Assembly: GCA_037179385.1 (NCBI GenBank)
Contig: CM074185.1
Coordinates: forward strand, 13,338,866 to 13,402,865
Direction: 5' to 3'
Source: Holothuria scabra
Lineage: Eukaryota; Echinodermata; Holothuroidea; Aspidochirotida; Holothuriidae
Length of the DNA stretch: 64,000 nucleotides
Shown: piece by piece, positions 1-64,000 of the stretch
Numbering within the stretch: position 1 is the stretch's first letter
Layout: each line of letters starts with the position of its first letter
The notes under the pieces: generated by a model
Seen by the model: the letters and a program-made list of their open reading frames with translations, nothing else
The model's database searches: none
Told to the model about the DNA's origin: nothing
Program-made: the position numbers and the translations under genes

Positions 1-910
1 TACATTTAGGCTATAGACCTAGAAATGTAAAAAGAAACACGATTTCAAAACCAATTTCAGAGTGAAGAAGATAACATAAAAAATATTGTCCTTTCTTTAT
101 GGATCGTCGAGGGGACGATCGAGGCAGGGCATTGTAAGCTATGATACGTTATTTACATGGGCTACTCTAGTACTGTTTTTGTCAGTGCTTGCCAAATTTA
201 AGTAGAATTATAAGCGATACGAGGCTCACATAGACTTAAAACTCTTGTCAAACTTAAAATTATTGATCTGGTCTCTTACCAGCTCATATTCTAGTTGCAT
301 TTTTGGAAAAGTTCGCTTTCAATATGTCAAGCACTAAGGTTATCGTGCAGTCGTAGTCACTTCGCAGAACAAGGTGTGCACCCTGAATACCACGTGACCA
401 CAGAAAACGTACTGCCTCAACATAGAACCGTTATCATTTGTTATGGTACAACAGCTTGCGAGACCATCCGCCTATATTGACTATGGTTACATGTGAGGTT
501 TGACGTCGTATTTAGTCACGTCTCGCCCACTACAAGCACTTGGAAGTGTTACCTGATACAACGGTAAATGTGGAACAGCAACAATTTCAAAAAGCAACAA
601 ATTTCTTCAACATTTGGAATTGTCAGGTACGTACCAGGAATGATTTTTTGCAAGGTATGCCTTACGTTTAGTGTAAGCAACGTGAATTAGTAAATTCCCA
701 TAGGATATAGCAAGCTAAGAAGGAAACAGAAAACTAGGAAACAGAAAACTTGGACAAAACGATGCAAATGGTGCATTTACAATATCAGCGTAGAGTTACA
801 ATTGTACTAACCGGGTAAATCTATTGTTCATGGTATAAATGCATACTTTATGTGATAATGTGCAAGGTAACACTCATAATGTTTCTAAAAGTCACCGCCA
901 TATTAGATTT
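1..910. other. non-coding sequence, nothing recognised
   Basis: AT-rich sequence with only short open frames (longest about 60 codons) that show no recognisable protein features. I see no splice-bounded exon, RNA gene or repeat here. Confidence 0.5.
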
Positions 911-2220
<1,310 letters not shown>

Positions 2221-2945
2221 GAAAACCGTTACCTTACTTACTCAGTTATTCTTCAAACAAAAACTAAGGCTTACACAAACTATCATATCTATGGAGCGAA
2301 GTGACCTTACCCACTTACATTTAAAACTTGTTGCAAATAACCTCACATCAACAATATATAAACCACCTTTAGATTAACTATCAATTCTAATGTGTCTCTT
2401 AACTTTGTCGTTGTCATTAATTTATTTCATAGGCTCTTTTAGCCAGGATTTTAACAAAAACTTATATAAAACCCCTTTTCATTTTTACGTCCAACCCAGG
2501 GTGGTAATCAACGTCTGTTAGCAGCTAGAGAAATAACCGGTACTGCTATTTTCCGTTTATAACTACACCCCTTTTGATGTAGCCCCGCAAGGTGGCCTAA
2601 AATTTGAGAATCATTTGATATGAAATTAGAGATCTGGTCAAAGAAGTACTGAGCTATGTCAACCGACCACTCATTTTTTGCTCAATAAGTGTGCACTTGT
2701 TGAAATAAATTTATGGCCAGACACTTGACACTTGGGCTGTATGACTGTCTGTTCTGTGGTGTCAAACCTTGTCGTTTGGATTTGGAATTTCTCTAAATGC
2801 GAGACTTCATAACCTGACTCGAGATCAGCAATTACACCAACCCATTCTATCAATATAAGTTACCCCTGACATTTAAGAGTCACGATGCGGCAAGATATCT
2901 TTATATAGTAAACACATATTAATGAGCTTTAAAACGCAGGCTCAA
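2221..2945. other. intergenic, presumed upstream region of the next gene
   Basis: No coding potential recognised. The only notable item is a TATA-like stretch close to the first exon, listed separately. Confidence 0.4.
2900..2908 (+). promoter_or_regulatory. possible TATA box
   Basis: A TTATATAG stretch lies about 40 bp before the ATG at 2946. If used, the 5' untranslated leader would be only 10-20 nt. TATA-like strings are common in AT-rich DNA, so support is positional only. Confidence 0.22.
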
Positions 2946-3033
2946 ATGGAACGACCTCACTCCCCTCAGCAGCTTTCCGAAAAGTACAAGGAAGACGACC
3001 CTCACGCTCTAAAGATGCCCCGTCATTCAGAAG
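2946..3033 (+). CDS. exon 1 of a small two-exon gene
   Basis: Begins with ATG and encodes 29 codons plus one base of a hydrophilic, Pro/Lys/Glu-rich leader (MERPHSPQQL at the start). It ends at a consensus donor, AAG|GTAAGT, with the GT at 3034-3035. It leaves a phase-1 junction that matches exactly the open frame of the downstream exon when spliced to the acceptor at 4070-4071. That phase agreement, plus the strong donor, is the reason for calling it an exon. It contains no recognised domain. The start was chosen because it is the only ATG in frame near the TATA-like site; an upstream non-coding exon cannot be excluded. Confidence 0.55.
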
Positions 3034-4071
3034 GTAAGTAATCTAAGTAAATTTGTATGAATAAGCCATCTCTTTGTCTCTGCGCGGTATATTATTTGCA
3101 GTATATATGTTACTTACCTGGGAACTAAGTTTTGGTCCTTCTTCAGAATGTTTTTTTTTCTTCTTTTCTTAAATATACTCTATTTGTATTTAATCTTCGG
3201 TTGTCAACAGAATATCTAAAGTAAATTTACTAATGAGTAATCATGTCTGAGAATACCAACGTTTGTCGCAGTCAATTTTCAACTGTACTTTTTTATCAAA
3301 ACGGTATAGGTCTTTGGTTTTACTCATATCGAACAAAATACCGTGTGTGTCCCTGTGTTTTTCCTATCACCACTTGAACATGATGGTTCAACATAACAGA
3401 AAGTCCTGATTGTACAGTTTATCAGAATGGGTGTCATATTTGGCAAAGAGATGTGACACCCACTTTAATTGGCAGTAGTAGATTGGGTTTGGTTTGTTGG
3501 AATTCTGTGTCACTCACCTGTCGCTCACTGCTTTCATATCAGTTGTGGGTCACTGAAAACAACACAATGAGCTACAACTGGAAAAAATCCTTGGCCGGTT
3601 CGACTTAAACCAGTTAATCAGAAACTAGACCGTTAAACTCCATCTTACTAACTGCAGAGGACATTTAGAAGGCAATCATAACGAAGTAGTTTCATATTTA
3701 ATTTACCTTTATCATGCAATCACATCTTTTGTCGTTTTCTTCTTTTCTCAATGGACGTGCGTACCCCTCCACTACACTCAAGAATGAGTGAAGTTTAACG
3801 TACAATGGAAATAATTACCCATAAACTTTGAGGAACAAATTCGTCTCCTAGAATGATAAAGAATTAGTATTGCTTTGTAATCCCAGACTGAGCTCACAAC
3901 ACTCTGTATTTCTTACCGTGTTGATGGTTTCGTACTGTTGGAATTGCAGATGGCTTAAGTGGGTCATGGGGCGAGGTTTAAAAATTTTCTTTAGTTTTAA
4001 CTTGTCTCTCATTTACAAATACGAATCAACCATTCATGACATATCCATTTCCATTTATAATTTCCCACCAG
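3034..4071 (+). other. intron carrying a SINE fragment
   Basis: Bounded by GTAAGT at 3034 and by a pyrimidine-rich acceptor ending CCACCAG at 4071. An AG three bases further on, at 4073-4074, is an alternative acceptor that keeps the phase and changes one residue. The intron is about 1.04 kb and contains a fragment of the SINE family B (about 3490-3655). Confidence 0.5.
3490..3655 (+). repeat. SINE family B, 3' body fragment
   Basis: The stretch around CTTGGCCGGTTCGACTTAAA (3591-3610) and the flanking ACTGGAAAAA recur at 39351-39435, 44538-44632 and, on the minus strand, 62330-62555. The last copy carries a tRNA-like head, so this copy is a 5'-truncated SINE lying in the intron. Its left boundary is approximate. 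Confidence 0.6.
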
Positions 4072-4403
4072 CAGTGGTATTTTCCATAAATCCGTTTCGT
4101 GAAATGGTTGTGAAAGTCCATCCACATTTGAATCGGTCGGACATCGTCAAAATGGCTTACATTATGGAACTGCCGTACACCTTCGAGGAAGATATGGGGA
4201 CCTTGAGAGATCCATTCATCTACTTCATACAGGCAGCAGAAAAGGCGGGACTGGTGAATGGTAACTATGTTGATATGATGATTAATTCTTTGGTGTTACT
4301 GAAGAAAGAAGAAGCCTTGCAGGTTGTACGTGAACATATAGAGGAAAGAATCTGCAACCGTTCCAAGAAGGCTCTGCTTGGACAAAGGCCGCGATGTCTG
4401 TAG
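4072..4403 (+). CDS. exon 2: probable death-effector-like domain protein
   Basis: Together with exon 1 this gives a 139-residue protein ending in TAG at 4401-4403. Residues about 37-120 have the helix-rich spacing of a death-fold (DED-like) domain: an amphipathic start (FREMVVKV), then LNRSDIVKM, a proline-containing loop, FIYFIQAAEKAGL, and a last pair of helices around DMMINSLVLLKKEEALQVV. In known DEDs such domains mediate homotypic assembly in apoptotic or innate immune signalling. The classic RxDLL motif near the end of a DED is replaced here by KKEEAL, so the assignment is tentative and another death-fold subfamily is possible. No enzyme domain follows in this exon. The stop overlaps the ATG of another frame by 10 nt, which could mean a frameshift separated one longer protein. 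Confidence 0.5.
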
Positions 4404-4681
4404 ATTCTGAACAGAAAACAGCGGAAAAAGATTACTCCAAATACTGGTCGAAATTTCAAGATTGGTGTAACAGGCAAAACATACTTGATGCCAAAATGGT
4501 GCCGTTGAAGAAAGTTAAAGAATATTTAACTTCGCTGACTTCATCAAATAAGATGCCAACCATTATGAACTACTACAATGGCATACTACAACATCACCAA
4601 GAATTCAAACCTTCAGACAAAGAGAAGCTCGAAGCCCACATTAAATCGCTCAAAGAACAAGAAAAGAATTCTAAAAAATAG
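4394..4681 (+). CDS. 95-residue open frame, SAM-like/recombinase-type N-terminal domain?
   Basis: Starts at an ATG (purine at -3) 10 nt before the end of the preceding frame and shifted relative to it; ends TAG at 4679-4681. The protein is Lys/Glu-rich and helical, with a pattern YWSKFQDWCNRQ, then VKEYLTSL and MNYYNGILQHH. This resembles the core-binding (SAM-like) N-terminal domain of tyrosine recombinases such as Cryptons, but no catalytic domain (the R..HxxR..Y residues) follows. It could be the C-terminal part of the upstream protein after a frameshift, a separate cistron reached by reinitiation, or a decayed element. The frame stays open upstream of its ATG, which favours a former continuous protein. 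Confidence 0.4.
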   Translation: MSVDSEQKTAEKDYSKYWSKFQDWCNRQNILDAKMVPLKKVKEYLTSLTSSNKMPTIMNYYNGILQHHQEFKPSDKEKLEAHIKSLKEQEKNSKK

Positions 4682-5000
4682 CGCTCATAACTTATAGACT
4701 AAATCAGATCGGCAATTTGACCGAGCCCGCCGTTGCAAAAAATCCAGCTTGGGAGCAATTTTTAAATTGGAGACGTAAACATACAACAATCTGGTTCGCT
4801 TATAGATAATAAGTCCGCTTAACAACAAACATGCTAACAGTCGCTCTAATTCATTTATTCTATTTTCAATATATTGTCATCGGTCCCGGAATATTGCATC
4901 ATTTTGCATGTAAAGAATGTTTTCCTGTGCATTTGCTTTCAAAGGGACCCTCCCATGACACGGCCCAACACCAGTTTGCCGACCCTTGGTCTAGACAATC

Positions 5001-5006
5001 AATAAA
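5001..5006 (+). terminator. possible polyadenylation signal
   Basis: Canonical AATAAA about 320 bp after the 4681 stop and in the right orientation for the small gene. No other evidence of cleavage. Confidence 0.3.
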
Positions 5007-5163
5007 GAATTCCGTCAAATTTCAGTGAGGTTAAATATTTCCGTTAGTTAAATTTTAATGCTATATTTTTTGGGTTCATACTATGGCAGATTTAGTAACT
5101 TGAATGGTATTTTTCTTTACCCGTGCATCGATGGCAAGCGAAATTGCATTTATGTAGGGAATC

Positions 5164-5359
5164 AACAACTTTCTAGTCCAAACGCTTTTATAAAGACATG
5201 TTTACCTTTCCCTGGAACAGAAGTTCCTTTGAAGGCACGAAAATGATTTTCCGGTCTCTTCTGCGTTTGACCTTCCATTCTGCTCATTTTAAGTTTTTAT
5301 CTGTTTACGTGACTTTCACGCCCCCATACTGTTGGTCAATGATCAAAAAGTATCCATCC
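5164..5359 (+). repeat. left copy of a 196-bp direct repeat flanking the LINE
   Basis: Matches 10799-10994 over 196 bp with three substitutions and no indels by eye (one near TCATTTTAAG, one in CACGCCCCC, one in GATCAAAAAG). It ends exactly where the LINE begins, while the right copy starts in the LINE's terminal A run. That is the arrangement of a target-site duplication, although far longer than the usual 7-20 bp. Confidence 0.88.
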
Positions 5360-5779
5360 GTAGGCGGCCTTCTTGTGAAGCACGTGAGTTGACCACGCTC
5401 CCGCTTTTCAATCTTTTTATGTATTCAAAATGTTCTGTCGAAGTTAAAATTGATATTTTCTTAAAGTATGAAGTCCGCCTGAGCTTGGAATTTTGAGGAA
5501 AGAGGACATTTTATTGCCAAAATATTACAACTGGAGATTACTTCAGTTTGCGTGGTGTTACTCCAAGTACCCTACCAAGCCTATACCTATACTGTTTTGC
5601 AGTATTGAAGAAGCCTACGTCAAGGTACTAACTACGTTGCCTATCTGCCCATGTGATTTGACTAGGCTACGCCTAGTCCAAAGAAGTAACCTTACTGTTT
5701 GTCGAAGTTTAAATCTGATATTTTCAAGTTTTCTATTATTTTGGAAGCTTGTACTTTTGGACAAAAGGGTATACTGTGT

Positions 5780-6589
5780 ATGGAAAGTCTCTACAGCCTG
5801 AGGAAACTACCTTCAAGGTGTAACTCTGACTATCCGGAAAAGCCAACACCCGAAATGTCTAGCGGTAGAGATGCTAGCACAGTAGGCAGTAAACTTGACT
5901 TAATAATGGAGCAGCTTGGGCAACTGCAAGGTCTACCATTGCAATTGAAAGCAATGGAGACAGAACTAAAGTCTTTAAGAACTGCTATTGTAGAAATGTC
6001 CAGTTCTGTCGAATTTATGGACAAAGAAGTGGAGGATGTGAAGGAAAAGTTAAAGACTAAAGTGGAAAAGGTAGAACTGGAGAATTTGACAAAAACTGTG
6101 TCGGAGAATGAGAAAACAATACAAAGTAAATTGGATGATCTGGAGAATCGATCAAGGAGACAAAACCTAATTTTCCATGGAGTTCCAGAAAGCTTAAGCG
6201 AATCTTGCGAACAGATCATTTAACAGGACATTCTTGCTTCAATGATGGCACTCGAAAACATAGAGTTGGAATGCGTTCATCGATCTCCGGGTAGAGGTGA
6301 AGCTTCTAAACCCAGGCCAATTTATGTCCGTTTTTTGAGATACCATGATCGAGACAACGTTTTGAAAGCTGCTCCTTCGAAACTTAAAGGTAAAAAATAT
6401 AAAGGTTCGCAAATTTTTGTCAGTGATGATGTTTCTTTTTCCGTACGTAAGGCTCGAAAGATACTCCGTGAAAAGTTGCCTCAGATACGTCAACAGCCTA
6501 ATGTTAAGTATGCCTATGTTTCCTGGTCGGTCCCGGCATCGATGGTTATTGTAAAACAAGACGGTGGACGTGAAAAGCTCATAAGCTGA
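5780..6589 (+). pseudogene. LINE ORF1 protein (coiled coil plus RRM-type), one nonsense codon
   Basis: In L1-group elements ORF1p trimerises through a coiled coil and coats the element RNA. Here the ATG at 5780 opens a frame with a heptad-like Leu/Glu/Lys segment (about 5900-6140), then SRRQNLIFHGVPE, the hallmark start of the L1 ORF1 RRM domain. A TAA at 6221-6223 interrupts; the same frame resumes immediately (6224 onward) and continues through a basic C-terminal domain to a TGA at 6587-6589. A single in-frame stop therefore splits what was a roughly 269-residue protein. A later ATG at 5855 (MSSGRDAS) is an equally possible start. Confidence 0.85.
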
Positions 6590-6825
6590 ACAAGTGCCTT
6601 TGGAGAAAATTAATCCTTAAGCGGTCAAAAGTGGTCATGTGACAGTAAGGTCCTTTTTTTTGATGGTGGTTTGTTTCTGTTGTGTGTTACTGTTAGTGTG
6701 TTCGTTTTGTTTGTTTTTGTGTTCGTTGTGTTATTTCATATAAATATGCTCTTGACATCTCTTGTATAAAGAACAAAATTGCCAGCGTCACTTTTTACTA
6801 TACCGATCATTAAGAATGTATTCAA

Positions 6826-7565
6826 ATGAATGAGTTAAAAATATATCATCCCTGAATTGTAGAGGATTACATGATGCAAGGAAAAGAAGGGACGTTTTTG
6901 ATTATTTAAAGAATAGAGGTAGAGATATTTACTGCCTACAAGACGTCCATTGGGGTTCTAACATGATAAATACCATTTCCGAAGAGTGGGGATATACGTG
7001 TTTTATTGCCCCCGGTACTACTAACTCCAGAGGAGTTGCTGTGCTTTTAAATGAAAAATCAAATATTTCTATTGGGAGAGTACATAGAAACTCTGATGGT
7101 AACTTAGTAGCAATCATTATCGAGACAGGTCAGTACTTTATTACACATGTTGTTATCTACGGGCCTAACACGGATACTCCGGCATTTTTTAAAGAAGTAC
7201 AAGGTGTGAAAGAGGATTTTAATACTCCACATTGTATTGTTGTTGGAGATTGGACTGTGGTGCTTGACCCTGGTCAGGACACTTATAATTATCTACCTAC
7301 CAACAATCCAAAGGCTCGTCAGGCTGTTCTGACACTTATGAGTGACTTAAACTTTTTCGATGCTTGGCGTGTATTCAATCCCAACGAGAAAAGATATGCT
7401 TGGAGACAAAAAAATCCTTTAAAGCAAAGTAGATTGGATTATTTTCTGGTATCTTCTGGGATCTTAAATATAATCACAAGTGTTTCTATTTCACATGGTT
7501 ACCGTACTGACCATTCAATGATTAATGCTTGTTTCAGGGTGAGTCCAATTGTAACGGGCAAATGA
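6826..7565 (+). pseudogene. LINE ORF2, APE-like endonuclease domain
   Basis: The endonuclease nicks target DNA to prime reverse transcription. The start ATG at 6826 gives MNELKI, but a 2-bp TA gain in ATATAT (about 6842-6846) shifts the frame; afterwards the domain reads SSLNCRGLHDARKRRDVF, CLQDVHW (the usual catalytic Glu of the QETH motif is Asp), GVAVLLN, VVIYGPN, GDWTVVLDPGQD and HGYRTDHS. In the GDxN motif the catalytic Asn is Thr, which should abolish activity. A TGA at 7563-7565 ends the frame just before YRKFNNSLL, the normal continuation. Confidence 0.87.
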
Positions 7566-9376
7566 TATCGGAAATTTAATAATTCACTTCTAAGAAATGA
7601 TGGTTATCAAGAACTGGTTAAGAATGCTGACACTATTATAGAGTATGCGTGTCCTCTCTACAATAGAAATGTTTTATTATTAATTTACCTAGAGATAAAA
7701 TTCAATTCATTATATCAGATCAACTTTTTTTGAAACTTTGTTGATGAAGGTAAGAGGTAAAACTATTTCGTATTCCTCATACATGAAAAATTTAGAGAAC
7801 GAAAGGGAAATTTTTCTTGTTAATGAAATTCAGCGGATCGAAAATCATCATTCCCATGAAAATGCTGCAAATATGTGCTTGGAAAAACTTGAAAAAGAAT
7901 TACAAGATTTGAGGGAGAAAAAGCTTATGGGAAGTTTTATCAGGTCCCGTGTGGAATGGATGGAAGAGGGTGAAAAGCCATCTAAATTTTTCCTTAATTT
8001 GGAAAAAAGAAACTTTGTTCAAAAGTTATAAAGTCAGCTTACTAATGAGAACGGAGCTCAAATTTATGATAAAGAGGGGATTCAAAAAGAAGTTTACGAC
8101 TATTATAGAAAACTTCATACATCCAAAGATCATTCCCTGATAGATATAAATTTAAAGCAAGTTTTATCCAATTATAACATTCAAAAACTATTCAAAATCG
8201 AATCGGATGCATTGGGGGACCACTAAATTATATTGAGGTATACAATGTTTTGAAAAATATGAAAAATAAGAAATCCCCAGGTACGGACGGTTTTACCGTT
8301 GAATTCTTTAAATTTTTTTGGAAGGATATTGGACATTTTCTAGTAAGATCATTAAACTATGTTTATGAACATTCTATGTTGTCTGTAACCCAAAAGCATC
8401 GGGTAATTACTTTAATACCGAAGGGGGATAAATCAAGGCAGTTTTTAAAAAATTGGAGGCCTATTACCCTGTTAAATGTTTCGTATAAGATTGAGTCGGG
8501 TTGCATTGCAAATCGTTTTAGAAATGTGATGAAAAAGCTAATTTCTATGGATCAAAGTGGTTTTATTAAAGAAAGATATATAGGTGACAGCATACGTACA
8601 ATTTATGATATATTTAATTTGCGAAAGGAAGAAAAGCCTGGAATTCTTTTTGCCATCGATTTTGAGAAAGCGTTTGACAGTATTTCTTTAAGTTTTGTCC
8701 GAAAAGTTCTTGATTTTTTTTAACTTTGGTCCCTCGATTTTGAAATGGTTTGATACATTTTACTATAAAGTAACCTCATCTGTTCTTTCAAATGGTTTTG
8801 TTTCTCAGACTTTCCCTTTCGAAAAAGGATGTAGGCAAGGGAACCCTTTGTCCCCTTATTTATTTATTCTTTGTGCGGAGGTACTAAATATTTTGGTCCG
8901 CACAGATAACAATATCCATGGCGTCAAGATTGGTGACAATGAGTGTAAACTTGTTCAATGTGCAGATGACACCACTTTCTTTATTCAACCTAGTGAAAGG
9001 TCACTTTGTAAACTTCTTCACCAATTGGATTATTTTGGATCTTTTTCAGGTCTGAAGTTGAATATGAATAAATCCTTTTATGTTGGGTTGGGGGCTTTGA
9101 CAGGGTCACATTTACATTTTAATTGTTTACGCTTCTTGTTGCAATGCTGGAGACCATTTTACTTTGCTAGGGATTAAGTTTAATACAGATCTTGACGCCA
9201 TGGTTACAAAAAATTATGACAAAGCCTTTTCTAAAATGAAAAATATTATTAATTTATGGAGTAAGCGAAACATTTCCAGCTTGGGTCGAATCACCGTCGT
9301 AAAATCATTAATTTTGCCAAATTTTACATATTATCTAACAGCGCTTCCTTCCCCTGATAAGAACTATATTTCTTAG
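7566..9376 (+). pseudogene. LINE ORF2, linker and reverse transcriptase domain
   Basis: Reads through several frames. The linker (to about 8226) includes GKTISYSSY and WMEEGEKPSKFFLNLE. The RT follows with KKSPGTDGF, RVITLIPKGD, NWRPITLLN, DQSGFIKERY, FAIDFEKAFDS (catalytic Asp), GCRQGNPLSPYLF and QCADDTTF. The YADD box is CADD (8959-8970), a Tyr-to-Cys change. Lesions: a frameshift at about 7682-7720, TAA at 8029, loss of one G in the G run at 8214-8218, an extra T in the T run at 8713-8720, a shift at about 9105-9140, and TAG at 9374-9376. The thumb reads NISSLGRITVVKSLILP. Confidence 0.88.
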
Positions 9377-10638
9377 ATTTCCTCGTCTTTATATAAATTT
9401 GTGTGGAAAAATAAGCCGGACCGAATAAGTCGTACTCAGATTACTCAAATTTATTCCAAAGGGGGTCTTAAAATGGTGGACTTTGCTAATTATTGCATAG
9501 CTATTAAGGTTACCACTTTCAAACGATTATTGAAAATTACTAATGAAAGTATTTTAGGTGCTCTTCTGGAAAGAGAGAACATATATGTTGGTGAATTCTG
9601 TAAGAATGGTGACTTTTACATTAATTTTGCTAGTTCTAAAGTTAAAAATCCATTCTGGGTATATGTTTTAAATTGCACTTACAAGTATATGCAAACTTTA
9701 CTATTCTCACCAGTTTCCAGTAACTGTTTAGATTTGTTCCTTGCTCAGCCCTTATGGAATAATAGTAGACTAGTATAAAAGTAGGGCATAAAGTAATAGA
9801 TTATTCACATTGGAAGAGGCAAGGGATTTTCTTTTTAAATGATTTACTTTCACCAAATGGAGGCTTCCTAACCTTTGATGCTTTTTCAAAGAAATTTTGA
9901 ATTCAGCCTCATTATTTAGAGTACTATGGCGTTATACACGCCATTAAGGCTTCATGGAACCATATTTTCGAAGATAATAATTATGTCTTAAGTAACCCTG
10001 TTAATAACTATTATAATTTATTGTTGAATGAGGGGTACTTTGAATGCAAGGGTATTTATAATGAGATGCTTAATTCATCAACTTGTATTTGTAAATCGTA
10101 TTTGAAATGGTCTGAGACTATTCCCATTTCAAAGGAGTCGTGGAATTCCTATTGTGTAGTGCCTTTTAATTGTTCCAATGATGTATCGGTTCAATGGTTT
10201 CAGTATCGCTTACTGCATAGAATAACCCTACGAATAAGTATTTATACACAATAAAGGTTGTCCACTCAAATATGTGCACATTCTGCTCAGTCTTTGTTGA
10301 AACTATTTCACACTTGTTTTTTCAATGTTTTTTCTCTCGAAGAATCTGGGTTTATTTGCAGAATGTTTTTTTCTAAAATTGATATTCAAGTTAATTTTAA
10401 TGACGAACTTACGGTTTTGTTTGGTTGTAATTCGGATCGAATATCTAATTTAGTTATTATTTTGGTTAAAATGTATATATTTAATTGTAAAAAACAAAAA
10501 GGACACCCGAGTGTTCATGGGGCCATTGTTTATTTAAAAAATTATTTTGCCCTGCAAAAGTGTATTTTCCAAAAGAACATGTTGATAAATATTTGGGAGA
10601 AATATTGGTTACCTTGGATGGAATTGTTTTGGGTTTAA
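9377..10638 (+). pseudogene. LINE ORF2, C-terminal region with zinc knuckle
   Basis: Continues the same protein after the TAG at 9374: FVWKNKPDRISR and YSKGGLKMVDFANY are typical of this clade just after the RT. Further frames carry SHWKRQGIFFLNDLL, WFQYRLLHRI and a C-x2-C-x8-H-x4-C knuckle (codons from 10275 to about 10328). Frameshifts are evident near 9776, 10220-10250 and at the T run near 10364, plus a TGA at 9898. The last frame ends with TAA at 10636-10638. Confidence 0.82.
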
Positions 10639-10798
10639 TTTAGACTTAAGAAAATGGTGCAAACTTTTTTACGTTAGGTCTGTTTTGTTATGTATTTTCA
10701 TTTATTACTCATTTCAATTTTATTGTATTATTGTTATGTATATTTTTGTTGTGATTTAAAGACAAGAAAATGTCAAGATCAATAAAGAGAGAAAAAAA

Positions 10799-10994
10799 AA
10801 CAACTTTCTAGTCCAAACGCTTTTATAAAGACATGTTTACCTTTCCCTGGAACAGAAGTTCCTTTGAAGGCACGAAAATGATTTTCCGGTCTCTTCTGCG
10901 TTTGACCTTCCATTCTGCTCATTTAAAGTTTTTATCTGTTTACGTGACTTTCACGACCCCATACTGTTGGTCAATGACCAAAAAGTATCCATCC
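10799..10994 (+). repeat. right copy of the 196-bp direct repeat
   Basis: Begins in the A run that ends the LINE and reproduces 5164-5359 with three mismatches, then continues into unrelated host sequence (ATTCTCGTTG). See the left copy. Confidence 0.88.
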
Positions 10995-12805
10995 ATTCTC
11001 GTTGTAACTTCCTTAAACGTACAACGAAAATTTTTAATCTATTGTATTCACAAACTTTTCCAAACAGTTATTACAGCGGATTGTAAGATAGAATGTTGAG
11101 TGTTGTCCTTGACATAGTAAAATGCCATTGACAAAAAAGAAAAGAAAAAAAAAATGCCACAATCCTATTCCAAAATTCTATGTAACTGCTATTTGGAAAA
11201 GGGCTCATATAGAAACGTCATAGTCCTCTTGTAGCGCACTTCTACATTTGATCGTTGAGGATTTTTGGTGTTACTTCTATGTGACTGGGGACATTGACTT
11301 GGTTAATACCAATACCACTTAACAGTTATTGCGAACACGCTGGCCTATCAAACTTTATCTGCAATTAGAGGTGCCGGAATGGGAACTGGGCTGGAATGAT
11401 CTGCAGCTACTAGACAAAATCAAAAATTGAAAAACGCTGTCCAAAATCTTACCAAATCTTCTAGTGGTTGAGTGGTGATCTGTGAATGAAAGAATACCGG
11501 TAGTACCGAAGTGGTGTTAAGCCACGATAAGAAACCCAATGTGGCACTGTGATGACCAAGCCCGAGTTTGCACGCCTTTGGTGCAAGGGCGAAACCACAG
11601 TAAGGGTAAGAGGGAATCCTTGCAATCTTAGGGGATAAAATATACTTCATATTTTAAAAACAGAAAACAGTCTCCATCAACTTACTTCACATACATTTCA
11701 TTCTGTTCAATACTGCATTAAATATTAAGTAAATTTACTAGTACTGGTGAGTGAAATTTTTACCGATTTGGCATTTTTTGCACCCTATATTAATAACGTG
11801 ACAGCACAACAACGGAACATCGTAATCGTTCGAAACAAGTGTTAAACGATACATTAAGAACCGCTATACACGTTTATTAGAGTTTTGAGCAGAAATAATC
11901 ACGTCTTCATATCCGCGCAAAACAATCTTTTTCATGGTCATTGAGTGAAATGTTTTCCGATTTGGCATTTTTTGCTTCTTCATTAACCGAGTGCAGTAAA
12001 TTAGGGTGGAGTGACTAGTTCACATGCCGATATTTTTCCCTTCCCCGTTACTCGGCACAGTGACCATTTGGGAATGTTAAAATAGTGGCGCAATGAGAGA
12101 TATTCATTACGCTACGAGTAGAATGGGGTTAAAAATGTTCAAGAACGACGGCAGACAATACCAGGTTAAATGTATTAGAAAGGTTTAAAATGAACTTGAA
12201 AGGCGCGTAGTATTGAGCTGACCTTATCTTCTCCAGTATTTTGTGATTCCGTGTTTTTGATTTTTTCTACTTCAATGCAAATTTTTTTTCTTGGGGTAAC
12301 GTTAGGCCTACTTCAAAACCTATGTGTTTCCGACAAAAACTTAAACAGATAGTCGTGCTCATACTTAAACACACTTTTGCGTCTGCCCTTAATATAAGCA
12401 AGGTTATAGAAACTTCGGTTTCCAAACATTACCAAAGAAATGTTCAGGTTAGATTTATTTGTGAAATTAGTGACGAGATCCGGGCTGACTGTAAACACTC
12501 TTTAGAGGCGGCATGGAAGCATGACGTGCTCCTCTAAAAAGACAGTGCATGACGACAAAGCCGTTCATGCCTTCGGGCCCTTGGTGGGTAGGAGAAGACA
12601 AAGCGCCTGAATGGATTATTTAGCAATAATTTGTCGGCATCAATACGATGAACTTTAGATTCGACTTTAAATTACAACAGGCGGGCACTACATAATCCAC
12701 AGCAATTTTACTTTGATTTTTACTCTACTCTTCTTCCGAGTGACTCCGCATAAGTAAAAAAAGGAGGGATACAATCCAGTGCTCCACAGTTATAGGTGGG
12801 GACTT
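10995..12805. other. non-coding, two faint diverged repeats
   Basis: No gene recognised. At 11150-11215 the sequence resembles one arm of the foldback element at 19770-19902 (shared ACTGCTATTTGGAAA-like core). A direct repeat of about 38 bp (GAGTGAAAT...GATTTGGCATTTTTTGC) occurs at 11752 and 11945, and the sequence between them has short similarity to 15600-15650 (CCGCGC context). These look like old repeat fragments. Confidence 0.4.
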
Positions 12806-12895
12806 TCCCTTTTGCCAATTGTCCGGAGTGGGAATTGTCCTTGTTGACAATTAGCCAGGTGCCAATTGGCCGGGTTTGAGTTGTCCGGTCACGCT
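12806..12895 (+). repeat. short-motif repeat (CAATTGTCC-like)
   Basis: The words AATTGTCC, CAATTAGCC, CAATTGGCC and GTTGTCCGG recur four to five times in 90 bp at irregular 20-25 bp spacing. This is a degenerate minisatellite or part of an element with internal motif repeats. Confidence 0.5.
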
Positions 12896-13288
12896 TTTTT
12901 AAATATCTCCAAAGTGTCACTTTTTCCACAACAACATCCTTGCAAGTTGTCCATAATATTCCTCACGTAGTGTTTCGCGAGTCTTATACGTGGATTGTAT
13001 TATCCACGATTATTCGAGGTCATACGAGGTCAAAACGTGGGACTATCTTTGCTGTGGTCTTGCTTTGCACCTGTCAGTCCGATAATTTCCAAATATAGCA
13101 TATATAACTGACTTTTGAAGGGCTTCGTACTGGTTGTAAAATAGGTGGTGGTCGCTTGAGGTCATAGATGTAAATAATTTGAAGCGCCATTTTGTCCTAG
13201 ATGCATTGCAAAATTGTCCTCAACTTGCTAAGATGGATGGCTGGTATATGCAGATAACAATATTCTGTCTGACTTTGGATGAATAGTA

Positions 13289-14533
13289 CACTCTTAAAAA
13301 AAGTGGGCAAATTTTGCCCAACTTTTTGACCAACACTGGGCATCTATTCAACAACCTAAACAGTTGGGCAAAACTTTTACCAACCAAATTTGGTAAAGTT
13401 TGAACCCAACTGTTGGGCAGGAGATTACCCAACTGTTTGGTAAATTAGCATTTAAAAACATACCCACTTGTTGGGCACTTCTTTTATTATGCTGTTGGGC
13501 AAATGCATTAACCAAATGTTGGTTATATGTTAATGATCTTTTCCTTAACCGTTGGTGCTTTCTTTACATGTTAGGTTCTAGGTTATGGCAGGGAGCTGTC
13601 ACTGCAGCTCCCTGGTTATGGCAACCCATCGGTCCCAGTTTAAAAACCCTGGCTTTATAACCTATTTGGTTTGTCACTGAGTTCCGTACAAGTACGTCCA
13701 AAACTATCATTTTTAAAAGGCACTGTATTTTTAAAAGGCACTGTAAAATGATGTGTGTAAATGATGTGATGAAGTCTTGTAGTTTCATCAATGCATAAAT
13801 AGAACACAAGGGCAGCATGAGAATTAACTGGTCCGTAGCTCTCATACACTGTTATCATGGTTATGAGACAGGTTTCTTGTTATGCCGAAATCTTTCGAAT
13901 AATAATAATATATAAATGTTCATTCGGACGTGAAAGAGAATATCCCAGATCCTAACCTCTCATTGGATAGCAGTTTTGCTCCAAATACGAATCATGGAAT
14001 CTCATACAAATGTGCTCTAGTTCGTAGTACTATTTAAAGAATTTTATGGAAATAGAGATCGATTTCATGGTCTAAAATAATGTACGAGGGTAGCCGTTTG
14101 ACCAATATAAAAGATGCCAAAGAGAATTTTCAGGTTATGGTACCATGTCTGATTATGAGAAGAATTGTGAAACAAATCGGGTCAAGTGTACTGTTGTTTG
14201 GTGAAAACACTGCAACCAATAATATACCCAACAAATTGGGAAAAAATTACCCAACAAGTGGGTAAAGGGAAAATATGCTCAACTGTAGAATAAAATCTTA
14301 TCGTTATTTTGACCAGTCAGTTGGGTATTACAGTGCACGCGTGCATGGAAGGGGAAATTTAACCATTTTGTGAGCAAAGATTGACCAACACTTAGGCAAT
14401 TACTTTTACTCAACAAAAACTTTGCCCAGCGTTTAAACAGTGCACCATTAGCCCCAAAGTTGGGCAAAGTTTTACCAACACATTTCATAAACTTCTTTAA
14501 CCAACGGATATTTTACCCAACGTTTTAAGAGTG
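13289..14533. mobile_element. CACTCTTAAAA-ended DNA element, TA duplication
   Basis: TIRs begin CACTCTTAAAA at 13289 and end TTTTAAGAGTG at 14533, flanked by TA on both sides. Both arms are packed with TTGGGCAAA / TTTGCCCAA words and variants (TTGGTAAA, TTACCCAAC) in both orientations. No transposase frame is visible, so it is non-autonomous. The same termini occur in elements at 33017 and 56590. A 26-bp hairpin with its own 7-bp duplication (13589) is inserted inside it. Confidence 0.78.
13589..13614. mobile_element. 26-bp palindrome with perfect 7-bp flanking repeat
   Basis: Arms CAGGGAGCTG and CAGCTCCCTG are perfectly complementary around a 6-nt loop (TCACTG). GTTATGG stands immediately on both sides (13582-13588 and 13615-13621), as a target duplication would. 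It is one of seven similar items in the window. No known superfamily can be assigned from 26 bp. Confidence 0.7.
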
Positions 14534-14535
14534 TA

Positions 14536-17500
14536 ATAATTTTGACACTGTTATGACCAACTTTGTGCCACCCCTCTATTTTTACTCTTCTCACAAATTC
14601 AGTTCATTACATATTTCCCGTTGAATTGCACTCCCTTTAAAACTGTCTGTGTATAAAATACAAGTCTAGAGGACAAATTACAGTACAAGCATGGAGTCAA
14701 ATTACACTGAACTAAACTTTCTTCCGGAAGGATGAAAGTGGTCAAATTTCTTTTAACAAGAAGGCAGCTTTTACTTACTACTGTGTTATCACAACCCATT
14801 AAAAACTTGCCTTCTACCTTTGCTAATTTCACAACGGCACAATTTAAGGAGAATCTTGTTTTCCAGAAATCAAAAAAGCGTTCTGACTATCTGGTTAATT
14901 CAAGTGGTCTTTAAATTTAATCTCTTTGCACACATTTAGAATCATTCTCCTAATTTGAGAAAGGTCTCAAAAAATTGTACTTTTTGCTATTGTATAACTA
15001 ACTGGGTTCTAAGTTTTCTTTAGATGTATGACCTCCTAGGATGAACAATGTGTCACACTGAGTAATTCAACAGGCCTGAGCAGGTGATGTAGTCCACTGG
15101 AGCTATATTGACCCCATTTTAATTTTCTTGGGATACAACTCTGTTATCCTACATTTGAAATAAATTTGCGGGAAGTAGGATTATTTTTTTCGATTATAGG
15201 AATTGTAATGTATTGATATGAACATTTTAATGTGAATTTCTTGGTGTGAATCTTTCAGCTGCGGTAGTTTCACTTGTATGTTATCTTGGTGGCTTAGATT
15301 TAATTCTTGGCAAAAGAGACGAAAGAGATTTTCGTCCACGACAATGTAAAATAATACGACCTGTTTGGAAATAGTACAGACCTTTGCCTTAGAGTACGTT
15401 CATACTTTTATAGAATATGTTTAGTGGTTGGACCACGTGTTTCTTTGTTATTTCTTCAAATTGTTGTCAACATGTAAAAAAAAAAACCCCTTGTATCGAT
15501 AATGTAAGCTTGAAGACATAACTTACCCATAGATCGTAACAAGCCTCACACTGGACAGTGAGGCCTGATAAAGTTGCCAACCGGTTTTTGCATATTGGAG
15601 CCGGGATTGTTACGTCTCCATACCCGCGCGAAATGATCTTTCAAGTAATCGCGACGGGATGTGCAAGTTCATTTTTCTGCACACATTTCGATACGATGAC
15701 GCTCAACAACGAACGAATAGTTTGTAACAGGCCTTATACGGTACAATGGGACCTGCTAAGGATGCGCTTGGCTTTTTGACCCTATATAGTTAAATTTGAA
15801 TTCACCCCTCTACTCTTGTTTACAACTTGTCAACTTATTCGCATACTGGCATAATCGACAATAATAATTTTTAAGAATCGGCGTTTCAACTCGAGTTGAA
15901 CAACACATAATTACGGGTCCTTACCAAGTTGAGTTATTTACTTGATGAATCTTTCACAAGCTTTAAAGTGTACCTCAAGTAAAAAAAATCAAAAATATAT
16001 ATTTTAAAGCATGGAAAACGAATTCTAACAGTCTAACTCCCATCTTCGTAGGACATTCCTTAGCTGAGATATAAGAACTTTATTCACTTAAAACGAATTG
16101 GTCCACTGCACAATAATGTGTGACTTTCTTGTTGCACAACTCACATAAACTGCTTTGTTTTCCTTTAAAATTAGAAATGTTTCATGACCTTGAACACTTC
16201 CTGTTTGCCTGCATGGCATGTTGCAGGGAGACAGGCTTAATTAATTACACCACTCCATGAGAGTAAAAATGCTTTCGCACCCTGATACAAGGTGAAGTAA
16301 CTTTCAGAAAAACAAAGAAATACAAAGATTGTAATTTTAGTAGTACAACAATGACATCACAATTTATTGCGCAGTACACCATTTTAACTTGAGTGAATAA
16401 ACTTCAACGTTTTATATCACAGCTCCGGAATTTCCTGCTAGGATGTGAGTTGGATTGTACGTAGGAAATCATTATTCATGTTCTTTAACATATATTTTTG
16501 AAATTTTGACTCAAGATACACTTTAAATTATCGAAAATCAAATACACAATTAGATTGTTTTTACAAACTTCAATTCTGAAAATAAACCGGTTTGAGCAAT
16601 TTATGTATTCGTCACTACCTAATGTCTAAACTGTTTCTTTGCCAGTTTTTGAGATTTTGCCTATTTGTCAATCAGTCAGTCGTTATACCCAAACTGCACC
16701 GCGACACTAAGATTTAGAGGCATATTCCAGTGGCTTGCCAAACCCTGTCGCAATTTCATTTTCCTGACTCCTGAGTTATTTCTTTTTGAAGATTGGTTAT
16801 TTTGGCTTGAAAGTATTTTCACTTTTCACAAATATTTATCAATTTTTACCCGTTCGGGGGATATTTGCCAGGGGTGGGGCCATTATCAAATGTCTCCCAT
16901 GACACATTGTAATAATAATGTTCAAAACAGAGTTGCAATTTTTATGATTTTAGAAAAGATAAATTCGGTCAATATTAAAATCTCTGTTAAGAAAACTTCG
17001 TCATGTTTCGTTTTACATAGGCGGCGCATAAGAGAATTCTGCCCCTTGAAAGTGGACGTCGTGACTTGGCCAATAGCGTTATTACTTGGCCGATATTTCA
17101 ACAATAGCAAACCGCAGACAACTATAGGCGGTCATTGGACCATGTAATCTGCCACAAACAGGCCTTTTGTCAGTAATGAAACGAGCAAGGACAGGATAAG
17201 TTTGTCCAATTTTGAAGGAATTAGATTTCTCTAATGGCCGATTTGAGACATCGTGTAACTTTCCTATGACCTTTGCCCTAAGCGAAATTTATAGACCAGC
17301 CACAAACGAAAGTTTTGTGCACTTTTTGCTCCGTAAGGGTGTGCAAGCCGATCGTAATTGTTGAAGGTCCCTACTTTTTTCGCCCTTTGTGGCTTAACTA
17401 TGATCTTACATCGATAACACAAACACATTTAAGAACAAATCGACGACTTTGAGGAGGTAGACACAAAGTTCTCATAAATATTCATACCCTTCGGAGGCAA

Positions 17501-17997
17501 ATTTTCCCCCAATCTGAGGAAACCTCATTTTCCCCGAAAGCGATTATCTCCCAAACTGGTTATGGAATATGGGTAGATTGCGTTGGATTCCTTTCGTTTT
17601 TCTTTTAAATTTAATGTCCTGTTTGTCCTTTAAATCTGATACTGTTGTGATGTTGAATACCTTTTCCAATAGATTTAACATTACCCTACATCACATGTGG
17701 GGTGTAGCAAATGATTCCTGCTAAATATTCCCTGTACTGGCATCAAAATTATAAATTAATTAAATGCAATGTTATTAACTTAGTGCTGCAATGACCTGAT
17801 GTCATTACATATTTCCCATAATGCACTACATCCCTTGGAAAAGTTGCCTTACTTTCAAAATAAATATCTTCCTAATGCTATATGCTATTGAGATTATTGC
17901 AGTTGTCCCCTCCTGAAGGAGAAATTGTCTTTGCATATTTTTAAGTCTATGAATTTTGTATTCGAAAAATGTCTTTAAAAGTCTGAAAGTGGGGGAA
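14536..17997. other. non-coding, nothing firm
   Basis: Short open frames only. 15548-15780 is slightly GC-richer and weakly resembles 11800-11935. A 14-bp imperfect hairpin (CCTGT...ACAGG) lies near 16199-16234. I find no exon, RNA gene or complete element. Confidence 0.4.
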
Positions 17998-18210
17998 GAC
18001 AAGTGAGGGGAAATGGGAGTGCTGGGCGAAACCGTTCGCGTCTAGATGCAAACAGAACGCGAAGCCCAGGTTCTTGTGCTTTTAATGAGCTTGCCTTGGC
18101 GTTACAGCAGAGGACGTCCAAGGGCGCGCCTCAAGGCCACGGATCTGTTCCACGGGAGCAAAGCCTTCACGAAAGGCCAGGGACGAAGCTCCGTAGGACG
18201 TGGGGTTTAG
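17998..18210. other. GC-rich island of unknown nature
   Basis: About 210 bp clearly richer in G+C and in CpG than its surroundings (e.g. GGGCGCGCCTC), with an open frame from 18003 to 18242 that matches nothing I recognise. It could be an old exon, a fragment of a repeat or a small CpG island. Confidence 0.3.
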
Positions 18211-18625
18211 CATATCTCTGTGTGAAAAATTCAGCCCCTTGATAGGCATACTTATATGGAGAGAAGCCCACGGAAGCTCTGATGTAACAAGCATATCTTT
18301 GGATGAAAATAAGTCTCTGGGGAGGTATACTATTAAATAAATATTTTTTCGGTTAACGCAACTCGTTACTAACCTAACTTTGGGGGCAAATGGCAAGGGC
18401 AAATTCGAAAGGTAAATGAGCTCTCTTTCCCTCATAGGGCAGCCAATGATGGACCATCCCAACTGCTTAATTCGCTATCTATCGTGTCTCAAAGTTGACT
18501 AGCCACATTTGCCTCAAACGCATTCGAAATCATTTTTTTCATGGAACAACTTCTTGTATCTACAGTCTGAATTTCCAAACGTATAGATCACATAGTTAGA
18601 TGCAACGAGGCTCTCGACTAAAATA

Positions 18626-18835
18626 GAAAGCAAAGTCGGCTAGTTAACTGGTCCACCCGAAGATGCTTCAGTCCGACGCGCAACCGACTTGGTCGGCTGG
18701 GTAACCGGTTTTAGTGGCAAGCCTATGCCAAGTGGCCGTGACATCGAGCGGGACTTGAACCAATGCACATGTAAGACACAGTGGTACACAGCAGCTGGAA
18801 TAGACCACTCTGCCACTCGACGACCCTCGACTAAA
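18626..18835 (-). mobile_element. tRNA-derived SINE, family A, full length
   Basis: Read on the minus strand from 18835 it starts with a tRNA-like head: A box TGGCAGAGTGG (18816-18826) and B box GGTTCAAGTCC (18751-18761). The A-B spacing of about 43 nt suggests a class II (Ser/Leu-like) parent. A tail follows, ending GACTTTGCTTTC. A perfect 13-bp target duplication, CTCGACTAAAATA, lies at 18613-18625 and 18836-18848. No protein is encoded; transcription would be by RNA polymerase III with a LINE supplying the reverse transcriptase. A truncated relative is at 45109-45213. Confidence 0.9.
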
Positions 18836-18848
18836 ATACTTGCAATGT

Positions 18849-19769
18849 TCTTCAAGTAGCATGGCTCCAGTCAAAATAAAACATGACACCACAGTACTTA
18901 ATGACAGACTGAGTCAGAGTTTTTTACCTTTCTTTTGTACAACAAGAAAGTACAAAGCACTGACTGATATAACGTTGAATAAGAACCTCCACACCTATAG
19001 CATGAATTGACAGAATGACGATTGATACTTTTGTGCAGGAAAGAATTTCCTCGTAGGCTACCCGGTAGGTTGGGATTTCCCCGTCTACGTTCAATGTTTT
19101 GTCCGATTTCACAAAATTGAAATAACGACCTACAAATGTCAGGGTCATGCAGTGTAAAGACATGGAAGCCTTGGAAACGTTTCCTTAACAAAGGTAGGCT
19201 TGTTTATGATCAAAATATCAACATTAAACACAATTGGGCTAGTTCTTCCGTAATGTGAACATGAATAAACTGTCAGTGAATTCGCTTCTGATTTTTTTCT
19301 TTAAATGAGGCATTGATTGCTATAGGTTAAGGAGGAAATTAAGTTACGCTAACTTGAAGTAGTGTACTGTAATAAACTGTCCTGTTTCATGATTGGCTCT
19401 TGAGAGTCATGTGACAGTTCTTTAACCCCTCGATTGTGAAATTTACTAGAAGTATCCGCCTTGTTTGTCTTGAATATGCAATGTGTTATTCCGAAAAACC
19501 AGGCTTGGTTTTTTACAAGTAAATATTTTTTTTGCCTGGACTTGGGTAAAAACTGGTGAAACGTGTTTTTAATAGTGGGCCTTCTAACCAGTAGGAAATG
19601 GAAGAGAACAAAATTCTCTATCAATCAAAATGTAAATTTTCTCTTAACCAACACACATGATGAATAAACCATCACCCCTCTTAAACCCCCAACCCTAACC
19701 CTTAAAATTGAGTAACTTCAAAAACCTTTCTCCGTTTATATTAAGTCCGATAAACTGTGCAAAAATAGG
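18849..19769. other. non-coding, nothing recognised
   Basis: Only short, featureless frames on both strands. Confidence 0.4.
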
Positions 19770-19902
19770 CAAAAATAGCAATTACAAAGATTGTGGGATA
19801 TAGTTTTGGTGTTTGTCTTTTTTGTCAATTGCATTTTATTGTGGTGAAAATTGACGTACACTCAAAACTCTATCCCACAATTCATTGTAATTGCTATTTG
19901 GA
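19770..19902. mobile_element. 133-bp foldback element
   Basis: Arms of about 40 bp at 19770-19810 and 19862-19902 are inverted copies, e.g. ATAGCAATTACAAAGATTGT against the complement of ACAATTCATTGTAATTGCTA. The loop is about 50 bp. The element is non-coding and MITE-like, and part of one arm resembles 11150-11215. Confidence 0.65.
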
Positions 19903-22159
19903 AATAGGTCTATGTAGACGTACCAAATACATAAGAGACAATTTAATGTTTTTTTTTTAATAATCGTATTGAATCACACATATACACAGGCATGTTCCAA
20001 TTAGAATATGGTAACCTGGGTGATAGCACAGCATTCGAAGTTCTCTCTATCGCACGAAAATATGGCAGTTGGATGATTTCTATAGGAACGAATTTAAAAG
20101 AAGAGTCTCAAGTCTTTAAAAGTGTTAACATGTTAAATTGATACTTATTCAAAGCATATCAACCAAAGCATATCAACATATCCCCACATTAATGGACAGT
20201 CTTTTGTTTTTCTTTTAACTTTACAGCTTATTTTCTCCACAACGATCTCATATTATCAGAATGTGGTTTCATAAGCCGCTTGAGAAACTTGCAATTTTTT
20301 CTTTCCACTAAGTGAGTCGTATTCTATCAAATTATCTTTAAGGTCAACTCTATCATATTAACGTTAAGGACCTCAACAGTGTGAAAAAACAAAAGGAAAC
20401 AAAGCATTCCTTTTCAATTTGAGGAAGAGATATGACCTAAAACTCAATTTTGACACAGATCTACTAACTTTATTTACTAGTGATATCTCTAGAACTATAC
20501 TTCCGATTTGAATGGAAATTTAACCACACTATTTTCATTTGGTTTCTCTTTCACGGTTGGGAATTGTTATTATTATTATTATTTTTTTTTGCTTAAACTT
20601 CCCCATTAAAACATTGCAGGTAAATGATACAAAATTTGAGCTATTGTATGACTCACAGACTGTAGAAAGACCTATTTATCCTTGGAAGGACACACGTGAA
20701 TGAGACTAACACTTTGTCACGGTAAGAAAAGATTCACATGAAACTGAAAATAAATTGTTCAATCATTCCCACGGATTGCTGTCTATTTCTGTTCAAAGTA
20801 GATGTGTATTAACTGTACACCTACACAAAGGGAATTAGTGAAACAAATCACTAAAAACATCCATCAAGACCCTTACATTGGAAATTAATGACCTAAATTG
20901 GGTAGTGTTTATATAAGATTATGATCTGTGTGTTTTTATTTTAGTTTCGCTTTATTCTAAACTAGTCAAACTGTAATGCTCTTTATTGCATGGCACTGAA
21001 CAATAAAAAAATATCATTTTTTATTGAAGGGTGATAACTGCAAAAACTAACGAAAAACGGTGTGAGTAAACGTTTTGAATTGAAATTGATTGTCCAGTGT
21101 TTAAACAAACATGAACATTGTAATTATTTAAGAATTGAATAATTTATAGGAGGACAAAAAACCTATTGTCTTTCACCTACGTATAGGCAGATAAGACGTC
21201 CCTATGGTTTGTCCTATCTCAGGTTTAGACCTAGTAGGCAGTGCCTCAATTTAATGTAAAACTTAAGAATGATTAAAACAACCTATAGAATAAATCAATG
21301 TTCCCACCAAATTCCAGGGCTAGGTTTAAATGCATATTGAGTAAATTTTTCCCAAAATCTTTCTTCAATCTTTCACAAATTAACATTTTGATATACTGCC
21401 CTCAATTATATGAACCCTATTTTTACAAATGCATTCAAAAAGTGAACTTTCCTTTAAACATGAATGAGTAAGGCTGTTAATTTCTAGCCCTGACTCGATT
21501 TTGACTTGATTCTAACAACTGACACGAGACAGTTGTTAGGAGGACTGTAAATGGGACCGCAATGGGCTCAGTTTAACTCTTTCTCAGAGCGGATTTTCAA
21601 TTTAGCCGACTCCTCAAAATGAAAGTTTTGTGAAACTGAAAAGAACAGGGTTGCAGGGATTTTCAAAAAATTGCAAACGGTCATATGTAAATATTTCTGA
21701 CGATTTATGAACTTTTATGGAAGTATTAGGGTTCGTCAAAATGTCTTTTTCCTTGCTAAGCTGCAGAATGTACCTCAAAGATTCTGACCGTTAAAAATAA
21801 GGATTATTCTGGACTGTTCTCATTCGTTGACAAAACAATCTTCAGTAAAACTTAAAAAAATCCTACAAATCCAGACACCTACACCAAAATGCCAAAAAAA
21901 TGAAGAAATATGTTTAAATATCACTTTTTCATTAGGTCAGCTAAAATTTCAAACGAATTACTAAAACAGACAATACATCGGTCAAAATAACAAATTTTAA
22001 ACATGAATAACATCCACGAAACCTGTTTTGTAATTTGGTCTGCTTTCCTTATTTTTAAAGAAACGTAATTAACTTACAGTAATTGATGCTAATTTTTGTA
22101 ACATTTTCGTAAGTCGAGTTGTTCTTCAAAAATCCGTTTAAAAGAAGAAAAATTTTCTA
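19903..22159. other. AT-rich non-coding DNA
   Basis: No gene. Contains a small TTA-rich run near 20567-20590 and a 9-bp-stem hairpin at 21512-21539 without flanking repeats. Confidence 0.4.
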
Positions 22160-22163
22160 TGAG

Positions 22164-22890
22164 GGTCAAAATTTATTATCCCCCGTAGGTGACGAGTAGA
22201 AGAGTTTGATCTTTTTGTTATTTCAAGAAGCCCTTATTATGAGGGATTAAATTCAAGATCTCTCATACACACTTCCACTATGAAAGTTGGTTCAATGTTT
22301 AAGATTGAAAAATAATAAATATCTCCATCTGAAACGCTAAATATATTCAATGCTCTGTTTTAGTAAATTGAGAAAACCCCGACTATGACCATGAGGGTTA
22401 AAAACCAAGATCCCCCATAGATGCAGCGATAAGGAAATAAGTATTCAGTAATCAATGAAGTGTACAGTATACTATGAGGGATAAACCTCAGGATCCTTCA
22501 TACAAAATTGCACAATGAAAGTTATGCGGGTCAAAATTTATTATCCCCCGTAGGTGACGAGTAGAAGAGTGATCTTTTTGTTATTTCAAGAAGCCCTCAT
22601 TATGAGGGATTAAATTCAAGATCCCTCGTACACACTTCCACTATGAAATTTGGTTCAATGTTTAAGATTGAAAAATAATAAATATCTCCATCTGAAACGA
22701 CGCTAAATATATTCAATGCTCTTTTTTAGTAAATTGAGGCAACCCCGACTATGACCATGAGGGTTAAAAACCAAGATCCCCCATGGATGCAGCGATAAGG
22801 AAATAAGTATTCAGTAATCAATGAAGTGTACAGTATACTTTGAGGGATAAACCTCAGGATCCTTCATACACAATTGCACAATGACAGTTA
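22164..22890 (+). repeat. tandem duplication of a ~364-bp unit holding palindromic modules
   Basis: Two head-to-tail units, 22164-22527 and 22528-22890, about 97% alike by eye (a 2-bp loss, a 3-bp gain and roughly ten substitutions). Each unit contains four copies of a ~29-bp module whose ends read ATGAGGG and CCYTCATA (for example at 22239, 22391 and 22474). The module also occurs at 49.4-50.5 kb. Confidence 0.88.
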
Positions 22891-23375
22891 GCCTACTTAA
22901 TGTTTACAAATTGTCAGTGTATTTAGCAGGAAGTACTACGGCCACTATCTATCCGGCACAACACTACAGTGTAATGTAAGGGTTAGAAGTTTCGACACTT
23001 TTTCTTGAAAGATACAATGATGATTATGGAGTGTCACGGTTGAATAATATTAATTGCTTTACATCCTTTAATTAGCTTAAAATGGTATCAAATGAATTGT
23101 TTTGAGGAAGACTCTTTAAGTAGTTACCATAAAAATGTGAATTTTAAGTGTGTAACTCCCCTAAATGAACATGGAATGGTCCAACCGGATGGAAAGTGGT
23201 CATGAGTTGGGAAAACTAATGCTCTGTTTTATTGGAATGTGAATTGAAATTTACAGTGCGAGGGTCAAGAGGCAAGATCCCTCAAAAGCTCTGCGTTAAG
23301 AAACAATTAAAAACATTTATTGTACTGGCGAGCTTATATACTCAGTGAAGGATAAACCTTGAGGCCTATTTCATA
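22891..23375 (+). repeat. diverged continuation of the palindromic-module locus
   Basis: Further modules at about 23257-23286 (GAGGGTCAAGAGGCAAGATC) and a degenerate one at 23344-23375. Otherwise unremarkable. Confidence 0.5.
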
Positions 23376-25887
23376 TGCCTTTCAACGATAAAGTAAGCTA
23401 GCCTACCTAATGTTTACAATTTTATAAGAAAAATCTTGTCCCTTTATCAAAAAGCTTAAAAAAGATAGGCCTAATATCCATACTCTCTCGCTCTTGTAAG
23501 GATATTGGCCAGATCGGCTTTAAGGGTCAAACAACTCCAATATCGCAAAGACAATGCGGGTTTAATCCTCATATGCTGAATCTATAAAATTAAAACCTTT
23601 CCTACAACACAAATATTCCAACTGACATTACCTCTAACTCACAATTCATGAACAAAAAAGATTTTAACTGAAGAATAAGTGTACCCGTTGCATACTGTAA
23701 CTTAAAAATATTAGTGCTTCCATTTAATACAGTATTGTGTGGCAACGTCGCTACTTCTAAGTTCGAATGTCGATAACAAACGTATGGAATTACAACAACT
23801 TTAAACATTTCTAAAAGTAACAGATTTTCCAGTCCTTGTCATGAGGAACCATATTGGCCAACCGTCATCGGACATGCTTTCAGTAATAATTTTTATGTGA
23901 ACATGATATCGATGGGACGAGCCAGTTACTACATGCTGTTGCTCATCAGCAATTCTTGTCCAAGTTGACTCAGGTCAGAGGATTGCAATTATCTTCCCAT
24001 TGCTGATTGATAATCATATTCTAATGCCCTCACATAGCTAGAGCATCGAAGCCCCTATCTGGCGGTCTTTCAGTAGTCAGAGTATATGCAATCAATAAAA
24101 GGTTACTGTACTCAGTGAGGTATGTCACCCTTGAAGGTTAAAGACTTGAACAACAAGCTGAAATACGATAATGGCCAACATCGTTTCCAACATCAGTTTC
24201 ATCCCCGTCACGGTAACCGTCGAAGCCTAACGCAGTTTGGCTTTTCACTGATCGATGTACCCCAGCTTCTGCCAACTAAGTCTCTTTTAGCTCCTTATAT
24301 AATGCCCTCCTTGTGTAGGCACAAACATAATTCCCTGATGGCATATCTTGGTTGGAATTCATAAGTCTGTAACTGGGGTGTTCAAAACACTTTCTGCGCG
24401 GCATTGTATGCTTGCTATAAATTGCAAGTACGTCACATTATGTCGAATACACATATTTTGCTCAATTTTATAGCGGTGCCAACTTGAATCCTAGTCTTCG
24501 AGATACTTAAACAGAATAGTAAATAGGATGAGTCCATACTAATCCAAAACAAAAGCCTCGAACAACTCCTTCCACATTAAAACCTGATTTGGCAGTAACC
24601 TGTCTGCCGAACAGCATTAGGTTAAAAACGCCGATGGTTATTTTGTCTCTTTATATTCCTCGTTTCATCACTAACCCGTGGTAAATGAACATTAGCCTAA
24701 TGTTTTTTCGTTTTCAATATCGTTACGACAAGATGACCAGCGACCACAAGTTTTCAACTTGCATTAAGTTTACTCACAAGGTGGACATCGGGCTAGGTAA
24801 GGCTAGCCATTTAATATTATACTAGAGTAAAATGCAAAGACAGTTTTTCGCGACAAAATATCCCCATGTGATTCTTTGTGAGACCGTCCTCAAAAACTGG
24901 AAGGTAAATGTTAGTCAGGAATCTTTCACACATCGCGGGCTCCCGGTTACGTGAAATCACACGCTGGAAAACGCAGTGTTAACCTGCGGTTTTGTCCTTT
25001 TGTAAACACGGGGTAACACCAGCCATCGAGGGGTACATGAGACCAAGCCTTTTGTGTATACGTACGTGCAATAAACTGTCGTTAAATCCGATTACATGTA
25101 AGCGTCGAGATAGCAAGGTGTTGTGTGCTGAACATTGAAGTAATCAGTAGTTTTCAATGCTTTGGAGAGGTGGCATTAGCTCTCCGATATAAGTCACTTT
25201 TGATAAAGGTTGTCGGCCAACAGTGACTCGTTCAGCCCAACACAGTGTCAGTGAAACGATTTTCACATCTGGTGGCCAAGAGCTTTGACGGGCAGGGGTC
25301 GTATACTTTCTGGCACAAGCAGCAACTCCCCCCCCCAAAAAAACACCCCTCCCACCTGCAAAATAACACATCGATTGGCCCTTACAACTAGAACATTAAA
25401 AGGCGTTAAAATTGAATTTGATAGGCCATAATTTCCCATAGATCGCGGCTTTGTCCCTTCTCGTACTAAAGGAACGATTAATTAGTGTAGAGGCTACGTG
25501 TGTTTTCTAACACAACCATTAAGTGCCCTTTCACAATGTGCGCACATGACTTAAAATCTTATCGAGTTTTGAGTAATAAATCTTCCCACACTCCATTGCC
25601 TTGTGGATTAAGATTTCATTTTGTTTTTCAGCGAGATCACTGTGACAGAAATTGCTTAAATTTATAAGCAACAATTATTGAGCAAACTTAAAGGTTGAAC
25701 TTTTAAAAAATGCGAGGAGGTGACTAGTCCAGCAATGTACCGATCTACAAGGCATTTTGGCCAAACATACGCCTACTAGCCTATACGCTACCGGTCAACT
25801 AGTCGTGGTATTATTCAGTTAGAGGTCCACAGGACCCTTTTGATGAAAGGCTACAATCCCTAGCCGGGAAAATTCTTTGATCCTATA
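23376..25887. other. non-coding, nothing recognised
   Basis: Short frames only. A C-run/A-run stretch at 25327-25345 may mark an old element. No exon signals that I trust. Confidence 0.4.
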
Positions 25888-25957
25888 CAGTGGCGTGTAC
25901 AGGAATTCGAACGTGGGGGACCTGTGATTTCCCCGACTGGCACGGATTTTGATGACC

Positions 25958-25988
<31 letters not shown>

Positions 25989-26266
25989 TTTGTGCAATTC
26001 AGTTCTTGGCGAACGACTCACGACGGCATACTTGTGCTATCCCGAATTTTGGAGGACATTTTTTAAGCTTTGACAACCACTTTTCTGCTCCCACTTGGGC
26101 TGGTGTGTGGCAAAGGTTTAAATGCTCAGTGTGTCTCTTTCAAACTTTTCCCCTTCCTCGCATCCTTAAAATCCACGACTGAGTGACCCCCCCCCCGGCT
26201 GACTTCGGAGGTGGGGGGCCTTTGCCACCTTTTCCCCCTTTTAACATACGCAGGATTCCTACACCC
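25888..26266. mobile_element. hAT-like non-autonomous element
   Basis: Left end CAGTGGCGTGTACAGGAAT and right end, read inward on the other strand, GGGTGTAGGAATCCTGCG form diverged TIRs. The flanking 8-mers ATCCTATA and TTCCTAGA match at six of eight positions. The interior has a T run (about 25960-25985), GC-rich shoulders and no transposase. Confidence 0.6.
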
Positions 26267-26274
26267 TTCCTAGA

Positions 26275-27329
26275 GTCACAACACGCACAGCAGATTGATG
26301 GAGCACTGCTGTTTCATTTTTTATTACTGTGACCCGAAAAGCGTGTATATGCTACTGATACTGATCTTTAATATAAAAAACTAAGCGTTCAGTTTTCTTC
26401 TAATGTCCACAACTTTTTACAACTGTTTCAAAGGTAGTGGCCTTCACCAGGCTCCACGGATTGGTGAATTGAATCTAAATCACTTGAGTTGCGGTGGGAA
26501 CGTAGCTAGACATAATAAACTGAAAAAGTAATTGAATTGGTGCGATAATTTCCTTCCCCCCCCCCCCTTCCTTTCAAAATAAGAATGATAGGGAAAGGGT
26601 GCTTTATCCGTGGAGTATAGCTTCTTATCATTAGCAATTACTAATTGCGCTCAACATGGACCAAGTTGGTTCAGGTAGTAGCTCCATGCTACCTTATTTT
26701 ATCTTGCTTGCTCGGTATTCACTATGATAAAAGAGAATTGAAAGACGTTAAGAAATAGGCGAAAGGTTACATCAGTTCATGTGAGAGATCGAATTATTCG
26801 TTACTTTTAGCGGGGAACTGTTAAGACAATCCCTGCTTTTACTAGAATTTGAATTCGGAGACCATTACACGACCTGCACGTTGGCGAAGTTAGGCAAATC
26901 ATCAATTTCAAAATCATAATGTGACCGGTAGTGAGATTTTGAGTGATTATGAAAGACTGCCGAGCTTGAGTAATAACAGAAACCTTTACGGCTACATACA
27001 CTTTGAGAAATGTAAAAAGTATGATTTAGCGTAACTGCTGAACATCCGAGTCATTTCATAATTATTACCGGTACACACGTAATCCAGAGGAACACCTAAT
27101 TATGGTTGTAAATGTACTTGCCAGCAAAAACAAACAAACAAACAAACACCATGCACGTATGTCAGATCTAGACTGAACATCACCGAAGGATAATTACGTT
27201 GACCACGCCCCGTAGTCAGTTTGGGGGATATATTCCCCATCCTCCAGTCCTCCGGGATCTAGACCCATGGCTACTTCACTTTATACCGGTGTAAAATTAA
27301 TAATAAGAATACCTACAATGATAAAAGGT
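26275..27329. other. non-coding, simple tracts
   Basis: Contains a C run near 26558-26570 and a short (AAAC)n at 27128-27148. No gene seen. Confidence 0.4.
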
Positions 27330-27540
27330 GGAAAGTAGTGATAAGAACTTTTTTGACAAAAGTGGTTGACAGTCGCTACAAAAATGTTGACATAATCGCG
27401 GACTGAACAGTGACTCTGTTGCAACTCCCTGGTCAATCATAATCACTGAGTTGTGATTTTTGTGACAGACAGTGGTAACCCTGACAAAATTGTGACAAAA
27501 GTGGTGAGTGGTGACAAAATTGGTTGATTTTAACAATAGT
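27330..27540. repeat. degenerate GTGACAAAAGTGG-type minisatellite
   Basis: Words such as TGACAAAAGTGG, GTGACAAAATTG and GTGGTGACAAAATTGG recur several times with imperfect spacing; the inverted form TTTTTGTGACAG also occurs. Likely an old internally repetitive element. Confidence 0.45.
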
Positions 27541-30500
27541 GGGAGTTGCTTCGTTTGTCACACAATTTGATGGTCATGTTTTCACTGCATGAGTGATCAG
27601 GCTATTGCGCTAAAAGTTAAACTATCCTATCCTAAACAGGGGCGCAGTAGATTTTTTCAACGGGGCGATATGTGGGGCGATGCGGGGTTTCAACCAGAGA
27701 CTTGCAACAGAACTTTGAGTGTTTGAGTGAAGGACGGGGTTAATCATGACAAATACACAAATTGTGCAAATGTCGTGCATGTCAAGTCGAAGAGCGAAAC
27801 CCAAAACGGGGTACTGGTGGGATCCTGGGGCAAAGTCCATGTGAAATTCAGAGGCCGAGGCCTAAAGCTCATGGGGTTTAATGCTCCAGAAGCCCGATGA
27901 AGACTTTTAAGGGTTACAATATCAGATGTAATGTTCTTAGACGCTTTTACATTTATACACTAATAAAAAAGTTAAAGGTATTGATTGAAGTAAAGGTTGA
28001 ACGATTAACTGGCGTGCGAAAATTGTGGCAGTTTGAAAAACATTTTTAATAGACCCACGACTAGTTCTAAGGTACCCTCTCCCTAACCATGCAGGAACAT
28101 AGTTTGTGCTTGGGGAAAATCTGAAAAGAATGGGCATACGCCCCCATCTCCCCACTATTCAACGGTAGTAGTACCACTGAGACGGGACAGTGTATACCTT
28201 GACCATTGCGAACGAAGCGAGTAGACGTTTTGCATTAGAACTCACGTTTCAACAATCCAATTAACATTGAGGTGGTTTTTAAAGATAAAACCAGAATGCA
28301 AGGCATTCATACTCGCGAATGAGACGGTCTAACGGTTCTAGTGAAATTGACAGAGTTGCTAAATTTTAGCCACTCCCTGATACGAACAGGTAGTAGATGG
28401 TGAATTTGTTATGATGAGGAGGTTTGCGCATTTCAGAAAAGGATATCAGTATTGAAAATTTATACAGGTGTATTTATGTGAGGTGAGGGAAACAGAAATG
28501 TTTATGCTACAAGCTCGACGTTTAGAAAAGTACATATGAGTGATACGTATATATGATGTTAAAATTGACTAAACAAAACAGGTGTGGATGATATTTTCTA
28601 CTAGATCTAGAAAACAGACGTGTTTAGATTGCAGAAGAATTGTTTTATTAATAATTCCCGACCGTAGCCAAAACTGTCAGAATTTCACACATATTATTGG
28701 TAGTTCAAAATATCAAAATTTCCTCACGAATGACAATTTCATTTTTTTAAACTTCCTTAGTGTTCTCAGTATTGTTCGAGGGCAGTGCTTATTACGGTTC
28801 GGCAGTTCAACCGGATCACCTGTATGTATATGCATCGCATGATCACCAACATAGTGAGCATATACTTTCAGATCAGAAGAGATGTAACTTAGCAATCATC
28901 TCGAGTGGCTAATGAATAGAGAGAGATAACTACGCAGTCTTTTATTTTGCTACTCCCTCGTCAGAGATCTCTCTTCCCATTCCTACTATAATTGTCAACA
29001 ACATAAACAGTACCGGTATAAAATTTCTCACCTTCCTCTTCTTTCTTTGGTTGGATAAGTGCGCAGCTAGAAAGTCTTTCCCTTACAGTATGGTTGCTCA
29101 AAGGAACCGTTTTAAATTTGTCTTACAGGATTCCTAAATCTAATTATGCCATGCCGCCAAGCACAGCCACCAATGAAAAGAATCTAATGTGAGAATATTT
29201 AGAAAATGTAAAACAAAAAAAAAACTTGGGTTGAGGTTAACTAAGTTATTTAGATGCGGCTAAGCAAATAAAGCCCTGCCCATGGCCCATATTTGACTTT
29301 CCACTGAAACACATCAAACTCTCGAAATGGCCTTTTTAAGCCGCGGTAGCACTTGATATCATCAACTGTATCACATGTCGTTCGGCTGATCATGTGGTCA
29401 CCGGCAAAGCAAGCGCATATTGGTAAGGGTGATTTAAGTTTCAGTTGAAACGTCTAGGTCAGAAGAAAACTACGCAGTAACTATTGCGCAATTTTCGCAT
29501 CCGGGAGACTACGTTATCTTATCCGTTCTCTATTCCTAACCCTCTGTGACGGTCTTCCATTTTGAACAAAATAAAATATAACTTAAGTTTGTCGCTCTTG
29601 TTACAGTTGTAACTTCCTTGGACATGAAAAGAAATCACCCGTTCAATGTATTTTCTTACAACAACGCCGGAACTTTCACGTCAAAAGATTGCTCGGATGT
29701 TTCAAATTGTAAGAAAAGAAGGGTAGCGACCATGTAATAAAGAACGGCAGTTGACAAAAACTATAGAAAGGGATTCTGAGAACCCCATATAGTCGCTCCC
29801 TGGTAGTTCCAAGAACCATGTAATTGAAATATCCCTGAACTAATATGCCTCATCGTGTGGTGAAACCAGAGACATCCTTAAATAAATTATCTGTTTTCAT
29901 GGTCAACGCTTTTTAATTTACAAACATTACAAAGTAACAAAACCAGCAAGGCACAGAATAAAAACACTGTAACAAGTCCATAAAGCGGCTACTATACTTC
30001 GCATTCGCTCGTAACAATAGAACCAATCCAACCAAAGAGAACGGTGAACACGCTGAGTTTGTAAGTTTGGGAAAAAATGAGAGAAGACCATGAAGACACA
30101 TACATTATAGCTGACTGCTATGATGACTTCCTGGTGTTTCAATACAAGTTTGGGTGACTATTTTCAGATTTTAAGGGGAAAGGACATATTTATGTAAAGT
30201 AAAAGTCGGATCTGCGTTGGAATTTGACAAAATTTTCATGTGTAGAAAGCAAGTTATGCTATCCGGGCTGATTATCGTGGACACTGTCCTACTTTTTTAA
30301 AGTTAGGGAATTATCCATATTTGTCGGGATGGCACACCTCTTGAACATAAACTGGATTATTGCATACTATGTATCACAAAAACTTTATTTTCTATCAAGT
30401 CCTCCCGACTCTCTGGCAAAAAGCCGTTCGACGAGACCAAAACTTACGCGTTTTGACTTTACGCCAAAACCTTTCCTTCAGCATACTAGATCTTAATACA

Positions 30501-30914
30501 CACATTTTACGGCCCAAGTGCAGAAGTACCTTGATTCTAAATACCCAGTTCATTAGTCTACTGTACACAAGGCTTAGTTACAATTTCAAGTTCCGCTTGA
30601 ATTCAGTACGGCCGAAGTAGAAACGTAATACAGGCTACTACTTACATCACTTGCTTTTCACGAGTTCAAGTTTATCTTTAAAGAAAGGAATGAATGGAGG
30701 AGTATAAATTACTCAAATGAATCCTTTAACACGCACCATCGGCTTTGATTATGAACAGCTGCATACAGTACGACCACGATGCTGTTACGTAATAATTTCA
30801 TGGCAGGATGCACACGGTAAGGGTGACAAAAGAAGGATACATCAGATAAAGCAAGATAAAGGTCGAAGCTAATTGTTAAAACTCCGACCAGCTTAGGCCA
30901 ATTGTTGGTCATAC
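27541..30914. other. non-coding, possible hAT-like end at 27637
   Basis: CAGGGGCGCAGTAGATTTT at 27637 looks like a hAT-type terminus, but I could not find its partner. The rest has only short frames without features. Confidence 0.35.
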
Positions 30915-30950
30915 CAAGGAGGTTCTACCTTGTACCGTAGAACCTCCGTG
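30915..30950. mobile_element. 36-bp palindrome of the CAGGGAG type, aged
   Basis: Arms CAAGGAGGTTCTAC and GTAGAACCTCCGTG pair with one mismatch around an 8-nt loop. The flanks GTCATAC and GTCAAAA agree at five of seven positions. Placed in the same group as 13589 with lower confidence. Confidence 0.5.
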
Positions 30951-31093
30951 GTCAAAAAAGGGGGAAGAAATCAAAATCTGATATTTCTCCGATATCGAAA
31001 AAGTCACCGTGACGTTCAACTTCAATATGATTACAAGTCACGTAGTAGCCTTATAGCACAGGAGGAGTACTGGCCCTGTGCCTAGACTCCAAT

Positions 31094-31210
31094 CAGCGGC
31101 GTAACTACAGGGATCCCCACAAAAGCTAGTCATCCCCACTCTTCCCATGCTGTGCCCTGCTTTTTTCTTATCTGCCACCTCCCCCGCCCCCCCCCCCAAA
31201 AAAAAAATAA
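31094..31210. repeat. hAT-like fragment
   Basis: Starts CAGCGGCGTAACTACAGGG, like a hAT terminus, and runs into a C/A homopolymer pair. No matching right end found. Confidence 0.35.
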
Positions 31211-31439
31211 TCTCGATAGTCATAATGGATGATTGCCTATAGCTACACATCCCCACCATGCATCTACATCTCTAGATAGTTTCGTTCATGTCTTGGAGCT
31301 ACAACATTCTAAAATTTATGTTCAATTATTCATAGACTACACTGTTGCTGTTGTGCAAGGCTGTATGTATAGGTCCAATCATTGATTGCCTATAGTTGAG
31401 TATGAATTGGCTGTATAAGGTATCTTCACAACTCTCGAC

Positions 31440-31745
31440 GGTGAGAATCCGGCATTCCGGACGCAACATCGCGGTCGCGATAAAGCAACACTTCCTCAAA
31501 GATTGACTTCGACATTTTCGGCTATCTAAATTTAGCGTGAGTTTTCAAAATTTTCTTCACGCTCCGGGTCACCTTGTGGTGCCTTCCACTTAGTCTTTCG
31601 GACAGGATGCCACATTTCACGTACTTTTCCGGCTGTGTCATAGGTTGTGTTTTTCACTATGCCAATTGAAGTTGTCAGGACCCCCACCGGGGCTTTGCCC
31701 CTGAACCCCACCAGAGGCCCTAAGGGGGACCCGGGACCTTACCCG
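31440..31745. repeat. old GC-rich repeat with GGGGCTTTGCCCC core
   Basis: CACCGGGGCTTTGCCCCTGA and AAGGGGGACCCGGGACC resemble 32984-33015 (GGGGCTTCGCCCGGACCCC). The preceding text (TTTTCTTCACGCTCCGGGT) resembles 46440-46465. A decayed dispersed element, not coding. Confidence 0.4.
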
Positions 31746-32374
31746 TTGAGACTAGCGCTAAAATAAGCAATAAAAATCCGAATGAGAGGGGGAAAGGGGA
31801 ACCCCTTTCAGGACAGGGAACAATCAAACCTTGAAAACTCTGAATTGAAACATATGCTATACTTTCGCTTTCAATTGGAAACCACGAAGCCAACAGCAGT
31901 TCCTGACATCCCCAATATACTATTCACCTACATATCCTTTATCAGTCACTGTTTTGCGTTTAGCAAACAATGCAATCGGGAGATTCATCATTTGCCCCCA
32001 CATAACAATTCCTGGGCACGCCACTGGCACCACATGCATATGCAATCAGATGAACTAACTGTTGGCCTGCAAAATAGATGTCAGCCATTGCGTAGTCAGT
32101 AGACGTTAGCTATGCCAGTTTTACCGTATGTGCTAAGATGTCAACGCAGACTGTGTACGCATAGCTCTTCGGCTCACATGCCTCCACTAAAAAATCGAAT
32201 ATCCAGCTCATTGATGCGCTCTGCTTATAACAGCTTGTCAGTTGTCAATTTTCTAAGCCCAAAGTAACGCCTTGTTGGCCTGGGCAATGCCATTACTGCT
32301 GAGGAGTCACAATTTTTGAAAATTTTCTTCGCCCAACAAATGGTAGCTTCGCTTAGATAGTCTTTCCGGTAGAT
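31746..32374. other. non-coding, nothing recognised
   Basis: An open frame at 31782-32102 shows no domain and biased composition only; not called. Confidence 0.35.
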
Positions 32375-32375
32375 A

Positions 32376-32386
32376 CCCCCCCCCCT

Positions 32387-32420
<34 letters not shown>
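32376..32420 (+). repeat. C run followed by (CA)n
   Basis: About 12 C residues, CTCC, then roughly 17 CA units. The same architecture recurs at 41406-41438. Confidence 0.9.
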
Positions 32421-32424
<4 letters not shown>

Positions 32425-32979
32425 GGAAGCTCACACACTGCGACTCAGGTATGTTTATTATGCAACCTAACACGAATATCGATCGAGCTCACTCTTTATA
32501 TTCTCGGAAACGTTACGACTATATTAGCATCTTTTGGCAACCAATCGACCAGCAAATCTCCATTTTGCAACGACTCGATAAGTCACTCAATGCTGAGCTA
32601 AATAGAGCCGTACAAGTAGGAGGCAAAATTATCGGCTTGAAAATAGCCGCTACTACGTTTCAATTTTCCGTCAAGAGGGGGGGAGGGGGGGGGGGGCTCG
32701 TAATGGATATTTGTTGTCTGGGTGTAACCACTCCGGACAACAAATAATGTAACACTTTTTTGCCCCAGGAAAATATTCCTGTGTGAGTCAGTGATTATGT
32801 ATCACTGACAATTTTCAGACGAGCTAGCTAAAACAGGAAAGCGCACAATTGTACTAACTTTGTGATCAAAATAGCCCCTTTTCCGAAGGAAAATGTACTA
32901 AAACACCCTGAAAGGACAAAACACTGGAAAGTTTCCCTCCCAAAACAATTTTTCTGAAGATCCTGAAATACGAAAATCC

Positions 32980-33400
32980 AAATCCGGGGCTTCGCCCGGA
33001 CCCCAAGGAGCCCCTACACTCTAAAAAAGTTGGTTAAAAAAACTAACCAACACTGGTCAAGTAAGTCAAATACCTGAAATTGGTTAAAGTTTACCCAATA
33101 GTTGTTGATTAATGGGTTATCCAAGAGGTTTTTTAATTACCACTTAATTGGGTAACCAGCTTGTGGGGCAACCAAATAAACAACACATATTGGGAAAAAC
33201 TTAACCCAATTTCAGGTATTTGACATACGTGACCAGTGTTGGCGAACTTTTTTAACCAACATTTTTAGAGTGTAGACCGACCGACCCCTGAACCCGACCT
33301 ATTTGGGCCTTCGCGGGGCTTCTCGATCTGCGCTCTCGGCGCACGCTACGTGCGGACAGCATACGTTTCGCACCCAGCTCTCTCAATTAGAGAGTTGCGC
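32980..33400. repeat. old GC-rich repeat split by a MITE
   Basis: GGGGCTTCGCCCGGACCCCA before 33016 and GACCCCTGAACCCGACC after 33276 appear to be one repeat interrupted by the 256-bp element described next. The right part continues CpG-rich to about 33360. Confidence 0.45.
33017..33272. mobile_element. CACTCTAAAAA-ended foldback MITE, TA duplication
   Basis: Termini CACTCTAAAAAAGTTGGTTA and the inverse of TAACCAACATTTTTAGAGTG, flanked by TA at 33015-33016 and 33273-33274. The inverted arms extend about 85-90 bp (shared CAACACTGGTCA and TCAAATACCTGAAATTGG), so the element is nearly a full palindrome. It shares its ends with 13289-14533 and 56590-56820. Confidence 0.88.
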
Positions 33401-34616
33401 CCCTGATGTCCAAGATTTCGACCTTGGAGTCACAACTTTATCCGATTCATACAAAAGACTGTAACAAGTGTCCCGCGGGAGGAACGTACAAGCCCTGGAG
33501 GGGCCCAGGGAAAAGGGTCCGAATTGAGAAAATCTTTCGAAGTCCATGCCATTTAAATAAACATGACTGGGTGAATATTTCTTCTACCTGTCTACAGGCT
33601 TTATTGATCAAGTTGAATTTTAGATTCGAATTCCGCACAATGCGGCCGCGAGTGACACAAATCTGCTTGCACGTAGGATACGGGTCGGATATCGACTAAT
33701 GTGGCGAGCATGCTATACTTCTAGTACTCTGTTTGGTTATGGCGTACCTGTAAATTTGGAACGCATATTAATCATAGTCTCGCAAAGTGAAACTATAAAA
33801 CTTTATTTTCCAATAGACCGGAAGCTACTTACATACCTATCATGGTGGCATTTGTAATTCAGTCATAATATTATGACTTATTGAAAAAAAATTCATGGGT
33901 AAATAGTGAAAGGACCGCCTATACAGATGCGTATTTAAAATCATCCTTTCGTGGCGGGTAAATGAATATACTAGAACCCCTCCCCAACACCCACAGATTG
34001 CTGAGAACATAGAGTACGTGCCCGTTAAACATAATCAAATCTTAATTTGACCTGGGACAACGTTAGTCGAACTTCAACAGCACTTGTTCCTTATCACATA
34101 GACAGACTATCCCCAGCCCTACCTCACAGTCTTGCGCAAAGCTTTATACGACTAATTGTAGAATATTGGCAAAAGTTCGCAGGCAAGCCAGATTATGCCG
34201 ACTAAACAGGTGAAAAGTTGTACAGGTGTATAGCTGCGGAAAGTTGTACAGGTGTGTAGATTGCCCCAAACTTGACCCGAAAACCATCTTCTGACCTGTC
34301 ATTTTTTTATGTAAAGTTATGTTTCTAATAGTTATTAGGAGGCTGAAAGGGGATGTATTCGGGTGGCCCAGGTATGTACAAGTGGTCACTACTTTGCAGC
34401 TTACAATCTGAGCCACAGTAAATTGTGTGAAACTTGAAAGGGTTGGCTTACACTGCCATTGACCCGAAATTTGGGTAAATGTAGAGAGAAAGAAAAAATA
34501 TCTGGTTAAATCGGGTAGCTTTTACTCCATTACCATAGTCGAAGATCTCGGGGAAAAGGGGACTAGCCCAAACATTAAATTTCAAGTTTCAACCATGTGG
34601 TACTCGGGGTCTGATC
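33401..34616. other. non-coding, nothing recognised
   Basis: Frames at 33406-33699 (both strands) lack recognisable features. Confidence 0.35.
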
Positions 34617-34885
34617 AATATTCCCAAGGGGCATTATTCCAAAGGTTCATTATTTCGAATTAAACATATGAATCGCTATCCCGAAGGGTTGTGATTCCGA
34701 CAGAAGGGCCGTTATTCCGAATCAAACATTAGGACCATTTTTCCTAACGTTTGTTATTCTGTTATTACGAATCTAACATTTAGGACCGTTATGCCTAAGG
34801 TTCAATATCCGGAATGTGAAACTTGAACCGTTATCATTCCGAAGATTCGTTATTCCGAAGGGTCTTTATTCCGACTAGAGGATCA
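34617..34885 (+). repeat. degenerate array of GTTATTCCGAAGG-like words
   Basis: Around ten variants of (G)TTATTCCGAAGG(G/T)TC, e.g. CCGTTATTCCGAAT, TTCGTTATTCCGAAGG and GGTCTTTATTCCGA, spaced 20-45 bp. The inverse, CCTTCGGAATAATGAAC, appears once at about 35291-35307. The internal words change faster than the core, as in an old minisatellite. Confidence 0.7.
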
Positions 34886-35337
34886 GGTTCAAATATTCTG
34901 AACTATTCCCAAATTATCACCCAATAACTCAAAGTCAGTATCGTGATTACGGCGTGTGGACAGACCTTCACCTCACAGGTTAGACTCAAAAGACTCACCA
35001 GGGTCCTGATATGCATGGAGGCAGGGAGCCACTGCTCACTGAGATTTTTAACCTGTTCATACAAGTTTGGCCTTGAAAAGATAAACACTACAAAGTGGAA
35101 GGTTGCACATTTTATTGTCCAGATTATTATTTCATGCCCTTTGAACCCGGAAAATCAGGTTTAAGGGTCCTTTTGCCATAATTTTATTAGACAAATTCGG
35201 GACAGAGTCAATGAAGTCCTTTTGGCCCGGTGTCACGAGCGCAAAACCGGAACTTGTCTTGTTCGGAGAGATATTCATTCGGAAAACGACCCTTCGGAAT
35301 AATGAACAACAACCATGGAACTCCGTGCCTGCTCATG
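34886..35337. other. non-coding between repeats
   Basis: No gene seen. A look-alike hairpin, CAGGGAGCCACTGCTCACTG at 35022, has no flanking duplication and is not called. Confidence 0.35.
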
Positions 35338-35344
35338 ATCTCTC

Positions 35345-35370
35345 CAGGGAGTTGCTAGAGCAACTCCTTG
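35345..35370. mobile_element. 26-bp palindrome with perfect 7-bp flanking repeat
   Basis: Arms CAGGGAGTTGCT and AGCAACTCCTTG (one mismatch) meet at a 2-nt centre. ATCTCTC stands directly on both sides (35338-35344 and 35371-35377). It has the same terminal wording and duplication length as 13589, 46765 and 61368, but different inner stem bases. Confidence 0.72.
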
Positions 35371-35377
35371 ATCTCTC

Positions 35378-36362
35378 ACCCCATAGCAGCTTCTATGGTT
35401 CACTGCTTGCATTAGCATGATGTGGCTATGGAGAAGCACAGTTTTCAAGAATGCACAGCAGTTGAATTATTTTTGCTTTCCCCTTTTGAAATGTTAAATG
35501 AAAAAATAACACTTTAATCGAACGACCAAGAAGCAGATTCTCCTTCACGGAGTAAGTGTCCCCATGGAGGTTTTTTCGGGGTGGGTGGTGGAGGGGGACG
35601 GGACAGCGGTTCAATTTTTCGGAGAGCGGATAGCTCTTTTGCAAAACGAAAACTCAACAAACGACTGGCTTCAAGTTAAGTTCTACTTGCAAGCAAATGC
35701 TACTTCCAGCCTGTTGTGGTGTTGCGACTTTTCAAACTTTTCTGTACCCTCCGCGCTAACCGATACCGATATTGGAGGAAAGATTAGATAGTCTTTCTTT
35801 CAGGGTTTCATATTTCGTGCAGAGAAGGCTGTTCTACCTTAAGCTGACAATGAAGTTTATCTAGTATGTCGTTAAATTAAACCCACGAGAAAACATCCAT
35901 TCATCCCGTTTTCTTCGGTTTCGTTCAAACTTGGAGATATGTTAATTCGGTATCATTTGCCGAGAAATTGGGCAGACTGTTAATATTTTTCGGGTAGATT
36001 CGATCTTGCAACCCCCCCCCCTTCCCCGGCCAGCAGAGAAGCCCATACGCCTACTCACTTTGCAACGTGGCATACCGGCTTTTCTCAAATGGCGCTAGTA
36101 GCAAAAACTATTTCTGGGAGGGAGCGTGGACAACCATTATTAATGGACATGACACAGCACGTCCATTATTGTGGTTGGTCGCATTTTCTGATGATCACGT
36201 GACCCCATTTCTTTCGTTCAGTTTATCGGACGACTCCCAATGAGAAACAAACCGATCTTTTGGGAAAAGATTTGTACAGCAAAGGAGACCGGTATGTGAC
36301 AAGGTTGTGTGAAAAATGTCGCTAATTACGAAATGCGGTACATTTTTCCTCAAATACTCGAC
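35378..36362. other. non-coding, nothing firm
   Basis: 35510-35790 shares the GC-rich style of the 45-47 kb hAT-like element (TTTTTCGGAGAGCGG) but without clear ends. Confidence 0.35.
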
Positions 36363-36510
36363 ATTTTAATATTAAGTAGGCTAATAGTAATATTAAGTAG
36401 GCTTATAGTAATATTAAGTAGGCTAATAGTAATATTAAGTAGGCTAATAGTAATATTAAGTAGGCTAATATTAATATTAAGTAGGCTAATATTAATATTA
36501 AGTAGGTAAT
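36363..36510 (+). repeat. 21-bp tandem repeat, about 7 copies
   Basis: Unit TAATATTAAGTAGGCTAATA plus G, repeated about seven times with a few changes (one TTATAG, the last units with ATTAA). The open frame across it is an artefact of a 21-bp, frame-preserving repeat. Confidence 0.95.
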
Positions 36511-39350
36511 ATACCTGTTACTTTACATATGACGCAGTCATGAACGCGAGGGATGCTGTCCTACTTTGGTCTGTATTTTCAACATCACTTTATTTAGTAG
36601 AACTGTTTGGTCACCAAAATTAATTTTACATTTGACTTATGAAGTGATTATAAAGACAATTGTATGAATTTGAAATAATTCGTATAATTTTCTTGTCGCA
36701 ATTCCCTGGAAGTTAGACGGAGCGGCATTGCTACGATGTCTCCGTTTGAACTGCTTTCAGTGAAGGAATGACGTGTACAGTAGTGTAAGTGCCGGGTTTG
36801 GCGCAGCGTTCAGCAGTATAAAGTCATTATGTACGGTCCATTGCGATCGTGTACAAGCAATGTGACCGATTGAACGTATAAACAAAAAGAATTTCACATA
36901 ATGTCGTACAGACCGATCGAAGGCAAAGTGCAATCAAACCTCAAGTCCGAATTTTCGATGCAAATCTCCTATTTTACCATACGTATAAACCATTATAGGT
37001 TTTCGATTGGCATAGGCCAGCTGAGGTCAAACGTGAACGTAGCTAGTGTACATTAACTGCACGTACATTCGCAGGTTCACTTCATTCCGGACAATTATTC
37101 TAAATCAGAGACAAATTTAGTACTACACACTTGCTGTACTTTTTTCGGACAGGTTTGTCAATCCTCGGTGGCAGGTAGGAAATTGCAACAAGTGCCTTTG
37201 CACGGGTATAGGCCCTACTAAAAAGTAGGACCCTGGTACCAAATCGCCATACCCGTCGGGTACCTGGTGTTACACTGACTTAAAAGATTAGAACATTTTG
37301 TTAGGCATGCTCCATATCAGACATGCAAAATAATAGTTACAGCTGTTTTGGAGAGGTGATGATCACATTCCCAAGTTCAAAACATTTGATTTGCCACAAG
37401 GTTTTATCATCTCCTTTTGTTTTAAATCAAAATGACAAGTAAAAGAAACGAGAAAGGGCTATTGTTGGAACATCTATTGTGCCGTAAACACCACACACAA
37501 CAACCTTCACCCCTATTTTAAGTGTATTTAAATTTTAGTGGAACGACCGGACGCGTAGTGGCCATGATCCCAAAGAAACGTAACAGAAAACAGTCAAATA
37601 AGAAAATAAGTACTTTCCAAGGCCTCTATCAATATTTGATATTAAATTTTTGGACGCTTTCCTACTCTAAAAGCAAGCATCCTAAGAGCTCGAAGCTTCT
37701 CCTTTTAAAACATCGGTTTAAAAACATCAACCAATCACAGCCCTGTATTATGGTATTCTCTTGCACGTCCAAAATTACCGATTGTAAACAAAGGCGTCAT
37801 GCTCGTGAACTTCTCTCACAGTAATGCACAATGCACGTTGGAATTTTCACTGTAGGGTTATGTACGTTCTGACTGAGCAGGCCTCATGTTGACATCTGGA
37901 CATGGTGACATAAAGGTGTCATACCGCCGTATTAAGATCGTATACATGCAAGGCTCAGTTTACCTAGCATGCCGAATGCAACGGGCACTGTCTCTGCAAG
38001 CTGGGCGGGGGGATGTGTCTGCTAGTTTCTGCGTGAAGTACGAAGTGATTTTGAATCACCGTCGGATAGCTTGCTCGAACCAAGTGACGTACATTGATGT
38101 GTGAGAAGTAACTCACTACATGACGATAAAGCGCGATCGGGCCGCACGCTGATAAAAATTTCATCTTCAGGAAATAAAGTACAAACAACTTTCAAACTTT
38201 TTGATTTATTTATTTGGTACATATTAAGCACAAAACACAAACAAACTTACACATAATTTCTAGGGCTCTCTTCATTCTCAGGCCCCGAGAATGTTTACCA
38301 AATTAATCGTAAAAGTTTATTAATTACCGTGGGGAATAGCGTAAATTGGGTAATCCTTTTCGCATGCAAAATATTTAAGCTTCGCGTAGTAGATTTGGAA
38401 CCGGGTTATAGGATAGGGAGTGGTTACCCGTGCAAATTACACTAATTGCATCACCAATGAAAATATTGGGGAAGCAAACATAAGCATTGCCCTCCAATAA
38501 TTCCGGCAAATTTAAAAAAAAAAAAAAAAAAATAGGAGAATAACCAAAATGTAATAACATTTTGGGATATGGGGGGGGGGCTTCTTGAAAACGTCACTTT
38601 GAGTGTATGTGCATGTCATTGTGAGTGTGTATGTGTGTCTGGTTGTGTGTGTACAGTATGTAGGCCTACGAGTGCACTCGCTTTCATAGGGTGGATTGCT
38701 TATAGATCATTCCGGTCCTGGACACGATACAGGGTTCAACATAGTCTGTTGGAAATTTTTTTTCCCCCAAACCACATACCAGATCTACGTCCCTGTTGTC
38801 CGTCGGATTAACCAGGCAGTCCATCCTTCCCCTACATGGGCAACCAAAGACTAGCACAATGTCATGTCCATTGTGGTTACGGTACGTAACCACATTTTCT
38901 AGTTGACAATGTCATCAAAGGGGCTGGCCCGTCCATGTGGAAACTGACAGAGGGCGCTCTCATATGGGTACCGGTAGCATACCTTTATAGAGGTACCGGT
39001 TGCACGAAACAAGCGCAGCCGTAACGTCTGCATGGAAAATATGTCGCTTTTTTGAGCGTAGGCCAGACCTATATCCTCTCTGTTAAGTTCATATTAAACT
39101 GAATAATAAAGAGATTCCTGGGTCGCCGCTAAACATTTTCCCGGACAACACCCAAACCTAAACAAGATTTAACTGACGGTCATGTGGGTTAAAACAAGAA
39201 AAGAAGACTTGATGCCTAATATCTGAACAGAATGTGGTTCTATAGCAGCCTAGTAGCCAAGTCGACTTAAACCAACCCGAGCCAGACCTATTCTAGTGCT
39301 TCATACTCGGCATAAGCAATGAAGTAGGAAAAACAAGCAAATGAGACATT
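36511..39350. other. non-coding, nothing recognised
   Basis: An A run (38513-38532) and a G run (38571-38580) are the only simple tracts of note. No exon or RNA gene recognised. Confidence 0.35.
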
Positions 39351-39435
39351 TCTGGAAAAAGGGACGTGGCCGGTCCGACATAAACCAATTCGAAACTAGT
39401 CCGTAAAATCCTGATCTAATTAAATAACTACCTAA
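39351..39435 (+). repeat. SINE family B, 3' fragment
   Basis: CTGGAAAAAGGGACGTGGCC and CCGACATAAACCAATTCGAA match the fragments at 3.5 and 44.5 kb. Its tail is the insertion site of the following hAT-like element. Confidence 0.65.
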
Positions 39436-39718
39436 CATGGGCGTCCGCAGGCATGTGCAAGGGGGCACTTGCCCTCCTAGTGCCCCCCCCCCCCGCCCGA
39501 AAATCCAAAAATTGAAAAACGTATAAAAATCAAAGCAAAGACCGAACAAAACGTGTTTACCAAGCTTCTATGCGAAAAATAGGCTTTAGAAATGTCATTT
39601 CTAGCGATCTGAGAGGCATTTCGGGCCGAAATTTTCGCACGCTTCGTATCAATTCGTAGTGACTCGGAGGTTTTGCCCCCATAGAATTTCTGTCCCCTCC
39701 CGATTTTGGACGCTCATG
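39436..39718. mobile_element. hAT-like MITE, 283 bp, 8-bp duplication
   Basis: TIRs CATGGGCGTCC and GGACGCTCATG, with flanks CTACCTAA (39428-39435) and CTAGCTAA (39719-39726) agreeing at seven of eight positions. It carries a C run near its left end and no coding capacity. It sits in the tail of a SINE B copy. Confidence 0.78.
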
Positions 39719-39726
39719 CTAGCTAA

Positions 39727-42700
39727 GCAAGCTGAAGATGGGTCGCTCGGCTAAAGTTGTACTATGTTTCGCTTACATGTAGGCCTATTTCTTTTTTCGA
39801 AGCTTTCCATATAAAACCTAAAATTCCAAATCGTAGCAGGGACACCCCTCCCCTTACACATGAACATGAAACATCATAGGTTCGACACTGAAGAAATATA
39901 TCTTGAAAAAAGTTGGCATTTTTTCACAAGGGTGACTGGACATTGCTTTGGTAGGGCAGTCTTATCACTAACACGCGTGTCCTGCCCATTGGGGCAGGGA
40001 TTCATCCCCTCTAAAAATATATCATACCTCCAGACTGTAGGTCCCGAACCACTGAGTCTAACGGTGCTCAATCCATATAAGTCTACGCAGCGTTGAAAAT
40101 ATTTGGCAACATGTTAGCACACTCCACTTTAGGGAATGCCCCGTCTCTGATCTTAAAGGTTGCCACTAAATATTCCTAATTTCATCGATGATGGGAATTG
40201 TTACCAGAGTCAATTAAACGATCATATTTTCAAGTGGCGTATTGTGATGACAGCTGACAACAGTATGTAACGTTGTAATTTGTATCGTTTGCCTCAAATG
40301 TGACAATAATGACATCAAATCGGGCACGGTGCGTGTATGCGATGACTTCGTGACAAACCTGAAACAATAAATGTAAACTTAGTAACTGAAGGCGCAGGTG
40401 GGGCGGTGCCCTTCCCCCAATTGACGTCCTAGGAAGGTACTGTCGGTACATTTGCTGATCTTGTCGGTACATCCACCCGATGTGGAAAACACCCAACAGA
40501 CGTATCGCATTGTTTTTAATGGTGGGTCTATTTTAATTGTCCTCTATCACCTGATCACAGATAGCTCTCAAACTATCATATCCAAATATCGAAATTTTCG
40601 CGCGCTATTCCGTAAAAGGTTGTGCTATCTGTCAACACATTTTGGTAGGAGTCACCGCAAAGTCCCGGGTAAGCAATAAAGCAAAGTTTCAAAGATTTTT
40701 AAAAAAATCACAAGACTGAGTTAGAAGACTTGCTTTAACTGTTTTAGGTCGACAGATAAGTTTTTTTGGACAGTAACCAAAAACGGTGTATGAAGCAGAG
40801 TCTGACCCAATGAATATTTCGTGGGAAAATGATATTAATTCTGGAGCGCTTAACCCGCTTATGTATTGAACGTAGTTTGAAGTCCATGCAGGTATTTCTG
40901 CGGATAAATACTTTCTCCGAACAGAATGCATTAAAGTATAAATACAACGGGGACTTGAGGAATTTTCTAACGGCATATCCTATTCGCAGGAACGTACTCT
41001 CATCTTTCATACGCCCCCAAAATTAGAATTCAATAGATTAAGAACATTTTCAAACACTATCACTTCGAAAAAAGTACCAAAGATAACATCATTTTGCATC
41101 TAAGACACCTTATACGACCAAAGGGTAGGGGACACCACCCTTTACCCACCATAAAGTGAAAAAGGGTCCCATACAGTGCATGCATTTGTGAATATACAAA
41201 TCCTAAAAGACAGATCAAAAAGACCAAATTCACAAAGTGCTGCCCGGTCAACTGAGGTGGATTACGAAGTCACGTGTAAACTCCCACCAGCACCACCTCC
41301 TGGCTGGAAAATTGACGGGTAAACTGTTAAGTGATAACCTTTTAAAAAGTGTCGGTATACATTGACTCATTTGTTCTCGGTAGATTTACCTAATTTTGGT
41401 CTATCCCCCCCCCCCCCCCACACACACACACACACACTTTTGCAACTCCAGTTAAGCTACTAAAAACGTGAATCAATATGATTATTTTTTGGTGGTTCCG
41501 CCAGAGGGACACACCAAAATACGGATCCGATTGTAGGGGAAGTCGTCGAAGTGACGCATAGCGCTTCCCGTGATAGGCGTTGGGTGAGTGGAGACAATGA
41601 ATAATGTTGGATTTACATTAGACACGGAACAATATGATGTTATTTAGAAAAACAACAACAACAAAAAAAAAACAAGCCGGGGACCCCCCGGTGATGTTGG
41701 GTTTGTAAGATATGCAGATAGAGAGATGGGAATTTCTTAAATGAACAAATGTGAAGTACTTTTCGCTGAATTATTGAGACATTCATCAAATGGAGTTCAC
41801 CTGAAACCTTCACAGATTTTAAGTAAAGGGGAGAACTTAATTTGTCATTTCATGCATCTGATCTGAAACTAAATCCTCTCCCTCCCATTCACTCGTCTAG
41901 TTCTTTTCCCGTTTGGCTCCGTCATCTCCCTTTATTCCTTAATTTTTTTTTTATCAACCCGGTGGTTTGAGCTAGTCTCTCCTGCTGAGAACGACAGGGG
42001 GATCTTGCCCTCTGTTCTCTGACCCATCCCTTTACAGACGCGCTACCGTAAGGACAATATTATTTTTAGGAGCAACGCTGCTTGCACTCAAATCAAACTC
42101 AATTAAGAATAGTTAGACGGTTCCATCCGAATGTACTTAATTCAAGATATCCACTTGAAAAGGACCAGAAAAACAGTCTCCAAAAGTAATTGGGTCAGGA
42201 TATTTGATTCGGGATAGTAGAGTAACTGGCGTGATGTTAAAAGCGGGAGGGCGGGAATAAATTATGACACAAATGTACCGACAGCTTATACATAAATGTA
42301 CAGAAACTTGTCAGGTTGTTAATGGGTTACGGTACCACTTGGTCAGTCGCCCCGCACCAGTGAGCAAGTGACCGACCTCCACCCACCAAAGGCTTGCATT
42401 ATTTTCCACACTTAAGTAGTTTACAAGAATACTAATCCCAGCTTCATCAGGGCCCGCGCCAGGATTTGCATGACATGGGCCAATATTCCAAGTGAGGAAC
42501 AGCATCTCCAAGCCTCAACCTTGACAATGGTAATAAGTTGCCAATGGGACAAAGAACGCCGTATTTGCAAGTAAAGCCCGCCGATACTTTTGCCTTCTTG
42601 AAACAACTGAAATATTTGAAAATATGGAAAACTTTATTATTAGAGGACGTTTTGAAGTCATTCAAAAAACTTCCCAAAATTTAGGGACTATTGAAGAATC

Positions 42701-42829
42701 TCCCTTCCTATGGGCAAATCAACTGAGGGTCACGGTAGCTGTATCATGTTTTAGTGCTAGGGATGCTATGGATAATCCTTAGGACTAAAAAGATGATGCA
42801 GCTAGTCAATCCGACTGCGGTTCCCGACG
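39727..42829. other. non-coding with one C/CA tract
   Basis: A C run plus (CA)n lies at 41406-41438. A tRNA-like-looking stretch at 41950-42060 does not fold convincingly. No protein gene recognised. Confidence 0.35.
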
Positions 42830-43100
42830 AAATTCGTCACCCCAAACTAAAAATTTCGTGTGGGCCTATCAAAATTCTCATTTGACACAGCCCTTTGATT
42901 GACATTAAATTCCATACTGCATAGTAGGTGATATTACAAAGCATGCTCAAGGAGCCTTGTCCTGATTACACAGTATAGCTTTTTGCTCACCAGGGCATGT
43001 TCTAAAGCATTTAACCGGGAAAGTGTCATGATAAAGGTTTTAGACAACTGTTGGAAGGGCTAAAAGGTTAGGAGAATTGCAACTGTCTGGGTGATGAAAG
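42830..43100. mobile_element. internally deleted copy of the CTCACCCCAAACT family
   Basis: Left CACCCCAAACTAAAAATTT and right AGGTTAGGAGAATTG correspond to the ends of the 51858-52513 element. The middle (the GGCGGTGTGGGGTG part) is missing. Diverged and non-coding. Confidence 0.6.
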
Positions 43101-44537
43101 TATACCTTGAAGACTTTTCCCGAGAAGTTGATGCAATTTTTAGGCAAATATTCGAAAGAAATGGGTTACTCTACACTGGAGAAGATGTGGAATGCTACCG
43201 TATGTAAAAAAAGGACAGTCTGCTTTTTAAAGAGCAATATTACGTACAATATATTGAGTTTCGTGAATTATCGTGACCCCCTCCCCCCACACATGCACAC
43301 ATGCAAACACCTCTTGGGTGGAGTTATCAGGGTCGAAATTCGGATAAAAGGAACCTCGGTGGTAAAAGAACAGTTGGTCAGTTAAAAGTACGTAGCACAA
43401 TCATTAAATATGACTAGACAAGCCTTTCGAGTATTTTTCCACAATCATATACACACCGGACTTAACAATGGCCCTTTCAGGAATCTTTCTACGGCATTTA
43501 TTTCTAACGGTTTATCTGTTAACAGAATCCGAACGCCGTTTCTTTTGCAAGACAGTCTAGTGCACGGTACTGCATACACTGCCTTCTTTGTCTTCATAGA
43601 GAGCTGTTATTTGCCAAATAGCAACTCATTGATCTTTACATAGCAAGCGGTGGATTCAATTGTGCAGAATATCAACAGGACAACTGAGCTAACGCAGCAG
43701 TTAGCTAGAATGTAGAATTTTTGGTCACACTATATCTTGCAATTGGCTTTCCCTTACTTCTTGATTTTTAAGAATAGAAAGGGTATACCTACAGGGTCGG
43801 AATAAAAAAAAAAATTGGAAGACTCGGAAATAAAAGCACTTCAAGTTGATATCCAATTTATGTTACTACGAAAACTAGTTTGCCTATCAAGGACTCTTCT
43901 CATAATCGTGTTAACAGGCAAAAATATAATACTACTTACTTTTGGCTGTCGACTTGTAGCATCGCAAAAATTTTAGGGGGGGGATAACTGGGGAACAGAG
44001 ATTTGGCGGTGGGAATTGCCAGCACTACTCATTGCGCACCAGATCAGCTGGCGAGCGGGTTGAGAAACGTACACAGTTTGTACAAAATAATCCCCAGACG
44101 ATTTAACGGTATTTTGAGAGCCTGGAAGAAATAAAAAGGGGACGTATTTTCATCCAGTTTACGCACTGATTTTGATAAGTACAGGAAAAGCGTAATTACA
44201 ACTTTTGTTTCGTTGTGATGATCGCCTTTCTCATCGCTGAAATGGTGTCAAAACACGACAAAAGGAACTTACGTCATCACGGTGACCGTTTGTATAGCGA
44301 ATGCAATCAATATATATAACTTTTGAGCTTTGAAGAGAATATAATATAATCATTTTAATGCCGTAAAAATACAGGTGAATTAGTGAAGTTCCTTTGAAAT
44401 AGTACTTCGCTTAAAAAAATTGAGTCAACTTATCAATTTCGGCCTAACAGTGTCTCATACAATTACCGTATTCCAAACCCTTATTACCTGATTTCCCCTA
44501 TCCTATAAAAAGAAAACATCCAACCGATCGTGAGGGA
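43101..44537. other. non-coding, nothing recognised
   Basis: Frames at 43107-43643 lack domain features. An A run occurs near 43805 and a G run near 43978. Confidence 0.35.
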
Positions 44538-44632
44538 CAACTGGAAAAAGGGCCGTGGTAGGCTCGTCTTGAACCAGTACGTTGGAAACTGTGCCATAAA
44601 ACTCCATCTAATTACTTACCTAACAACAACTA
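44538..44632 (+). repeat. SINE family B, 3' fragment
   Basis: ACTGGAAAAAGGGCCGTGG through AAACTCCATCTAATTACTTA matches the other copies. It runs directly into the microsatellite that follows. Confidence 0.65.
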
Positions 44633-44649
44633 ACCAACTGACTGACTGA

Positions 44650-44706
<57 letters not shown>
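44633..44706 (+). repeat. compound microsatellite (CTGA)n(CTGG)n
   Basis: About five CTGA units switch to about sixteen CTGG units. It begins at the end of a SINE tail, consistent with expansion of the element's 3' tail. Confidence 0.93.
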
Positions 44707-44707
<1 letters not shown>

Positions 44708-45031
44708 TTTTGGGGGAAGTTTTGCTTTCTTATGGGGATAAGATGCAAAATGGTGCTGTCTTTGAAACATTTTGAACTTGCATGGCAGCCAACAGGGGTG
44801 ACGTTCCGGTCACTCGGTGAGGAGTAGCTGCAGTGTTTGTTTGGTGTTACTGATAGAAAGGGGAAGTACCGGCAATTAGCCTAATACGTTTTAATAGAGG
44901 TTTTGCAAGGTTTGATTGTTAGCTGTCCTGGAAAGTATGCCGAGTCAAGTGCAATAATGTATTTACCTATTGCGCTCCATCCTACTATTAAGATAAATCA
45001 GACTTCGGGTTGAGCCGACGGTCAGTCAGCT

Positions 45032-45062
45032 CAGGGTGTTGCTGAAGACCAGCAACATCCTG
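45032..45062. mobile_element. 31-bp palindrome flanked by perfect 11-bp repeats
   Basis: Arms CAGGGTGTTGCT and AGCAACATCCTG (one mismatch) with a 7-nt loop. GTCAGTCAGCT abuts both sides (45021-45031, 45063-45073). The inner stem resembles that at 35345. The 11-bp flank is longer than the 7 bp of the others. Confidence 0.6.
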
Positions 45063-45108
45063 GTCAGTCAGCTGGCAAGGTGTGTGTCGGACAGGCTCTT
45101 GACAAGCA

Positions 45109-45213
45109 GAAAGCAAAGTCGGCTGGTGAACTGGTCCACCCCAAGGTGCTTCAGTCCGGCGCGCAACCGATTTCGTCGGATGGGCAACCGATTTTAGTGG
45201 CAAGCCTATGCCA
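45109..45213 (-). mobile_element. SINE family A, 5'-truncated
   Basis: Matches the tail half of 18626-18835 (CAAAGTCGGCTGGTGAACTG, then AGTGGCAAGCCTATGCCAAG). The tRNA-like head is missing; the copy stops beside the next element's target duplication. Confidence 0.82.
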
Positions 45214-45221
45214 AGTGGGAG

Positions 45222-47714
45222 CAGGGGTGGCGCAAGCGGGGGGGGGAGCATGCCCCCCGCCGGGGAACACTGCCCCCCGGTCGGCGGTTTCGTCGGGGAG
45301 GCCTAAAAAATAAAAAAAAAATAATAAAAACCCACAAGAACTGAAGTTACTGGATGGGTGATCTAGAACAGATTTTCTGTTTTGAAATGCTATTTTAATA
45401 CATATCGGAATCGATTTTAAATCACTTCTTAAGTCTGTTAAACCTCATTCTATGTGCCATGTCCTATCTCTTCCCCCGTCGAGGGAGACGGCAATTTTTC
45501 GGGGAGACCTACACATGATTAACGAAAAGGACTGACGTTACTGGATGGATGACCATGACTTTTTCTTTTTGAACTATTTTTTTTTTTGTAACGCTACCTT
45601 AATGCATATCTGAACCGGTTTTAATCACTTCTTCTCCTATCCCTCATCCCATCTTCAATCCGTGCGCGCTAGTTCATGCCTTCGTCGGGGACGGGCTACC
45701 CACCCCCTGTTGTCGAAAAAATCCAATTTCGTCGGGGAGACTTCATCTACAGACCCAAGATAAAAGATGTGGGTCTGTTGTCGCTCGGACGACCTTCTTG
45801 ATATTGCTTACTAGAAGACCATATTCTTCAAGGAAGCTCACAATTCCGAATTCTCCTTACAAAAATAAAAACGGACTAGGGGTTGTTCATGTGTGTGCAG
45901 TGCCCAATGGTCTGCCATCTGGCCTGCCCGGACAACCGAATTCTCACAAAGGTAATGAATATCGGCCATGTCGTTTTCAGCTACAAATAATGATAAACAG
46001 TGGTGTGAGAAAATCTCCCCATAATAAGTCTGACTGAAAATTTATTTGAAGGCATCTTGTAACGTGCCATATTTTCAAATACGTTGGCGGAAAAACAACT
46101 TATAGTCTTGAGTTCGGGCAGTCACGTTCAAAATTTCATCTGTTTAGTGGACCTTGCAATTGAATTCAACGAAGATTCTTAACGCAGTCAAAAACATTTT
46201 AGTATGTTTTCAATTCCGTTGCATAGTCCCCCCCCCGCCGAAACGAGACAAGACCATTACATCTAATTGTAGCAGTATCTTTTATCTGGTACTTTCAGTT
46301 TCTGATCATTAGCAAGTTGGATTTTTTCTCTTTTGAAGTGAAACTTTCATTTTAAAAGAAAGCTCAAATAACGACTGCTTCATTTCTAGTTACAAGTCCG
46401 GGGAATCCCATTCCGACTATCTTAGGGGTTAGATTTCTTAACAATTTTCTTTACGCTCCGCGTTAACTGATGGTGGCGCTCCGCATAGGTAGTGTTTTAG
46501 TCGAACAGATAACTGAACAAAACAATGCATGTATGTAAATTATTCTTCGTTTAAGGCAGTATTTTGAATGAGTGAAAATATTTTTATTGCGAAAGAAATC
46601 TGAAAGTAAGGACTTCTTTAATTCTAGTTACGAGCCCAGGAAATGCCATTTCCTGCTGACCGGGGGTTCTCCATTTTTCAAAAATATCTGTGCGCTTGAC
46701 TTAGATAATCTTTCGGGCAGGATTACATTTTTCGGACAAAAGAACAATTCTGCCCCTCCCAAACCAGGGAGGTGTGAGTAGGTGTACTCACACCTCCCTG
46801 CCCAAACTCAGCTGACACGCTCCCGTACGCCCACGACAATAAATAAAATATAAAGCTTCAAATATATGCGAAGCCAAAATTTTTCCTCAGGAGAATGCTC
46901 CAATATGGTCCGAGGGCCTAAATCTGCATAATGATATTCAGCAACCTCAACAAAACTACAGCTCACCCCTACTTGATTTTCCCCATGAGAACGTCAGATT
47001 CCTCCATAAAACCCCCAAACTGTCATAAAATTCCATTTTCTCCAATATTAGCATATAAGATTGTTAAAAATAGCCAAAATTTTCCAATTTCGATGGATAC
47101 TCCGCACAATAAATAACCAAAGCCAACTCTCTTGATCACCCGGCATACTACCTAATTTTGTCGTGAAAGGCATATCACTTAATAAATGAAACCAAATTTT
47201 CATTATAACCTTACCAAAAAAACAAATTTTCTTTCATTAAAATCCAAAATTTCTCCATGATGATAAGCTCTTAATTTTGAAAGATTCGTTCAAAAAAGGG
47301 AAAAACTTTCCGGGCGAACTTCTAGTCTTGTCTCAAAGCCTTAGTCAGTCAGTAAGTAGGTCTTGTACGATTCAATGCGTAACCCCCAAAGAATTTCAGC
47401 TGTCGCCCATGTAACGTTTTTGATTTTTCCCTTATGAAGGACAGATTCTTCAATAAACACCCAAATTTTTTTAAAGTACCAATGAAAGCCAAATTTCTTC
47501 CATAAGTTTAAATTTTTACTTCATTAAACTCCAGATTTTTAAGTATTTGTTAAAATGAAAGCCCAAAACTTCGGCGCCCTCCGCGCGTCTCAAATTCTGC
47601 AAAGTGACGTTCAACTGGCACATAACATCGCCTTTGTCGGGGCCTTGAAATTCTGTCCCCCTGTCGGGGAGCTTGCCCCCCCCCCTTGTCGGGCAAATCC
47701 TGGCGCCACCCCTG
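45222..47714. mobile_element. 2.5-kb hAT-like non-autonomous element
   Basis: Ends CAGGGGTGGCGCAAG and, inverted, CAGGGGTGGCGCCAGG; flanks AGTGGGAG (45214-45221) and ATTGGGAG (47715-47722) agree at seven of eight positions, as expected of the 8-bp hAT duplication. Inner GC-rich words (GTCGGGGAG) repeat at both ends. Within the left part a unit of about 210-230 bp is repeated (GTCGGGGAG-like starts near 45290, 45500 and 45730, each followed by TTACTGGATG and ATTTTAAATCACTTCTT-like text in the first two). A diverged 65-bp repeat links 46971 and 47421. No transposase seen. A 36-bp palindrome is inserted at 46765. Confidence 0.75.
46765..46800. mobile_element. 36-bp perfect palindrome with perfect 7-bp flanking repeat
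   Basis: Arms CAGGGAGGTGTGAGTA and TACTCACACCTCCCTG are fully complementary over 16 bp with a 4-nt loop (GGTG). CCCAAAC abuts both ends (46758-46764, 46801-46807). It is the cleanest member of the group and would form a very stable hairpin. Confidence 0.78.
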
Positions 47715-47722
47715 ATTGGGAG

Positions 47723-49377
47723 GAAAGCCGGACTGCCGGAGTAGCCGGAGAAAAACACAGGGATACACGGCGGTTTTTATGGTCAAAATCAAAAGCACGT
47801 ATGCCTACCCATTTCCTCTCGCTGGAATTTAGAAACCACAAACTTACTAATTCTAAACCATTACGAGCGTAACATTTAAGTTTACAAATTTGATTGGTGC
47901 GGAAACTCCGTTGGTGTTAATTACCTTTTACACAATGCAATGAATACAAGTAGAGTGTACTCACACCACACAATAACCGACGCGTATAGGCCTGGTGGAC
48001 ATTACCACAATGGTCAAGGGCACAGATACACGGAATATTGTCAAAGCACCATTCGAACAGAAGTGGGCTGTTAATCTTTGTGTTATAACGTACATTGACT
48101 GAAATGGGCACCCAGAAGCAACAAAGGAGTAGCGTGGATGGACCGGGATGTATTTTACAAACTCACTGCGTTTTTATCAAGAGTGATTGCCTTTAACTGT
48201 AACTGTATTTCTCTTGCATCAGGTACACTGTATATTGCATATGAGGTACAGTATCACACATGTTTACATGATATGTTGTCGTCGAGGCTATAGGCCTTTG
48301 GATAAAAAAGGGCCAATTGTTTTCTCTATTTGTTTTTGATGGAAATTAAACTTTCCATATGTACAACTTTGTCGTTTGTTGGAGCTTACACGGATAGGCA
48401 TGTGATCTATTGATCCAGATTTCGGCATCACAATTTGAAGCTGATGAAAACCTTTTAACAGCATAATTCAGGTAACTGAGATTTAAAATGTCTGCATCAT
48501 GACGGAGGTCATAAAGAAAGTTTTTGCCAACTGGTCGCTACAAAAATAGGCTCCGCCTATTGGGACACCATTTTCTACGTAGGCATACAATTTCCCATCA
48601 AGCAAGAAAAATCAAAGGATTTTAGACAATGCAAACGTGTATATTTATGCAACTGCCAACATTCGGAATATTCTAAATACAGGCGTAAATGAAACTGGAA
48701 GAACAAAATCAAGCGAAGTAACTTCAGTTGTTGGAGTCACGGTCACTGTTTTTTTAAACCCAAGACAAAATATCACGATATAGTCCAGCATACTGTACGT
48801 TCCGGAGTTAACTCTTCCAAATAGTGAAATCTCATTTGAGTTATTCTAGTTTGAAGTCTTCAGAACTTAAAAGGATGACATTCAAGAGCAGTCGCCACAA
48901 ATTTATTGGGAAGCAGCAGCTAAATCTCACAATTTTGCTCTCACGGTCTTCAACTTTATCTTTTAAAATATGTTAGGACTTCAACCATGCACATTCAACG
49001 TAAAACAAGCTGTGACTCAAAAACTATTTCATGTTTGAGGAGAACAAAAATACTATTTCATGATCCTGAACAGCCAATCATGAAACAGGACAGTGTACTG
49101 CACTACAATACGTACTTCAAGTTTAGGTGACTGTTCTTGCCCTTCAAGATTGAAAAACTGTAGCGTTGCACCTAACTCCATGTATTCAGTGTGTAAAGCT
49201 ACGTTTTCATTGCTGACATCTTAACAGTTTTATCCTGATATATAAACAGTACATATAGTTTCAAGCCCCCCCCCCCCCCGTAGTAAAGCTGTAAATAAAA
49301 GATTAACGATCGTTGTGGAAATGATTATTCTTGACCTCTTGCATTGACACGGATACATGATGGACTTAAACGTTTAA
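47723..49377. other. non-coding, nothing recognised
   Basis: No gene or complete repeat seen apart from a C run at 49267-49279. Confidence 0.35.
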
Positions 49378-49877
49378 TGAGGGATCTTGGCTTTTGTCCC
49401 GCGAAGCTGAAGTCTCCGTAATTTTATAACAAAACAGTGGACGTACTTAAGCCTCTAGATGGGGATTTCTTAGTTTATTCTTAGTTGCAAAAAGAGGTAG
49501 CTGTGATCATTATGGAAATGTGTATGTTGTGCCTAAGTTGGAACTTGGCTTTTGACCCTCCCACTAGGAAACACTTTGGTTAAATTAACCAATGACTGGA
49601 CCAGCTACTGTACGCACCGAATCAAGAGTGGTCAAACAGTGTGACTAAACTGTTGTCAAATTTGACCACTTATTGGTCAAATGTGACCACTTATTGGTCA
49701 AATTTGACCATGGAATGGTCAGATTTGACCAAAGGCTATAGTTACACTATTTGACCAATTTTGGTTTGGTGCGCAGTTGACCCATTCGTTGGTTTATTTT
49801 GTGTTTTAGGGTAGGAGGGCCAAAAGCCAAGATCCTTCATACTGATAGAGAACTTGGCTTTTAATTGCCCCTCTTAG
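49378..49877 (-). repeat. second locus of the ~29-bp palindromic modules (left part)
   Basis: Modules at about 49378-49404, 49538-49564, 49812-49842 and 49847-49877, mostly inverted relative to the 22-kb locus (e.g. GGGATCTTGGCTTTTGTCCC); the module at 49812 is in direct orientation. A small TIR element lies between them at 49611-49775. Confidence 0.7.
49611..49775. mobile_element. ~165-bp MITE rich in TTGGTCAAA
   Basis: Left TACGCACCGAATCAAGAGTG pairs with the inverse of AATTTTGGTTTGGTGCGCA. The body alternates TTGGTCAAA and TTTGACCA six or more times. The ends differ from the CACTCT family, but the body plan is similar. Confidence 0.65.
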
Positions 49878-49955
49878 ACTCACCTTTAACCTGCTACGTT
49901 ATATACGTTATATACGTGTAATAAATTTTTAACATGAAAAACTTTCATTGCATGC

Positions 49956-50521
49956 GGAACTGATGTGTATGAAGGGTACCGAGTTTTATCCTCGATACTT
50001 TAGCCTATATATAGGACGCGTGCAATTACAATAGGACGTCTTGAAAATATGAGAAAAAAAGTGTCTTTTGTGGTTGAATTATCGTATAACGGTTCCTCAG
50101 TTTTGTCCTTCATACAAGTTGAATGAAGTATGAGAGATCTTGAATTTTACCCCCCATGAAATTTAAATCAAATTCCTCCCGCACATGTATAAAGGTTCCT
50201 CAGTTTTGTCCTTCATACAAGTTGAATGAAGTATGAGAGATCTTGAATTTTACCCCCATGAAATTTAAATCAAATTCCTCCCGCACATGGGAACTGATGT
50301 GTATGAAGGGTACCGAGTTTTATCCTCAATACTTTAGCCTATATATAGGACGTGTGCAATTACAATAGGACGTCTTGAAAATATGAGAAAAAAAGTGTCT
50401 TTTGTGGTTGAATTATCTTATAAAGGTTCCTCAGTTTTGTCCTTCATACAAGTTGAATGAAGTATGAGAGATCTTGAATTTTACCCCCCATGAAATTTAA
50501 ATCAAATTCCTCCCGCACATG
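49956..50521 (+). repeat. duplicated module block, A-B / B / A-B
   Basis: A ~232-bp unit (49956-50187) is followed by a copy of its last ~100 bp (50188-50288) and then by the whole unit again (50285-50521), nearly identical. Each unit carries palindromic modules such as GTATGAAGGGTACCGAGTTT, CAGTTTTGTCCTTCATAC and ATGAGAGATCTTGAATTTTA. Low divergence indicates recent duplication. Confidence 0.9.
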
Positions 50522-51769
50522 TACATTTAAGGTTAAAATCAGTCAATTGAGCATACGGATGACCATTAATATCCATATTTGCCAAATTCTTTGCATAAAA
50601 ATATATTTTGGCTTTGAAGGCCTTGCTGCAGCGATGACTTTCAAAAAAGGTATCTAAAAAGTCATTTTTTCGAATTCTTTTTGCTGTTTTCAATTTATTC
50701 TTACAAAATGGACGTTTTCGGTTCGGTAAAATAAAAATAACGTGTAAATATTGCGTTTTCTTGAATAGGTGATGAGGGTGCTTCTTATTTTGAATATTTC
50801 TGAATATAAATGAACTTTTTGTGAGATATTTCGGAAGAAATATCTCTCAGTTTAAAATTTTGTAAAATTGTTGATAAAATGCTCGTAGCTCAATAAAATT
50901 TGAAGAAAAAATTAGAGACATAACTTTAATGTTTCCTTTTGGTTTTTTTCTATCTAAATCTAAGCAATCACCGTCGTACTTTTCATGAAATTTTAACGTT
51001 TAATAGAAAATTAATGGCCATTTCGCCGAAGTTGTATTTTTTATTGAAATAATTCAAAATAAGTTAAACTTTTTGAAATTCCGGCAAAATTTTTTAAGAT
51101 TTACAGATTGCAATTTTTTGAAAATCGTTGCAACCGTGTTAAAGGACAATACCCGCATCTAGTCAACCGCAGTGCAAAGTGGACTAGAGAATGAAAGTGC
51201 CCCTTCAGAAGGGCCGCCTATTATTAAATGTTTTTGCAAGTAAAATTTGATGGCCTGGAAAGAATTGACCTGGAATCGGATGCCAACGATCCGGATATCC
51301 GAGACTGGCGGCCACTGCGATGGAAATTTACCGTCTCAAAATTCGGTAGGTGGTCTCGATTAAAGCCTTTGTGTGTGCAATGCTTCCTTAATTTATCATA
51401 AAACGTGACAAGTTTGCTTCACAATAAAAAGTTAGACAGCCCGACACCGCATACCGGCATACCCGCATATGGTCATAACATGAGCTGTCGCAGAATTTCA
51501 ACAGGTCTTTCTTGGTTTCATACCCAAGAAAGTAAGAGAACCTTTTCCGTAGAGCAAGTACGAAAGACGGACAGAATTTAAGTGGGGGTACTTTTGGCAT
51601 CAATAAGCATTTGCTACTGTTACATATGAAAAAGTCACCTTTACATGCATCGGTGGAAAAAGATCCATGATGAACATATTATTAAGGGCAGTATATTAAA
51701 ATGTAAATTTGTGAGAGACCGAAGAAATATTTTTGGTACATATTTACTGTAGATGTATTGCAACCTAAC
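50522..51769. other. AT-rich non-coding DNA
   Basis: Many homopolymeric A/T stretches; no gene. The 5' limit of the following LINE is unclear, so its upstream part may reach into this stretch. Confidence 0.35.
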
Positions 51770-51857
51770 CCTAGCTTTTGAGGGTATGTTGTTTGAGGGA
51801 CAAACTGTATAGAAAACTTTTGAAATAGCCAAAGAATGAAAATAAAGCACAATTTAA

Positions 51858-52513
51858 AGAGCCACACCTCTCACCCCAAACTACAATTTTGGTACGGGGG
51901 TACCGAAATTCTCAATTGGCGGTGACGTCTCCTCTTGAGAAATCAACATAGACACCCCAGTACATCAAAGGCGGTGTGGGGTGTAACTGATATCTGAGTT
52001 TGTCACATGATCTGTGCCCTAAAATGAGCTAAGCTCTCATTGTATTCTCACTGCGTGAAAAGCAATTAACACATGCTTGATTGACCTGTAAGCTAACCTC
52101 AAACGTTACGTAACTTTTGCGTATTTTAATATATCTGTTACTGTCAATCGATTAATCAGACGTGAAATGTGACTGTGTCAAGTGTGGGTGTAGTGAGCTT
52201 CATTTCCTCCCTTAGGCGATGAGAGGTAATCAGACAGAAAAGGAGAATGTCACAAAAAGTAAGAAGGAACCTTTCATCATGGCCCAGCTCTTTGATTGAC
52301 CGCTAATTCAAACAATGCATGAATACAGAGTACCAAAGCTTATATTACACAGCATGAACGGTACTGAGAGTGTTTTTCTTTACTCACCTTGAAGCAATGA
52401 ACTGAGATTGTATCTGGATGAGCATGAATTTCAGACAATTGAGGAAGGGGCTTAAGTAAGAAGGTTATGAGAATTGGTACTGTTTGGCAGTTTGGGGTGA
52501 GAGAAATGGGCCT
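51858..52513. mobile_element. 656-bp TTAA-flanked non-autonomous DNA element
   Basis: TIRs start AGAGCCACACCTCTCACCCC and, inverted, AGGCCCATTTCTCTCACCCC; TTAA stands at 51854-51857 and 52514-52517. TTAA duplication is typical of piggyBac and Kolobok groups, so either is possible. No transposase. LINE protein is recognisable directly on both sides (KNENKAQFK before, NRNTLNHF after), so this is a nested insertion. Relatives: 42830-43100 and 57612-57957. Confidence 0.85.
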
Positions 52514-53050
52514 TTAAAAAACCGTAACACACTGAACCACTTTATACGCATTGTTAAAAGGAATTACTATCATGAACTGTTCAATGACTGCAAAAATGAT
52601 TGTGAAAAGTACATGGCAAAATATTAAACAAAATTATCCATAAGAATAGGTCAAATGACAGTTTAGGCTTGAAACTTTCAAAGATAGGGTCTCGTAAAAT
52701 CGCTAATGCATTCAATAATTTCTTTGTTAATCTTCTTTGTTAATCTGGACCGTCTCTGTCTGATAAAACAAATCAGACCAGTACTTACATTTTTTAGAGT
52801 CTACATGGGAGAAATAATTTTAGTTCATTTCTCTTGTTCCTTATGATTATGACTGCCTGAAACCAGGAAAGTCTGCAGGTTTCGATGATTTACTCCTCTC
52901 AATTATACGTACGGTTATACATTCATTACCAAACCATTAGAACATCAGAATCTTCAATAATTTTCTAAAGCTAGGAATTTTTCCTGATGATATGAAAAAG
53001 GCAAAATTTGTTCCAATTTACAAGAGTGGCGATGCTGTGTACTTTGTTAA

Positions 53051-53547
53051 AGGCAGTGTGACATGAAAATGACAAAATTGGGTATTGGATGTAAAAAGCA
53101 TTAAAAACCATGAAAATTGTCACAATTTCCATCACAATCCATAAAAAATTGACCATTGTATTGTACGTGGCTAATGTTATCCTTTGTTTTTACAATCTTC
53201 ATTTCAAGGACAGTTGTAACATTAGTTTGTTCTGAAGGTTTTATTTTGGAAGTTTAAATTATATCCTTAAAAATCACCAGTATCAATTACCAAACCATTA
53301 ACAAACTGATGACTAATTAAGGGATAATTTATGTAGGGTTAACAAAAGAAATATCAAAACTTCGCAACACTCCACATCATTATTTTTGTATAAACAACAG
53401 ATTTTTCAGAAACATCGAACTTTGAAGAGCTATATCTTGAGAACCGTCAAAGATATTGAAATAATTCCAACGGATTTTTCCTTACAAAACTCAACTCTAC
53501 AACTGCTAAGTAGAGTCAGGTCATTTTGATGATATATCACACTACCT
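53051..53547. mobile_element. 497-bp TTAA-flanked MITE inside the LINE RT
   Basis: TIRs AGGCAGTGTGACATGAAAAT and, inverted, AGGTAGTGTGATATATCATC; TTAA at 53047-53050 and 53548-53551. Removing the element with one TTAA rejoins the LINE codons as ...VYFV-NYRPLSV, exactly the expected RT motif, which proves the insertion and its boundaries. Non-coding. Confidence 0.93.
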
Positions 53548-53551
53548 TTAA

Positions 53552-54334
53552 CTATCGCCCTCTTTCCGTTTGCTAGGTCTTCCAAAAATTCTAGAGAGAT
53601 TAATGTTTGAAGGAGTACAAAGTTTCCTTACAAAACATAATATTCTGTGTAATGGACAGTATGGTTTTCGCTCGGGACACTCAACCGAACTAGCCTTAGC
53701 TAATGCTATTGATGTGATTAGTACAGCCATTGACTTGCAAACTTCCTAAAGTGTTTTCCTGGATTTATCAAAGTCATTCGAAACATTAGACCACGTTACT
53801 CTTTTACGCAAACTAGTCCATTAAACCTATCGCATAATAGGTTCTTCATTCTCTTGGTTTAAAGGCTACTTATACATCATCAAATGCAGTTTGTAAAGGT
53901 TGTAAATAAATCTGACTCCTGAAATGTGAAATGTGGAGTTCGACAGGGTTCTATTTTTGGTCCTCTGCTGTTTATAATCTATATGAATGATATCAGTCTT
54001 GCATATAATCTAACATCTAATCTCATATTCTATTTGCCGATGATACGAATATTTTTCTCAAGTAATATTACAAACTACTGTCTGTAACGAGTTATCTTTA
54101 TTTTCAAAGTGGTTCGCTGCAAATAAGTTATTTCTGAGCGCATCTGAAATTAACTACGGCATCTAGTTTTCAACTCGTGTAATAGAAACTATGCCTTTGA
54201 TAAACGTGTTGAGGTCAACGAGTCAAGCAAGCCAATCATGTAAAATTTCTTGGGGTGTACATTGACTCAATTCTTTCATGGGAAAATCACATTTCATACG
54301 TCTTTGGTCAGGTCTCTAAAGGTGTAGGTAGCAA
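53552..54334 (+). pseudogene. reverse transcriptase core of the second LINE
   Basis: From NYRPLSV through GFRSGHST, the first catalytic Asp in VFLDLSKSFE, GVRQGSIFGPLLF and FADDTNIF to FLGVYIDS. At least eight stops or shifts, including TAA at about 53747 and one just before the FADD box. LDLSKAFDT is altered to LDLSKSFET. It polymerised cDNA at the nicked target in the active ancestor. Confidence 0.82.
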
Positions 54335-55275
54335 GTGGGAGCCTGGTACCTCCGAGGGTCAGGCACGGCAAGACAATCTAAGCGAAATGCCACCATCAGT
54401 TGGCGCGGAGCGTACAAGAAAATCCCCTCCAGATGGCAGGAAACGGCACTTCCCACCTTGACGTGTTTAAACTAGATGTAGCCAGCCGCAAATGCGGCAA
54501 TTTTTGAATGGATTTCAGCTTACCTAAGGCAGTACCTTACCCTTTAACAGGAAAACCAAAAGTAGTTGTGTCCCCCTCTGAGAAACTTTCTTTGCGTTAG
54601 ATTTCCTAGATGCAAAATGGTGCTATGTTTGGTAAAACTTTGAACTGATTATAGGCCTAAGTTTTAGGATTTTCTCTTTTTGGGGAGCATGAAAAATATC
54701 AAAATATTTTTAGTTTTTGTAGAGATTTTACAAGAGACATACATACTACCAGAGAAACAATGTGCAAAATGGTGCAGTATTTGTTCATCGGTACATTACG
54801 TAGTCAAAATTACAATACTACTAATAAATCTCTCAAAATAATTGAACCGCAAAGCAAAAGTATGGATCATGTGGGAAACATATCGTCCCCTTTCTGGAGT
54901 ACTGACGAATCGCAAATTTGGCAATGTGACGAATGTGCAAATTTGGCAATTTTGGCGTAGTGACGAATGCATTTTTTGCCGTAATCTGTTCACCTCAGCC
55001 TTAAAAATTGCACCGACTTTGTAAAATATATTATTTTCTACAATTCCAAACAGAAAAGCGATGAATACGGCGAAAATTCTCCAAATAAGGGTGTGTTTTA
55101 CACACATTCATCCATATTTTTTTTTTAAATTTTTACACATTTTATTTATTTATCGTTTTGAAGGAAATACTTCAAAGTTTACTTCCGTTACAACATTTTA
55201 TTTTTTTCAATTACTATCAGGACGCAAAAAATCTTGGGGGAGGGGCTATGCCCACCAGACCCCTCTTTGGCATAT
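54335..55275. mobile_element. third insertion in the LINE, of unclear type
   Basis: LINE homology stops after KGVG and resumes at PDHTNGL with about 60 expected residues missing. The left 130 bp have weak inverted ends (CAAGTGGGAG, CTTCCCACCTTG). The next part shares AGATGCAAAATGGTGCT with 44740-44757. Several elements, or an insertion with a deletion, are possible. Confidence 0.5.
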
Positions 55276-55680
55276 ATGCTTTGCTCGCCCTCCTGATCAT
55301 ACCAACGGCTTATGTAAATCATTGAACCTTCTAAAACTAAATGACATAATAGTCTGAGTATTTCAACATTAACTTATCGTTTCTTGAATAACGCTCTGCC
55401 ATCACCTTTCTACAGCCTTTTCAAGAAAAAATGCTCGTTTCACTCGTACAGCACTAGAAATAGGTCACTCCTTCGACCTGTGTACGGGAAAATCCTCACT
55501 AGATACAGTTTGAGATATCTCGCTGTGAAAGTATGGAAACGCCTTTCAGGTCAGCTTAATCTTGCATGGATACCTTCAGTAAAATCTTTTAGAACTGTTA
55601 TACTAATAACAGCTCCTTGGTCTTACGGCGTTACAATGATAAACCTATACCTAGTATCCTCTAGTAACGTCCTAAGATAA
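55276..55680 (+). pseudogene. LINE C-terminal region
   Basis: Encodes the post-RT segment PDHTNGLCKSLNLLKLNDII, then in a shifted frame (55384-55680) ALPSPFYSLFKKK, YSTRNRSLLRPV and SLRYLAVKVWKRLS, which match the conserved tail of CR1/L2-like ORF2 proteins. Split by a stop and a frameshift around 55357-55384. Confidence 0.75.
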
Positions 55681-55902
55681 GGAGGAGGAGGTCGGTAAGG
55701 TTATTGGGGAGGGAAGGAGAATGGGGTAGGGGGTGTTAGACCTAAGTGTACTTTTTGTAACTTTTGAAATTAAACTTTAGACAATGATTTAATGCTTTCT
55801 GGGGAGTTTGTTTTCTAGACAAACCCTCAAGGGTTTTTAACACCTTCCCTATTCACGACATTTCCTTATATGATTGCAAATGATCTGTCTCACATGTACG
55901 AC

Positions 55903-56108
55903 CAGTGGCGTAGCAACGGGGAGGGTTTTGGGGGCTAGAACCCCCCCCCCCCTCAATGACCCAACCTTGCAATGCAAAAATACGCCTAAAATAGCACTTT
56001 TTTTTCTCTCTATCCTACGAATTTACCCTTTTATCGTGACCCAACCACCCCCCCCCCCCCCCATTACACCAAAACCCTCCCCATGACATAATCCTGGCTA
56101 CGCGCCTG
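55903..56108. mobile_element. 206-bp hAT-like MITE in the LINE 3' UTR
   Basis: Ends CAGTGGCGTAGC and GGCTACGCGCCTG; inner arms GGGGAGGGTTTTGG and CCAAAACCCTCCCC. Flanks TGTACGAC (55895-55902) and TGTACGGC (56109-56116) match at seven of eight positions. It carries two long C runs. Joining the flanks restores a continuous LINE 3' UTR. Confidence 0.88.
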
Positions 56109-56159
56109 TGTACGGCACATTGTTGTGGAAAGAAACAAATAAAATGAAATGAAATAAAG

Positions 56160-56587
56160 ATGCCTTTGACCAGAGCTATGCTTACGAAAACGTCTATCGC
56201 ATAGTACACTCATAATTTGTGTTCCTTATTTTAAAATGGGCCATGAACTGTGCGTGAGCTAAAAACATTAAAATTCATGAACACTGTATTGGTTATGCGT
56301 TGACCTCGTCGTGGATGATAAATACGTTGAAACATTCTGCATTGTTAGTGAACGAAAACAGAACCAGCCTTGAAGGGGTAAGACTTGTTTTGAAGTGCGC
56401 AGTCACGCAAACAAGAGATCAACTTTAGATATATGAGTCATGTTTAGGCTAACTGTAATAACACTGGGGATGAGAAACTACGACTAAAAGCTGAATTTTA
56501 CAGTACCCAATTTCCTGCCTAAGACTTCAAGTGAAAATGAGATATTTTCCTGCCAGTGGGGTTGGGAGAAGAGGGTTACGTGTACTC
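56160..56587. other. non-coding, nothing recognised
   Basis: No features. Confidence 0.35.
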
Positions 56588-56589
56588 TA

Positions 56590-56820
56590 CACTCTAAAAT
56601 CAGTCTGGTCAAATTTAACAAGGACTTATTCACCAAGTTTTCTACATATCCTGATAAAGTTACCAAGTGTACTAGCCATTTTAACCAGGATATGTATGGA
56701 GACAGCAATAATCAACCATTTTCTGGTTGAAAATACCTGGGCCAGCATTTTAAACAGGAAATATATCGAAAATTGGTGACATCGTCCAGGTTAAAATTTG
56801 ACTAGGATGTTTTTAGAGTG
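56590..56820. mobile_element. CACTCTAAAA-ended MITE, 231 bp
   Basis: CACTCTAAAATCAGTCTGGT against the inverse of ACTAGGATGTTTTTAGAGTG. TA precedes it, CA follows (one change from a TA duplication). Body words TGGTCAAATTT and AAAATTTGACTAGG again echo the TTGGTCAAA theme. Confidence 0.8.
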
Positions 56821-56821
56821 C

Positions 56822-57611
56822 ATCCTCGTCTTATTCAACAACTATAGACGAATCCGGACAGCAAGAGATGGTCTGTTTTCAGCCGGCCATGAATGGGTCC
56901 AATCACCTTTTCGTCTTTCAATTTCCTTGAATACCTCTATCATGGATGGTCGAATACCGCTAAACTGTATATTGATTCCTTCAATTTCACTAAATGGTCT
57001 GAATTCCTTGAGGTTGGCCAAGTGTTGTCTTTAAGTGGACGTATAGCTTCTTCGGGAAGCAGTATCAAGTTTGGTTTCGCCGTACGGCCCTTTGCCAGAG
57101 GGTCGGGAGGACTTTTGAAAAAGTAATTTCACTGAATGTGAGGGTTTAAAATTCATGAACACAATTAGTGAAGAGGGTTTATGGCTGATGCTCCCCACAG
57201 TCACTAAACACAGGCGCTGATTGGGTTCGTCTATAGTAGTATTGGTACTTTCAACGACTTGCAGTGGCCTAGAGACGGGTCCACACAACCATTTTTTTGT
57301 CAGGATTAAAGTCGGCCACAACTGGGGACCATCAGCTCAACGGGCTACAGATAATTCTCACATGACTTCAGGAGTTTGTCAAGTGGGGTTTTTAGATATG
57401 TTTGAAGGCAAACCCTTTATATATGTACAGACTTGCCCTCATACATGACGGCTGGGATAAGTTCCTGATCATTCTGAAAATTTAAGATCAATCATCCCAA
57501 ACTTATTTGAAGCAACAGAAAACTCTCACAATTCACTTCTTTTCCTTATTCCAGGTTTTTTTTTTCAAACTATTTTAGTACTTCACATGCCGTGACGTTT
57601 CTGTTTAAGAA
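56822..57611. other. non-coding, nothing recognised
   Basis: Overlapping short frames on both strands at 56893-57448 have no recognisable features. Confidence 0.35.
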
Positions 57612-57957
57612 TACAAACAGACACCCCAGTAGATCAAAGGCGGTGTGGGGTGTAGCTGGGATCTAAGTTTGTTACATGATGTGTGCCCTCAAATGAGCAA
57701 TTTTCTACTGAGTTCACACTACTTGAAAAGCAATTAACATATGCTTGACTGGCGTGTTAGTTAACCCCAAATGTTACGCGGTAACTTCTTGTGTATTTTA
57801 ATATATCTGTTACTGTCAATCAATTAATGAGATGTGAAACCTGACTACATCAGGTATGCGTGTAGTGAATTCCTTTCCTTCCTGAAGCGACAAGAGGTAA
57901 TCAGGCCGAGAGGGAAGATATGCCAAAAACTAAGAAGGGATGTTTCATCATGAAGGA
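57612..57957. mobile_element. central fragment of the 51858-type element
   Basis: GACACCCCAGTAGATCAAAG to AAGGGATGTTTCATCATG parallels about 51944-52283 (roughly 80-85% alike by eye) but lacks both termini. Confidence 0.85.
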
Positions 57958-58109
57958 AGCCCGGAACCGTTGAGTACCACCGACCTCGGTTGATTGTTGG
58001 AAAGTAATTCGCCATCTTGTTTGTACGAGGCGTGAGTGTGAGGCGCAAACATTTTTTTTATGAATATGCAGGCTTACTTAGAAGTGAAAGGGAAAATTGA
58101 GTTTTGTAA

Positions 58110-58304
58110 GCGCTGTTCCCTATAGTGTAATGTAAATTCCCCCTAACCAGGTTGCCAGATATCATATGCGATGAGCGCTGTTCCCTATAGTGTAATGTAA
58201 ATTCCCCCTAACCAGGCTGCCAGATATCATATGCAATGAGCGCTGTTCCCTATAGTGTAATGCAAATTCCCCCTAACCAGGCTGCCAGATATCATATGCG
58301 ATGC
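58110..58304 (+). repeat. 65-bp tandem repeat, three copies
   Basis: Starts at 58110, 58175 and 58240, each GCGCTGTTCCCTATAGTGTA followed by a shared AACCAGGYTGCCAGATATCA segment. Two or three differences in total, so the array is young. Confidence 0.97.
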
Positions 58305-59470
58305 ATTGCCGTTCTCCTTTGGGCCCAATAAAGTGAATTTTGCCGGTTACTGAAGTTGCTTGAAGTTTAAAACTTTATAGTTTTTCAATCTCACAACTCA
58401 GTAGAACTAAAACTCATATCACTCTTTTTAGATTGCGCATACCAACTCAGTTTCCAATTTAAAGAGCCTTAAGCTCTACATTTCATTTTCGCCCACTTAT
58501 TGTGGAACATTTTATACACTTGTGTTACTTTCTGCTCATTTTGCAATTTGTTCATTTTCTACTGAAGTGTACATCTCATTAAGGCACCACTGCGTAGATT
58601 TTTCTTTCAAACCAGAGAAATATCATTCGGGGCTGTCGGAGGGGACGCGAATTTTCAACCAACTGAAGGTGAGGCTCCACTTGGATAGTGTTTCGGGTTC
58701 AACTGAACCCCCTTGTCGAAATGCATAGATCCACCGATGTGTTTTACAGGTGTCTTAACCCACGGTTAGTGTGAAAGTAACCGGTTAGGGTTAAAGGGAA
58801 AGGAACATGCTCCTTTCACAACCCGGCTCAAACTAAGAGAATGGTACAAAATTTCGTTTCACAAAGAGCGCCACCTATTAAAGATCCAACATTTAGCACC
58901 AGCTGTGAGCAATGCTTAGCAAGGAATTTCTCGATCGGTTGCAGTCATTGCTTTGTATTAAATGGGTTGTATTCTTTGTAAGGATTAGGGACTTGTTTGA
59001 GATCATCCCTACAATCAGACAGAAAATTCTATCTTGAGGTAGCGCACCACTAATACATGTCTCGTGGCCTTACACACTAAATTAGGCTATTTCCGTGCCC
59101 CTAGCTCCCAGTAGAAGTTTTCAACAAGGACATGACACACCTCTGATCTAAGCACACAATGCGGGCTTTCATGGCACTTTCAGATTTCCACACATGACCA
59201 ATAGCCACTCAAAAACTTCATTTTACAGAGCGGAGTAATACAATCGTAATGACACTAAAAGTGGTCAAATTGCCTTCAAGTTTGCCCAGTCTGTATTTCA
59301 TCTCTTTGTCTAAAAAATGCAAATGCAAAAATGATCATATTTTGCAAGTAACACAGTTAGAGACAACATCCCATAAAAAAATTAAAGCACTCCCTCTGTC
59401 AGTAAACATTTTCTCAGGCACGAGAATTGTAGTTAGTGGTCCGCTACATTAAACTGCACATCGCCTCGCA
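58305..59470. other. non-coding, nothing recognised
   Basis: An open frame at 58522-58728 lacks features. Confidence 0.35.
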
Positions 59471-59474
59471 TTAA

Positions 59475-59724
59475 CCCTTTACCGTTGTGCTCCGATCGGG
59501 GCATATTTGCGCGCCTCGGGAGTGGGCGGAAAAGCGGACGTAGCCCGCCCGCATCGGCTTCCGTAGGTCATTGACCCCGTGACCTTAAACTATTGTCTCC
59601 CTCGCTGTCGTGGCCGAATTTTCGGGTAGCTACTCGCAGTTTCGAGCTCCGCGTGAAACAGTAAAGATGTGTGACAGCCGAGCTCTCCGCATGGGTCCAA
59701 AAGGACCCAAACAACGGCAAAGGG
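59475..59724. mobile_element. 250-bp piggyBac-like MITE, TTAA-flanked
   Basis: CCCTTTACCGTTGTG at the left and CAACGGCAAAGGG at the right form the TIRs, with TTAA directly outside (59471-59474, 59725-59728). CCCTTT after TTAA is typical of piggyBac ends. The interior is markedly GC/CpG-rich and includes the small palindrome GGGTCCAAAAGGACCC. Confidence 0.88.
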
Positions 59725-59888
59725 TTAATTATTACGGGTTTGAAGGCATGTTCTGGCAGCCCTTCAGTTAGTTCTCGTTAGAAAGGGGAAATTATCCCAG
59801 ACCATGTCCTCCAAATCTTAGTGCCTTTTCTTTTTTTCTCGAGATATCTCACTTCGTTACAAAAGCACCTACACTTTTCAACAAAAGG

Positions 59889-60308
59889 CGTGTACCCATT
59901 TGATCCAGGGAGGTGGATCTTGATCTACCGAGGTGGACCAACATCAGTTACCTTGATCGAGATCCGCGTTCCCATTTGAGTGAGCGCGGTAGATCAAACG
60001 TGTTTTATGAACACATTGCGCAAGTGCGAAAAGGTCACCGATGTTTACAAGTCGGCCTGCCATGCAATTCGTATCGATGTATCACAAAAACATATATGAG
60101 TGTAACCGGAGATCCAGGGTCACTTGATCTACCGATGTGTTCCCATTACAAACTTTGATCCAGCGCGGTGGATCTGATCTACCCCGAACGGTCGAACAAA
60201 ATCGGTGGATCTTGATCTTGAGTGAGTGTTGTTGATCTGCGTTCCCATTAGTGTTTGATCCACCTCGGTAGATCAAGATCCACATCCCTAGATCAAATGG
60301 GAACACGG
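59889..60308. mobile_element. 420-bp MITE with GATCTACCGAGGTGGATC theme
   Basis: The left end GTGTACCCATTTGATCCAGG and the inverted right end GTGTTCCCATTTGATCTAGG stay alike for about 50 bp, including GGATCTTGATCTACCGAGGT. The words GATCTACC, GGTGGATC and GTTCCCAT recur throughout in both orientations. No coding capacity; target duplication not clear. Confidence 0.82.
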
Positions 60309-61360
60309 CTAAAGCCACAGAAAGTTGTCTTATGGGCACACTGGTGCCTCAGATTTCTTTTGGTTTTTTTTCATGAATTGAGTGTCCTGTTTTTGATCGA
60401 AATTTGATAGTGTTGGAATGTTTGAATATCTTTCCTGTATATCTATCATTACGTCATTATGTTAGGGGTATAGCAAACAAAGTTACGTAATGTTCCATGC
60501 AGCGGTATCTAAATTGTAAATGGGTTGAATGTAATGTCATATTAATATTGGCGGGATGACGTCACAGATTTACCACTAATGTTATGAATAAAACTCAAAA
60601 AAAATTGCAATTGCACTTTGAAATTTTAACGCCTTCTGAATACTACATCCTGCTGGGATGCAGTTTTCATATCGTGGATGAGAAAATTTTTATGAATATT
60701 TTGAAATTAATGATTTTTTCTCCAAGAAACCCCTTAAATATCATGTGGAAAATAGACTCAGCAGCGATCTGTTTTTTCTTCTCATTAAAGACCGGAAATT
60801 AGTTCAACACACTGATATGAAGCAAGTATAAAGTATTGTGACGTCGCTTGTCACTTCTCCTTGACTTTAAAACTCGTAGTTTTCTCTCTTTTCTGTCAGG
60901 GTCTAGCAACTCTAGAATTTTTACTCGGGAAAGGAAATAACATGATTCACCAAACAAAACTTTACACTTGCAACTTTCCGGCATGACCTTCTGCCACACG
61001 TACGCTTTGACTTGCCAGGCTCTTATCATTACCTATAGTAAATATTTAGATAATTACTTTAATCTTCAAAACATTTCAACGAATTGGTACAAAGTCATTT
61101 TAAAGAACTGAGATAAGATCGTTTACCATGTTCGCAATTTTACACAGTTCAGTTGTGGTGATTTATCATTTAATCAACAGCCTTTGTTTTATTTGATTGT
61201 GCGGTGACGTCAAAAGGTTACCGTAAGTTCATTCATTCGGAAACTCTCAAGTTCTATGATAAATGTACACAATTATAATTGTAGAGACTTTATCATTTCT
61301 TCCCCTGTTTGAAGTGAATTTTCAAAGAGTATGAAGCATTCCTAACACGTTCGCTCTTTA
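60309..61360. other. non-coding, nothing recognised
   Basis: Short frames only. Confidence 0.35.
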
Positions 61361-61367
61361 AATAAAC

Positions 61368-61397
61368 CAGGGAGGTGCTACTAATAACATCTCCCTG
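61368..61397. mobile_element. 30-bp palindrome with perfect 7-bp flanking repeat
   Basis: Arms CAGGGAGGTG and CATCTCCCTG (one mismatch), loop CTACTAATAA. AATAAAC directly precedes (61361-61367) and follows (61398-61404). Confidence 0.72.
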
Positions 61398-61454
61398 AAT
61401 AAACGACCTCTCACGAATCTGAAATGGGAGAATAAATGTGACATGAAGTAGAAC

Positions 61455-61478
61455 CAGGTAGGTCTTAACACCTCCCTG
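61455..61478. mobile_element. 24-bp palindrome of the same type, aged
   Basis: Arms CAGGTAGGT and ACCTCCCTG (one mismatch), loop CTTAAC. Flanks GTAGAAC and GTGTAAC match at five of seven positions. Lies only 57 bp from the previous one; the outer CAGGGAGGTG and CACCTCCCTG also form a larger inverted pair (61367-61479), an alternative reading. Confidence 0.5.
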
Positions 61479-61479
61479 G

Positions 61480-62329
61480 TGTAACTAGATGGAGATCCAT
61501 GGAATCTTTAATTTATGCTAATCCAATTAGATTGATTCCAAAGTGGACAATAAATCCTTTATTTGGGGATTATTGAACTAAAGGGCGTGGAATTCCTTTG
61601 TTTAATATCAAGGAAATCTCTTTTATACCAACGGTGACTCAAACAAAAGGAATTATTTGGAACTATGCTGTCATGTGTAAGTAGTTGCCAACAAAGAAGT
61701 GCCAAACACTGTCCCGACATCTCAAACTGGCTATTGCCAATGATCACAATGATCCTGGCTATGAACTCGGACCAATTTTGATGATTTATGCAAATGAGCA
61801 AAAGAAGAATAAGACTAAACATTGCTATCGGATTTTCATTAATACTCGCATTCGCTCACATGGTCTAAAAAGGCACACCTAAATAGAGTAAAATGCAGAG
61901 AACAAGACAAGTAGGTTGTAATCCGCGTCCAAAAGCGTGCAAGTCGTGAAATTAATTAACATCTTCAAGCGATTGGCAATATTAAGGCAAGGGACAAATT
62001 ACCCGATCTGCTGTTCGACATCTAGCAGACGACTTACCAGGCTTGAACTTAGTTCCTATCACCTTCTAATACCTCATCTTTAAGCCTATTGAGTCATAAA
62101 GAACAACACACAAACGATATTAGTGTCGGCAACTACTTCGTCTCAAAGAAAAAGTTTCTCGATGGATCTCCATCTAATCACACATCCCTGGTAGCACAAA
62201 ATGTTTCTATCTGGATGTTGCAGTGTGACGTTGGTAGTCTCACACAAAACGTATGCACAGTAATCATAGATTGTTGTCAGGTTGTAGAATGATTGACCGT
62301 GAGGTTGCTAGTTAATTGGCAAGTTAGAG
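61480..62329. other. non-coding, nothing recognised
   Basis: No features beyond short frames. Confidence 0.35.
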
Positions 62330-62555
62330 TTTTAAGACCCAGTTTCCATCCAACTGGTTAAAGTCGACCCGGCCTTGCCCTTAGTTTCCAGTTGCGGCTC
62401 ACTGTCTTATTTTCCCTAGTCAATTTCATATGCTGAGCACCAAGCACAATGACAGTAGGTTCCGTTTTTAAAGTTTTCGGTATGACCCGACCAGTACTCC
62501 AACTCCCAACCTTCTGCAAGTCGGGTGCTCTAATTACTTGACCATGCAGTCGGTC
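62330..62555 (-). mobile_element. tRNA-derived SINE, family B, near full length
   Basis: Read on the minus strand, 62555-62484 is a 72-nt tRNA-like head: matching ends GACCGAC and GTCGGGTC, AGTAATTAGAGC in the D-arm/A-box position, TTGCAG in the anticodon-loop position and GAGTTGGAGTACT as a degraded B box. The body follows (CAGTGAGCCGCAACTGGAAA, then GGCCGGGTCGACTTTAACCA), which is the part also found at 3.5, 39.4 and 44.5 kb on the plus strand. Confidence 0.75.
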
Positions 62556-63644
62556 GTAAGTGAGGTTGCATGGGGCAAACTTTCAATCATTACAAGCTTG
62601 AAGTAAGTACTGAGTTTACGGGACCAAAGCGCACTGTTTAACAAGAAACATCCTAACTGGCTAGGCGATTGAGCTGATTTCTATCCTAATCCCTAACTCT
62701 AACAAAGAATACAATCGATTCAATACAATGACAACTTCAGCCAGTTCAGAAATCCTTTGTTAAATACAGTGGGCACTAGTTGATCTACGGCCAGGAACTT
62801 AGCTTTGTTTCGGAGGAAAAACATGTTCTTCCAAAATTTGCTGGCAGTCTAAAATACAGATAACGCCCTGTTGGTGTACGCCTCATTTTTCCTCGTGGTC
62901 GAACGGTGGTGAAGTATGGCAATGGACAATTGGTTTAGCGGAAATAGGCCACAACCCTACTATATCCAATATGACAGCTTCCTAGCCCTTTGTTTTGCAA
63001 TTATGACACCGGATTGTAAAGAACAGACCATATTTCAATTCGTTCTGCCTCCTCCCCGCCTGTCAAATGTCACATACATGTTGTAGAGTTACAAAACGAA
63101 GAAAAAGACAAAAAAAAATACAATTTCTTGAAACAAATTGACAGCACTTTTCCGTTTTCTTTATGTAACTTATTACTTTTTGTCATGTGAACCTACAGAT
63201 TGTTTTTACAATGTACCTAAATCTCATTTGTCAACTGCCACGCCGAGCTTTCTTACAACTGTACAAGAAAGCCAACAACCCGAGTCCCGGCAAACGGCGA
63301 CTGATTTCCTAGTGTAACATTGACAGTAAAATGATCAACGCAAAAATCCTGCCCTATTCATCCATTACCAAAATACCCAAACCCTAAGGGGATTGGTGTG
63401 TGAATTCCACGTTTAAGAACGTTTGAATAATTTCGGTGTTTTTCAAACCAATTCGACCGTTTTAGGCTTTCACTGAGGGATATGTCTTTCTTAAATAGTC
63501 ACATCAATTCAGGTATCATCCAATACTTCCTGTTTTAAGTTTTATCATAGCAGATAATATTATGAGGTTAACCAGAAATTTCATCACCTCTACTCCCTGT
63601 TATTAATAATCTTGCGTTCTGATTGTTTACGCACTGACTATTTA
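62556..63644. other. non-coding, nothing recognised
   Basis: Short frames only. Confidence 0.35.
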
Positions 63645-63878
63645 TAGGTGCGTTCAATTTTTCGGCTCGAGTCGGCTAAGCGGGATCAGCAAGCGATGGA
63701 TCTTTCGGAAAAATGATGTTAACGTCATCAAGACGTCACAACTTGAGCCGACCAAAACGACCAGCCCTTCGAGGTGGTCTAGTTTAGCCGTGTGGCGTAT
63801 TTTACCCCAGATATCATCCAGTCAAGGAACTAGATGAGCCAGTTGAGCCGGCAAGAGCAGCCAAATCTAGTGCACCTA
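63645..63878. mobile_element. 234-bp TIR element, hAT-like start
   Basis: TAGGTGCGTTCAATTTTTCG at the left and, inverted, TAGGTGCACTAGATTTGGCT at the right; GGCTC/GAGCC words recur inside. The flanking 8-mers are only weakly alike, so the boundaries are approximate. Confidence 0.6.
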
Positions 63879-63886
63879 CTGATTTT

Positions 63887-64000
63887 AGGCATAATCATGT
63901 CTTAGAACAGGCTTTTCGATACATTAGTTGCCCTAAAACATGTCTTATAAGCTCCCATGACGTCAGAACAGATCTTATGAACAGACCTAATGCATAATAG
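63887..64000. other. window end, nothing recognised
   Basis: No features in the last ~110 bp. Confidence 0.4.

Follow-up and report, generated by a model that had tools for sequence, protein, structure and literature searches.

Hairpins and neighbouring features of the window

The window, which is the whole 64-kb stretch of DNA that was analysed, contained a set of short palindromic hairpins with similar termini, and the core hairpin was located at 46765-46800 (Table 1). The DNA folding of this hairpin gave a z of -7.6. The first-pass annotation had reported four hairpins whose termini were of the CAGGGAG type and whose 7-bp flanks were perfect, and all four were confirmed as stated. The numbers that it quoted for three of them (13589, 35345 and 61368) belonged to real hairpins and marked where the hairpins, rather than the flanks, began. 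Its length range of 24-36 bp was narrowed to 26-36 bp for these four; the 24-bp hairpin was the one at 61455, in which the flanks differed at 2/7 positions. The target duplication was 7 bp in all four hairpins with perfect flanks (46765, 13589, 35345 and 61368).

Table 1. Positions of the hairpins, their flanking duplications and the single ends in the window.
Feature	Position	Strand	Description
7-bp duplication CCCAAAC, left	46758..46764	.	adjoins hairpin 46765-46800
36-bp hairpin	46765..46800	.	two perfect 16-bp arms with GGTG between; read here as two putative 18-nt transposon tails, joined
7-bp duplication CCCAAAC, right	46801..46807	.	adjoins hairpin 46765-46800
26-bp hairpin 13589-13614	13582..13621	.	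GTTATGG perfect on each side
26-bp hairpin 35345-35370	35338..35377	.	ATCTCTC perfect on each side; one end is CTCCTTG
30-bp hairpin 61368-61397	61361..61404	.	AATAAAC perfect on each side
24-bp hairpin 61455-61478	61448..61485	.	flanks GTAGAAC/GTGTAAC, 5/7 match
36-bp hairpin 30915-30950	30908..30957	.	flanks GTCATAC/GTCAAAA, 5/7 match
31-bp hairpin 45032-45062 (CAGGGTG...CATCCTG)	45021..45073	.	11-bp flank repeat GTCAGTCAGCT, not 7
Weak 25-bp hairpin 26811-26835	26804..26842	.	flanks CTTTTAG/CTTTTAC, 6/7 match
Decayed 35-bp hairpin 43597-43631	43590..43638	.	flanks GTCTTCA/ATCTTTA, 5/7 match; left boundary set by eye
Decayed hairpin, right end 55619	55588..55626	.	flank GTCTTAC; left duplication unrecognisable, left boundary by eye
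Decayed 29-bp hairpin, right end 28379	28351..28386	.	flanks without match; left boundary by eye
Single end CAGGGAGTTGCAAC (27431)	27414..27438	-	flank GATTGAC; no partner found
Single end CAGGGATGTGTGAT (62190)	62173..62197	-	flank GTGCTAC; no convincing partner

Two older members (26811 and 43597) were added by arm or near-flank searches, which gave nine paired hairpins in 64 kb with lengths of 24, 25, 26, 26, 30, 31, 35, 36 and 36 bp. The hairpins ranged from perfect to decayed, which suggests activity over a long time. The 11-bp flank repeat of the hairpin at 45032 may have resulted from a 7-bp duplication followed by slippage of GTCA, or it may reflect a different event.

Several other features of the window were observed. 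The ends CAGGTAGGTCTT and CACACATCCCTG (61455-62190) were 736 bp apart and carried the flanks GTAGAAC and GTAGCAC (6/7 match); this pairing was possibly a longer non-autonomous copy, or a coincidence, and it was set aside because 61455 was already paired with 61478. The segment 45093-45218 was 88% identical to 18608-18735, and since the repeat began 31 bp past the hairpin at 45032, it did not provide an empty site. An inverted pair of 56-bp segments (59886-59941 and 60255-60310; 91% identical) carried TTGATCCACCGAGGTGGATC-like units, and one copy contained CAGGGAGGTGGATC, which scored as a hairpin end and was partnerless.

The window also contained a broken non-LTR retrotransposon at 6834-9174, with the endonuclease (PF03372) and reverse transcriptase (PF00078) in separate frames. 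Thiolapillus sp. was the sole organism named among the 120 listed of 1307 relatives of this LINE reverse transcriptase fragment, perhaps as host DNA in a symbiont assembly. Tandem repeats were also found: a 1.3-kb TTTC tetranucleotide array at 909-2220 (98% matches), in which all six frames were open, a 366-bp repeat at 22158-22890 (2 copies, 95% matches) and a 65-bp repeat at 58109-58303 (3 copies, 96% matches).

Abundance, flanks, lengths and shared sequence

A terminus-blind scan of the 64-kb window was performed for palindromes of 22-44 bp with 7-bp flanks matching at at least 5/7 positions. The scan returned 36 matches, including seven whose two ends together differed from CAGGGAG at no more than three positions (13589, 35345, 46765, 61368, 61455, 30915 and 45032). 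The same scan of 30 order-3 Markov controls gave a mean of 15.5 matches and 0.03 with CAGGGAG-type termini. Seven of the other 29 matches fell within a 21-bp array at 36367-36511 and four were shifted registers of family hairpins; the 18 left were near the control. The array, which was composed of seven copies of the 21-bp unit TAATATTAAGTAGGCTAATAG, was partly palindromic and inflated the counts of palindromes with flanks. A stricter scan yielded nine matches, namely the four named hairpins and five in this array, and the four controls yielded 2, 0, 0 and 1. When facing end pairs of 18-36 bp were considered, perfect 7-bp flanks were observed in 4/112, with 0.01 expected. As a look-alike control, we used 18 stretches of viral contigs that matched CAGGGAGNTG-N(2-24)-CANCTCCCTG exactly, of which 4/18 were near copies of one sequence. 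The 7-bp flank duplication was found in 0/18 of these stretches, and the longest flank match was 3 bp.

These results contradicted the explanation that the hairpins are chance palindromes, and agreed with the earlier claim that such a set would be hard to get by chance. The shuffled controls, the number of perfect flanks and the viral-contig look-alikes also argued against functional hairpins without a tie to transposition, and no support for either explanation was found; a search of Rfam at the gathering threshold gave 0 matches. Together, we regard chance or functional hairpins as very hard to credit.

The flanking 7-mers tended to begin with GT and to end with AC (GT-NNN-AC). The dinucleotide AC was directly outside 8/18 ends of the nine hairpins, whereas 6.7% would be expected in front of CAGG or CAAG (p about 1e-5). 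The unpaired ends with the six best scores, picked on arm sequence alone, were five right ends (27431, 28379, 55619, 62190 and 36708) and one left end (59906, flank TC); with these ends added, AC was outside 11/24 (p about 1e-7). For the four hairpins with perfect flanks alone, AC was found at 3/8 ends (p 0.013).

The lengths of the hairpins stopped sharply at 36 bp. No perfect 7-bp flanks were observed among the 846 end pairs of 37-200 bp (0/846). At 201-20,000 bp, 10/82,868 end pairs had perfect flanks, with 7 expected, and none of them had an exact CAGGGAG at either end. Among end pairs of 18-120 bp, five had at most one flank mismatch, and each of these was no longer than 36 bp. In addition, no paired ends lying further apart, up to 8 kb, with good arms and a perfect flank were found in the window. 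The ceiling corresponds to 2 x 18 bp and is indirectly consistent with a cut with a long stagger, but it is 1 nt more per side than the 17 nt of the P element.

The arms and interiors of the hairpins were then compared. At arm positions 8-12, the agreement was 76% within a hairpin versus 56% between hairpins (nine hairpins, permutation p 0.003). The arms of one hairpin thus matched beyond the shared terminus, which indicated that both ends came from one source. Averaged over every pair among 11 hairpins, the similarity was 0.281, which was above that of 300/300 controls in each of four shuffling schemes, including one with the outer 10 bp fixed. Because the similarity was high even with the outer 10 bp fixed, the shared sequence reached deeper than 10 bp. 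We interpret this sharing as reflecting a terminal repeat of some 13-17 bp that the parent elements would have had in common, and common descent of the hairpins would fit as well. The best pair among the 11 hairpins was 61455 with 61368 (0.583), a value reached by 18, 118, 54 and 109 of 300 controls in the four schemes, so no hairpin pair was significantly copy-like among the 11 hairpins under the four interior-shuffling schemes. Another pair test, which used one way of shuffling with 10 bp per arm fixed and had little power on the shortest hairpins, likewise gave no significant pair. The hairpins at 61455 and 26811 could be aligned over most of their length with a score of 0.5. The right tails of 61368 and 55619 agreed at 17/19 first positions and then diverged; this agreement, from one pair only, is in line with a tail length of 17-18 nt.

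Possible origins of the hairpins

Previous studies have described an unusual cleavage by the P transposase. According to excerpts of these reports, the transposase cuts 17 nt inside the inverted repeat (PMC7776569), and excision leaves 17-nt 3' overhangs that are non-complementary (PMC8951532). When end joining follows the excision of a transposon, the overhang sequence stays between the target duplications, as described in part of PMC3878927. Four features were observed directly in the window: the hairpin anatomy, the 7-bp length of the duplications, a preference for GT-NNN-AC and a ceiling at 36 bp. On this basis, we consider it probable that a cut-and-paste DNA transposon of the P superfamily was once excised at the site of each hairpin, and that the hairpins are healed breaks and not mobile units. 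Insertion of an element at a GT-NNN-AC-like site would first have created a 7-bp duplication. The transposase would then have excised the element with a long stagger of the P type, about 17-18 nt inside each end, so that a 3' tail derived from the transposon terminus (CAGGGAGNTGCT...) would remain on each broken end. Finally, host end joining would have united the tails with trimming. Since both tails would bear the same inverted terminal repeat, the product would be duplication-tail-reversed tail-duplication, that is, a palindrome of 24-36 bp. Such hairpins would not move, and each would mark the former position of an element. The subterminal transposase binding sites and internal repeats of P-superfamily elements would have been lost from them.

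Two joined 17-nt tails would form a palindrome of at most 34 bp, bordered by the duplications. The largest hairpins were 35, 36 and 36 bp, and from this excess over the 34-bp maximum we infer an 18-nt stagger or a base or two of filler. Several observations counted against excision scars. The hairpin at 45032 had an 11-bp flank repeat, and in the four cases with perfect flanks AC was present at only 3/8 ends (p 0.013). A density of nine scars per 64 kb, with no parent among them, would mean that a very large number of excisions had taken place. The interior similarity also weighs against scars, and it could be explained by a longer terminal repeat or by common descent of the hairpins.

The parent element was searched for in the window. 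We screened 111 of the 117 window ORFs of at least 75 aa against Pfam (E 0.01); the six ORFs of the TTTC array were left out. Within this set, no P transposase was detected (THAP domain, RNase H fold or GTP binding). Eleven families were matched, of which only the LINE domains were convincing (E 1e-9 or better), and the other nine had E values of 0.001-0.01. No full-length parent transposon was recognised within the 64-kb window, and these two negative results also count against scars. Viral contigs gave 92 matches to GTNNNACCAGGGAGNTGNT, and none had a facing end with the same 7 bp within the sequence covered, which extended up to 9 kb. To search for empty sites, the surroundings (about 1 kb) of 14 sites were compared with the window by blastn, and no second repeat copy spanning a hairpin was found.

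The hairpins might instead be minimal mobile units of 24-36 bp that were inserted as such by a transposase acting in trans, in the manner of ultra-short MITEs, which we regard as unlikely. To our knowledge, mobile hairpins of this size would be the smallest eukaryotic mobile DNA. Such units would account for the clean duplications, the shared termini and the varied degrees of decay, and the mean interior similarity above 300/300 controls and the alignment of 61455 with 26811 (score 0.5) would also fit. However, copies of one unit would be expected to be alike throughout, whereas the similarity of the best pair (0.583) was reached by 18-118 of 300 controls. Units of this length would be too short to contain the internal sites at which the transposase binds in P elements (excerpt of PMC7776569). 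Pairing of two ends separated by 26 bp would presumably be barely feasible. The absence of perfect-flank pairs at 37-200 bp and a ceiling at twice the P stagger would likewise be unexpected. If the hairpins were themselves mobile in this way, a transposase would insert palindromes of just two joined ends and the arms would stay complementary as the sequence drifts, which we likewise consider unlikely. The first-pass annotation had proposed a minimal mobile hairpin or a terminal remnant. Its assignment to one family by the termini held, and its terminal remnant is close to an excision scar, but the minimal mobile hairpin is less likely given the 36-bp ceiling and the lack of a copy-like pair.

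Extreme internal-deletion derivatives, in which aborted gap repair after excision spared only the terminal repeats, would likewise place terminal repeats between duplications. Aborted gap-repair synthesis followed by end joining has been described after P excision (excerpt of PMC8951532). Deletions of this kind would be expected to cover a broad range of lengths, but perfect flanks were found in 0/846 pairs at 37-200 bp, and the five pairs that differed at no more than one flank position in the range of 18-120 bp did not exceed 36 bp. We judge such derivatives quite improbable. A deletion derivative with zero synthesis is the same event as a scar. The ends of hAT elements often begin with CAGGG, and the CAGGG termini of the hairpins would fit scars or mini-elements of another superfamily, such as hAT. 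The motif of hobo (hAT), GTNCGNAC, also resembles GTNNNAC, as tabulated in part of PMC3276498. In the same table, the hobo target duplication is 8 bp, the length associated with hAT, whereas 7 bp was observed in all four perfect cases. Moreover, hairpins in hAT excision form on the flanking donor DNA (excerpt of PMC3878927), so scars keeping 12-18 bp of both ends would be unexpected, and an origin from another superfamily appears quite improbable.

If the hairpins are excision scars, as we consider probable, the genome could be read for where transposons were, not just where they are. Each scar would show where an element had inserted and into which target, how the transposase had staggered its cut and how the break had been repaired. 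Repeat annotation based on alignment would probably miss marks of 24-36 bp. The long P-type stagger would be visible from sequence alone, outside a laboratory system, and it would become testable whether excision, beside insertion, is a major source of small genomic palindromes. If one scar per 7 kb held genome-wide, an extrapolation from one window, the number of scars per billion bases would be of the order of 100,000.

Comparison with known transposons

MITEs are generally much longer than 24-36 bp. Like MITEs, the hairpins are non-coding inverted repeats with target duplications, and their interiors share some sequence on average. In contrast, no hairpin pair was significantly alike, as copies of one element would be expected to be.

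The terminal sequence of the P element differs from the hairpin termini. The duplication of the P element is 8 bp, whereas the sites found here have 7-bp duplications, are natural, partly old and dense, and have no parent in view. The hairpins would resemble the excision products of the P element, in which overhang sequence lies between duplications, as described in excerpts of PMC7776569, PMC8951532 and PMC3878927, and with inverted repeats these products would be palindromic. The zebrafish P-like element (THAP9 transposon) has short terminal repeats of 13 bp, close to the 13-17 bp proposed here, but its duplications are 8 bp (both from an excerpt of PMC7776569).

Natural insertions in D. melanogaster provided a further comparison, based on the tabulated part of PMC3276498. 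In this table, 1360 (P superfamily) has a modal TSD of 7 and the target GTTNAAC. The P-element has a TSD of 8 with the target GTCCGGAC, and hobo has a TSD of 8; hopper and transib2 have a TSD of 5, and pogo and the S-element have a TSD of 2. Among the seven TIR families tabled, 1360 alone joins a 7-bp TSD with a GT...AC-type motif. Galileo, which also belongs to the P superfamily, has TSDs of mostly 7 bp and the consensus GTANTAC (excerpts of PMC4168063 and PMC2775673). The P superfamily is associated with duplications of 7 or 8 bp and a palindromic target motif edged by GT...AC. In the window, the duplication was 7 bp in 4/4 perfect cases and the flank repeat of 45032 was 11 bp, and AC was found at 8/18 ends, including 3/8 in the perfect cases. 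The 7-bp duplication and the GT-NNN-AC motif of the hairpins are akin to those of 1360 and Galileo (PMC3276498, PMC4168063 and PMC2775673, each in part). In contrast, 1360 and Galileo are complete elements, and the terminal repeats of Galileo are very long, whereas only ends with a proposed repeat of about 13-17 bp were found here.

Our literature search covered titles and abstract openings and few subscription journals; dense natural palindromic scars were absent among the matches listed, which is a weak indication of novelty. The mechanism is already known for P elements. What appears to be new is a dense and partly old set of scars, standing without its parent, in which the duplications are 7 bp and the terminal repeats are short.
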